Shown here: piece after piece, positions 1 through 64,000 of the stretch
Position numbering within the stretch: the first letter of the stretch is position 1
How the letters are laid out: each line of letters begins with the position of its first letter
NCBI GenBank assembly: GCA_964019165.1
Contig: OZ025282.1
Location: forward strand, 6,655,631-6,719,630
DNA from: Mastigias papua
Taxonomy: Eukaryota > Cnidaria > Scyphozoa > Rhizostomeae > Mastigiidae
Reading direction: 5' to 3'
DNA length: 64,000 bases
Notes under the pieces: generated by a model
The model's database searches: none
Told to the model about the DNA's origin: nothing
The model's input: the letters and a program-made list of their open reading frames with translations, nothing else
Translations under genes and position numbers: made by a program

Positions 1-1082
1 AAAAGCTTAAAGGTGTGAACAAAATTGACCGCTCGCACTATCGACACAACTAATGTTACCATTTGGACCTAATGCTGCAATTTAAACTGACTGCTGTCAT
101 TAAGGAATAATGCTGTAGTCAGGCTCTAGAGCTGAAATCAGGATCTAATGCTGTCATTAATGCCTAAATTTGTCACACAATGCATGATCAGTAAGTACAA
201 CAGATAGCAAAGGAACTAGTATATGAGGAAGTGCTTTAAACGCCAAAAAGATTATGAAACTAATGAGTATAAAAATACTAGCCACTAACAAGTTAAAAGA
301 TGAGTACGAAGCAGATTCTGGGAAAAATCTGCAGATCAACAACCAGATAACATAGAATTTGTAAAGATGAAGGTGTATTGATCAATGACAAGATCAACTC
401 CAAGAATAAACGGAAAGAAAGACATTCTTCAGAGACTCAGGGTAATAGATAAAGTAAATACCCATGAATATGATATAATATATTAACGTTGTAATGAAGC
501 GCTCTACATAACGCATTAATGTGTAGGTAATTTAAGCAGGCCCAATGTCATTGTAAGTTTAGTGCTGATGAACATTTTAATCGAAACGTTTACTCAAAAG
601 ACAGGTGTATTTTTGGTTTATTCTTTTTATGCAATTTATATACTTAGTGGATGCCGCTTAAAATTAGGATAAAAACCTACAATAAAGTATCAGGAATTTC
701 GTACCAATACCCCAGGGGGCTCAGTATTGCATTCTGTAGACAGAATATCAATTGAATACCCAATTTACTATTCAAGCAAAGCAAAGCCTCGTTGTGCTAT
801 CGCATGCACTTCTTTGATGTACCATTTTCCCTTTTCCTTCATCTTTAAATTTAATAATTCATGTACACTTCATTACTAATAATGCATCTTATTTAACTTG
901 GTGAAAAACGGAAGGTAGTGATTAAGATAACGTGAAATGAAATACGAAAATAGGCAATTCGTTGGTAAAAGCATATCCTTCCGCTACCCTAGTCGAATTT
1001 ACTTTCTGGTTGCCGACTACGATTAAAGCATTGGAAAACAAAACACACTTTACAGAAATTAGTACTACTTACAGCTTAAGAA
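1..1082. other. No gene recognised
   Basis: This is AT-rich non-coding sequence. The first 150 bases contain imperfect repeats of a phrase like TAATGCTGT (about 70, 110 and 145). No open frame of note, no TE protein similarity and no clear inverted ends were seen. Confidence 0.5.
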
Positions 1083-1905
1083 TTCTAAATTCAATTTCTC
1101 CTCACAAAATGCTAATCAAAAGATGAAATATTATCTACATCTGACTATTGACTGAGTAGTATAGAATGTACGGTTACGCCCATTTGTCTCCAGTTAAAAA
1201 GAAGGCTTGTCTTCGTTTGTCAAAAGTTTGAAATTAAATTTCAAGCGTCATTCAATTTCAGAACAATAATAAGGTCCGATATTTAATAGCATAAATATTG
1301 TAAATATACAGGATTGGGTGAATTGCTGTTAAATTACAATAAGAATAGTACGTGTTTGCTTTCTACACATAAAAGACCTCACAACTACAAGAAGTGACTC
1401 ATATAATGTTAAATAGAAAAGTCAATTATTTCTCAAAATATTCCCGATGAACAAAAAAATATTCCCTTCATATCAATCCGACAGAATATTTTCGATTACA
1501 AGATGACGCCCACTTGTCTCCTGATAACAAAGGTGTTTGTTCTCGTTTGCCAAAAAAGATGAATCATTGAATCTGATTACAGTCCTCGTTTCAACTACAA
1601 AGCCATTATTAAGTCCCATATTCAAAAGCAAAAAATATTGCCAATATATAGGATTGAGCAAATTGATGTTTAGGTTAACTGAGAATAATACGTGCTTTTC
1701 ATTTAATGTACGTAACCGAATTTGCAACTACAAAACACTGACTCATGTAATACCAATTGGAAACTCAATTAGTTCAAAATATGCTAATGGAAGAGCAAAA
1801 TATTATCTATATACCACTTCAATACACTATTTTAATGCACATTTGTTATGCCCATTTGTCTTCCATTAGACAAGCATATTTGTCTTCAATTGCCCGGTGT
1901 TCGAA
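1083..1905. repeat. Degenerate ~335-bp direct tandem repeat, about 2.3 copies
   Basis: The phrase GCCCATTTGTCT recurs at 1178, 1508 (one change) and 1850. The text between follows in the same order: TTGTC...CGTTTG, then ATATTTAAT/ATATTCAAAA, AATATTG, TATACAGGATTG or TATATAGGATTG, AATAATACGTG and ACTCATATAATG or ACTCATGTAATA. The period is 330 then 342 bases. A 110-residue open frame at 1537-1869 lies inside the second copy and is not supported by the first copy, so it is not called a gene. Confidence 0.75.
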
Positions 1906-2175
1906 ACATAACTAGACTCTATACTAAATACCCAGTATACTGCCAAAGCAATCTCTGGTGAATAACATTGGCACGCTAACAAGTATGGAATTCTTTTAGT
2001 TGTTCCCTATAAGCTTTGCAGTTTTTACATGTCGTTTGAACTGAATAAACAATAGATGTTCTATCCGGCCAACGATACGAAATATAGATGAAAACGTCCC
2101 TAAAGCTAGGTGTACACGAGGGAGTTTTGCTCAAGCAGTGTTATTCGTGCCTTTTGCACTTGTGGCCGAACGGTG

Positions 2176-2525
2176 ACTACACCTGTTTTTTAAAGAAAAC
2201 CACTTTTTTTCCTGAGGCTCAATTTTCTTAACTTTTCACGAATTTGAGGCTGAGATTTTCTTAAGATTTTCTTAACTTTGGCAGGAATAAAATGGCTGAA
2301 ACAGGCTACTCTGTATTTGTTGGGCCACCATAAGTCTCGATCTTTGTACGAGAGTTTGCAAAAATGAGCCAATATCAATTTCTGGCATGTAAAGAAGATG
2401 AACTGTGACTTTTCTAGCATTTTCTTGAACTTGAGCCTTGTGATTTTCTTAGGATTTTCTTAAGATTTTGGCCATTTGAGCCTCATTTTCTTATAAACTT
2501 TTTTCATACAAAAAAAGGTGTATAC
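2176..2525. mobile_element. Probable decayed MITE with TTTTCTTAA internal repeats
   Basis: The left end reads CTACACCTGTTTTTTAAAG and the right end reads, on the opposite strand, TACACCTTTTTTTGTATG, an imperfect inverted pair. Inside, TGAGGCTCAATTTTCTTAA and ATTTTCTTAAGATTTTCTTAA recur several times on the left, and the related GATTTTCTTAGGATTTTC and TTTGAGCCTCATTTTC on the right. No protein is encoded. No target duplication was found. Confidence 0.5.
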
Positions 2526-3191
2526 GACAGGTATAATAATTTGTCATTCGTGGCACTTTGCTTCATGTGTGCGATGAAAGAAAGAATTTTGCTTACAACT
2601 GAGAAAACCCGCATATACAAACCAGGCTATGGACGTAAAATATTGCAAAAAGAGCACGCGCTTTTTGTAATCTTTTTAATAACCAAAACCACGAACAACA
2701 CATACTTGAATGAAGAGATTCTGGAAGAAAATTAGGTGGAGTTATGTCTATAGAGCCCTAACCTATACGATGCAAGATCTCAAGATTTCACAAAATGAAA
2801 CAAAAAGAAATAGTAATGTCATAAATTGTCAGTCAAAGTAGACCCTCTAGTTTCCTGTACTCCAAAACTATTACGCCCCAGGAAAAACTCTAAAGGAAAA
2901 CGCTGATATTCTTGCTCTTGCGCCGCCAATTTTACGGCACTCCTTTAGTACAATTCCTAATATTTCTGTCAATATATCTCAGACGTACTATAAAATTAGC
3001 TTCACTTCTAAGCTGGGGAAACGAAGAATATTTTCTCACCACTAAATACGGCGAGAGAACGCTATGAACCACCACAATCATGCTATTTAGATTGTTAAGA
3101 GCTGGCAATTCGCTACTGCTAGCCGCCATTTTAGCAGGGTGGTGAAATACTTTTCGAACGTAAGTGTAGAAGAACTGATGGAATAGTTTAA

Positions 3192-4071
3192 AGGAAGAAA
3201 CTATCGCGGGAAGAAACTGTCGCGGGAATTAACTGTCGCGAGATAAATCTCGCGACTTTCGCGACAGTTTCTTCCGCGAAAGATCGTTTTTGGCCCTTTC
3301 GCGACAGTTAATTCCCGCGACTTTTAAATTTTTTTAGGAAATTTCAACATAATTCTTGAATTTTTTAAAAATTGTGTGGGTCCGTCAGATACAAAACACG
3401 AACTTCAAAGACAATTTTTGAAAGCAACGTGTCTCTTTTATCCTGTCTGCATCCATCAGAGTTACATTTCTAAACCAAAAATAATTGTGGAAATAATTGA
3501 TAACATATGGCACACCATAGTTGCTTCCATTGGAGAAATAAAACACACATAAGATTAAACACACATATTATAATAGAACTAGTTCAACGGCATTAATATC
3601 ACTTTCTCTAATGTAGTCTGGACAAATAAGAAAACCTCAGAAATAAGAAACTCCAAGCTGAAACTGGAGCCAAATCCACTTATAAAAAAGGGTGTATCGT
3701 TGCAATTGTTTTTGGTGATTTCAAAAGCTTCATTTTTCTACCTAACTGACTCTCGTAATCAGATTGTGATATCCTTTTTTGATTGCAAATATTCTGGTTT
3801 AAAAGATTTGGCTTTCGTGGAAAGAAGAAACCAAAAAATGTTACTCATCCAGCAATTCGCGACAGTTAATTCCCGCGACAATTAAACTTTCTAGCGTTCG
3901 CGACAGTTAATTCCCGCAACAGTTTACACACAAAAAATTAAAATCATTCACGACTTTTCGCGACAGTTTCTTCCCGCGACAGTTTCCTCCCGCGACAGTT
4001 TCTTCCCGCGACAGTTTCTTCCCGCGACAGTTTCTTCCCGCGACAGTTTCTTCCCACGACAGTTTCTTCCT
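3192..4071. mobile_element. Non-autonomous TTAA-type DNA element with repeat-built termini
   Basis: Both sides are flanked by TTAA (3188-3191 and 4072-4075). The element starts AGGAAGAAACT and ends, inverted, with the same AGGAAGAAACTGTCG. The termini are made of a roughly 16-base unit, GAAACTGTCGCGGGAA, repeated about two to three times at the left and seven or more at the right, with subterminal GTTAATTCCCGCGAC variants at both ends. The 500-base core has no coding similarity. A TTAA duplication is known for piggyBac and Kolobok families; which one is not decided. The 93-residue open frame at 3948-4229 is a translation of the repeats. Confidence 0.8.
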
Positions 4072-4344
4072 TTAAAGTACTTTATACTGAGGCAGCAACT
4101 TATTTTTGAAGGAAATATAACAGAGCAGAGTGAATCAGAAGTGCTACATTCTGAATGGATACAACAGACAGGACGCAAAATAAGATTTGCATGTTGAGAA
4201 ATGTTGAGAAAGGTAAAAAAGGTAAACACTTAAGTTACCAAGACAAAATGCATTATGGGGAGTTTGGATTAAGAATGTCTCCATCTTCAGCAAATAATGC
4301 AGGAAAATATGGGGGCTTTTAAATGTAAAAGAACTCCAAAAAAT

Positions 4345-5830
4345 AAGTAGGAAAATTGTGAAATAGAGTTGACATCTGAAAGATGTGCAATGGGAAACGC
4401 AATGATCAGACGGGGCAGCTTTCAGAGAGATATTCTCCCTACATTTCTCTACGGTATCTACATAGCCATACCCTTATCGATAATAATGAGAAAAATGAAA
4501 CCAGGATATAGATTTAACAAATAAGGACAACTTATAAACCATCTACTATATATGGATGACCTAAAAGCTATTTGGCAGAAATGAACAGCAACTACCAGAG
4601 ACTCCTCCTGAATTCGGTAAGATTAATTAGTGCAGATATTAAAATGGAATTGGAAATAAACGAATGCTCGATAATAGTTATGAAAACAGTGAAGCGGGTA
4701 GGTAATGAAGGGGCAGAAGTGCTACCAGGGAAAAAAATTAAGGAGATCAGTTCTGAATATGGGTATAAGCAACTTGGAGTTCCTGAGGTAGATAGCATTA
4801 AGAGCAAGCTTACAAGAACAAATCTGAAAACAATACATACGAAGGTTTAAAAGTTGTTGAAATGGCATTTAAGGAGTGGAATGTCATTGATGCTACGGAT
4901 TCTAGAGCTATCTCCATAACAGGAGAAAGGGCTGGAATTCATGAATGGAGCATGTAAGAAATACAAACACTTGACACAGAGACAAGAGAGCTGCTTACTT
5001 TATAGAACATGTTCCATAAAAAGGGCGATATAGATCGGTAGTAAATGAGAAGAGCAGGAGGACGAGGCCAGATTAGCGACAAATATTGTATTGCTATTGA
5101 AAAGAATTGCTTGTATGAATATGACAAAAACGACTGGGAAGCAATGTTAAAAGATATGAAAAATGAAAGCAGAATGATCATTGCGAAAGATAAAGTTTGA
5201 GTCAAGGAGAAAAGGAGGAGGATACAAAACATGCCTTTCAGTAAGAGTGAATTCAGAGGCGGCTGAAGTTGGTACTGGTTGCAAAAGGGAGACCTAAAGA
5301 AAGCCACTGAAGGCATGATATTGGGAGCACAAGAACAGGTAATTAGAATGACATCAATTAAACACCAGATTCATACGGAAAATATTTCTCCACTCGACAG
5401 ACTGTGTGGAAAATGGGACGAATGTGTGAAGAACGGGAACAAACGGTTTCACATCTAATTTTCCACAACAATCCAAGTGAGATAAAGCAGTTGTGAAAAA
5501 AGACAAAAGTGCTTGCTAGGGTACTGATGTTGTTGCCTATTCGATCCACGAGCGCTTGAAAAGGAACAAGAAAAATCAGACCTCTGTCAAGATCTGAAAT
5601 GGAAGTTAAAGAGGATCTAGGACTGTAGAGACGTACAGGTGATTTCTGTAATCAATGGAGCGTTTGAAATGATCTCGAAGGGTTCCACTCCTGGCTTGAG
5701 CTTGTAAGTCCTGACATCTAGTTTGGAACCATTCAAAAGGCTTGTTTACTAGAAACTGCGAGAATTTCACGGAACACCCGAGGATGCGGGCTGCAACAAG
5801 AATAATGGTCTAAAAAACCTATGGGAAGAA
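4345..5830 (+). mobile_element. Decayed R2-superfamily-like LINE (reverse transcriptase to C-terminal domain)
   Basis: In shifting plus frames the translation follows a non-LTR reverse transcriptase of the type with a C-terminal restriction-like endonuclease. RRGSFQRDI comes first, then INHLLYMDDLK with the catalytic YMDD at 4549-4560, then the thumb region (ADIKMELEINECSI, GYKQLGVPEVDSI), IHEWSM, LKKATEGMILGAQEQ and a C-x3-C...H segment near 5400-5460, and LETARISRNTRGCG at about 5745-5790. Several stops and frameshifts make it a dead copy. The 92-residue frame at 4572-4850 is its longest open piece. The 5' part is missing. The assignment to R2-like rather than another clade is by remembered motif style only. 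Confidence 0.72.
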
Positions 5831-6444
5831 TCATCCTTGGGGTCACCAGTCGTAGGCATCATCTTGACTGTAAATCAGGACAGATCTTGAAATCATACCT
5901 ATGAGACACTTCGCAAGGATAGCATTGTAATCCCACCAAATGTATTGCAATTTGACTCTAATAAAATATTTGAGTACAATTCAGAATCTCTCTCAATGAT
6001 AAATATCTGTTATGACTGAAAACGTTACATCGACAAGGAAATGAACCACTGGCTTTACCCAAAGCGAAGTAAAAAACCTAACACTTGCCATGCTGGAGAG
6101 AAGATCGCAACTGGCGTTAACTGTCATTGTACACCAGGTTTATTAAGAGAAATTCTCCTCAAATATAGGCAATTAAGACAGTCTAGAGATAGGGAAGACT
6201 GGAAATGAAAATAGGCTGGAATCATGCCATTGGTTATTTGTGTACGGATAATTTGACAAGAGCATACTCTTTGACCCTACGAATAGTCATAAGAAATAGC
6301 GATGATTAGATCCTAATGAGTTAAAGCCTATTGTCCTGTATAAAGAACAAATCTCCAATAAACTCAGTAGTAAAATAAAATGCTCTCAGTAAACATAAAC
6401 TCGCGGGAGGCATAAAAAACTGATTGAATAGGAATGAAAAGCAG
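5831..6444. other. 3' flank of the NUDT13-like gene
   Basis: Apart from the poly(A) candidate at 6139-6144 nothing was recognised. It lies between the dead LINE on the plus strand and the NUDT13 stop on the minus strand, and would include the 3' UTR. Confidence 0.4.
6139..6144 (-). terminator. Candidate poly(A) signal for the NUDT13-like gene
   Basis: An AATAAA hexamer on the minus strand (TTTATT on plus) lies about 300 bases past the TAG at 6445. It is the first canonical hexamer I see downstream, but no GU-rich element was checked and AT-rich DNA gives such matches by chance. Confidence 0.3.
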
Positions 6445-6594
6445 CTAATCATATTCATTCACCCATCGTTTGATCAAATGGTGAGCGAGTGCGTACTTCC
6501 CAGGAGCTATCTGTACTCTCTCACCAGCCGCAAAAGCTTTTGCTCTGTCTCTCGAGATCAGCCTAACTGCTTCATGCTTGTCAAACCATGATAC
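6445..6594 (-). CDS. NUDT13: NUDT13-like terminal exon with stop
   Basis: The 150-base exon follows the acceptor TATTTCAAG (AG at 6596-6595) and ends with a TAG at 6447-6445. Its reading begins VSWFDKHEAV, the usual WF segment after the Nudix fold, and ends with the conserved helix YALAHHLIKRWVNEYD. It joins the 9246-9568 exon in phase 0. It is too short to stand out as an open frame and was found by looking for the missing family C-terminus. The intron before it is 6595-9245. Confidence 0.93.
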   Translation of the reverse strand, partial: VSWFDKHEAVRLISRDRAKAFAAGERVQIAPGKYALAHHLIKRWVNEYD

Positions 6595-7803
6595 CTTGAA
6601 ATACAATAAAGAAACAATTAGTAAAACAGTCTAGACTCCTCAAGTGCCACAATTGGAACAACAGAAGCTTACCTGTCTCTAAACATTCGTGGAAGTAAAT
6701 GGATAAAGTGCTGATAGACAGGCTGCTACCACCACAATACATGATCAGAGAAATGTGTATACAGCCAAAAATCAATTCGTATTAGTAACTATTTTTAACT
6801 CGCACACTAAAAACACTTGCGGTACAAACAATGCACTACTAATTTTTTCCAACGTTGAGTTGCATGGCTTACACGCTAAACAGCAGCAAGAAAACGCGGC
6901 CTGCTATTACCGTTAATCTTCGAATTAGCTCCCTGGTTCCAAAAGGCTCCACAAGTTGCTACAGTGAAGGAGGAATGTGTACAGTAATTTGCTTTCGCTA
7001 TAATTGGTGCCAAATCAACTAAGCGCGCTATTTTATGCCAATTAAATTCATTAGGGCAGCAAAAACACTAAGAATCTTTTCAACTGGACGGAGGAGGAGA
7101 CTATAACATTGCAAAATTCGTCTTGGAAGCAAAGCAATCATCTTTAATTAGCCTCTTCCCCAAATCAAAACAGCCTCATTTCCTATCTGTTCTCTTTTGG
7201 CTCAGTTTCATTTGGTTCTGACCGTTTACACGGGAGCCAAACGGTACGGTTCCACGTGGAACCATCTCTGTAGCGGAGCCAAAAGAGCACGGATAGCAGT
7301 TCCAAACTAGAACGGTTCTCGTGTAAACGTTATGCCTATCTGTGCCAGTTTCAGAACGACTCCATTTGCCCCCCGTGCAAACAAGGTCTAAACTTGAGCA
7401 TCATTTTAAATCAAGGTTTTTACCATCCTCTGTGACAAGGGCATATTTGAAGGGCGTTTATTATTTGAAGCTCTAGCATGGGAGCTTATTCAAGGAGGAG
7501 CTTTTTCCGAGAGGAAGCAATGCGAAGATTTACTCTACCTCAAAGTATAGAGGAAAACAAAGCGTACCATGAATTGTAAGGCTCTATAAACACTTAAACT
7601 ACATGCTTTTTATAAGGAACCACTCTATTAGTCAGTATGGATAGCTAGAAATTTAATTTGTGCTTTTAAATATGACCAGTTGTACATAATCATTATATTC
7701 CTATGTTATAAAGCTTTACTGTAATATATCATAGTTTTAGACACAGGACCCTCATTGATAACAGCACTTCATGTGCTGAAGAGGTTACCCTGTATAAATA
7801 TTT

Positions 7804-7853
<50 letters not shown>

Positions 7854-10800
7854 CTGGTACACACTAATGTCATATACTATTTGTCTTTCTATTAGTGGAG
7901 TTATCTTCTTGAGCTTTGACAACAACAAGTTTCTTCAAATCTCAAGCACTTTCCTAAGGATTCTGGCTGAGTGCAGTAACACAGTCTTTTGCAACTCTAC
8001 TATCTTGGTATTTATTCCAATCTCCTTCAGTCTTTTTGGCAATCTTGATGGTGTTGTTCCGAGTGCTCCAACTATAACTGGAATTACTTTCACATTTTTA
8101 GAATGCCAAAATATTTAAAGAACATATAGAACTAAAGGAAAACTCCCTAAGGAGCTTTTCACTTTCAAAATTTTTTATAACACCAAACAATCAGGAATTA
8201 GGAAGCTGGTTCCATTCTTTTGCAGCCAAACTCCGAATACATTGTTTGTTATGCTAGTGGAAAGTCCTTCATTTTTCATTGATCTTGTGTTACAGCCAAA
8301 ACTAAAGGAAAAGTTCAGCAATGTTTTACACGCGTCTGTACCATTTTATGGCACTAATTGTGTGCTGAAATTAAGGAACTTTTAGTACTACCATTTGGTC
8401 ATTGGGGATCCAAAAATAAGGAACTTTTGGAACTAGGCCTTGGGCAAGGTTCCTTGTAAAATCAAGCGTGCAACTTTTGAGGAGTGAGCTATTCGGTCAC
8501 TATGGATAGCGAGTACTTTAGTTCCTGGCATTCAATATGGGGATTTTTACCACATTCTCCATCAAATAACATGCATGATCTAGAAGAACCGAAATGATTT
8601 CTCATGCTGCTAAGTTTCATGTGATCGTAAAGAAAATCATCTTCAAAATAAGCTCAAGAAGTAGAACGCCCTTTCACAAATTTACTTCTTTGCATTGCAT
8701 TATCCAAACTTAACAAACAATACAAGCAAAATGCGCGCGCTGGATAATTCAGGTATGATTATTTCAGTCCAGAAAACAAGCATAGAGTAACATACGAATA
8801 TCCCACAACGCAACTAACTTCATAGCAAACTAGGCAGACAATTTTTTTGTATTTCATTGAGTCAAATAAACCGGAGTAGTACCATAGTGGTTAGAGCATC
8901 CGCAACACAACTGGGAGGTCGTGGGTTCACGTCCAGGCTGAGTCATACCAAAGACACGTACGAATGGAGTGAGAAAGTTAAACACGCGTAGCTACTAGGG
9001 GACTGGCTGCCTGCCGTAACCTTCACTGCACCAGCAGACGTGTGGTGCAGGGCTGCAGATAAGGTGTTAAGCATCGCCCTATCGGCATTTACGCAGGAAA
9101 AACTTTGAACTTTGTTTCATCGAATCATATTTAAATTTTAGAAACAAAGTTATTCGTAAAAAACTTAGAGCTGAGAAATAAATGATCTACTAATGTAATA
9201 AGCTACCAATAAAAAGAAAACGAAATAATTAAATAATCTATTTACTTCCTCTAGCTCTTCATCATCGATTTGAATATCCATGTGCTCTGCTGTTGCCATG
9301 CAACCAAACATGATAGTTGAAGGAAACGGCCAATATTGTGACAATACATAACGAACGTTTGTAACTGGTAAACCACACTCTTCAAGCATCTCACGTTTCA
9401 CCGCCACTTCAAACGATTCCCCTGGCTCAATATAGCCAGCAAGGCAGGTGAAAAGCCCCGTAGGGTACATTGGCTTTCTTCCGAGTAGCATTTTGCTGTG
9501 ATCAGGTGACAGCACTAATGCCATAGTAACTGGATCAACTCGAGGGTAGCATGCATGATGAGAGTCAACTGAAATGCAGTAAACAAGACATGACACTCAA
9601 TGCTGTAAAATAAAAGAAGCAAGCCTAAACCCTAAATTATTCTCCAAGAATGGGCGCAGCTTTGATGTATTGGGACAGTGTGAAAAGAGGAGCCACAAAC
9701 AGCTTCGTCCTATACTGTTTGCGATATAACGTGTACTGTATCTGTAAATCTCTTTAGGTCAATTTTATCAGAAAGTCTATTCTGAAGCATCATTCAAATA
9801 AGCCCTCAGTGTGCTTGAGTATGTGAATAGGAAGTATTGGGAAATTTTAGGGGGAGGGCAGTAGCCAAATGCCACACTCTGGTAGATTCTTCTCTACAAT
9901 CAGCTACGTCACTACGGAATCCCATGAGAAGCGAGCGCACGCGCTACTGGTCATTGCGAACAACCACTACTGGCGTTCGGCAGCGTGTGATTTGCGTCTG
10001 ACAAGAGTCGTAAGTACTGTAATTTATTTATTGATAATGATCCGTATTCTTTGTTATAGTTATATAAAACCACTTGATTGATCAAATTGTATAGTTTGCT
10101 ATCGATTGTCCCTTTACGCTAGAGGGCCTGTTGCTTTATTTACAGGTTTCCACAAACATTGAGCCTAATCGATCGAATGGTTTACAAAAACTCTGGATAC
10201 AGGCAATATTGACCTATTGCCACTATTGCTAACGAATGAATGTTATTTTCATCCGTAGAATTGAACCAGTTGTTGAAACGCTGCTCCACCGGAGAACAGA
10301 AGTTTGCCTAACGGGCATAGTGAGAAACGTCCAGCGGACATGCACATTTGCTAGTAATCTGCAATTGGCATTTGCATCCCACGAACTAACCGTTGTGTAT
10401 TAAGCTAGGTTCATTACTTACACCAGCGCTACCAGGGACCTTAGCAGTTTTGCCAGTGAGGTAGATTTATTGCTTATATTAATTCTACCAGAGACCCTGA
10501 AAGTTTACCTAACGGGCACAGTGACCGTAGCCACGTGGCAGAATGATCTCTCGTCCACCGGACATGCACATCTGTTGGTAATCTACCATTGACATTTTCA
10601 TCCAACGAACTAAAGATTTTATCAAGCTAAGTTTATACCTTATACGAGCTTTACCAGGGAATTCAGCAGTTTGCCTATTACATAGATCTATTGGTATACC
10701 GGCTCTACCAGCGAACCTAAAAGTTTGCCTAACTGGCACTGAAAGTAGCCACGGGGCAGAATGACCTCTCGTCCACCGACCATGCACATTTGCGAGTAGT

Positions 10801-13800
10801 CTGCCATGGACCTTTTCCTCCAAAGAACTAGACATATTTTCAATCTAGGTTTGTTGTTTATACGAGCTCTGCCAGGGAACTTAGCAGTTTGCCTACGAGC
10901 ACTCCCTACGAGGTAGATTTATTGCTTATACCAGATCTACCAGATCACCTACACATGTGCCTAACAGGCGTATTGAAAGTAACCACATGTCAGAATGTTC
11001 TCTCGTCCACCGGACATGCACATTTGCGAGTAATCTGCAACTGACATTTTCATTCAAAGAACTACACATTTTATCTAGCTAGGTTTATTGCTTATGTCAG
11101 CTCTGCCAGAGAACTTACAAGTTTGCCTACCAGGCATGATGAGATCACCACAGGCCAGAATGGCCTTTTGCCCACCGGGCATGATACCTTTGCAGGATAT
11201 GCAGTTTTCGTCTTAGCCCACAGACTGAAATCGTGTTTCTAATGAATATATGGCAAACCTCTCCCGGAGAGGCTGAAAATGTAAAAGTGATGCATGATGA
11301 GATGGATGATACTAAGCAGAACGATTTTAGTCATTTGTATGTAGGTAGAAATTACATGACTCGGGAAAAGGGCCCATGTGTTGTATACTGTTTGTTAGTT
11401 TACGTAACTCTAAGTATCTTAGATTGATACATTACTGTAACATAAACAGACAGGCTAACTGCAAGTATTAAGTAATGTCTCTCCCCTCTTTTTGTGACAC
11501 ACTGATCGCATTTCACATTCAAAAACCGGATGACAGCTTAACAGGACGGGGGTACATGATAGCAGCTGTTTTACTGTGAGAGAAACAAGTTATTTAGTCG
11601 ATTGCGTCTTGGCGAGAAACAGCCCACCGTACAATGTTGCCCGTCAGTGTGCTTTTGTGGCAAAATTCGAATGATCTTTTAGGTTCAATCACTTCATAAG
11701 ACTTAATAATGTAGCTTCATACTTCCGGCTTAGCGACATCTCAGGAACTTGTCAGTTCTCCATGCAGAACATCCGTCTACTATAGTGCACAGTGGGTAAT
11801 GTTTGGTTTGCATACTCTCTAGTAGGGTAGCAACAATTCTCTCACACTGTGATTTATAACGACTAGTCATTGACAGTCACTACTCCGAAATCCTAACTCC
11901 AGGCACCATAGAGGAAACTATGCTGAATAATGTAGAAAGTGTGCAGAATTCCCGATAGTAAATTCAATGATATTCGCCCAAATTATAAACTATCATGTGC
12001 ATGTCAGTGTGGCTTTGTTGCTGGCAAGGTTCTTTACATTTGCCATGTTGCAATAAGAGCTAGCGAATGATGAGAAGATACCATCTTATGTCGCAAGGGC
12101 CAAGATCAAGTTCTATGCTTCCATTATTCGATATGTGTATAAATAGATACAAACATCATACTGAAGACAGTATAGATGTATTACTACAGGATGTCATGGC
12201 GTTATTGACCTTACATATTCGTATTGTGGCATTCTACTTGTCAATCTGCTACGCAATCACTTGACTACTGTATTTGTTAGGTTCATTGTGTCATTCTGAG
12301 GAAATAATTGAGCACTCTACAGAGATAGCCATGACGCCATGCTAATACTACGTAATAACTGGAGGAACAGAAGTCTCCTTTCAGATGACTTACATAGCCT
12401 ATTGGATAGAGGCCATCCCCCTTTCTCGGTGGTTTTGAGCTTTTGCATTATCGACAGATACCATAAAAAATTTATTTTTACTAAAATGAGTTCATTTGAA
12501 TTTATTACAAAGTTGTCACTATGGTCAACTAAAATGGCAATTCTCCTTTTACTATGCTCAAGAATGCTCAATTCCATTCAATTTTGCCGCTGTTACTGCT
12601 ATTGCTTTTACGCAATTATTATTAAACAAGTTACTTAAAATTAGACAAAATGCCGCTTTTCAACAGCAATATATTGTAGTCAATAATAATAGTAATCATT
12701 GTAGACATATGTGTGGAGCATCATAAGTGTTAGTATCAGAGGCCAAAGTCGTATTGATTTTCTTTTGCTGATTAGACCCTTTGCCGCCTACAGCCTATTT
12801 TAGGCAGACTGGATTACTTCATTAGCTATTGCTACATGAAATGCCTCCTTGAGAGCATGGGAAGCTGTTTTTTGATCACACTTAATCAGATGCTCTTTGG
12901 TTTTTTGAGTGTGAAAGAACCTGGCAATTAGGAGGGAATGTGGAAAGAAGTTTTTTGAGACTAAGCACTTAACCGCTTACCAAGCCTATGTTCCTACAAC
13001 TATGAGCAATGACAAACACTATTTCTACTACCAGCCATATGCATGTATTATCTGTCAATTTATAAGTGGCATAGAAATGGCTGATATTTCCATCAATTGG
13101 CCGGTTTCCATAGAAAATTAGCATCTACGCTGCATGTGAACCTTCTTGTAACGATAAATCTTCCGCAGAATGGATGATGTCCAGCGCATGTTCCCTTTCC
13201 GGGAAAAAAAATTTCAGCCATATACTGTATATATAAATTTTACTTTTCTCGAGTCTTAAGACTCAGTTTGATAGAGGGAGCAGCCAAATTGGCTATCTCT
13301 TTTGTCATTGTCCTTATTTTAGCATTTAAGAATATTGCCAGAATTCTGGTTTGGTTCTTATTTAAGTTTAGCCTATTAGGACTATTAAGTAATGCAACCT
13401 CCTTTCTATTTCTCATACAGTTCTACATAACTAATCGAGACATATGGCGACTACTGTATATCTCACCAGATCTTCAATTAAAATCCCTCTGTCCTACGAA
13501 GCTGTTGGTTAGCTTTCTCGGTCAGGTGCCAGTCTTAACACATGATTGCACCTTGCTTCACATCAAAGAACTAAAACCTCATAACAGGCTTTTTAGCATT
13601 CTCCACAAAACTCTACTACCAGGGAGAAAGAATCTTTGTGAAATGGGTCGGTACACTGATAACGCCAGTTGGCATATATGCTGGTGCACTTCTCCACATA
13701 CGTGTTAGGTTACTGTAACCTCTGCAGTGGAAGACCCAATTTTGCTTTGTGTAATGTTGCACATGATTAGCAATGGACTTATTCATCTTGTAGTTGAGGT

Positions 13801-14337
13801 ACAATGCCAATAGTTGCTTTACCGTTATATACCATCACCCAACTGGCAACAAGGGTTAAAGAAAGAATTATATGTTGTGCTTTCTGATTTATAATAGTCG
13901 TAACGTCCGGATGGGATACCCAGAACACAATATGTTTTGTTAAACTCAGACTTTAAATGTCAATTATTTCGATTATCTCTTAGAATAAATTTGGATAATC
14001 AGTCGTATTGCAATGCGTTAGATGCATTTACTTGCTGTTACTTGATGTTTGAATCTCAATTGGAATGCTATATGCGCAAGGTAACATTACCATAGCGCCC
14101 CTTAAATTACGAAATTACCTCAAAATTCTCACTAGGTATCGCATATAGAGACTCAGTCAGAGACGCTGCGCTGTTTTAAGCGTTACTTATGTTGATTTGA
14201 ATTAGTAGTGTTAAAATTACTTTAAAAATTATAACATTCCGTTTAATTTGATTGATTGGATTTATTATACGTTGTTTGTGTAGATGTGTAGTAATCTGGT
14301 ACACGTGTTTGTGAGATACGAGTCTTAGAGATATCTT

Positions 14338-14372
<35 letters not shown>

Positions 14373-17300
14373 TACATCACTGTGTAAGTTTAGCAGTTGC
14401 CCTTTCTAATTTGACTTCTCTCCTGGGATACTTATATCAGTCCGTGAACTAGAGAATAAGGAGTCGTAACTGTCATTACACTTATTTTTTATATATAACA
14501 AACTATGTTGAATTAGATATTATGCCTTCGCCCTCATTTGTGTAAACTTCGATTTGCACAGTAATGTTCATAACTGGTGCACACTAGTGGCTATTACTAG
14601 CTCTGCAAACTCCCCAATGCTCCTGTTTTTATTGTGTAACTATGCGTTACATATTTCTTTCGCCTATAATGGGTTCGTGATCACAGGGCTTTAAAGTCTC
14701 ATGGGATTCCGTAGTGACGTAGCTGATTGTAGAGAAGAATTTAAAAATTAAACGAGACTTACCTGTAAGTTGATGTTTGATTGTAATTCTTCTCTACCAT
14801 CAGCAGGAACGGAGGAATCACATGCCCTCCCATAAACAATTTTCATACCATTCCCACCCAGTATTCCTCCGTCCTGCTGATGACGAGCAATGTTTCATTT
14901 TCATTCATTTTCATTTCAGTCATTTAATAATTATTTATCTATTTTACTATCTTCCTGTGATCACTCACGCTTTAAAGAATGACCAGTAGCGCGTGCGCTC
15001 GCTTCTCATGTGATTCCTCCGTTCCTGCTGATGGTAGAGAAGAATTACAATCAAACATCAACTTACAGGTAAGTCTCGTTTAATTTTTAAATTAGTTGGC
15101 ATTTTCGTACATTCTGGGAAGATTGCATCAACGAAAACATGAATAGTTGGCAAATCTACCATCCATGCCCCACCTAAAAATCTGCAAAACTGTTCCATTG
15201 ATTGGAGTCTGCTTTCAAGTTCTAATGATTTCCTCTGTGTCGATACAGCGACACTATTCAAGAAGACAATTAACATCATACAGAATTGTATCTGGGCTTG
15301 CAAATTTGCAAACAATACCATAAGCTTTCGAGGCAATATCTGGGGGAAAATTTATGAAGCGATATTCCAATTGAAATTTGATGTACCTTGCTCGAATTAG
15401 AGTCAAAACTGAAATGCATCCCCTATTAAATTCACTAAAACAATAATGAGTAAATGATCGTTAATAAATTGTCCTAATTAGATGAGTAAATGCAATATTG
15501 ACCAGCTACTCAAACGCGGCTAGGTTGTCAAAAAGATGACAGTGCTGTCGCATCTGTAGCATGTCTTTCAACAATTGAAGCATTGATTTATCTTGCAAAG
15601 CAGAATTCAAAACAAATAAACTTAACTTGAATGCAAATAATGAGAATCACTCTTTTGTATACAAGCTTCATTACATCGATGCAGATAACTTGTTTTATTC
15701 TATACTAAGCTATGCGGTTGAAACAACGGCCTAGCTGAATACATAATTATACGTCCATCAAGCAAACAGCAATGACAATGAGTCAGCCAGAGAGTACGAT
15801 GCTAACTATCTTTATGGCGGACATTCAGTTCGAATTCACTACAATGCCGTTGCATTATCCAATAACATGATATAACAACAAGGCTAATCTAGAAGATAAC
15901 AGGGGCGATACCATGATAGCATATAAGTTCTGTGGCATTCAGATCTAGCACTTCCGACTATAGGCAATTTCTAAAATCTTTCGAGTATGCCTGTCAACGA
16001 TAATGTTGGAAAAATTGATCTGGACCATGAATTCGGCTGAAACCAACAACCAGTATGTAAAGTAAATAAACGAAGAAGGAAGTGCCTTGGTCATGAAAAC
16101 ATCATGCCAGTAATTATTCTGTTTACAAGTCATTGTTGGCTGGAGATTACAAACTGGCGAGGTTTTTGTACTTCCGTAGAATAAAAATTGTTTCATACAT
16201 AACTCTCGCAATTAATTTGACAAAACCAATTACATGCCAATGACAGAGAATTAAGGGGCAGTTTCCTTATCTATGATCTTGAGGGGACCACACATCTCAA
16301 CATATCAAAGTTCATTTTATAAACCATACGCTTGATAAGGTTCGGGAGATTGCTAGGTGCTTGAAAAAAGAACATTCTGTGGCTTAACCCCATACCTACC
16401 TTTAGTTTAGTGCAGTGATAAAATGGCTTCGTGCAATGATGAACAGTAAAAGTGTGCAGTGATAAAACGTATTCACATGACTTTGAAGCAAAGGTTGCTT
16501 TGATTGAAGTATCAACTGCGATATCAACAGCAATAATCAATAACTATTCAGTCAATAACAATCACTAATCAATGTTCATTCCGTTAACTCTGCAGAAGAC
16601 TAATGATGCTCACACTAAAGGCGAAAACAAAGGTCAGAAAACTAAATAACATCTTGTTGACTACGCATACTACTCGGGAGAAAGGCTGACAAGAAGCTCC
16701 AGATCATAAGAGCCACTGATAGAAGATGATGCTATGTTAGCAAAAAAATACCTCAAAGCTACAATGATATGATATTTCTAAAAGACACGGCCTACGGCTG
16801 TGAAGCAACGATGCAAAGAGAACTGAAGAAGTGCAAACTTAGGAGTGAAATACTAATGTACGCCCATGCACATTCATAAGAATTCATGAAAAGTCCGTTG
16901 GTACTACAGAACTTCACTACAGCACGAAAAAGCGGCACATGTTTTAGGCATACTGAAAAGCTTTTTTCGTCCGACACTCGTCAGAGTATGAAACGTCGGA
17001 TAGGGACCGAAAGATGAACCGAAATATATAGCCACGTGCGGATACACGTGATATGATGAATAATGTGTTCAGTTAGCCGTATGATGGTGCCAAGTGGCCA
17101 ATCATACAGCTAACTGGACACATTATTCATCATATCACGTGTATCCGCATCATATTCCAATAGGAATCCATTTCGTAAGCTCATTCTTCACTGTCATGCT
17201 TCAGCCACCCTATACTTCAAAGCAAACCTCCTCGGGTTCCCAACCCAGTCATCAAACTAAAGATAATAGCAACAAGCATAAGCGTAGAGGAGGGGGCCAG

Positions 17301-18524
17301 AGGAGCTGCAGCCTGCGGTGTAGCTACTGGGGTCAGGGACGCCTATGCTGGGGGGCAGGGGGGCAGGGGGGCAGGGGGGAGCTGCCCCTCCTGCCCTTTC
17401 CAAGGACATAATTATTTTCAAGCAAAAGTGTTAATAATGCGCCCTCAATAGGAACCTTGCCCCCCTGCCCTCGGTGCAGGCAGGCATGCCTGACTGGCGT
17501 GAGTGTCGCATCACAATATTTCATAACAGCGAGCAAATTTGGGCAAATATTCTGAGTTACAGTATGTTTATGCTGAACTTGCCACACTAACAGATCATTA
17601 CTCAAAGCCAAATAAATATACAAGTTAAGTGCAAATATAAATAACTGTAATACAATGAATCATTCTGAGACTGTACTTGGAGCCCCAAATAAGCACCCCC
17701 CTCCGCTTATTAATTTTTGAAAAAATCCACCAAGGACATCCATATTCCAGACCCTGTTTATTATTTTAATGTCTGTAAATCAATTGAGTACTAATTAAAA
17801 TGAGAAAATGAGCTTTTCATTTTGTTTACAGGTGAAATGAGTAGTGAAACTCATCCATAGCTATTGTAATTAGAGAAATTTTGGACCCACCCCTGTTATT
17901 CCAACCCCCAATTTACTACGTAAATTTTACATACCTTTGCTTGTCCTACAGCTACCATTTGTGCATTTTCGTCTATAACCTCCATCAACCATCAATGACT
18001 TAGAACCACATTCAGGGCAGAATTGGTGGCTATTATGCCAAGCAAGTATACCTCGGGCCTGTGCAGCAATAGATGATTCCATATCATTCAGCCTCATCAT
18101 GCCAAAAAATGCACTTGTAAACTCAGCACTATCCTTGGTGACCTCTTTAACAAGGGATTCATCTAAATCATTGGCCAAATTAAGAGCAAACCAATCGACT
18201 TCTTCATTCTCACTTCCTAGGTAGACAGCACTACTAACTACATCAGCTGTAGAGCCTAAAACAATTGACGCTTCAGTGAAAGAAAGTGTCCTTAGTTCTT
18301 TGACATTACGCTTCCTTTCAATCATAAGTGGATGTAAGGATTTAAAAATCACATATCTGCTAGTTTTCTCCCTCATTTTGGCATCTAATGCTTCTTTATC
18401 CTTGCGCAAATGAGCACACCGATCCAGGAAACTGCCACTATAAAATGCTAGAAGGTCTGATGTTTCCTTGATACTTTCACGATTTTGCCATCCCTTTCTT
18501 GCATGATGGATTTTTTCAACTGTC
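6445..18524 (-). CDS. NUDT13: NUDT13-type NADH pyrophosphatase (Nudix hydrolase), exons 17935-18524, 9246-9568, 6445-6594
   Basis: This is a Nudix hydrolase of the NADH pyrophosphatase (NudC/NUDT12/NUDT13) family, whose members split NAD(P)H into NMNH and AMP; NUDT13 is known as the mitochondrial member. Three exons are read in minus order: 18524-17935 (N-terminal domain and zinc ribbon), 9568-9246 (Nudix box) and 6594-6445 (C-terminus). Junctions are GCAAAG|GTATGT to TTTCAG|TTGACT (phase 1) and GAGGAA|GTAAAT to TTTCAAG|GTATCA (phase 0). The sum is about 354 residues, close to vertebrate NUDT13. Similarity to NUDT13 rather than NUDT12 shows in WFALNL, LAWHNSHQFC, SQYWPFPS and the C-terminal YALAHHLIKRW. 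The four zinc cysteines are present, whereas I recall human NUDT13 having lost them. No start codon fits the first exon; the first in-frame Met is about 57 residues in, so an upstream exon is missing or is supplied by the glutaredoxin-like exons. Confidence 0.94.
7170..7395. mobile_element. MITE-like cluster of nested inverted repeats
   Basis: TATCTGTTCTCTTTTGGCTC near 7187 is mirrored by GAGCCAAAAGAGCACGGATA near 7288 (two mismatches). Inside, CCGTTTACACGGGAGCCAAA and the later AACGGTTCTCGTGTAAACG form a second inverted pair, and GGTTCCACGTGGAACC is a perfect short palindrome. No coding potential. This is typical of a decayed non-autonomous DNA transposon. Confidence 0.55.
7440..7560. repeat. 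Dispersed repeat shared with 57050-57150
   Basis: The phrase TAGCATGGGAGCTTATTCAA, then GGAGGAGC, TTTTTCCGAGAGG and GCGAAG, is the inverse-complement counterpart of CCTTCGCAATAGCCCC, CCTCAAATAAGCCCCCATGC at 57080-57120. A weaker relative (CCCCAAATAAGCACCCCC) lies near 17680. Confidence 0.5.
7570..7806 (+). mobile_element. 3' end of a non-LTR retrotransposon, same family as 23905-24790
   Basis: The last 70 bases (CAGGACCCTCATTGATAACA, then GAAGAGGTTACCCTGTATAAATATT) match the 3' end of the LINE at about 24747-24790 (CAGGGCCCTAATTGATGACA, CCTGTATGAATATT). Both run straight into an ATT microsatellite, the usual tail of this kind of element. The upstream part (ACTTAAACTACATG...) fits the end of an ORF2 with stops. 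Confidence 0.6.
7805..7850. repeat. (ATT)n microsatellite between two LINE tails
   Basis: About fifteen ATT units. It is the 3' tail of the plus-strand LINE end on its left and, read as AAT on the minus strand, the tail of the LINE fragment on its right. Confidence 0.9.
7856..8110 (-). mobile_element. 3' end of an R2-superfamily-like LINE (C-terminal domain)
   Basis: The minus strand reads VKVIPVIVGALGTTPSRLPK, then KEIGINTRIVELQKTVLLHS, ARILRKVLEI, a stop, and a final IVYDISV before an AAT tail. The TVLLHSARILRKVLEI segment corresponds to LLETARISRNTRG in the plus-strand copy at 4345-5830, so both appear to be the same C-terminal region of related elements. It is 5'-truncated. Confidence 0.65.
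8110..8460 (+). repeat. Dispersed repeat, inverse copy at 32270-32480
   Basis: ATTTAAAGAACATATA, AAAACTCCCTAAGGAGCTTTTCA, CACCAAACAATCA, ATGTTTTACACGCGTCTGTACCATT and GCACTAATTGTGTGCTGAAA all recur in order and orientation in the reverse complement of 32270-32480. This copy carries about 110 bases (near 8175-8290) that the other lacks, perhaps an insertion. No coding potential. Confidence 0.65.
8868..9110 (+). mobile_element. tRNA-derived SINE
   Basis: The head resembles a tRNA with an A-box TAGTGGTTAGAGCATCC (near 8885) and a B-box GGGTTCACGTCC (near 8933), the RNA polymerase III internal promoter. The body continues for about 160 bases and ends with AAAAACTTTGAACTTTG. The tRNA-like part cannot fold into a full cloverleaf with a proper acceptor stem, so it is not called a tRNA gene. 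It lies in the NUDT13 intron on the opposite strand. Confidence 0.65.
9246..9568 (-). CDS. NUDT13: NUDT13-like exon: catalytic Nudix box
   Basis: The 323-base exon has acceptor TTTACTGCATTTCAG (ends 9569) and donor GTAAAT (9245-9244). Residues run from VDSHHACYPRVDP through the Nudix box at about 9369-9437, which fits G-x5-E-x7-R-E-U-x-E-E-x-G-U exactly (GYIEPGE, then REMLEECGL). The family signature SQYWPFPS follows, where most relatives have SQPWPFPxS. It ends IDDEELEE at a codon boundary. All residues expected to bind the divalent metal (the REUxEE core) are present, so this looks like an active enzyme. Confidence 0.96.
9880..9965. mobile_element. Fragment related to the MITE at 14738-15093
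   Basis: ATTCTTCTCTACAATCAGCT ... CCATGAGAAGCGAGCGCACG, CGCTACTGGTCATT matches, inverted, AATGACCAGTAGCGCGTGCG, CTCGCTTCTCATG ... GTAGAGAAGAATT at 14980-15045. The sequence at 14695-14740 matches its other half (CCGTAGTGACGTAGCTGATTG) even better. Confidence 0.6.
10270..11200. repeat. Degenerate ~225-bp tandem array, about 4 copies, in the NUDT13 intron
   Basis: The landmark ACCGGACATGCACAT (with variants) occurs near 10335, 10559, 10777, 11011 and, weakly, 11175. A second landmark, GTTTGCCTAACGGGCA or a variant, occurs near 10303, 10504, 10728, 10955 and 11122. Between them CTACCAG and GTAATCTGC recur in order. Spacings are about 224, 218, 234 and 166 bases. The 108-residue open frame at 10509-10835 is a product of the repeat. 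Confidence 0.75.
14339..14370. repeat. Poly(A) run of 32
   Basis: An uninterrupted run of 32 A. It could be the tail of a retroposed sequence to its left, but I recognise no gene or SINE head there. Confidence 0.85.
14738..15093. mobile_element. MITE with perfect 87-bp inverted arms
   Basis: Bases 14738-14824 are the exact reverse complement of 15007-15093. The arms begin AATTTAAAAATTAAACGAGA and contain ACTTACCTGTAAGT, itself a palindrome. The loop of 182 bases has a second, partial copy of the arm motif (CCTCCGTCCTGCTGATGACG). The perfect match suggests recent origin or gene conversion. No target duplication is obvious: AATT sits at both outer ends as part of the arm. It encodes nothing recognisable. 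Confidence 0.8.
17038..17148. repeat. Near-perfect 48-bp hairpin
   Basis: GCGGATACACGTGATATGAT ... AGCCGTATGAT is mirrored by ATCATACAGCTAACTGG ... CACGTGTATCCGC with two mismatches in 48 positions, around a loop of about 15 bases. It may be a short MITE or a foldback element. The 105-residue frame at 17094-17411 starts inside it and is not supported otherwise. Confidence 0.75.
17935..18524 (-). CDS. NUDT13: NUDT13-like exon: N-terminal NUDIX-like domain plus zinc ribbon
   Basis: The 590-base exon opens after the acceptor TTGTATTCTTAG at 18525-18526 and ends at the donor GTATGT (17934-17933). It completes one split codon, carries 196 whole codons and leaves one base. The reading starts TVEKIHHARKGW, contains a lysine-rich predicted helix, then FKSLHPLM and WFALNLANDLDES of the N-terminal NUDIX-like domain, and IAAQARGILAWHNSHQFC leading into the ribbon. 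The ribbon reads C-x2-C, about 15 residues, C-x4-C (CPECG ... KCTNGSC), so all four metal ligands are kept. There is no candidate initiator at its start. Confidence 0.93.
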
Positions 18525-18989
18525 CTAAGAATACAAACAAGTTCCATATACACCTAACATAATGTCCTGCTGGATAACATGAATGCTGGGAAATTGTAAC
18601 AAAGAATGTCTATGTACTGAACACTAGCAGAAATCATAGATATGCAAAACTTTTGTACTAATCATGAATACATGGTATTTCCATATGATTTACATCCACA
18701 AAAACTTGACATCAGTCCTGGGTTAGGACAAAATCCAGCCTATGATGTTGTCTTTAAGCATGCACATCAAGCAATATGGATGTGATTATTTCATGCTATC
18801 TGGTTTTCTCTTCTCAGTTTCAAATGCATGCATGGAAATCTTCTAAGCTCCATAAAGAGTTGGCATTGTCTCAGGGAGAGGAACATTGCATGCAAACACA
18901 AACACTAAACAAAATTTCCTCAGCATTGGAGAAGTTAGCACAAAAGTGATAAATAGAAATCGGTGACTTCATATAAACTGAGAATTTTC

Positions 18990-19184
18990 CTAAAGTAAAG
19001 CAAAACACCTTTTCCTTTTAATTCTTGACAAAGAATTTTCAATTGCTTCTTCCAGAGCATCAGTAAAGACTTTATGTTTCATAAGAAACTTCCCATCCAA
19101 GTGAATCACTGGGATATCATATCTGTATTTCTCAAACCAGGCACTGTTCTCTTCTTTATCAATGTATACATGCTCTATATGACA
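18990..19184 (-). CDS. C5orf63: Glutaredoxin-like exon 3, with possible internal splice donor
   Basis: The exon has 64 codons plus TAG. It holds WFEKYRYDIPVIHLDG, the W-x3-Y-x2-DIPV signature, and the ALEEAIENS helix. Just before the stop, AAAAG|GTGTTT (exon end 19009, GT at 19008-19007) is a phase-2 donor. Using it would skip the last five codons and the stop and join the phase-2 acceptor at 18524 of the NUDT13-like exon. Between the stop and that acceptor the minus strand has no AATAAA or ATTAAA. Confidence 0.88.
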   Translation of the reverse strand, partial: CHIEHVYIDKEENSAWFEKYRYDIPVIHLDGKFLMKHKVFTDALEEAIENSLSRIKRKRCFALL

Positions 19185-20267
19185 CTGAAATGAAAGAAAC
19201 CAAGTTACAAACAGCATGTTATTTTCAAGGACAGACAAAGCAATAGCTTTTTTCTGCTGGATAAGAAGTTTTCATGTAGTATGTATACTTCATAAATTAA
19301 AAAATGTTGAGGTAGTTTAAAAACCTAACGAACACTGCTTCATACAGGAGGTAGAACATATAAAGAGTAAAATGAACAAAGGACAATATATTGAATCCAT
19401 CAATTAATATTTCTCAGGGCAGCTGGTCAAACTGGAATGAAAGGACTCTATTTCCAACCAAGGTGCATTCTGTGCAAAGCTCATGCCAGAGATTCGCTTA
19501 ACTATTCTTGCCTTCTTGCCAAGGTAGCACAAATAATCTATTATATTGTCATATGCCCATAGACCAATGCTAAAAACAAATCTCACACCAGTAGACCAAG
19601 GGAATGGCTTAGTCCAAATTGGATATCTCTGGCATAGGCTACATGGGATGCACACAGGATTTCCAAATGGTTGTTTAAATGTTCCAAACAGACCTCACCA
19701 TGCTCCTGTACTTTTCTAACTTGTCCTTTGCAACATCACAAAGAGGGCATTCATTCTATAAAAGAATAGCGAGGATAAAATGTAAACATACAGGAATCCA
19801 ATGGCAACAAAAATCCAAAAATAACTTAAAGGATAATATTTATCTGCGCTATAAAGCAATAATTTACACAAGAAATAGTTGAAATATATTTCTAAAGATT
19901 AATAACAACACAACCTCATATGAATAAACATTATACACTTATAGTATCTATCACATTGGCTATGGAAGTGTACCTTTGTAAATAATGTGATCACTGGTTT
20001 TTCATCTGGTGGTGTTGCATGAGAAAATCTATATTTGACTGAATTAAACTGATTTTCTCTAAGTCGACTTCCTAGACTGTCATTTGACAACTGCGGATAA
20101 AGCGAGTAATTTCTAAGCAAACGGGAGCTCAATCGAGATGACAAACTATTCCTGTACTTAAGCAACTTCTTTGCCATGCTTGTATTGTTCCCATGGTGAA
20201 ATATAGGCAATGATAAACATGCTTTTTCGAGATACTTATGGCAGTTAACCATCCTGTGGTATCCCAT
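18990..20267 (-). CDS. C5orf63: Glutaredoxin-like protein of the C5orf63/YDR286C type, exons 19974-20267, 19699-19755, 18990-19184
   Basis: This is a small thioredoxin-fold protein of the glutaredoxin-like (DUF836) family; its relatives have a C-x2-C active site but no established substrate. Exon 1 gives 98 residues from the first ATG after an in-frame stop. An internal Met at residue 31 precedes KKLLKYRNSLSSRL, rich in Arg, Ser and Leu without acidic residues, which resembles a mitochondrial targeting peptide. The exon ends in the strand KPVITLFTK. Exon 2 (57 bases, 19 codons) carries NECPLCDVAKDKLEKY with the CPLC site. Exon 3 carries the acidic HVYIDKEENSAWFEKYRYDI, then PVIHLDG with the cis-proline loop, then an amphipathic helix, and stops with TAG at 18992-18990. 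Junctions are AAAG|GTACAC, TTTATAG|AATGAA, CATG|GTGAGG and TTTCAG|TGTCAT, all phase 0. The two-gene reading gives 181 residues. Confidence 0.9.
19699..19755 (-). CDS. C5orf63: Glutaredoxin-like exon 2: CPLC active-site microexon
   Basis: The 57-base exon lies between acceptor CTTTTATAG (ends 19756) and donor GTGAGG (19698-19697). Its 19 codons read NECPLCDVAKDKLEKYRSM. The Cys-Pro-Leu-Cys pair and following helix match the family consensus C-P/G-L-C-D-x-A-K. Both ends are phase 0. Confidence 0.9.
19974..20267 (-). CDS. C5orf63: Glutaredoxin-like exon 1: targeting region and first beta strand
   Basis: It has 98 codons from ATG 20267 to the donor GTACAC (19973-19972). The open frame begins after a TGA about 60 bases farther upstream, and GTG or CTG codons lie between, so 20267 is chosen as the first ATG. 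A later ATG at residue 31 starts a more classical mitochondrial presequence and may be the true start. The exon ends VITLFTK, the strand that leads into the active site. Confidence 0.8.
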
Positions 20268-21018
20268 GTAGGAAACAACCGCCACTATGGTCACATGTTG
20301 GCCTCGAGTAGCAGGCAGCTTTCAAGAAGCTTTGTGATAACCTCAAAATGAGGCTGTGAGTTCCAAACAGGGGGGAGGGGGTTGAGTCCTCCCAGCCACC
20401 CAGCGACGTCGTGCTGGCAATAGGGCATTTTGCATTCACGAGTCCAGGGTGAATCTGAGTGCCTACTTCCGGAAGATCTTAGGCGCACAGCGTCAAGTTA
20501 GAGATATTTTGGCGCATAACTATGCTGCGAACAGCTTTGCGGTAACTCTGGTTGAAGTCACCACAACTAAGTAGCATTTAATAAACTAGAGCATTAACTT
20601 ACCCCCTCTCTCTGTTTATAATTTAACTGTTTTATGTGCTAGTCAAGACGTTTTGAAGAAACTTCGTAAATAATGCTCGTATAGCAGAAGGTGTTGTTAA
20701 CGAAAAATCTTCGGCACACGCTGAACGATAAATTCACATTGGCCACGAATGCAATGCTCCTGTGTTCGGCGGCCTGTCTGAGAGAATTCAGTCATTCGTG
20801 GTTGAACAAACGAATATCAAGCACGTTTGATATTTTTGTTCACTAGCGGTGCTTTGCTTCCGTGTGCGGAAAACAGAAGCACTTGCTTTCAATTGAACAC
20901 AGAAGCATAGACATATTGTTCATGAACTTAGATTATGGTGGCCCTTTTCGAAAAGGACAACTTCGACACAGAACTTAGTGAGCAGAAGAGATGTCCATAT
21001 TTACAATCGCTTTTAACT
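20268..21018. promoter_or_regulatory. 5' flank of the glutaredoxin/NUDT13 locus
   Basis: The promoter should lie here by position. I see no TATA box or clear initiator. A segment at 20760-20900 (CATTCGTGG, GGTGCTTTGCTTCCGTGTGCG) resembles one at 2550-2580 (CATTCGTGGCACTTTGCTTC, ATGTGTGCG), so part is repeat-derived. Confidence 0.3.
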
Positions 21019-21026
21019 GACATTAT

Positions 21027-21625
21027 CAGAGCTCTCAAGTTGGAAAACTGATTATGAGTGAGATTGTATTCCAGCCTTGTCCCAACATTTTTCGGTCACT
21101 AACATCTTCCAGCTCGGCTCAACATACATTACCATTCCACTCACAGAAGGTGGAGGCTTCAAAGAACCGTAGGAAAGTGGATTCAAGGGAATATCCTCAA
21201 GTAAATACTGTAGATTGGAGAGAGTAAATGAAGTTCCTAGAAGAAGATGTAAACGGGGACTGGGGGCATAGCCCCGAGCAAACTTTTCAGGACCAGGCCC
21301 TTTCTTTCGCATGGAGTACATCTTCCAAATACCATGCTTGGCACTAGCCACAAAGGAACTCTGATACTTTTGCAACAACAATTCTGTACAATGGAGCGAT
21401 AAAAGGAGAAAAGTTTTGAAGAGAAATCCCTCAATTTGATTTAATGGCGATCTAGAGGATCATATCTCTGCAAAAGCAGGGGCAATCGCTTCCCCATACT
21501 TCCCATGATTGAGTACATAAGAACATATTAGGAATGCGTGAGATTATTTTCGTTTTGCGTGTGAGAGTGAGAAATGACGCAAATGCGTGATTTTCACGCC
21601 CAATGCGTGAGACTTGAGAGCCCTG
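21027..21625. mobile_element. Non-autonomous DNA element with CAGRGCTCTCAAGT termini and CATTAT duplication
   Basis: The left end CAGAGCTCTCAAGTTGG and the right end, inverted, CAGGGCTCTCAAGTCTCACG form short terminal repeats. CATTAT flanks both sides directly (21021-21026 and 21626-21631). The right 120 bases repeat ATGCGTGAG four times. The 109-residue open frame at 21052-21381 has no recognisable domain. CAGGG ends suggest a hAT-like family, although hAT duplications are normally 8 bp. Confidence 0.65.
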
Positions 21626-21634
21626 CATTATCCG

Positions 21635-23890
21635 CATTATTTGGGAATCTGCCACATTCCTGCAGAATGGAAAAATGCTTGCACAGTCCTAGTTCATAAA
21701 AAGGGTAGCAGAGGCGATCCTGCTAATTTCAGACATGTTACTCTAGCATTGGTGTCCTTAAAAATCTTTACCCCATGTCTTCATTGGTTCTATTATATAG
21801 GCAGGAATCTAGACAGGCTTTGCTCTCAAGATCGCGGGGGTCATTGAACATACTTCCATGAAGGGCAATATTATTGACAAAGTCCTAATCAGACTACGCT
21901 CTTTAGTTACAACAACGTAAGACCTGAAAAATCCTTTTGGTGTACATCACAAATTGATTCAAGAAGTCTCTCATATCAACATATCCCTGTCAAAACCAAA
22001 GCTTTGATTTCAAGCCTTTATACTGGTTTTCATACATCAGTCATAACTGACGACTTTCTTACTACTGCAACCCCCCCCCCCCTTTAGACCTTTAGATGAG
22101 GTGTTCTTCAAGGTGACTGTTAATCAATATGTGCTCTAATACCTTCATTCAGTTCATTCGTCAAGAAAATTAGAAGCAACTTGGCTTCTCTTCTCATGAT
22201 ACACTCTATTGCCTTTTCAAGCCAGTTCACTAGTTCCATCTTGCGGATGATGCAGCTATTGTCATAACCAATGAACGTGGAAATAAGCTATTGCTAAATT
22301 GCTTTACCAACTGGTGCAATTGGTCAGATTTGGTTATTAGGGCGAACAAATGTGCGATCTTTGTGATCAAACAGCTTTCTTCACGATCTCTTAAATACGA
22401 ACCAAAGCTTTTATAAATAATGCAAGTGTCCCCTGAGTCAAATCTGATAAGTCTTTCAAATACCTTGGTCGCTGTGTCAACTTTGAAATGGACAACGAAG
22501 CCCATAAAGAGGAACTGGGATCCCCCCTCTCTCTCTCTCTGGTATGCTTAAGCATATTGATGCTCTTCCTATTCTACCTTAAAAAATATTTCTCTTTCAG
22601 CGCTTCATTCTTTCAAAATTATCTTTGCACTTCACTGTAGCATCATTGCCAAAGCATGGGTAACTCAAACTCTTGATAACGTTGTAAGTAAGCTTATTCG
22701 TCAATGGCTGGACCTTCCAATAAAAGTCACTTAAAGTGGTATAACCTTTCATCAAAGTCAGTTTGGTCTAAATCTCCAGCTTCCATCTGTTAAATTTCTT
22801 CAATATCAAAACGTCCTACGTACTTCTCTAAAATCTTCTCAGAATAATGCCATTACCTCATTATGGAAAAGTATCAGTTTAACGCATGAACTTACAATAT
22901 GACTCATATAAGAATACTAAACATGTCTTGCAGGTTGTGCTCCAAGAACACAGTTTTCATCCCGCATGGTTTTACTATATCTTTCCTTTTAGATTACTCT
23001 CTGAGCACTCTCAACTCTTTGTGGTCCTTAGCAGAGGGCAAGCTGCCTAAAAACATTTGTAATTTCATTGTACGGTAACTCAATAACACGCTAGATAATC
23101 GTACGAATCTCCACAAGTGGAAACTCCCACCATCAACTGATTATTCTCTTTGTCTGCATCGTGAGTCTCTTCTTCATTTTGTAGCAGGTTGTAAGTCATA
23201 CCTTGAAGATGGCCTCTACACTTGGAGACACAATTCAGCCTTACATTTTATAGCATCAACACTACAATGTATTGAAAATTTCACTCTGTGTGTTGACCTC
23301 AAAGGCTTCCTCTCATCTTGTATTTTAACAGGGGGCCACTTGCTTCTCTGCATTGCAACGGCTACGGTCTATATCATCGAGCTTACAGTTGGATCTGAAA
23401 CCAATATAAACATCAACGCAGATAGGAACAGCGAGAAGTACCTGCAGCTCACTCGTGACCTCTCTTCAAATTAACGTACTGCCAAATTTATTAACCACTC
23501 CATTTTCTGAATTTTTCTAAGAAATACTACAAATCTCTTATTGAAATGTGCAATGATCCTAGTATTGAAAAACAGCACTTGAATTATACAACTACCATCA
23601 TTCGATTCATCTACCATATTTTCTGTATGAGAAGTTTAACAAAAAATTATTGTTATTCATCCGATCAACATATTTCATTTTTTGCCGCAGAAACAAGCTT
23701 GGACCTGTCCTGATTTGATTGCATTCTAGTTGATTGTAGCTTCTTGGTTTGTTTTTTCGTTTGTGTGTTTGGTTGTTTGTTTATTTGTCACCTGTAATTA
23801 GGCTAGTCAATTCAAACTACCTGAATTAGTGAGGTTTGATATTGCATTGCAATGCAAGAATTATATCAATGAAGTTCAAAAACAAAATTA
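21635..23890 (+). mobile_element. Decayed R2-superfamily-like LINE, nearly full 3' half
   Basis: Reading through frameshifts gives the reverse transcriptase from PAEWKNACTVLVHKKGSRGD (fingers), through HLADDAAIV (ADD near 22243) and WCNWSDLVIRANKCAIF, to the thumb (FKYLGR, WLDLP, FGLNLQLPSVKFLQYQ), and the C-terminal zinc-finger/endonuclease region: CLHRESLLHFVAGCKSYLED, a CCHC-type cluster near 23150-23215, then ELTVGSETNININADRN. It ends near 23890 in ATTATTATCATC. Many stops mean it is inactive. It is a different subfamily from the 4345-5830 copy. Confidence 0.78.
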
Positions 23891-23904
23891 TTATCATCAT
23901 CATT

Positions 23905-24790
23905 ATCACATAGCTTAGCTGAGGTGGAAAAACCTCTGGCAAGTGATATGGCAAATATTGCAAAATGGTTAGAGAGCAAAAGGCTTATCATAAATTTGAA
24001 AAAAGGAAAACAGAACCCATGCTTTTTGGTACTGCCAAAAGGCTACACTCTAAAAATGATTGAAAGGATAGGATGAATGATCACATGATATAGTTTGTGA
24101 GTGGCTGCAAGTATCTTGGAGTGTTTTTAGACCTTAGCCTGAATACGAAGGAGCATCCACAAAAGACCTTAAGAAGTGCAGCAGGACGAATTAAGCTTTT
24201 TAAAAGAATGAGGCAGTCACTTACGAGTCATGCAGCTCAATCAATATACAAGCCGATTATATTACCGAAAATGCTATATTGTTCTACACGGACCCTCAGA
24301 TCTCAGACACAATGGGCAAGAAATTCGAAAGCCTTCAAGCAAGAGCCATTAAAATTATTCATCCTTGTCCAGAGTATGATCAAGAACGTGGGTATATGAC
24401 GATACTAAACCAGAAAAAATTCAAAGCAGGACTTATAATCCTCACGTATTTGCAAGGGACTAGCATTCCAAATTTTGCGGTCTTTGGTGAAAGAGTTAGC
24501 CACAATTATGGTATAAGGAGCAATAACGCTACATTACATGTTCCAAGGGTCAGAACAGAAGCTGCAAAAAGTCCTTCTGGTTCCAAGGTCCATCTTGCTT
24601 TAACGAACTACCAATCGACATTCGAAGTTTAAATTCCATTGTTACCTTCAAGCATAGACTTAAAGAACATCTGAGAGGATTGTACTAATTTTTAGCTACA
24701 GGATTTTTAAGTATATTGACGCTGATACGTTTCTTTGTTCAAACAGGGCCCTAATTGATGACAATACTTGCAGTGTTGCCTGTATGAATA
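23905..24790 (+). mobile_element. 3' half of a jockey/CR1-like LINE ORF2
   Basis: The frame reads SDMANIAKWLESKRLIINLK, KTEPMLFGTAKRL, CKYLGVFLDLSLN, AAGRIKLFKRMRQSLTSHAA, then after one frameshift FESLQARAIKII, and near the end LPIDIRSLNSIVTFKHRLKE. These are the reverse-transcriptase thumb and C-terminal segments of a non-LTR element. It ends in an ATT-rich tail at 24785-24830. Open pieces at 24097-24399 and 24279-24632 are the two sides of the frameshift. Confidence 0.78.
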
Positions 24791-24965
24791 TTACTAATTA
24801 TTATTATTATAATTATTATTATTTTTTTAGTAAAATTATCTGTACTTAGGCCTGCCAGGTACAAATTACCTATCATTAGAGAGATATGTATTTGAATGTT
24901 TAGTGGATATGTCAAAGTTTGAAAAAAAGTATTATTATTATTATTGTTATTATTATTATTAGTAG
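24785..24965. repeat. ATT-rich microsatellite tracts
   Basis: Two ATT/AAT tracts (24785-24830 and 24928-24965, the second ending in AGT and CGT triplets) flank about 100 bases of unassigned sequence. The first is the tail of the preceding LINE. Confidence 0.8.
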
Positions 24966-24969
24966 TAGT

Positions 24970-25480
24970 CGTAGTCGTATTATTCAAAATTCAGCGTTGC
25001 AGTTTATTGCCAACTCCTTACAGTCTATTTGTTGGTTTTACCTTTTATGTTGGCCTATCAGGCTTTCTCTCTTCTTGCATAAGTACTGCTGATGCGTTCC
25101 GTCCCGATCTTCCCTTGTCACTGAAGATCGAAACCCTGTGTGCTCGACTTGACAGTGGGTTTTGAAACAAATATAAATATCAATGCACATAGAAAGAAAG
25201 AAAAGTACCAACAGCGTCTTTAAACAATGAGCTCTCAATTTTGTCTCGGTAAATTTGCAAATCTGCCTGTTAGTTGTCCTGGCATTTCCGGTCATTCATT
25301 CATTATGCTTCATTCAGTGATATGTGTAAAGATTTAGAGGTAAATAAAAAGCACCTTCGTTTCATCATGAAAAAATCTTCGAAAAGAATTATCCGATCAA
25401 CATATTTACCTTTTTGCCACAGAAACAAACCTTCGACCTGTGTTGATTTGATTTCATTCTAGTTAATTGTTGCATATTGG
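24970..25480 (+). mobile_element. Second, 5'-truncated copy of the 21635-23890 LINE 3' end
   Basis: Frames give NSALQFIANSLQSI, DLTVGFETNINVNAHRK, then KKHLRFIMKKSSKRIIRSTY and FCHRNKPSTCVDLI, parallel to NSALHFIASTLQCI, ELTVGSETNININADRN and the RNKLGPVLI end of the upstream copy. It is degenerate, and its 5' end sits in an ATT tract. Confidence 0.7.
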
Positions 25481-26015
25481 TTTATTTTACGTTATGGTGT
25501 TACGAATATCTAGTAAACTTTCCCGTTGATCAGTCATAACGTTTTCAACTTAGGTTCTACACTACCCGCAAAGCATTGAGAAATTGAAAACTCTCGTCCA
25601 ATCTAAAGTAGTTGGGCCATATCGTTAATATCGATAGAGATCCAAAATAGCTCCGTCAATTTGAAATAATTTAATAAATCAAAAGTTAAAGTCTTGCAAT
25701 TATACAGTTGTGAAGCTCTGATACTACAAAAATACTTCCAACGTTTATTTACTGTATAAAGCATGTTGTTAAAAATAATTTTTACACAATCAATAAAGAG
25801 GAGTCTCGGATTGTACCAAGGAGTTGCTTCTTAAACAAAATACATGAGTTCTGCGGATAACTGCAGGAGATAGTTAGGGCACATGAAATGGAGACGGTCA
25901 TCGATCCATACTCATCATCTCCATTTTATCATTCCCGAAAATCCTGCTGTCCTCATCCAAACAGCCAACAAAGCATATGAAGGCACCTAGTGAAGAGGCT
26001 GATAAGCTCTAGCTC

Positions 26016-26343
26016 GGATGGATGGGTGGATGGGTGAATGGGTGGATGGGTGGATGGGTGGATGGACGGATGGGTGGATGGATGGATGGACAGACGGGTG
26101 GATGGACGGATGGGTGGATGGATGGATGGACGGAGGGACGGATAGATGGATGGATGGATGGATGGGTGGATGGGTGGATTGGTGGATGGATGGATGGATG
26201 GATGGATGGATGGATGGATGGATGGATGGATGGATGGATGGATGGATGGATGGATGGATGGATGGATGGATGGATGGATGGATGGATGGATGGATGGATG
26301 GATGGATGGATGGATGGATGGATGGATGGATGGGTGGTGGATG
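26016..26343. repeat. (GGAT)n microsatellite
   Basis: The array is about 330 bases of GGAT units, pure from about 26180 and mixed with GGGT, GGAC and GGTT variants at the left. It is open in several frames (long WMDG or SIHP repeats), which are not genes. Confidence 0.95.
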
Positions 26344-26399
26344 GAAGATGGATGAAATAAGCATGTTATTGCTGAAGGACTGCTAAAGAAAATAGATTT

Positions 26400-29300
26400 C
26401 TTTGCATTCCCATTATTTCCACAACGTACCTCTCCTCATAACCTGACATAGTTTGGTATTTTACACAAATGTTTAGGTAGACTGACCATAAAACATATTA
26501 AACAGTTATGTGATGAAAGCACAGCTGGTGTGTTATAGAGCTCTATTTGCATACTGCAGGTAAAATAGAAAGAGAGAGAAGGGACATCTAAATTCTCAAA
26601 GAGACCCTCCCCCTCCCTCTCTACAGCGTCTAAATAGTCTTAAACTTATCGTACCCCCTCCCCCCTGATTGTCGACGTCATATATGTATGGTCCCTACAA
26701 ATTACGTAATACTGTATGTGCAGCAAGCAGATATTACTGCTATCGTGTTGTACATATGCAATGATTGTATTTTGTTAATATTCTATCATAGTACTAATAG
26801 CTTTAGATTTCATTATTTCGCTTTCTAATGCACTTACCTATTACAATAAATTGAAAAAATAAATAAAGCATGCTGATAACAGTAATTGATAATCAATCTA
26901 GGTAGGCATCACATCAGATAGTTTATTTGCCTATATATTAGCCTGTATATGTGCAATTTAAATTCTAAAGACCGTATAATATATCTGCCTTGTGCTGCAA
27001 GCCAGAACCAAGATTACCGGCTCATTGCCAATAAAGCAGATAAGAAAATGCTGAAGCAGATCTAGCTGTCATACAGTGTTACTGTATTTGTAAATAGACA
27101 ACTTGCAGTGAGAAATTTCACTCCAAACTGCTCAACATGCTTAATAAAATAGATAATGCTTACCTGGGGATTAGTCAGTAGTATCCATCGTGCTCATTAT
27201 TTAAGCCACAAAAGCTTAATGTATTCGTTATCTAGGTTGATATGAAAAAGTTTGCCATAGACATCTCACCATCATAGCAATTAACAGCGCACGGAATGAA
27301 AACGTCTGTATCTGCATATGAATGAAATCAAATGCTAAGATTAAAAAGTTGTCAGTTAGTCTTATATTTATAAACTTCTAATGTTACGTCACACCAACAT
27401 GATTTAAGTACGTGATGCCATTTAATTATCGTTAAGTGCTGGCAACTCTTGAGGCTTAATTGTAATGCAGAGTTTGATGGTAGCGTGCATGTCATACCAG
27501 AAAATCTGACAGGAAGCTCCAGGAACTTACAGAATTGTATTAAAAAAGCACGACAAAGCAATGGAAAATGAGGTATAGCTGCTTGATATTCTTGACGTCA
27601 TTCTTTTTCGATATTATTCCACTAACTCAAAAATACTCATTCAGTTGTATTCATTGATTGGAAAGGAGAATCGAAGAACGTAATTAAGAGAAACTATCCC
27701 CAAGGTGTTATGTTGTAATTATCTACCGCAACTCAAAATTCATAGGTTCACTCATATTCTAGAGGCACTTATACAGTTTGCAATAAGAAATGATTATACG
27801 AAAATCCTGATGAAAGAAGATTCCACTGCTTTTCATTAACTACTTTGTCTTCGCCTTTGCTTATTTGTGCCTTTTCCTATGGTGCTTTTAATACGCTCTG
27901 GTTCCTCGTTAGTGTTCCCTTATATATGCTTTCTATACCCTGTGAATTTTGTAATCCATATATTTTTTACTCTCTACTTTAGTTAAGTCCGTAGACTCTT
28001 CTCTATTTAACTGAGGATGACTCAAGTATGAGCCGAAATGTTTTAACTGATTTGTTGTTACCGGATATTTCAACCTGAAGCAATCTGGCTATGGCGTAAT
28101 TCATGGATTGTTCAACAAACTGAAGTTATGTTAATTCAATCATGGAAAACAATTCTTTCTATTTTTGTCGTCGTTCTGTTCGTAAGAAAATTGAAATATG
28201 TAAGGGACGTCAGGCTTCAAGGTAGTATTCCTAAAATATCTTATAAAAGATCAGTGAAACAAAAAAGCTTCCATGAAGCACATTGACCTCAGGTCATTTC
28301 TTATGCAATCAAGGCTTGCGTATCTTTCTGCATGGAGAGGAGAGGGAACTTCCTATGCAGACATACACTATGCAGACACTGCATTTAACAAAAGGAACCA
28401 AGAATCATCAAGTTCTTTAGATAAAGCCACAATATAACGGCGGCTAGTTTTTCCATAGTAATAGAGATGGAATTCAGAGTATCAAAATGCAAATTGGTTC
28501 TGAAGAACTAAACACCTTGAATTTCATGCAACTCTAAAAGATTTTGCTTGCGGAAAAGACGTCTCTTTTGATTAGCACAAAAGGCAGAAAAGGGCATTAT
28601 TGCAACATCATCCAAGATCACCTTTGATATTACAGTTTCCACAGCCAATAGTCCCACCTTTTGGTAGAAATGAATTTAGGCTGGATATCCACACTGAAAG
28701 CAAAACCAAAGTAATTTACTAAAAATGGTTACGTAACAGAATTAAAATATAGCTTTACTTTCATGTTTTTCATTCCGTAATGGCACTCCGCTCACGTGTA
28801 GAAACAGGGCATTCTGTATTTTTTAATCAACTCATTCTGAGTTTAAAATGCCCATAAGCATCAACAAATATAGCAGATGACAAACATAGTTGTTACTAAT
28901 CTGCAACAAGTCAATTAAGTCGCAAAATGTACTTTGTATAGTACTAAGTGTGCGTGCAACAATTGCAAAGAGCAAACAAGCCTAAATCAAAATGAACAGT
29001 ATTCAACATGGACAGAACTTTGCTAGATAAGTTGATGAAAACCTATGAATGAACTATCATCTGACTAGCCTACGATGAAGACAAGCTAAAACGCTACATA
29101 GGCGCTATCTCATTCCTTTTATTTATGCTATTCAAACCACTACAGGTCTTTTTTATAAGATTCTTTTGTTCTTTTTGGTCCAGCATTGGAACTTTCCTAG
29201 CCTTTTCATGATTTCAGTTTCAGCACGTTCTTACCCAAGACTTCCTTAGCAAGAATTTTTTGAGCTTTTGTACCACTACAGTGCTGAACAGAAAAGAGGC

Positions 29301-31610
29301 ACTGCAGAAACATTGAACTGGAGTATATAGACTAACACAGGAAGTGTATAAAAATTAACTAAAAGATATGATGGAATTATGTGAAAATTGGAATTTTAAA
29401 TGCAACGGAACTTATCAACTTTCATAAGCCTCAAAAGTGCAGTTCTGACCTTTCTTGACTTTATATGTAGTCCAGCACTACTTTCCTTCAAGCTAGTGTC
29501 TTATAAAAAACAAGAGTTGTTATTTCTAGCACGCTCTGTTTCGATGTTCACTTTTCTAGTGCTGATTCTAAGAGGCATTCAATAGCCAGTTGCAAGAGGA
29601 ACATAGCATAATTAGAAGTTTCAGATACAGAGTAAAACCTTACTTCAACCATAAAAAATGTGAAACATCCTATACCTGAAAATCATTGACGTAAAAGATT
29701 ACGAAACTAATAGAGACAAAGAGTAATTGGATTTGACGTTGGGCTGAGGAGCAAGAGCACTTGCCCTTGAAAAAACAATAAATTATTATAATACGATGGG
29801 CATTCATAGAATCGTTATTGTACAAAGGGGCCCAAGGTGCAGTAAAGAGAATAATGATAATTTCCGTGCTTAGAGGAAAATGCAATCGCTGATTCATAGT
29901 CAAAGCTATACAGATTATATTGAACAAATGATCCTTTAGGGCAATGGTTCCTAAACTTTTCGGGTTATTTTCAATGGCGGTCCCCTGCAACATACTTTTT
30001 CGAATCAGGGCTATATATTTGTAATGACAAACATACCTTCACGGAAAGAAATATCAACAGCGATACAGGTTGATAAAACAACGAGTAGAAGAAGCGACGA
30101 CAACCGCTCACAGTCAAAACTCAAAGTTTCAAAATAGTAGAACCCAACTCAAAAGCGCCATAGTCGCATCTTTTTGTTGATAATCGAGGAATTGAACTTA
30201 TTGGCCTAAGTTGTTTCAATTTATGGCCCGTCGTTCATAGTTGCTAATGAAAAAGAATTATTGCAGAATATCATGACAAAGATTATAGAGTTAATTTCGA
30301 GATCTTAGGAGAATTCTTGTAACGACGTCGAGAGCAGGAAACCCTTCCCTCCCCTTATTCGTAAAACATCGAGCATCGACCATATCCCCCTTACTTATAC
30401 CGGATGACAACATAAATGTATGGCCGCTAATTCCTAACAGGGCACTAAAACTAAGTTCAGCAATGGAAGTGAATTTATGTTCCTTCGTATAGCATCGCCT
30501 TCACGCAAAATTACGTTTATATTCTTTACAATGTATAATTCATCACCGCCAGCCGAATTGCGTAAGTCTGTCCGACAAATGACGAAAAATGATTGTGCAA
30601 GTATTTGCAAGTAGTATAACTAATTGGCAATGCATTGCTTACTCGACCATAAGGCGCTACTATAAATATCGACTCATAACAAAGAATGCCATACCAGGTA
30701 TTACAAAACTCAATTGTATGACGGTAATGCGATTCACTCATTGAATCTCCTGACTGCGCAGTACAATACATGAATTTCCAGATTTCTCATGCATCATTAT
30801 GAAGAGCCTTAATTCAAGGCTCTTTCAAGACTGAAGGGTGATAATACCAATAAATGAAGTATAGCCTGCGATGGAGCATGACTGGAATAATATATAAAAT
30901 TCTTTCTTCTGATTAAAGTTCTATTCGTCTCTTCCATTTAACTGAGAAAGTCATGTAACATCACGTTTATGTTATCGATTATGATCTCCGTGGAATTCAA
31001 AATAGCCCACCATCCTTAAGATAAAAAACACTGGAATTGCTCAAAAACAACTGGAATGAATAGAATTTCAATGCAATAAATGCTGGGTCCTCAAGGTGAA
31101 ATTCCCCCACGTAAGCCATAGCATAACTTTCGTTGTTCGTAACTACACCATTGAAATGCGACTCTATCGAAGTTTATTGTCTACGCCGTAATTTAACAAA
31201 AACTCTCATACCCTTGCTAATTCACACTTTTAGCAGAGCACTTTATAACATTGCAACTTGGGTGTGCTTTGACCCCTTATAGCAGGGCCTAAAATACGTA
31301 TGGATATGACTCACTTTGTGGTGTGCTGAAAGTCGAACCTGTGGATCTGCAACAGGGCAAGGTGTGGATTTGTAAGTAGGGCATGTGTATTTATTAAAGT
31401 CAGGTAAGTAAAACTGACATAAATTTAACATGTGTGTGCTGATGATATGTATTAGGATTTAGCAACATTAAGATATCATTAAGCTATATTATTTTGCTGA
31501 ATACACAACTTGCTAGCTTTAGTTTCTATCACACTCTTTGTGTATGTCCGAGGGAAGATTACGCCCATTTGGTTATAAAGGTTTAGTACAATATTGGTCC
31601 CTGAAGGCAA
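26400..31610. other. Gene desert, little recognised
   Basis: I see no coding exon or TE protein similarity in these 5.2 kb. There is a CTGAGGA...GAAATGTT motif at 28011-28043 and an AATGGTTCCTAAACTTTT segment at 29943 that resembles a hAT terminus without a partner. Open frames of 61-107 codons at 29400-29993 show no domain. Confidence 0.5.
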
Positions 31611-31726
31611 ATGTCCTTTGTAAACTGATGAATGACGCAAATCGAAACGTTTTAAAAAGTTGAAGTTTTCTTCTTGGATTCTAAATAGTATTTTGAAAAA
31701 AATTTCTTAGGGATTGTAGCTTTTGA

Positions 31727-31889
<163 letters not shown>

Positions 31890-31954
31890 ATAAACTGATC
31901 CTAAGCCGCATCCACAACGCATATAAATTGTATAAAAAGAATGAAGCACAAATG

Positions 31955-32061
31955 AACCACAAATACACATTTCTGCAAGTAGACGTTTCGATTAAAATCT
32001 TCATCAGTCCTGATGAAGATTTGATCCAAATGTCTACTTACAGAAAAGTATATTTGTGGTT
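31955..32061. repeat. ~50-bp-arm hairpin with hammerhead-like core, possible Penelope-like element terminus
   Basis: AACCACAAATACACATTTCT ... ATCTTCATCAG is mirrored by CTGATGAAGAT ... ATATTTGTGGTT with scattered mismatches and a 2-base loop. On the minus strand the left arm reads CTGATGA, 11 bases, GAAAC, GTC (32007 to 31982), the order of conserved bases in a hammerhead ribozyme. The intervening bases pair only as a short, bulged stem. Penelope-like retroelements are known to carry hammerheads in their terminal repeats. Confidence 0.55.
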
Positions 32062-32269
32062 TATTCTTTCTGACTCGTTCTCTTTTATAAATATATATAA
32101 AAGTCATTATACACATACATTCATATTTATATCAAATCATACTTCATATCCGTAACGTAATACGCGTATTATTATCATAATAGTGATTGCTATATTAATA
32201 CATAGGAAGCAATTATCATTAATTATTGTCTATGGGTGAGATGCAAACGATCATCATATCTGAATTGTA

Positions 32270-32480
32270 GTACTAAAAAGTTCCTTAACAGTTCCTTAAT
32301 TTTCAGGGAACAATTAGTGCATAAGAATGGTACAGACACGTGTAAAACATTGACATCCTGAATTTTGCCTTTAATTTTGGTGACTGTTTGGTGTTTAAAG
32401 ATTTTTGAAATTGAAAAGTTCCTTAGGGAATTTTCTTTAGCAATATAAGTTCTTTAAATACAGTATTTCGGGATTCTATA
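32270..32480 (-). repeat. Dispersed repeat, inverse copy of 8110-8460
   Basis: The reverse complement contains ATTTAAAGAACTTATATTGC, AAAATTCCCTAAGGAACTTT, CACCAAACAGTCACC, ATGTTTTACACGTGTCTGTA and GCACTAATTGTTCCCTGAAA, collinear with the other copy. It is the shorter of the two. Confidence 0.65.
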
Positions 32481-34189
32481 TGTAGGTTCCTTATTTAAAA
32501 AGCCTGTATATCCTTGTTTCCTTCCATTCATTTTTGTCAGTGCTTAATATGCCATCTTTTGGCTGACACAGTAGGCCAGCCAAGTGTATGTAACCGTATA
32601 ATGAGACTTGCATTTGCAAACTTTGATATTATATTTATGAAATAGATTTTTAAAAATATTTGGTTTGTCAAAAAATGTCGAAATGCCGGAAAATTGACAA
32701 AAGAGGTGAAAAACATTATAAGTAAAAATAATATCTGTGCACATGTACTACGACAGCTTGCTATGCATTTTGCAGGAAAAGCAATGGCTGGTCCACATAA
32801 GAACTGATGCAGCTTTAAATAGACTCCATCCACTTCGAGCCGTTGAGTAAGCAATATACTCTTGCCTAAAGTTTAGAGTGATCATATTGACTTAATGTGC
32901 ACATTGTTTTCGTACAGTTCTATATAAAATTGTGCTTCTAAAAACTCCGTGTGTGTTTCTAGAGAAAGATCTGTGCAAATTACATTGAATATACACTAAG
33001 AGAGATTCTAGTTAAAGTAGAGTGTTGTCTATATATTATGATTCCCAACAAGTATGGTAACAAAACATGCATACTTTCAATTTCTGCTTGTCAGGTGCAT
33101 GTTCTTTTGGCTTATGCGAATCAAGGGCTATTCCTCAATATAGTAGCCACGAGAAAAACGTGCTGTTCTATATTTCCTTAAGAGTAACTCTGCTGAAGGC
33201 TCCACTTTTGCTTAGCTAAATGTCGATAGCGTTTGGCCACCTTGTTAAGCGTTGTATAATGGCATATAGACTTGCATAGACGTGTACAATGACGTTTCAT
33301 TACAGTCAAAACTCAGAGTTTGCGCATGGGCAGTCGTTTCACTAACAAAATGAGAGCCAAATCAAGGACAACAAACCTAATACAGTGTATATTTCACCTA
33401 GTCTTGCAAGACAAGGATTCATTCGCTATAAGTTTGAGGTTGGGGCTAGTCGTACTCCTGTTCGAGGATGCCCAGCTCTTTTTGACAGTGGCTTCAATTC
33501 GCTCGACTTAGCTGCAAAAGGTCTTCCATTGGATACACATTTTTTTAGAAGAAACAAACTCTCCGCTTTCAGCCTGGATGTTTCTTAACATTTTGTCAAA
33601 TCCTGCCTTAAATGTTTCCTATATGTTTTCTAAAATTCTTGAAATTTCCAATACCACAACAACCCAGATAATGCAACTGTGGAACGAGGGATAGAATATT
33701 CATGTACAGTGAATTATGCTTTGAATTATGTTATGAAACTGCATTTTGTTTGCAGTTCAGCGTGCCTGTGTTCCTTACGTGTTTCTTAACTTTTGCCTGA
33801 TTGAAGCGTCATACTTCCTATATACTTGTTTCTTTATTACGAGTAGACAAAAGCCGAACGCGGTTGGCCGTGGCTATATTCTATGAATGAAAAAGTCCCA
33901 TTAGTATGTTGAACCTTCCAGAAATACATATCATACCCAAAAGTATAACTCTCATAGAAATAAAATAAGGACACATATGTGGTCGACGTACGTCCTACAC
34001 CCCTCTTCGAAACAATTAAAACAAAAGTTGACGAGGAAGGCCATGATAAAACGGGCAAAGCATTACCTACGTCATTATTGCGCCACAACGAACTCCACCT
34101 CATAACCTTGGGAATACCTCACTATGTCCGTGAGTTTGTCCGTGAGTTAATATACGTGAAGGCCCCCAGAAAAGCCAATAAAGAGTTTT

Positions 34190-34370
34190 TCCAATCCGGC
34201 ATGGCATCGTTCTGTTTTTCGAGTGTTTACATTGAAACTAGTTATATCGTTTTCAAATCGTTCCGTTTTCAAAATAGCTTCATTTGACGCCGGTTAGGAA
34301 AACATTTCAGTGTAAACGGAAGGCCAAAATGGATTCAATCCATACCGTTCTCAAGTAAAAATGGTATTAG
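34190..34370. mobile_element. Decayed MITE-like inverted repeats
   Basis: GTGTTTACATTGAAAC near 34225 and TTTCAGTGTAAACGGA near 34306 are imperfect inverse copies, with CGTTTTCAAATCGTTCCGTTTTCAAA between. This is a common layout of short non-autonomous DNA elements. No duplication was found. Confidence 0.4.
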
Positions 34371-34493
34371 GTAAATGGGGCTTGAGATAGCATTGTTTGG
34401 CAAGTAAAGAATTTGAAAATGAAAATAAAAATAAAAGTAAGTCAACCGTAGACGATTGATGATTGGCCATGGTGTAGCGCTTTCGTACTAGAG

Positions 34494-34714
34494 CAGTGAT
34501 TCCCCAAACTGGGTGCCTCGGTCCCCGTAAAGAGTTTCAGGGTGATCACTAAGGGTTTCTTTGGAGTGTGAGGGGCTGTCATCATGTGTTGGACTCGTTG
34601 CCTCATCAAAGTTTAATTACCTTAGCATATATCTACCCCTCCAGAGTACCCTGATTCAAAAAAGTAAGACTAGAGGTCGCCATGTAAATTAATTTGACAG
34701 TTTAGGAGGCACTG
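34494..34714. mobile_element. hAT-like MITE
   Basis: It starts CAGTGATTCCCCAAACTG and ends, inverted, CAGTGCCTCCTAAACTG. It is flanked by TACTAGAG and CTCTAGAA, two variants of the TCTAGA-centred 8-bp site that hAT (Charlie-like) elements favour. The 221-base body encodes nothing. Confidence 0.6.
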
Positions 34715-35714
34715 CTCTAGAATGTCAGACTTCACCGATCGCTAATGATAACTGAACTGAACTGAAATAAATACTCAATTTGCGATTTGATTAGTACTTA
34801 TTACAAATACTGTTTATGTAAGGGATGTAGCTATGCTAATACCTGTTCACTTTTCAAGCGGATGCCAAGCGAAAAATGGCCAACAATAGTTAAAAGTGCG
34901 GCGAAAACAGGATTTAATCAAGAAGCAATAACTCACGGATTATTTCAAAATTAAATTTGGTGCATTTTCTCGGGGTGAGAAAAAAGAATTGAGTTTGAAG
35001 ATAAAATTAACGCTGTTGGAAATTCTTTATAAGTGCTTTATAAATGCAAACCAAATGGGAATCAGAGCAGACTTAAGTATGATAGGAGTTCCTTCATCAA
35101 CTAAAGCATTTCCCTTTTCTTTATCTTTAAAAAAGACTTATTAATATACAACAGCAAAATGTAGTTAATTGAATTCTACTGAGCCATCCAGAGTAGGAAA
35201 AGACACAAGGTCATCTAGCGCCCACTTTGGATGATGCCTATATTATAACATTTTATCACACAACAAACGGTGAAAAAAACGGAAAGGTTGCATGGTTCTG
35301 TAGCAATCACTGAAGAAAGATTAATGCAGTTTGATATATTAATCTTCAATCTCGAATCATAATTGATATATAACTGAAGAATTATCACTGCACGAAGGGA
35401 AACATCCTTTTGCAATCGTTGTCATATGAAATGAAAGCCCAATATTCAAGACAGAAAACATTTCTTACCTCCAAGGAACTAGAGAAATTCCCAGGAACTT
35501 TATTTTCAACTGGGGTTGCAAATTTTACTTAGAGTGAACTATTGCAATGTTCATACTATGAACGATATTGAGAGCCAACGAAATAACACAGATTCAGTTT
35601 TTGATTATTTTAAATATGTGCACCTAATTTTAGGCAACCGAGTCTGGAAGAACAAGTTTGATAATGCTGAACTACGTATTATGCACGCTATAAGGTAGTG
35701 AGCAGCCACTTTCA

Positions 35715-35830
35715 GGACAAAAGAAAGGGGAAGAAGGTAAAGATAAACTCATACGGTTCTTGCATTGGGAAGTGCTTGTGAGAAAGGCTGCTTGTTCTCA
35801 AGCTGACAAATTCGATAGGCAGAGAGGGAA
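35715..35830. repeat. Dispersed repeat related to 40985-41110
   Basis: AGGTAAAGATAAACTCATAC, GGGAAGTGCTTGTGAGA, GCTGCTTGTTCT align with AGGTAAAGGTTAGTCCCAT, GGGGAGTGCTTGTTAGA, ACACTTATTCT at 40985. The similarity is moderate. It may be a SINE body. Confidence 0.4.
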
Positions 35831-36825
35831 GCTAGTTCCTCTCCACCCCTATTTTCTGAAATTTCAATTTTTGAGGGGCCGCTGGATCATTCCAACAGAT
35901 TGAAAGCATATTGGATGTACCGCTTCCCATCGTATTGTACCTAAAACCCCAGGCTCAAGTGTCACTACGATTATGAGTTTAAGAAATTATCGTTAGTCAC
36001 CCTGATCAAATTCTTAGTTCCCGAAGTCTTCATGTGAAAGATCAAGGAAAACTTGAGAATGCTAGATACTATTGTAACAAAACTTTCAAAGAAGATCAAA
36101 AACCAGGCACCGCAACTGTTCTGCAACTGTACAGTAAATCTGGCGAAAAACTCCGAATACACAAAAAAGTTGGCAACAGTTGAATCACAAGCAAACTCTG
36201 ATGAAAATCAAACTACACTGTTTGCAAGCAGATGAGGTGCCCCAAAAACTATATAGTTCCGTGTATCATGTCTTGAAGCTACGCCAGAGAGAAACTTAAC
36301 TACATATATAGTTTTGAAAGTAATTCAATTCAAATTGAACTTCAATAGACATTCCTCTTCAATGCATACAAGAATAATGAAGGTACGCAAATCAGATCCT
36401 CCTCCTAATTTTCATTGTTCCTTGCCCATAAAAGCAATTATAGAAGTGCGTTAGGCCTCAGTTTGCATAAAACTGTTGCGGGAGAAAGACTTCGTAGGAG
36501 AGCGTTCAGAACAAGTTGCCGACTTGGGGTATGTCATCCGCAATAGATTTGTATAGTAATTAATAACGTACATTGGTTTTGGTGACCTCTGAACAATGAC
36601 TGTTCTGGCAGTTTGACACGCGGGCTTAGATGCTACTGTGGCACGCGAGTTCAGCTGCTACCTTGACTTGGTGACTAAACAGATATTTCAGTTTTAATGT
36701 ATCATGGGTATAATTTGTCGCCGTAACTAACAGTGATTAAAGTATTTCTGTAGCTCCTTAGATCAAATAGCAACTGGATACCCTGTGAATTTTGCAATCT
36801 GAAATAGCTTAGAACAGGGATAGGC

Positions 36826-37185
36826 AGTCTCTGGCCCGCGGGCCAAATTCGGCTCACAAAATGTCCTTAGTGGCTCGTTGACTTTGAAGATCCTGGTCAC
36901 ATAGAACTTTAAAGACAGATAAGTTTTGTATGACAACGCTCATTTAACATCATAACCAGTTTGTAAAGCCGATTCTCAATTTATACACAAGATTTGCATG
37001 GTGCATATTAACTATACGGCCAACTTACATGCTATTGGACTAATATTTGCAATGAAACTTGAAACAAATTTTCTCTATCTGGCCTGACCTGTCAGATCAA
37101 CAAGCCAGAAATCGGAGATTTGGCCCCAATGGATAGAGTCTCACAGAGTCAAAGTAAGCTCCGATTTTGTCCCTGTACCTCATGC
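36826..37185. mobile_element. Probable hAT-type non-autonomous element
   Basis: The left end CAGGGATAGGCAGTCTCTGG, then CCCGCGGGCCAAAT, is the typical start of many hAT MITEs (CAGGGGTGGGCAA ... GGCCCGCGGGCC). The right part has AGATTTGGCCCC and GTCCCTG as imperfect inverse matches. No target duplication is visible, so the right boundary is uncertain. Confidence 0.5.
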
Positions 37186-37189
37186 AATG

Positions 37190-38960
37190 TATGATATTGT
37201 ATTGTACCGTACGAGAATCTCTGTGAAAAATATCAAAAATTGAATGCTAATAAAGACATAAATGGCGCTCACTTTTTATATTTTGCTACAAACAAATCAA
37301 ACTGAGCATTAATAAGAAAGGAGATGTGTCAATCCGAAACGAGTGACTTAATGTATCAGATATGTTTCCTTTGGGTATTCATTTAGCTCTCTCAACTAAC
37401 CGTCAAACTTTTAATTCAACGGTGATAGCCAGCAGTGTAGTAATGTACCTTTCTACTTTCTTTGCATCAGCTATCGGTCCAGCGTCTGGCAATCTTACAG
37501 CAACGTAACTTTGCCGTTTCCGCTATTGTGCAACACAATGATAGCGCCACATCAGTAACGTCAATCGCAGTAGCTGGGGGAATAAAAGAAAATTATTACT
37601 ACATTAACAAATGAAAACTAGGTCTAAAGGTAAAGATAATCCAGAAGGAGATGATAGCAAGGGCTAAATTAATAGAGTCCAAGTGTGAGATTGAAACGTT
37701 GCGAGATTCTACAGCTAGAGCATTACAGCACAATTCACTATGGTTACGACACTTAAAGTCTTTCGATCGTCCGAATCTTCAATATGTAGCACTACATATC
37801 TAATATCTATGAGTTTTAGGCTGCAGTCTGATCTAATATACTTGTAACTGAGCACTTCAATAACACAAAGTCGTCCATGTTTTCGAGGGAGCAAAGTAGC
37901 TAAGTAAGAGAAAGGCAGATTGCAGAAGTTTCAGCACGCCTAGCCCAAATCCATATGTGCTAAATGAAAATCTAAGTGCCAATTCCTGCGTTGTTGTTTG
38001 CTTTCATCATTTAAAGCAGTTAATCGTGATTCATCGAGTATTACTATTGCCCACCCTTTAACATGCCATTTGTGGATCATTTTGATCCAAGTTTATATAA
38101 AGTTCTTTACTTTTAGCTGCTTTCTGATAAAAAGGCAAAATACTTCCTCACACAGAGAATTTCAAACATACATTCACACCAAGGCCGATTGAAGAAGACA
38201 ATAACATGAACGGTACATAATATCTAATCGTCCCCATACGTGACCGACCAAAAGCTTTTTTCCAATATGGACGGCTTCTCAAGGGGACGCTTTGTTGTTC
38301 TGAGCAACCAAAATACAAATAAAACTGCTAAACGCCTCTAAAAGTTCGTTTTCATTCATCAAATTTGAAACTAGTATCTGGTATTGACTCTAAGTGAATG
38401 ACTTGGTTTGGTCTACATGTAGATATTGCCTCAGGTCATATCAACGACCTCTTGCACTGGGCACGAAAATATTGAAATGCAAATTTATGAAAAAAGCAAG
38501 AAGGCATGCATAGCCCTGAACCTACAAATCACCTTATCTGCAAAATACACAGAACACTGTGTGCTTCAAAATCAGATTTACATAGAATCCTCACTTCAAA
38601 GCAACAAAGATATCTTGTAGTCTAGATTTCATAGGCTCTACTTATCCCTTTATTAATATATCATATTATCCTAATCTTCTTAAGCTTCAAAACCATTTCG
38701 CCGTTTAATTCAACCTGTTCTCTTTCCACACTGATACGTTACACCATAGCTCCCTGCATTAGAAATTGTTCTGAAACTTTGATACTAACAATGTTCCTAA
38801 CTACAGTTTCAATATTAGACGTTTCCTACCAGCATCTTTATTCCAAATAAAAGCTAACTCGGTCAAAAATCAGCAGCAAGGTATGGGCAAGCAACAATAT
38901 GATGTAAGATGTGTAAGTACAAATAGCAAAGAGAGTATGCTCGAGAGCAGTGTTTATTTA
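37190..38960. other. No gene recognised
   Basis: AT-rich sequence with only short open frames (for example 37998-38192 and 38426-38620). None of these has a recognisable domain or flanking splice pattern. Confidence 0.4.
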
Positions 38961-38966
38961 TATAGC

Positions 38967-39092
<126 letters not shown>

Positions 39093-39099
39093 CTAGTGG

Positions 39100-42000
39100 T
39101 GCATACTGAGGAGTTCAAATTGAAAAATTTCACAAAGAAGGCATCTTTACAACAAAGTTTTCTTCACTTTTCTACCCTCACCTACCAAAATCATTTTTAT
39201 GTGATGTGCAAAACAGAAAAAAATATGAAAGTTATAAGGAAGTTAAACGAGGTCTTCTACCTGGCAGGACTGAATTGTCATCCAACGCATGTACTAATCT
39301 GTGAATATTTGCTAGACTCTACAATTGAAGAGTACGAATAAGACAAAACCGATGATAACTTACTTGATAACTCATTATCAAAGCCAAAATAGAAACTTCC
39401 TGAAAGTGAGATAACGAGCCAAAGGCACAGTCAAAAGCACAAAGGTAAAGGCTACTGTGTGGCACAAAGCCAATACCAAACTTCATCCTGTATTTCTTAA
39501 ACTATATTTCCTCTTCTTTTGCATCATTTTCGATAATCATTGTGAATGACGTAAGACTTCAGGGATTCTGAATCAAATGGACATAGATATGCACCATGTG
39601 GTACGCTGATATACTCTGTAAGCTCTATACTGCAGATAGCCCTCAAAAAATAGGCAAAAATGAAACATTCGGGAGTATGGGAGTAAAGTCATTGCATAAC
39701 AAGTGACAGACTTAACATTCACTATCACATGTAGGAACAAAACACTTCACTTAGAAGTATGGAGAGCTATACCTCATAATGGGAACAATGTTCTGCACCA
39801 AATCATCTTTATAGTTCTTTAAAGCTAACAGCTTGAATATAAGCTTTATTAGATAAACTTTATATTTCCAATGTCAACATTTCAAATGGGATATTTAAAA
39901 GATGGCCTATAGAACCGATCTGAGGTCTACATTTCACAGAGTAAATTGCCTTCATTTGGGGACCATTTTTGATTTCCTAATGGACAGCAATAATTACACG
40001 TGTTTAGTTTCAATAAAGCATATAAACAAAGTTTAAGAATTGGTCAATAAATAGACTACCTCGCAGTTTTCTGAGGCCAAAAAGAACTTTCTAAGCACTT
40101 TTTAAAAGCTATCTGAACTCAGGAACAATTGCTCTTTTCTGGATAAAGTGATTTAACCACATTATGTAAAATCTTAAATTGCTGAGCTGTTCATCTTTTC
40201 AGGAACCAAAGCTAGAGGTATGAAGACTAGGGGACATGGGATTGGTGGGGGGTGTCACGCTCCCAATGTTTATGAAGCTGTATAAAAATTTAGTCATAAA
40301 GCAGGAAATCTAGCTTGTATCACTGAGATTCATCAAATTTCAGTCTGCAATTCATCCATTCTGTTGGTCTTAGTTGGTCATATTTAACGCTCTGTTCGAG
40401 ATGCTGCAATTAACTTGCTGTTAATAGAAGCTGTCATCGTTATTTCCTTGAGCTCTTTAAAATACAGTTGATCAAGAAAATAGATGGCGACCACTTTTGT
40501 CTATATGCCACCCATCCAAGTAAAATTGTGTAAGCACATATGTGATGAAAACCAATGGCACTTGCATTTCGCATGAAGCTAAACTTCCGCAGAGTACTGA
40601 TCAGTATCATTACAGCTAGAAGCCTATAAAATGATCCAGCCGACGATCGCACCATACTTCCAGGAATTCCCTAAACGTTAAAGGGTGTAGGGGGCAACCT
40701 TTATCCGAAGGGAACTTTGGAGCATAATACCAGCAACCATATATTTTGAAATCATAGACAAAGCAAATACAGGTATGTTTCATTGAAGGAAGATCTAGGT
40801 AGAAATGCTATTAATACATACAAGAGACATGATTTAGGAAATTCAACCAGAAAAAATTGTACCAAAGTTTGCAAAGGCACAACAGATAATCACCATCTCA
40901 TTTAGCTACTACTCAATTAAGAAACTCTAGGCCCAATGATGAGCCTCTGCAGGACAGCTAATAATGGTATTTTCTCATGAATAAAGGTAAAGGTTAGTCC
41001 CATCATAGTCCCATATACGATTCCATACGTCGGGGAGTGCTTGTTAGAGAGGACACTTATTCTGAGCCCCCGGCATAGTGAGCTAGGGTTTTCCTACGAG
41101 TAGAATCGTTAAATACATGCTGCACTAGACAGGAAGAAACACCCACATGTACCTAGATATTTTGTTCTCATGATCAAGTCAGCACTCCTTGCTTATAAAT
41201 AGTTAATAGTTTGAGACCTGACCCATCCTGACCAATGCATGTGCGCTTTACCAGCAATATTCATAAGGACAAACTGATTTTCAAGGGGCCGTCCATAACT
41301 TCCAATGAATGACTTCCATTGATGGCCGACTTCCATTGATTGAAAGAAAGTCGTAAAATTAACACAAGGTAACATGCGCGCTCTTGATAAATATTTAACG
41401 TTACTACTTTCTAAATAGCATAAATATTTATTATTTACTCGCCTATCTAACTTGCTAGAGCTTAGTTGCAGTTACACCGATAATGCATCTTCAAAGAAAG
41501 ACCACACCCATCTTTTACAAGAATGTGAACCAGTAGAAGGTTCTTATTTAGATTCTGACCTACAGAGTATAGAATAGTACGAGTAAGGCGCTAAGGTTTG
41601 CTTGTTCCTATAGCCTACTTGTGTGGGCAGAAGTGGAGGCATGTCTCTAATCTGCTTTTTTCTGGATAGATGATTTGCTTTTGTGCTGATATCATGTTTG
41701 CAATGGCATTATCTTGAATCCAGAAAAAGGGGATGATTTTGTGGAAACTACACATAACAACAGTAATTGAAATTCCTTTCTTACATCCTGTCCAGAGTTT
41801 TGTTCATTAAGGAAGGTGATCAGTATTTTCTGCTTTGTTCGGAGGAAGACTTAACAGTCTTACGGAATATGTAAGCCCTCATTAGAGCTAAACAACTTCC
41901 TTTCCACCTTGAAGGGGCTGATAGGCATCCAGGTAATGCAAACGTCTGGAAATTTTCCTTAAATTATGGGTAATCTACCTGAATGACTATCATTTTACAC

Positions 42001-43330
42001 AGCTATGCGCATATCAAATTTCAAATGGAAGGAAAAGTCCCCTAATTCTCTCTTGAATACTAGAATCAGCACCTTACGTACTAAACTCGATAGCTTCAGT
42101 TTTATGCTCTGAACTCCAAGGAGAAAAAACCCTAGAACAAACTGGATAACGGACAATTGCAAGACCCATAGTAGTACATACTAACTGAATACTTTTGCAT
42201 ATGCTCCTCTATTTAACTCTACGTAGACATGTAAATCTAGATGTGAAGTTTAGGACATATAAGCAAAAAGTAAGCTAGATTTTGCAGTTTAATTCAGTAA
42301 CACTACATAGCAAAATGAAAGTCCAAAAATATAGCATAGCCTGACCACTGTGACAACATACTACACTCAGCCTTACCACAGCCATACTTTTTATCATATC
42401 ACACAGGAAAAACAGCACTTAAACTCCAACAAGGGCAGTTACGCCAAAGATGGGGGCCATACAATGAGGGGCCAAGAAGAAGTATGACCAAAATGGCCAG
42501 TTTAATATTGCCCTCAAAGCAGATGTCTTGTTCAAGCCGCGATTACATTTCACTATTATTAAATTTTCCACTTCAATTTTCCACAGCAATACTACTTGTG
42601 CGTGTGTGCGTATTCATAATGAAATTTAAGGAATCAAAGCTATAGCAATCAAAAATAAAACAGTTCAATCTATCACTGAGCAAAAACTATAGCAAGCAAT
42701 ATCCATAAATCAAGCTGTAATAATCTCTCTATGTGATTTCAATATGGGCAAGATTATTTATTACATACATTGTGCACCTTGTTGCTATGCGGATTTCTGT
42801 ATACAGTGTTCAGTATCAGGCTGGTTGTAAGCTCACTTTGGCTCATATACTTAGCATAAGACATGGTTAATGCTCTCCACTTTTAAATAGTGTCTTTTGC
42901 ACTCGACATGAGAGATTGCTGAAGTAGAAATGCACTGCGTTGCAAGCTATAAATAAAAATTGCACTATTTACTTAGTTTCTATACAGTGTCCAGAAGACA
43001 CACGTTTTGCAAGATTCATCTGCGATTCTACTAATACAACAGTTAAAAAGACAGCCACACCCATGATCCTGTCTTTCATCCAGTTCAATAAAAACATCTC
43101 TGTGTTCCAAAAAATTGTATTATGGATCTTACATACAGTAAAAAGATTACTGTTTTCAACTTAAAAGCCCTTGACGGATAAAACGATAATTGTAGCACGA
43201 ATATACGTGGAACAAATTGGGGCTAAAGAGTTTCAAGCTAAATGCCAAAGCTTGACCCAAAAACTAAGTCTATAAAAATAAATGCAAATATAAATAAATA
43301 AATAAACAGATAAATATGTATATAAACATG
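39100..43330. other. Gene desert
   Basis: Apart from the dispersed repeat at 40985-41110 I recognise no exon, TE protein or structured repeat in these 4.2 kb. Confidence 0.4.
40985..41110. repeat. Dispersed repeat (SINE-like body)
   Basis: AGGTAAAGGTTAGTCCCATC ... ACGTCGGGGAGTGCTTGTTA, then GAGCCCCCGGCATAGTGAGC and TCCTACGAGTAGAATCG. It resembles 35715-35830. No polymerase III boxes were found in the part seen. Confidence 0.4.

Positions 43331-43334
<4 letters not shown>

Positions 43335-43420
<86 letters not shown>
43335..43420. repeat. (TA)n microsatellite
   Basis: It consists of about 43 TA units, preceded by AAATAAATAAATAAAC and followed by unique sequence. The bases at 43500-43580 carry short imperfect repeats of GATTCTTC/GAAGAATC. 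Confidence 0.95.
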
Positions 43421-43421
<1 letters not shown>

Positions 43422-44454
43422 CCAGGAATGAAGCTGTAAATGAAGTATCAATGCAGCGTTTTTCTCAAGCACTCTCCATTTGGCCAATTTTTCGATGAAT
43501 GCCACTCTTTCGTTTAAGGATGACTCTTCACTCAAGAGAAATTCTTCCCTGAAGAACGATTCTTCGTTAAGGATGATTCTTCAGCTGTCCCCATTAGCAT
43601 TTTGCCACATGATTTCAGTTGTCCTTGTGTAACATGTCCCTACATTATCTGCTCAATGCAATTTAGGTAAATCCATGAAAATACTTCAAGATTCAATGGC
43701 ATATTTATTTGCAACGCTCCTTTTTCGATGTTTAAAAGCTCTTGTATTAAGTCTCGAATCTCCTCTTTAGCATACCTGAAAGTTCAATACTCAGAACTTT
43801 TCTACACTGGGATTATTTGGCTGGGTCCCTTTGATGATGATTTCTTAAACTTCGACCTTTTATCAGCCTGCTCTGCAAGGTCCAATCGATCCTTTCGCAA
43901 TATGAGCAAATTAACGTAATTTTAGGCCGAAACCTATCCTTCATGTTCCGCAAGCGTTTATCCTTCAAAATGATTGTTGCATTGGCATACAAGCAATTCA
44001 AACAAGAAATCTCAAGTAGAAAAGCTTCTCAATTTATCCTGGTACAATGAGTTTCAACTTAGTGCAAATAGTTAATTTCGCTCTGGTATCTCTTCTTATT
44101 TCATTTTCACAACTTCACTCTAGAAGAATACATTAGAAGAAATCATAATCTTCAGTAGGATACCATCCATATTTGAACTAGGCATCTCTGATATGTAATA
44201 TTTCTTAGAAGAGCAATGCTATTGTAAGATAAAACATGTAAATCAGAGCTTCAAACTTAAGAATATTTTTTCTTGTGCACCAAGATTGAACTTCTTCCGG
44301 TAAACTGTCATACCATGTCAAAATCACACCAAACTCACTCCAACACACGATAGCATATATTACCACACCATACTGCATAGTACCAGATCAGACTCAACCA
44401 CGCAAGATCATGAGTGCAATGGCCCATATACCACACCATACCAAGCCTCTCCCC

Positions 44455-44935
44455 TATGAGATGCTATTTCATACCATAGCATTCCATAATATACCATGCT
44501 ATGCTGTGCTATGCTATTCTATACTATACTTTATTATACTATGCTACAATATCATAGCTGACCAAGCAAAACCAGAACAGACCATATAATAATAAACCAT
44601 ACCATACTATACCATGCCATGCCATTCCGTGCCATACCATACCACACCACACCATACCATAACATACCATACCATAACATACCATACCATAACATACCAT
44701 ACTATACCATACCATAACATACCATGCCATACCACAACATACCATAACATACCATAACATACCATACCATAACATAACATACCATACCATACCATAACAT
44801 ACCATACCATACCATACCATACCATAACATACCATACCATACCATAATATACCATACCATACCATACCAGATCACATCATACCAGATCACATCATAACTT
44901 ACCATACCATGCCATCCCAGATCATGATATAATAT
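44455..44935. repeat. (ATACC)n pentanucleotide array
   Basis: It is roughly 480 bases of ACCAT/AACAT pentamers with frequent single-base variants. The two flanks decay gradually (ACACCATAC, CTATGCTAT). Open frames on the minus strand (WYGMVCYGM repeats) follow from the array. Confidence 0.93.
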
Positions 44936-44999
44936 TCTACACTATAACCTACTATGAGGTCTCTCAATGTTACCAATCACATCTATGTCTTTCAGCTTC

Positions 45000-45330
45000 T
45001 TAATTCTTCTCTACCTTCAATCCCTCTGCACGTTTCACATCAAAGTGGTTTATCCCAAAAGTGATACTCCCTTAGTAAGAAATGGAAGCAATTGCTTGAT
45101 CATTAATCATTATAACAATCGCTTGATTACTAATTGTAACAGTCACTCGATAAAGTCAAAAAGCAGTTCCTTGTCGTAGAGCAAAATCATGGAATGAGGT
45201 CAGCATGGAAATAAACTGTTACCCTCCCTCACAACTGTAAAAATTCTATCAATGATTAGATAAATTTTGTACATTCTAATTTCCTTTACATTTTATTATG
45301 TTAACAGTAGAAATTATAACTAAATCCTTT
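45000..45330 (+). mobile_element. Possible C-terminal scrap of a LINE
   Basis: YLQSLCTFHIKVVYPKSDTP, then RNGSNCLI, and after a frameshift RAKSWNEVSMEINCYPS, resemble the R-x-W-N-x(L/V)-P-x-EI end of jockey-like ORF2 proteins. The match is by general shape only. Confidence 0.28.
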
Positions 45331-45339
45331 ATAAATGAG

Positions 45340-46730
45340 ACTATTTTCAATTAAGTTTCCTATAGGCGATTTTGTAAAACAGTTAATTATCGCTTAAATT
45401 TGTTACCGCTATGAATTTTGAAAAATCAAATGAAATATCACCGATAACACCATTATTCTATTTAGTGCACCTTGCTTAACAGTATCATTGGCTATTTTCA
45501 AGTTGATACGTCCCATGTTTACATTCTTTTGGGCTTACTCTCCTCAGATAATATGTTTGCCTGCTTTGCTCTAACAAACATTGATGTCTTATTCAGTCTG
45601 TACGAAGTCCAGGTGCTAGCAGTGCAAACGAGTTGCAAGATCGTTGATTGACCCAGCTGCAAATTCTACTAAGGGAAAAAACGTGCACCTTACCCTCTCC
45701 AATATACCATAGAGATGTTCCAAGAATAGCTAGTATCAAAAGAACAGGGTAGATTTAATCATGCCAATTATTGTCGAACTGTCTTGGTGCGCACGCTTTG
45801 TCATGACTCGTGCTGCATACCCAGTGAGCCCCTGTAATGCTCTAAGCAGTCTCATCCACACATAAGATTTAACACTCTAGACTCTTTGTTAAGAATCTGA
45901 GGTTTCTTTCACTAATTATCCCTAGTTTCAAATGAACGCCGTCGGAGCCTTAAAGCTACCCTTATCCTAAGCCGTAATTAACAAATCATAAAGAAATTCA
46001 TAGGCTTTCATTCAATATTTCCAGAGAGGCTTTCATAACTAGTTTCTTTGAATGGATTATGGAGCAATAAGAGTCTGAACAACGCCTGTAGCGAGCTTCA
46101 TCTAATAGCAAGCGATTTTCAACGGCAGGAGAGCAATGAATTTGTTGTCATCACCTTTAATCATCCTTTGTGGAGTGATTTTGAAACAGAATAATGCATT
46201 TATTCTCCAAATCGAAATTAGAGCAAGGGGAGCTACATTAATACGTGTTTGATGATAAAGCTCCTCGGAATGACCTCCAATACCAATGCTGAAGTGTCGA
46301 ACGTTGTTCATCTTCTGGTAAGATCTGGCAAGATGGGCATACAAGTACTTTTTGTGTGTGTTTCACCTTTAACCAAACACATTGCCCTTTAGCCGCCCTT
46401 AAATTGCCCTAAAAGCTATCCCGGTGTAGTTCCAATCAGGTACACATTTCTTGCGTGTCTATTGGGTTTATGCCCCAGCTTAGCAAACCCTACTTTTTCG
46501 AAGTGAGCTTACGCACGACGTGAAACTTATCTAATCACCACTTAAGTGGGGAACTCCTTCCAACTCTGTTCATTAGAATGAAGGTAATAAAGAGGAACTA
46601 TCTTATTCAACCTCTAATTGCATCTATCAATATTGTCGGTGAGCTTAAAGTGCCTAAATTTTTCTTTAAATTATCTATACACAGACCCCTTTAAAATCAA
46701 TAAGGAAATTAGTAACTTGTTGAATTACCG
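45340..46730. other. No gene recognised
   Basis: Short open frames only (for example 46102-46344 minus, 80 codons, without a domain). No repeats with readable ends. Confidence 0.4.
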
Positions 46731-46735
46731 TAATA

Positions 46736-46962
<227 letters not shown>

Positions 46963-47142
46963 AACCTCCCCTCTCTAACTGTTAACTTCATTTCAACTCC
47001 TGTCAATTCCAGGTATCTACTATTGCACTCCCTCTGCCATGTTTAAACTTTTAATTGTTACGTAATAAGTACACTATGTTCCGGATGTTTTTTGCAAGTA
47101 TGTAAAGTATAAATGTTTTTGAGTGTATATAATGTTTGTTGA

Positions 47143-47402
<260 letters not shown>

Positions 47403-47460
47403 TCAAAAATATACTTTCTTCTGTTGTAAACGTTTACAACAGAAGAAAGTATATTTTTGA
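47403..47460. repeat. Perfect 58-bp palindrome
   Basis: TCAAAAATATACTTTCTTCT, GTTGTAAAC is followed with no spacer by its exact reverse complement. With one mismatch the symmetry runs on outward through GAGA/TCTC. It lies between two TA arrays (47147-47370 and 47505-47605), so it could extrude as a cruciform. Confidence 0.95.
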
Positions 47461-47503
47461 ATTCTCTATGTTTTATTTATATACTAAGTTAGTGCGGCTT
47501 TGA

Positions 47504-47609
<106 letters not shown>

Positions 47610-49135
47610 TAGAATTCTAAATACAGATTTATCTACATGGTAACTGCTCTTCCAGGGAGTAGTGTTTTCAACTGGTTTCTTCAGTTTTTGATACGACTTT
47701 CGATTTAGTCATAAATCTACTAAATGTAAGGAGGTTTCGAATATTAATGGAAATATAGCTCCAAGCTTTCAGAGTCTAATAGTGAAAATCTTCGTAATCA
47801 AGATGATAGCCTGGGATATATAGATCTGTGCAATTCTTCGCAATACAGTTGGAGAACTGAGTGCTGAGAGCATTGATAATAGTTTATTCACGAACGTACG
47901 TTTCAAATTCTTAAATAATCAGATCAAAAGCTACACGAATACAAATAAAATAACTAAATGCACAACGCAAACGAAAGGAGAAAAAAGCGATAGGGTGCTA
48001 GAAGCGAACAAAAATGCTAAATCCATAAGGGATCGAAACTAGCGCTCTTGGTGGCAGGGTCAAAGGTGTTCCTGTTTGCCGGATTAAAATCATCACGTAT
48101 ACATCATGCTAATGTAAACCCGGAGATCGATCCGTATCACATTTGTTGCAGATCCATTCTGTATCAGTGCAATCAGGTGTAATACAAACGGGTATTAGAA
48201 TTATGACCCGTACGTATTGCTCCTTATTCAAGTGACGTGAAAATGAAAGAAGAAGTGCCCGTTTCCCTGTGGACTTTGATGTCTGTGTAAAAAGGAGAAA
48301 TTGAGAATGCATTTGGAAAACGCAGACTTTTGAACAAGGATACCGAAACAGTGCAAAAAACGAAAAACAAATACGGATACTTTTGAAGACTCTATGAACA
48401 ACAACGAAAAGGTTTAGAGTGCGCTAATTTGAACAAACCATGGCAGACTTTGTCCAAATTATTTTAATTCTTGATAAATGTCTAGTATCAGTGAGTAGGC
48501 TGTTCAGTTTACATGCACTTCTTGGTTCTAGCTCAGCTTGAAACGATTTTTGGCTCTAAAACTTCCAGTTTGACATAGCATCTGAAAGAATAGGTAAATT
48601 TTCGAAAAATTATACGATAGTCATACCAGAGTCTTACGGAATACAGAATGCAATCTTGCAATACCAAAAATAAGACCAGCATATGGCCAAAAATCATACA
48701 TTTTGAGGCGCGAGCGACTCGAATAGGCTAACATCTGAAATGAACTTAGCCCGATCAATTCAGTTATTTAAAATGAAATTTAAAGCTATGGACTAAGGAC
48801 ATTCAGGGAAAGCTGATCTACATTTTTATCTTACTTAATATTAGGCTTTTTATCACATTTAGCAACTGTTTTTACCAAATTTCTGTAACTAGGTTTAGAT
48901 CTTGTAACTTGAGGTCTATTAAATAACATCTTTTTCTTTTGCTGGGGCAATTGGAAAGCAATAAAGAATGGCCATGGCTTTGTTTTCATAGCATTTTTGA
49001 TTTGATATGAAGCAGACCAATAGGAGCGAAGCACTTCGCAATCTAACAAGAATGAACAAGGAAAATAAATCAAAGTGAAAATGGATGAAATCCAAAACGA
49101 GGCAGTCTTTCCCTAGCTGTAGCACCACCTAACAA
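47610..49135. other. No gene recognised
   Basis: Open frames of 60-80 codons at 48109-48312 and 48831-49128 have no domain. Nothing else stands out. Confidence 0.4.
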
Positions 49136-49239
49136 GCTCGCTAATGCCAGATTCACATTTGCCTTAACTTGCGTCAGAATCGGCGACTCACATGTTGCCC
49201 CACCAGAACTCAAAAATAGGCGGCTGTAGAGAACTTATT

Positions 49240-49760
49240 CAAAGCTTCCGCCAGTTTATTTTTGGAATCCTAGTACAGTGTTCACACTCGTCGTAAGTCC
49301 GGTTTCCTCTTAGCCGTAAGGTGCCTGCGATTGGCTGTGACTGCTTTCTGCCACCAGCTATCTGCCATCTGCCATGCTCTCGGTATTGCAGGCAATTAAG
49401 TTCTAATGGAAACACTTCCTTAAACTGCCGCTAAACTACCGGAAAGCTACCGTAACTGCCGGGAGAGAAATGTACAAATTCAACTCGCTCCCGGTTGCTA
49501 CGGTAGTTTAAAAGCATATTAAGCAGCTGCTGGTAGTACCATAAGAAAGCTTTTCATTAAAACTTGATTACCGGCGATTCCGCGGGGAGATCGTAGAAAG
49601 CAATCCCTGACAGTCGGGGGCACCGTACGGCTTTATGGAAACCAGGCTTTCAGAAACTGAGATGTCCCAGTCATGCATAAACGCATGTTCACAGTTGTCG
49701 TAATTCATGTAAGAATCTGGGACATCGGGGGAACGATTTTCTCAAACAGAACCCATTTCT
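49240..49760. mobile_element. Probable decayed DNA element with several inverted repeats
   Basis: CTACCGTAACTGCCGGGAGAG (49450s) is mirrored by CTCGCTCCCGGTTGCTACGGTAG (49486-49508). GAGATGTCCCAG near 49661 is mirrored by CTGGGACATC near 49716. TTCTAATGGAAAC and TTTATGGAAACC recur. GC content is higher than around. No coding potential and no clear outer boundaries. Confidence 0.4.
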
Positions 49761-49799
49761 AGTTGACAGGCAAGCCTATGATGTCGGGGATAGCTCATG

Positions 49800-50620
49800 G
49801 AACGTCTTCTCACTTGTCCTAAGATATATAAGAGGCAGGATAGCCGCCGACTTCACTGATTCTTACAATGAGTGCGAGTCAGACTTCAATGCTAATACGA
49901 CGTTAGATTTAGATGGGCACCCCAGTCGGTTTGCTTAGTAGTGTCTAACATTCGCTATGTCATCTGCAGCTGAGCAGACTCATGCAGCCCTCTGCAAACC
50001 TTAAATTGTTTGAATACTGATCATTCAAAAGTTAACTTAGTTTATCCGAAATTAATTCCACACGACAATGTTTATCAGCAGTATAATGGCTACGAGATTG
50101 TAAACCGTTTAGGACCTTTTCAAGTATGTTCTTTTCTCACGACAGGGGAGAGATACCTTTTTTGCTTTGGCATGATTGAATTACTTTCCCTCAAGTCTCT
50201 GTCTTCATATTATCAAATATTAGTACACGATAGTTATCAATTTCAATTGCCTCCTCTAATTTTGCGAGAGTCTGTGCCAAAAAACATACTTCATTCTATA
50301 TGTGCATTAACAAACTCTCTCCTATATTCTGCAACGAAGGGGTATCGTTGACAATTTCCAAGATGAAATTCATCTATTAATGATGCCTGTCAATGAGAAC
50401 AACTCTTTTGGTATTGTCTTAAGTACCCATAAAAAATTCATAACGAAAAATTTCCTAAAAATGGTTTATTTAAAGCAAGAATCAATAGTTTTTTCCATAT
50501 AGCTGTGTTCGTGCTAATCGATTCCTCTAGAAATCTAAGCCATGTCTAGCACGCATCAAAGACTTCAATGGCATTTATATGACTGACGGGGCATACCGGA
50601 GCATATAGCCCACAATTTAC
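49800..50620. other. Unassigned, with a 113-codon open frame
   Basis: An open frame at 50010-50351 (plus) starts MNTDHSKVNLVYPKLIPHDN and has no recognisable domain. A TATATAAGAGGC at about 49827 could serve as a TATA box, but no transcript structure supports it. Confidence 0.2.
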
Positions 50621-50671
50621 TTACTGTATGTTGATTCAAAGTACATGTGTAGCATATCAATCAACTGTTCG

Positions 50672-50767
50672 GGTAATCAAGGCACGGATAATCGAGGTTC
50701 GGATAATCGAGGTTCGGGTAATTGAGGCTCGGATAATTAAGGCCTGGACATTCGAGTATATACTGTA
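50672..50767. mobile_element. pogo/Tigger-like terminal repeat remnant
   Basis: It holds five imperfect copies of a ~15-base unit, CGAGGTTCGGATAAT, ending in CGAGTATATACTGTA. Such tandem units next to TACTGTA are typical of the ends of pogo/Tigger-type elements. The opposite end was not found. Confidence 0.5.
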
Positions 50768-51099
50768 TTCCCAAAGCTTTTTCTATGCACTTTTGATACT
50801 ACAACCACTATTGATACTACACTATTACACTACATTGAAAAGCGATACCACTGGGTCAAAAAATTTTAGTCTCCTAGCTACACTATCTGCTCATAGTGTG
50901 CACGCAGCCCAACAAGAAAAGTACCCAATAACAGCACCAAATACACAAGAAAACAAAGGCAAAAATACATAACAACGACAACAAAACAAGTGGACCAACG
51001 ATTTTTAGGACTTATTTAACGTTGCTAAACAAATCAGTCAAAGCGATATGTGAGAAGCAAATGGTTCCCTTTAATGACTCTCTATAGGTATCAGCAGGC

Positions 51100-52010
51100 A
51101 AATCTTTACAACTATACAATCAAATATGCGTTAAAAGTTCATTTGAGGGACTAGCAAAACCTAGTGGTCTTATCAAAGGCAGAGTTCTATCGAGAAGGTT
51201 TCTTCCTTGAGTATCGAAAGAGGAGCAGAGCAGCAAAAAGTGTTCCTCATTCTCAACACCATCATTAGATGAACACATTGCATCTAGTTCATCTCTGAAA
51301 TTGTGTTTGAATTTATGAAGATTTAGTTTACTTAAAGGTAACTCTTAATCTGGTTTGGGATGATAAGCCCACTGGATCGTGGATACCGTAACGGATTTTC
51401 CAGAGGGGCGGACGAGTACTAGCAGTTTTGCTTTGAAGCTTGCATGGGTGAGTGAGGCCTTGATTAAATGGTCCAATTTGCTTCATTCCATCAATCAGGA
51501 TGGACAAAAGCTGGATTTAAACCTCTCCGCTCTAGGTCTTAGTTATCCAACGACATCCTGGTTTTAAACGACATTCTCTGGTTTTTAGTCCACAATTCAA
51601 TGACTTCCAAATCATGATTAAGGTCTGAAGCTGCTACCTTAGGATCATTACAACTCTAAAAATAGAGCGATCGTCGACAAAAAGTTTAACATTACACTTT
51701 AATTCATCAGTTAAATCATTTATATAAATTAGGACAAATAATGATCAGAGAATGGATCCTTGGGGCACCCCTGCTGATATTTCTCCCCAATCGGAACACT
51801 TTCCATTCAAAACAGTTCTCTGTCTGCAATTTGCAAGAAAACTTTTAATTAGAGAAAGGAGTAGCCTATAGATGAGACCATCTTGCCATACTCTACCAAA
51901 AGCTTTAGAAAGGTCAAGAAAGACAGAACGGATGTCATGAGATGGATTACAGTCAAAGGCCTGGAAAATATTGTTAGGTATAGATAGTAATTCCCAAAGC
52001 TCATGGACAC
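51100..52010 (-). mobile_element. Decayed jockey/CR1-like LINE, minus strand
   Basis: The minus strand gives the reverse-transcriptase palm: FDCNPSHDIRSVFLDLSKAF with the first catalytic Asp, WQDGLIYRL, SFLANCRQRTVLNGKCSDWG, then ISAGVPQGSIL (motif B), and later, after frameshifts, FRDELDAMCSSNDGVENEEH, FLLLC, the C-x(n)-HFLLxC finger found at the C-terminus of such ORF2 proteins. Stops interrupt it, and the YxDD region is deleted or unreadable. A SINE lies just upstream at 52109. Confidence 0.75.
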
Positions 52011-52108
52011 CAAATGCTCGTGGACGGTAAGGGGGGTTTGACGTTTGTATACTTATTCGCCACTTCCTGTAGTCATCCGCTTCTCTGATACAAGAAGCAT
52101 TAATTATC

Positions 52109-52410
52109 TCGTAGCGACAGCTCAGTGGTAGGACATTCGACGAACAGATTCAAGGGTTGTGAGCTCGAGTCCCATTCGGGTCACTAATTTTATCGTACTC
52201 ACTTCACAATGTTTGTCTCTGTCTGTTCTTTTATATCAGTGAGTCATGATGTCCTTGCTCTTACTTAATGTCTATTGTCCCTAACTTGGCCATGCGTAGA
52301 CTTATAGGCAGTGGGGGCAGGGAGGACAATGCCTCACAACAATTCGCTGACGTTGTAGCTTGTCTCTGTCGGAAGGGATAAAAAGTTAAGATAAAAAGTT
52401 AAGTCATAGC
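52109..52410 (+). mobile_element. tRNA-derived SINE
   Basis: The head GCGACAGCTCAGTGGTAGGA (A-box) and GAGCTCGAGTCCC (B-box, near 52170) resembles a tRNA gene whose 5' arm is altered. The body runs to a tail built of AAAAGTTAAGAT units ending near 52410. It differs from the SINE at 8868 in body and tail, so two families are present. Confidence 0.62.
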
Positions 52411-52419
52411 TTATGGGGA

Positions 52420-53420
52420 AAACTTTCAACTATAACTTTGCAGTCTATCAATAAAGTATAAAGCAGTTACAAGTATCAGCCTTCCTTGACTGGCGATTCC
52501 CGAAAGTGAAATGTACTTAGTAACAGAATACCATTTGCAACAAGGTTTTCACTTCGAGCTTAACTTAGCCCAGGAATATCAAACTTCTCAATAAATAATT
52601 CCATATTTGTACCCCTATCGTCAATAATCCAGTAACTCGTCGGTAAAAGTTGCGATAACGCCTATTTCTTATCGGTAACTACAGTGCATTTTCGGTAAGT
52701 AAGGGTATTGTTAAAAGCTGCCGGTATATCTCGCTTGCTATACCCCCCCCCCCAACCCCACTCAAGAGTCTTTCGGTAGACTCATTTCCTTGTTACCCAA
52801 TTATTCAAAAGTTGTCCTGCAGCATGCAAAGAAGGGGACAATCTCAGCAGTGTGAAGCTGTTGACTACAGACGGTCCAGCTATATTTTCAAATCACATTT
52901 TTTTTACATATATCAAATAAGACCTAAATACATACAACAAATATAACTGCTGTGCCACTCACTGCAGGAAAGGACATGAAGTCAGCGAGTTCCCACAATG
53001 ATTGACACTTACAATTAATAAAGAAATTAAATCCAAAGAAACATTACAATAATAAGAAAACAAAACGAAAAGCCTGATCGCTGCGCAGAACTGCCGCTGT
53101 TTGATAAAATGGTCGACCAACCGCCAGCCCGACATTGCTACTTCTATCTTTCCATGATACATGCCATTAATAAGAAGGCTTTTCTCGTCCAATACAGATA
53201 AAACTCATAGAGAGAATTTTCCAGTTTGTGTGTAACACTGCAGTGATGCAAAAGTCAAACAGGCACCACGTAAATATAACACTGAAATATACAGAAAATC
53301 TATGCAACTTAAGCACTAGAGATGATGCGCATGCGCGACAGTTGGATTTTCATATATGTATCAACTAATATATAACAATACGCCTATAAACCCAAAAGCA
53401 ACGGATACTACACAGTAAAG
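52420..53420. other. No gene recognised
   Basis: It contains a run of 11 C at 52743 and an open frame of 77 codons at 52959-53192 (minus) without a domain. GGTAACT/AGTTACC-like short repeats occur at 52620-52700. Confidence 0.35.
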
Positions 53421-53424
53421 TTTT

Positions 53425-53800
53425 ATGGTCTTGACTTCTTTTGCCTCCTTCTCTCTCTGCGACTCTCGTCCTCCTTCACTCTTTTAATGTCATGACTTTC
53501 ACAGACAGCGCAAATTAGCCTTCTCCATTCTTGTCTGTTATCTACAATAGTCTTCCATAGATCTAAAACATGACCACACTTCAAAGAACTTTGCAAGTAT
53601 CCTTAAAGCTGAGATAGGGTCGACCAACAGGTCGAGATCCATGGAATAATTCACTGTGCAAAAGGGCCTTGACTGGTCTGTTATCATCGATTCTACAAAT
53701 ATGGCCAAGCCAACGCAAACGATTTCCAACTAGCTTCAATTCAACGTCTTCAACCCCCACACGCTTTAGAACCTCTTTATCAACTAATCAACTTTCTTAT
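53425..53800 (-). mobile_element. C-terminal fragment of a non-LTR retrotransposon ORF2
   Basis: The minus strand reads DKEVLKRVGVEDVELKLVGN, RLRWLGHICRIDDNRPVKAL, LHSELFHGSRPVGRPYLSFK and, after a frameshift, WKTIVDNRQEWRRLICAVCE. RLRWLGH-x-x-R-x-DDNR...GRPxxxxKD followed by DRxxWR is the standard C-terminal end of many non-LTR ORF2 proteins. The 5' part is missing. Confidence 0.72.
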
Positions 53801-53889
53801 GACTCTAAAATCCAGCATTGAACTTTCATAACTTCTTGAGCAGTCGAGTACTGACTGCTTGCTAACCGTTTTCTTACAAAGAATGTGTA

Positions 53890-53945
53890 TTCGAGCCAGG
53901 CCCGTAGCCAGCTTGAATTCGCAAGGGGAGTCATCTTCTGGAAGT
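53890..53945. mobile_element. Terminal fragment of a DNA element
   Basis: AGGCCCGTAGCCAGCTTGAA, TTCGCAAGGGGAG is the usual start of widespread short DNA elements (GGCCCGTAGCCAGG...). It sits directly upstream of the LINE fragment on its left. No partner end was found. Confidence 0.35.
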
Positions 53946-54811
53946 CTTTTGCAAATCTTTAGGCCATGGCACTAGTGGTAAAGCCGCTGACTATTGGAAA
54001 ATAGGAGACACAAAACCCTTCCCATAGTCACTAAAGCTGCCCTTGTAAAACTATGCCTGGCTTCAACTGGGAGCACTTCTTTCCTTTCTTCGTGTAAGGC
54101 TTTTGAAAAAGCATAAGTTACAAAAAGACTCTTTTACTGACTTTAGTCTAAATCTTAGTTCATAGAGTCTTCAAGCTATCTGGAAAAATGCCAACGTATC
54201 TACTACAGCGGGGCAGTTTCCCACTTGGCCCTCCTAAAAACTGCCACTGTTGCCATTGACTATGAAAATCTCCTTGATCAGTAATTAACGGTCAATACAG
54301 CATGCCAGATAATGATAAAAGATCTTTCTGTCAGCTACCTCTATTCCTCTCGGGATATGAGAATATCTGAAGTGTGGAAGCAATAAGGAAACTTTAATGC
54401 AATTGAGTGTCATGTACGTCCAAATAACATCCGTTCTTGACATACGGAATTCTGCTAAAAAATATTTTAAATTACTAGCAGTGAACTTAAAATGTTCCGT
54501 TCCTTCTTATTCATCTGTCAGCGATTAGTTTTTGAATACTGTAATTTTCTTTAATAGGTGCTTCAGTTGGTGTTGTAGCTTGCAATAAGCTTCTTTTCAG
54601 ATCTACTTGATCTCTACTTTAGATCTCTTTACGAAGAATATTTGAGATTTCCAATCTGTAATGCTATAGTACAAGTTATCATCTGCCTACCTTCGTTTAA
54701 GCAGGAAAGCACTGCACTGCAGTTTGCAATCTTATGTGTAGTATAACTTATTCTTGCATTGCAAAAGTATGCCATGCTGTATGACGTAGTATTCATTCAT
54801 ACGTTCCATCC

Positions 54812-54829
54812 CTCCCTCCCTCCCTCCCT

Positions 54830-54865
<36 letters not shown>

Positions 54866-54990
54866 CCATCCATCCATCCATCCATCCATCCATCCATCCA
54901 TCCATCCACCCACCCGTCCGTCCGTCCGTCCGTCCGTCCGTCCATCCGCCCGTCTGTCCTTCTATCCACCTACCCATCTATCCATCCATC
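54812..54990. repeat. (CATC)n microsatellite with CCTC and CGTC variants
   Basis: CCTCCCTCCCTC leads into CATC units and then CGTC units. It is the same tetranucleotide class as the array at 26016-26343 on the other strand. Open frames through it (SIHPSIHP) are not genes. Confidence 0.95.
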
Positions 54991-54999
54991 AATACCCCT

Positions 55000-57040
55000 A
55001 TCCACCTGTCCACCCATCCATCTATCATTTCACAAGTATTATTATCATCGAAAATCCCAAGGTCACAAAAGCAATTTGAGTGATTCATTAATATATTGTA
55101 GCCTCAAATGAAAAAAAGTCATGTCACAACTCAATTATCTAACCAAATATATCCATCATTTGCTTGGAGAGATAAGCAGAAATTGCTCGGCCAAAGGTGC
55201 CTCGGCCACATTTCATGTCAGGGTATCAAGATACGCTCAGTGGTCTGTCATTCATGTCAAATCAGCTCATTTATAACAATCACTTCTTATCCATGAGCCA
55301 CATGTAAGTCTCTCCATATTTCTCTTCCCTTGATAGCGATATGGCTAATATTGATTATTTTTGGCAAATTAATGCGTAACATCCTGCTTATAGTTAATTC
55401 GTTAGCATGTGGTTCACCAAGTGCCACAATTAATTCGTTGTTAATAGTTCTTCATGATCTATAGACGTGTCCTAGGCCTGAACCTGTTTCACCTCTCAGA
55501 TGCAATATACAAGATGTTGCCTCAAATCTCTGTGCAATCATAGCTGGTGCAATCAAACTATCTTTAAAAGCATCTTTCACGACTGTAGACTCAACGATAT
55601 GCAAAGAAAGAGTCCAAAAAGTCAACAATTACTGAAATTTCAATGTTACGCATAAAAATCTTCCAAATTGTAGCTCCACCGTATCCATTTCTAAAGACAT
55701 AAAGAAGTCTTCGGCAATAATAGTGACATTACAAGTTCGCGGTCTTGGAAGATCAAACGTTAGCGTTGACTGTTGTAACAACAAAAGTGATAATAGTTTT
55801 CTTAAGAATTCGGATACATGGACAGGTGGTCAGGACAAAAGCATACAGAGTAAGTGTTGTTTAGAAGACTATGCCAAAGTATATAATGAAAATCATAATG
55901 ACAATGATAATGGTAATGATAATGGTAATGATGATAAATATGTATGTCCTAGAAGAAAGAGTAAGAATAAGAATAAAATAAAACAAGCAAAATAATCCCT
56001 AAAATAAATAAATAATAAATAAATAAACAAATAATAAACAAGTAACTCCTCGAATAAGAAGCTGCTCAAAACTGATGAAAAAAGGGTCCTCAAAATTCGT
56101 CAGATCACTAGAAAATCTGATAACTTTTAAGTAACGTTTGTCTTATCGCCTTATCTAGTCTGTGCAATTCTTTCAGTACCATTGGAATCAAAAGAGGCCA
56201 GTCAGACTACGCAGTGGCACTAATTCTAAAAATATGTAGTAACAGTACTAAAAACAACCATCATCACTTTTGATCAAAAGCTAAATGCTAAGGAAACTTA
56301 TTTCGCTTCGTTTCTTCTCAAGATCCCAGTGAACATTGTTTATCATACTGCATTATTAACAGAGCCAGGTCCGTTCAGTTCAACTGCTAGTATACATGAC
56401 ATCTTGCTATTCCCACACCCTTTAGGCTCTCAGCTTTCTAGACTTACACAGCCATCTGTCTAATGAAGTGTCTCTATAGGGATACGCCTCATGCGAGATA
56501 CAGGATACTAGTAATTATCTATTTCTTTGCAATCATTTGTATATAAATAATTTATACTTTTATCATCAAGTGGAGGGTACGATTCGAATAAATCATGCAG
56601 CTTTGGGCCGTGCAGCACCTCCTATATTTCACAGTCAATTTATCACTCGGTCTACACTGCTGCCGTCTTTGAAAATGTGGTCCCCTTATCTAACATGGGC
56701 GGAGAATGTCTCACACATTTAGCTACTGAATTAGTTGTGTGGTTATTCATGTTCATCCCTATCACTAGTCAATATTATCATAGCTGAAGCATAGGCTGAA
56801 TCCAGCAACCAGTGTCCTTGGCCATTTCTTTACATGTATCACTATTTTGCTTGACCGCATGTTTAATATGTGCAAATCATAAACGGGCAGGTATTCTTAA
56901 ATCTAAGATAAATTATTGTTGTCAATATATTGATACGAATCGGTTAGTCTACAGTTCTCTTCACATTCATGTTTTTCCATTGAGAGGACTTGCAATATAA
57001 ACCTCAATATGGCACACAAATAAATGTTTAAGACGAAGAG
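55000..57040. other. No gene recognised
   Basis: There are simple-sequence patches at 55893-55938 (AATGATAATGGT units) and 55995-56042 (AATAAATAA). The 90-codon frame at 55723-55995 ends in these repeats and is probably chance. Confidence 0.4.
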
Positions 57041-57049
57041 AGCCTGGTA

Positions 57050-57150
57050 ACTAGATACCGTAAACCCTCGAACTGGTTCCCCTTCGCAATAGCCCCCCTC
57101 AAATAAGCCCCCATGCTCTAACCTCAAATTGTTAATAATCTCCCTTTGGA
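57050..57150. repeat. Dispersed repeat shared with 7440-7560
   Basis: TACCGTAAACCCTCGAACTG then AATAGCCCCCCTCAAATAAG, CCCCCATGCTCTAA. This C-rich 'aataagcccc' phrase is the inverse of the sequence at 7440-7560. Confidence 0.5.
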
Positions 57151-57419
57151 AGCCTCAATCTCAGAAGCTGATGAACACCTTCTGTAACATCTGAAGAAAG
57201 AAGCCGCCTCAATGACAGAACATTCAACAATTTAGTGAAAACTGCTAACTTTCTGACGCACGCATAATTAACTTCTTCAAAAGTGAGCCACCATATGGCA
57301 TCAATGCTACTTTCACACAAAAGTGAACATGTGATGGTCTGTACCAGTGGCAGGCACTTAGCCGTTTGTTGTGGGGAGTTGAGGCAACCAGACTGGGGGT
57401 GAAGCTTCAAAGGGATCTA

Positions 57420-58945
57420 AGCCCAAGTAACGTCACTTGTCTTGAAGTATATATAGCAGGGAGAATGCATCCCTAACTCCCCAAATGTCCACGATTAGAG
57501 GTGCCTCTGCATTTTTCAATCAGAATGTACAAGGTTCAATTCCTACATCGATACAGTGTCAAAACGGTGCACCAGCCCTCATGGTATCGTTGAATAAGAG
57601 CAATATTTAGCGAAAGGTAAATTCATTTAGTAGTAAACTGGCAAAGACTAAACTACCTCTAAGAGGGAGCATCCGAGGACAAAACACTCAAGTCACTTAG
57701 CTTCACATGCTCGCTTAATCAATTCAGTCCCATACTGTATAAATTGTACTATAACCGACTTTGCTTAAGAGGACGTTACCCAGCCATAATATTCCGTCAA
57801 TGTCGCTGGTTACTAACACTACATAGAAAAGTGTGGAGAAACTGGTACCCGGTAATAGATATAAGAACCATCTCATAGGACTGAAGCTTTTTGGAATTCA
57901 AGCTCTGTCGAGGAAGAACAATACACTTTAATAGCATGATTGCTATATACCAACAAAACCTCTTGCTGTTTGTTTTGGAGAAATGTGGAGAAGCTGGTAC
58001 CTGGTGATAACTATGAGCATTGTATTATAGACGTCACTCCTTTTAGAACTGTCACCCTGAACAATATTGCAAATATGACTTTTTGAACAATTTTGTTTCT
58101 GCGAGTTTAGTGTGTTTCCGAAAAGAAGAACCATACTAGAAAATGCATCCTAAAAACTTTAGACATATGACATTTAAATTGGCTAGAATAGGGAAAGGTC
58201 GGAATACATTTCTATTAGTATAATTCTATGGCCTATCGAGAGGTGATTCCTAGAGAGATTAAATTGAGAATGAGAAATATGACATGAAGTATGTTACCGG
58301 GAACCTTATAATTTTTGGCGTACGACCTTCTTCTTTGTGCCTCTGCTTGTTCACACCATTCTTATGTGAATGTAAACAAGAATTTTTGTAACGTGGTCCA
58401 TTATTTCGACCTTCATAGAGAAATGCAAATGAACGTGCAGTAATTGAACAGCTGAAAGGCTCAGCAACTGACAGACAGAATACCAGTGCAATAGGTAAAT
58501 GAATAAATGAAGGGGGGAGAACTGATAACCAGCGCCTTCGTGAAGATGCTTCTTTTTGGAGGGAGGGGGAGATAAAGAAAATATTGGAGGACAGTATGGG
58601 TAGCATCCAGCAGGCCTATCAAGCTTTATGACTTTCAACTATGCATACATAGACGTAAAATGAAATATTGCAAGAGTTTCAGACTTGTAGACAAATAAGC
58701 TAGCATTGCTATGAAGATAGGTGCTTGTCCATTGATTACAAGATCTAAGTACATAAACAGAGCTTCCTTCGAGTTATCCAACATCCACCCAAGTTGATGG
58801 AATAAAACTTGTTTGTCTGTAGTTTTTTCAATATGAACTGACTTAATGAAAATCTCCATGTCATTGAGTGCATAGAAAGAAACACAAACTTATGTCGTAG
58901 CATGGCGGCTTACCTTCCAGTATATTGAAAAGGGTTCTGTCCTTT
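57420..58945. other. No gene recognised
   Basis: Two overlapping open frames at 58259-58638 (minus, about 95-115 codons) lack domains. Nothing else is supported. Confidence 0.35.
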
Positions 58946-58949
58946 AGCA

Positions 58950-59890
58950 TGTGCAAGTGGTATCTGCAACTATATGCAGATGACACAGTTAGATGCTCAT
59001 ATACACATTATGTCCAAAATTTCATCCAGATATTGGAGTGATTACTGTATACCTACGGAAAGTATGGAAGTCAACAAAGACGAATGCCACTTATTGATAC
59101 TTGGAAATATTAGTGAGAAATTAAAATCATACATTAGAGAAACTCAGATGGAACAAAGTGATAAAAGACGACACTTAACCATTGCATCTGACAAGCGAAT
59201 GAACCAGGCGCCGATCCAAGGGGGAGGGGTCTGAAGGGCCATGCCCCCCAAATAGCAATATTCTGTATCCCGAGAATTTGTATTCGGAGATTGCCACATG
59301 AATTAGACCAGAAAATGAATAAGGAATGAATTGAACACTCTACATAATACTCCAAGAGTCTCAGAAGGGCTTGACTATGAAAAATGTTTGCCCCCCACAG
59401 TATAATTTGCGAAGTGGCCCCACCCAAAACAGAACTCTGGATCCGCCTATGAACTCAACTCAAAACACATACTCAAAAGCCTTGAAAGAATGCAAGCCAG
59501 AAGCCTCGTGAGATAGCGTGAATTTCAGTTGCCATGGAACGAGAGACAATGAAGACATTGATAATAAACTTTATCTTGTCTAAGTTTGGCTATTATTCAT
59601 TTGCTTTGATGCTTCATGGTACATATCTAAAAGATAAAATAACTAGGGCACACTCGAACGAGCCTCAATAATATAACGTAAGGAAATGTTTCCAAACTTG
59701 ACGACTATAAGAAAAGGGCATTTAATATCCATTCACCAGAGGGATTTTTATCGGATAGTAGTAGAAATATTAGCAAAAACAACCAGATCTAACTTCTGCT
59801 TGTATGAGAGGGTTTTCCAACAGAAGAAAGCATTCTATTATATAAGATCCAAGACTAGCCTAAGATTGTCACATGAAACAGCGACATGAA
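58950..59890 (+). mobile_element. Decayed LINE fragment interrupted by a DNA element
   Basis: The left part reads LQLYADDTV (YADD reverse-transcriptase motif near 58971), then MEVNKDECHLLILGN, ISEKLKS and TIASDKRMN. The right part reads NFILSKFGYYSFALMLHG, then HLISIHQRDFYRIVVEILAK and KAFYYIRSKTSLRLSHETAT. The order and motifs follow the thumb and C-terminal region of jockey/CR1-like ORF2 proteins. The insertion at 59205-59448 separates them, and stops occur on both sides. Confidence 0.75.
59205..59448. mobile_element. 244-bp MITE inserted in the LINE, 6-bp duplication ATGAAC
   Basis: ATGAAC stands at 59199-59204 and 59449-59454. The element begins CAGGCGCCGATCCAAGG and ends GGATCCGCCT, imperfect inverse copies of each other, with a CCCCCC stretch near each end. 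Removing it with one ATGAAC restores the LINE reading frame across the gap, which fixes both boundaries. Confidence 0.8.
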
Positions 59891-60012
59891 TTGGAAAAAA
59901 CATGATGCAAAATAATGTGCAATCTCAAAGAAAATTTAATTATATAATAGCCAAGAATGAAACAGTAGGATATGCAAAAACTTTTTTATAAAGAGCTGGG
60001 ATTTTTATGATA

Positions 60013-60197
60013 CAGTCAACCTTGCATAATTCGGGTCGGTTTTATCCGGATTTTTGTATATTCCGGACAGAATTGCTAAGTCCAATTAGTTTCTTAATAA
60101 AGTGCAACACTGAAAAAGTTTCTACGTAATCCGGATTTTTTGTAATCCGGACAAAATCAACCAGTCCCAAGTGATCCGAATTATGCGAGGTTGACTG
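60013..60197. mobile_element. 185-bp pogo/Tigger-like MITE with TA duplication
   Basis: The ends CAGTCAACCTTGCATAATTC and, inverted, CAGTCAACCTCGCATAATTC match at 21 of 22 positions (counting the following GG). TA flanks both sides (60011-60012, 60198-60199). Inside, ATCCGGATTTTTGTA and CCGGACA appear at two positions in inverse relation, making it a fold-back. TA duplication and CAGT ends fit the Tc1/mariner-pogo superfamily. Confidence 0.85.
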
Positions 60198-60204
60198 TAT
60201 ATCA

Positions 60205-63160
60205 TTGTAACAAACAGCTCACTTTTAGTTGGTTGTAATCCATCAACTTTATGTATAAAGATATTGCTTATACCAATGAGTAGATCTTCGGCTTATAGAA
60301 ATTCGACAAGCATCTACTACAGTTTGATATTGTAGACCATATTGAAGTTTTGTTTTTGCTGCTAGGAATGGAAAAGTGAGGAAATTATTGCTTGTGATAT
60401 ATCTACTTTGGTTAGCCCACGCTTTGGAAATCATGAAAAATCATCAGATTTTCTAACAAAAGGTAAGATCTGTTGAATAGAGACAAGATCTTTCGAGACA
60501 GAGAATTTTCAAGGGGAGTGAGCCCCCTCGTGCCCCCTGCCACCTTTTCCGATGAGTCAGCTCATGACAAGAAGAATGCATGACTCCAGTAGCAACAGCT
60601 TTTTCTCTATCATGACCAAATAAATGCAGGAATGAATTGATAAACAATAAATAAATTAACGAAGAAACACGGATATTGTAGAATGGATGAATGTATTCGT
60701 CGCTGAATTTCTAGCTAATACTTGTAGTAAATCTAATCAAGTTGACAAACAAGGAAAACTCCCCATTCACCACCAATCTAGAGCATTTATATGCTTATAT
60801 CACAGGTTAGAGGTTTCAGCTAGTCGAGGCTTGAAGGAATCTATGATGCGTTTAACAAGAGCAATCAAGACGTGCTGGAATTGGTTGCAATTTCCGAGCT
60901 ATTTGAAAAGAAACACAATCATAGGCACTAGTGGGCGTGTAAATGCTTCAGTAGCATATTCCTTCATATTAGCAGAAGCTGAAAGGAGGTGGGACTGTAG
61001 ATGAATATTGATAACTTGTTTAATTAAGCTGGTTGATTCCAATTGCAAGCATGGCCATGTTTTCTAAACACTCTGTGTGCAGTTATAATTAAGGCCCATG
61101 AGTATTGCCATTTGGATCCATTTATTTCTATGCGAAGTTGATTTGACATTACGATTCTTAATTGATGCAAATTAAACAGGAGGTTTACGTGTCATGTTCA
61201 TGAATATAGGATGGATTTCAAAGCCAAACAATGATTCAATCGGGTGATAAATATTTACGGATTAAACGAAATATGCAAATAATGTTACAGGTTGAATTTG
61301 TGCTTCTTCTGGTTTGAAATCAATGCGTCAAATAGAAATCGTAAAAGTGGAGCAGGAGCATATCATACCCTTAAAGTGTGGAAAGGTTCTTGACGAAGGC
61401 CATACTGCAATGAATAAAGATATCATCATTGATTATGTATACACACTCTCGTGGACCCATCATAACTAAAAGCAGTAAAAACGAAAGTAGTCTAAAATTC
61501 ATGTTCAGTTCTACTTTATACGCCAGGGTGCTACATGAGCCCATTCCTGTGGCCAAAAAGAGCTGGAATATAGCTTTAGGTGTGTGAATGTGACCAACTC
61601 CCGCCTTCATTTCATATAGCTGAACACTATAGGATGACGATGGTCAGTTAGAGCGTGCATATAAACACGTCTGTATGACAACATAAGAAATCCTTCTAGC
61701 ATCTGTTGGAGTGAAGTGGTCAGCTCAAGGAAGTAATAAAAGCAAGGTGCAAAATGAAAGAACCTCTATCAAAAATCTTCCGATTCAGATATCTCTTTAG
61801 AACAATCTACTTATCGTACCCAAACAGCTCCTACCAACTTTTATACCCTCGTAAAGTATGTTCATACTTCGTTCTTTTTGCACTAAGTGGAATCGGTTCT
61901 TTTCGTGTTAGAGACACTCCCCATACATTCTAGCAGTTCCTCTTTGCTTTCTGGGAGAAGGAATATATGCACTAGTTCAGTATTGTTTTCGCGCATGAAT
62001 GTTCTCCCATGAATGCATTCACAACTTTATAACAGACAGCTTTGTTTCATGTCAAGATTCAACTTAGTAGTTTCAACAGCACCTGTAGAACACCACATCA
62101 AAATGAAGTTCATGCCTTATAATATATCGAATTTGACTCCCCGACCAATCTACCAAACATTTTAAAATATCATTTACGACAACTTGGTGGACATTACAAA
62201 CTTCCTCATGAAATCTACAGCTCTTTCATTGTCATCTATCCAGGCTATCTAGTGTGTTTCCCATTTACGAAATTCGTCGATCATGCTAATTGACCATTTC
62301 TGATCCAAGTTCCCCTTACATCCAATAATCCTCCATTGTTTCTTTGCCTACATCATTTCAGAGTTCATGTTAGTTCCAAGCCCGATTATATTGAAAGATG
62401 ATCTACTCTACTATAACCGTTAGGAGTGGGTGGTCTAACACATAGCGTGTTATATAGCATTGTTACGTCGTCTACTACTTAAAACTGCTCTGCAAAGTGG
62501 CAGGGATGTTATTGATAGGGAGATGGGTTTAAATACCTTTGCTCGAATTTTCCCAACACACCTAAAGTAAACTACATTTATGGTAAAATTTCAATTCACT
62601 ATGTTAAAGGGTTTTCTGCTCGAATGGTACATTTACTACTGATCAGATGAATCGATCTTATGTCCGCTTTTGCTAGGTGCTCCAAGCAAACGAACCATTT
62701 ACCTATGTGACCTTTACATGTCCGGTTGGTGAAACGATGCTCACGATCTCAGAATGATTAATTGTCGTGCAGCTATTTTACAATTGCTAACAAGTACATT
62801 CAGCAGTGAAGAGAGCCATTCCAACCCAGTAAATTTAATATAAATATACTGCATCTCTGAATGTTTGCTCAAATTTGCTCGCTGTTTGGAAATATTAGGG
62901 GCGTGGCACCCCGGATCCCCAGTAGCTACGCCTCTAAAAGAGGCTTACGGGTTTCATTAGCATCAAAGATATGGTTACTCAAATGACTCCCTTATCGTTC
63001 AGGTCACATATGCTAATCCACAGGCTGTTAATCAATTGTTTCATAATAGTATGAGCCATTGCAACTTCATAAAACTGATCTTATGTGTTTTGGTAGAAAT
63101 CTCTGACATCTCTATTACAATAAGAATGTAAATCGGGTCTTCACTAGTGTAACAAACTAA
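60205..63160. other. No gene recognised
   Basis: A 105-codon open frame (60687-61004, plus, starts MNVFVAEFLANTCSKS) has no identifiable domain. Phrases such as GGGGCGTGGCACCCCGGATC near 62899 look like scraps of MITEs. Otherwise featureless. Confidence 0.35.
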
Positions 63161-63169
63161 ATATTGGAA

Positions 63170-63711
63170 CTACTCCTTTGGGTTACGAGGGAATTCGACA
63201 CCTTGATTCATTCTGTATGTCAACCGTAGGTAAAAACGACGCAAACAACATGCAATTGGATCAGGTGAAGGCACAATGAGCAAAAATTTGTGTCTGTCTC
63301 CTTGGTTGGTCTTATCCAACAACAAAACTGTCACTTTATACGTAGTGCCTCTAGGCATCAACAAGGTCAATACGTTCACCCTCTCATTGCATGTGATTCT
63401 TATATAATAGTTCTGCAAGGAAATGAAATCAGAAAAGTATCAGGAAGGGGTTTTTAACACACATAGGTCTTCACCAGGCCTATAATCCCACTTGTTGGCC
63501 TATGACCTCTAACTAGAAGGCATCCCCTCTTTTGAAAATTTGAATTTTCTCCGTAACACTCCTCGTTGTCACCGTCTCTCTTCGAAAGTGTCAAATTTTT
63601 TGTTATTTCTGTGTTTCCATTACTGTCAATCACTGCCTGTTTGGTTTCTATTACACTACACAAAAGCGGTGTAATGAAATCTGTAGGAAAGTTGTACGTT
63701 GCATTTCCCAT
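63170..63711 (-). CDS. Possible two exons of an unidentified gene
   Basis: A minus-strand frame at 63711-63475 (starts MGNATYNFPTDFITPLLCSV, later YGENSNFQKRGCLLVRGH) ends before GTGAAG, a possible donor. An excellent acceptor, TTTCATTTCCTTGCAG, precedes 63412, where the same phase continues (NYYIRITCNERVNVLTLLMP, then GTTYKVTVLLLDKTNQGDRH) to a stop at 63170. The implied intron of 62 bases is unusually short for this locus. I do not recognise the protein; the second exon has the alternating hydrophobic pattern of a beta-rich domain. It may be chance, or the 3' end of a gene continuing beyond the right edge. Confidence 0.25.
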
Positions 63712-63712
63712 T

Positions 63713-63724
63713 TCCCCCCCCCCC
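63713..63724. repeat. C run of 11
   Basis: A homopolymer of 11 C just upstream (on the minus strand) of the ATG at 63711. Similar C runs stand at 22071-22082 and 52743. A length error here would change the frame of any upstream extension. Confidence 0.8.
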
Positions 63725-64000
63725 TCAACGTAATGCTCCCACGTCTCAATTCCCCACCAGTGAGGATATAATTCCCTACGAGATACATTGACATCTCATT
63801 ACCACCATAATAGCGATACTACTGTTGGTCGCAGAAAGAGTAGTGGAATATCAGCATAAAATTTTAAGTTCAAACAAATCAAGTTAAGCTATGTTCTTAC
63901 CAACACCCGGTACTCTTAGCTTCAGTTGGAAACAAAATGCGAACACAAAAGTCTACAGAACTATTACTATGCTTTAAAAAAGACGTTTTAGGGTCGGGTG

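Follow-up and report, generated by a model that had tools for sequence, protein, structure and literature searches.

A gene of the jellyfish Mastigias papua predicted to fuse a glutaredoxin-like domain to an NADH pyrophosphatase

A single nuclear gene of Mastigias papua very probably encodes a fusion of a glutaredoxin-like protein and an NADH pyrophosphatase, which would be a mitochondrial protein that most likely arose by the joining of two neighboring genes. Two other database records, P0001 and P0002, are fused in the same manner, and the join is therefore more than a chance alignment of reading frames. The structure of the gene, the fused homologues, the possible redox link between the two parts, and the end of the upstream part in related sequences are described below, together with the other pyrophosphatase and glutaredoxin-like sequences that were found.

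RESULTS

Structure of the fused gene

The window, the whole stretch of DNA that was analyzed, is 64,000 nucleotides in length. On its minus strand, six predicted exons (20267..6445) total 1590 bases, stop codon included, and would encode a protein of 529 residues. The gene spans 13.8 kb, each of its five introns is bounded by GT..AG, and an AATAAA is located downstream of exon 6, at 6144. The features of the model are as follows.

20267-19974, minus strand: exon 1, with the ATG at 20267, a basic N-terminal extension, and the start of the glutaredoxin-like domain
19755-19699, minus strand: exon 2, with the CPLC motif of the glutaredoxin-like domain
19184-19009, minus strand: exon 3, with the remainder of the glutaredoxin-like domain, ending in the phase-2 donor AAAAG/GTGTTT
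19008-18990, minus strand: read-through tail CFALL and stop, translated only upon retention of the fusion intron
19008-18525, minus strand: fusion intron of 484 bases, between exons 3 and 4
18524-17935, minus strand: exon 4, with the linker, a rudimentary NUDIX-like domain, and the zinc ribbon
9568-9246, minus strand: exon 5, with the NUDIX domain, including the Nudix box and the SQYWPFPST motif
6594-6445, minus strand: exon 6, with the end of the NUDIX domain and the stop codon

Exon 1 contains additional in-frame ATGs at 20252 and 20177, and a start at 20252 instead of 20267 would yield 1575 bases, 15 fewer. The ATG at 20267 is favored because, in the alignment, P0001, the frame of which is open at its own 5′ end, agrees with the window protein at the MGY start, at positions farther along the N-terminal extension, and in a C.KYL...CL.L stretch. 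The extension is basic by residue count, with 14 R+K and 4 D+E in the first 88 residues, and it may serve for mitochondrial import.

The critical join is that between exons 3 and 4. The donor sequence, GTGTTT, was regarded as weak in the preliminary description, as a judgment rather than as a computed score. If the intron is not removed, exon 3 continues into an in-frame stop that ends at 18990, five codons past the donor, and from there 465 bases remain to the acceptor at 18524. Candidate ATGs for an alternative first exon of the pyrophosphatase are present within these 465 bases, none of them judged convincing in that stretch. The claim that no AATAAA or ATTAAA lies between the two parts held for the whole 484-base intron, which also lacks ten more variants of the poly(A) hexamer. 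Dinucleotide shuffles of the intron were used to assess this absence: 0.43 AATAAA/ATTAAA are expected, with zero in 64% of the shuffles, and 2.2 are expected for all 12 hexamers, with zero in 7.5%. The absence of hexamers was set aside as proof of a fusion because shuffles can also contain none, making it weak evidence.

Several repeated or possibly mobile sequences were observed in the window. The 8.4-kb intron between exons 4 and 5 contains two 49-base arms at 17037-17149 that are 96% complementary and 15 bases apart. A similar stretch, with the translation THYSSYH.YPH, is also located near the NUDT12-like gene described below (L016 5165-5455), so the arms may represent a repeated hairpin or MITE-like element. 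Open frames at 24094-24632 (plus strand) and 51745-52149 (minus strand) resemble, by eye, remnants of retroelement reverse transcriptases, and short-period repeats at 25953-26435 and 54747-55111 translate as runs, e.g., of HPSI or WMDG.

Fused homologues in the databases

A protein search for CPLC-type N termini fused to a pyrophosphatase, which the preliminary description had proposed as a check, returned two full-length records, P0001 and P0002. The whole-protein search covered 5.8 billion sequences, of which only the 7998 candidates with the most shared words were scored. Nine matches were obtained at E <= 0.001, namely, the two fused records and seven plain NADH pyrophosphatases from bacterial, plant, or unnamed sources. 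P0001 (548 aa, encoded on one 1811-base contig) is 64% identical to the window protein, and P0002 (526 aa) is 56% identical. These two records, from two sources, possess the same four Pfam domains as the window protein in identical order. When the glutaredoxin part of P0001 was used as the query against proteins 0.55 to 1.75 times its length, only P0001 and P0002 were recovered at E <= 1 from 82 candidates; the protein searches require shared five-residue words, and more distant fusions can escape them.

P0001 aligns without gaps across the junction of 19009 and 18524, and the alignment of P0002 needs gaps in the linker. Past the join, identity between the linkers of the window protein and P0001 is low (3/11 residues). 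The P0001 record almost certainly derives from spliced RNA, considering that its contig comprises 1811 bases and the window gene extends over 13.8 kb with five introns. P0002 could be a transcript or a gene prediction, possibly a merged model. Both the GT..AG introns and the occurrence of the same join in P0001 and P0002 bear out the fusion of six exons and 1590 bases that had been put forward in the preliminary description.

Domains of the fused protein and a possible redox link

From the N terminus onward, the predicted protein would consist of the extension, a DUF836/C5orf63 domain with a CxxC site, a linker, a NUDIX-like domain, a zinc ribbon, and a NUDIX domain. The glutaredoxin-like half matches Pfam family PF05768 (Glrx-like, DUF836) over residues 93-166 with 62.5 bits (gathering cutoff, 26; E 4.8e-17). 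The NADH pyrophosphatase half matches PF09296, PF09297, and PF00293 with 25.4, 27, and 55.3 bits, respectively (cutoffs, 22, 24.8, and 21.1). The CxxC redox site is CPLC at position 101 in the window protein, CHLC in P0001, and CPLC in P0002, and a DIPV stretch is present in the glutaredoxin-like domain of the window protein. The Nudix box of the window protein is exact (GYIEPGESFEVAVKREMLEECGL at 417), and the SQYWPFPST motif at 449 differs from SQPWPFPxS at the third and last positions. The Nudix box, SQxWPFP, four zinc cysteines, and CxxC are common to all three fused proteins. Among solved structures, a sequence search found 1wjk as the only relative of the glutaredoxin-like half at E <= 0.001 (residues 90-166; E 1.4e-22). 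The NUDT12 chains 6o3p and 6scx were the best of 17 solved relatives of the pyrophosphatase half (6o3p: E 1.3e-62, with the best stretch at residues 107-351 of that part), and NUDT13 was not represented among these 17.

The two parts are joined by a linker of approximately 40 residues. Under our working hypothesis, the tethered thiol-redox domain would keep cysteines of the pyrophosphatase reduced or would sense the thiol state of the matrix, and this thiol link would tune the breakdown of NADH/NADPH. Such a redox-to-NADH link is plausible. The alignment of the three fused proteins contains 12 invariant cysteines, among them those at positions 212, 379, and 437 in the pyrophosphatase part. On the basis of these three sequences, the attached redox domain may act on the cysteines at these positions. 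Among seven unfused homologues aligned, a cysteine is found at position 437 in none and at position 212 in one, and all seven have a gap at position 379. The printed alignment to 6o3p (NUDT12) likewise lacks a cysteine at all three positions, the piece that includes position 212 being a weak 6-bit match.

The fusion could also be real without any redox link, the presequence and promoter being shared by two independent mitochondrial enzymes, and we give this arrangement somewhat less than even weight. It would be consistent with the complete domain set in each part and with the moderate-quality structure model of P0002 (mean pLDDT 67.7; pTM 0.54). In that model, the glutaredoxin part itself is of only moderate confidence, and the two parts are separated by a long stretch (residues 170-209) with a pLDDT below 50. 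However, the fusion has been retained among proteins that are only 52 to 65% identical, and all three fused proteins keep the cysteines at 212, 379, and 437, although three sequences are too few to lend this observation strength. A more far-reaching proposal, in the manner of a Rosetta stone argument, is that, in animals at large, the mitochondrial NADH pyrophosphatase has C5orf63 as its thiol-redox partner or regulator. The partnership would be covalent in the jellyfish, and matrix NADH/NADPH breakdown would be thiol-gated via cysteines 212, 379, and 437. We consider this proposal doubtful.

The end of exon 3 in related sequences

In a third search, for which the queries were the glutaredoxin part of each of the three fused proteins, 329 proteins were obtained at E <= 0.01 from 570 candidates; the best 120 of the 329 were listed, with a listable length of approximately 53 to 170 residues, and 17 were fetched. 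The matches listed include short frames, located for the most part on long contigs, in which exon 3 is followed by unrelated residues. Based on their contigs and unrelated tails, P0012, P0013, P0064, P0071, and P0098 were taken as genomic. The BLASTP matches of P0012 to P0001 (88% identity over 59 residues) and of P0013 to P0002 (90% identity over 60 residues) both stop at the junction arginine. For P0001 versus P0012, 23/27 residues are identical before the junction and 0/22 after it, and the corresponding counts for P0002 versus P0013 are 21/24 and 0/22. Compared with the spliced window protein, P0064 has 15/27 identical residues before the junction and 0/14 after, P0071 has 15/27 and 1/10, and P0098 has 18/27 and 1/23. 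P0119 has a stop at its end and no such exon end at the junction. Since a phase-2 xG/GT donor demands a T, the first residue past the junction must have a codon that starts with T. Such a codon is possible in 6/6 exon-3 frames (C in the window, L in P0012, F in P0013, Y in P0064, C in P0071, and Y in P0098), which were picked by eye and, apart from the window, compared at the protein level.

The tails read past the donor bear on whether two products are made, i.e., the spliced fusion and an intron-retaining glutaredoxin-like protein of approximately 180 residues that ends in CFALL. The position of the stop directly past a weak donor would permit this, but the intron contains 0/12 of the poly(A) hexamers (with the shuffle expectation given above). 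Moreover, the read-through tails of the relatives vary in both length and sequence, and the lack of conservation of the CFALL tail makes it less likely that a conserved separate form terminates at the window stop. Production of both forms thus appears quite unlikely.

It is extremely improbable that the locus represents two separate neighboring genes, with an open join due to chance and an unseen first exon of the pyrophosphatase: the weak donor, the in-frame stop of exon 3 itself, and the short separate glutaredoxin-like proteins found among the matches listed for birds, reptiles, Capitella, Anneissia, and Nematostella (at approximately 53 to 170 residues) would fit such an arrangement, but P0001 and P0002 are fused with identical domain order, and the 465 bases between the parts hold no convincing start exon.

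Other copies in the genome and unfused proteins elsewhere

The genome (G000; 346.8 Mb in 172 contigs) was searched for further copies of either part of the fused gene. With the glutaredoxin-like part of the window protein as the query, no second glutaredoxin-like copy was found in the genome, the matches being confined to the three exons at this locus. Exon 4 matched its own locus and a NUDT12-like locus; one additional match, at E 0.29, was taken as chance. The NUDT12-like pyrophosphatase locus consists of two pieces on the minus strand of contig C20 (C20:4180428-4180976 and 4168340-4168662), which were taken as one gene. A piece of this locus matches NUDT12 at E 8.9e-52, and the last frame ends in -PKL, presumably a peroxisomal-type end. 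In the single NUDT12-like open reading frame that was scanned, only the zinc ribbon was detected at E <= 0.001, and no ankyrin repeats were. In this assembly, the Nudix exon of the locus contains an exact 32-base tandem repeat that breaks the frame (L002 1560-1900, minus strand; C20 ~4168500-4168660), which could reflect a mistake in the assembly, an allelic variant, or decay of the gene. Because of this break, the genome may have no intact NADH pyrophosphatase gene other than the fused one. The basic N terminus of the fused protein and the presence of a separate NUDT12-like locus suggest that its pyrophosphatase part may be a NUDT13 orthologue.

The short Nematostella protein among the matches listed is P0094 (isoform X2; 75 residues). 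P0010, a stand-alone homologue of 146 residues, has a EukProt name styled like that of the fused P0002, which means that an unfused copy may also exist in a relative.

Two other contigs were noted in the course of the genome analysis. Contig C172 (16,455 bases) is mitochondrial and has a cox1 match. Frames for cox2, cox3, atp6, nad genes, and cob were recognized by eye, with TGA read as tryptophan; ARAGORN reported two tRNAs, one for methionine and one with the anticodon tca, and a long frame near one end was taken for a DNA polymerase. Scyphozoan mitochondrial genomes are linear, and the contents of contig C172 indicate a medusozoan, probably a scyphozoan. Contig C121 (~135416-214708) contains a second type of cox1, as four long copies plus a short piece. 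To us, this type looks dinoflagellate, and it possibly comes from a dinoflagellate symbiont, which would fit a photosymbiotic species.

DISCUSSION

The origin of the fused gene is most likely the joining of two neighboring head-to-tail genes. In the upstream gene, a donor shortly ahead of the stop codon would have come into use and would have been spliced onto an internal exon of the downstream neighbor, which would thereby have lost its own first exon and presequence. A fusion with an NAD(P)H pyrophosphatase, retained in diverged lineages, provides a concrete partner and an assay for C5orf63, for which we know of no assigned reaction, and hints that this little-characterized glutaredoxin-like protein acts jointly with NADH breakdown. 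No description of a fusion between glutaredoxin/C5orf63 and NADH pyrophosphatase/NUDT13 was found in the literature searched, as judged from listings.

The glutaredoxin-like part resembles the C5orf63 homologues, yeast YDR286C (PF05768, DUF836), and 1wjk (C330018D20rik) in the whole domain, the CxxC site, and the DIPV stretch. We take YDR286C to be the yeast counterpart of C5orf63, and "YD286 protein" names among the matches listed support this. The C5orf63 homologues listed are separate short proteins (within the searched range of approximately 53 to 170 residues), whereas the domain in the window protein is joined in front of a pyrophosphatase. According to the available portions of the respective reports, a CRISPR screen of oxidative metabolism captured C5orf63 among other genes (PMC12187934), and YDR286C has a specific genetic interaction with a deletion of rvs167 in a study of mitochondrial biogenesis (PMC2648979).

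The pyrophosphatase part can be compared to two known enzymes. NUDT12, a peroxisomal NADH pyrophosphatase (6o3p and 6scx), is related to it, and the NUDT12-like locus of Mastigias papua is located on C20, separate from the fused gene. In the available portion of its description, mouse Nudt13 is mitochondrial and hydrolyzes NADH and NADPH. Mammalian NUDT13 shares with the window protein an N-terminal extension, a NUDIX-like domain, a zinc finger, and a NUDIX domain with the Nudix box and an SQPWPFPxS-type motif (PMC5626787). The mouse protein has a predicted leader of 27 residues, and that portion of the description mentions no glutaredoxin domain, whereas the window protein has one (PMC5626787). 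The available part of a 2019 survey gives 21 NADH diphosphatase architectures (UniProtKB 2018-08), with PF05768 or another glutaredoxin domain in none of them (PMC6856373). Ankyrin_NUDIX-like_zf_NUDIX and other rare architectures in the same part of the survey have an extra N-terminal module placed before the same enzyme, as is the case in the window protein (PMC6856373).
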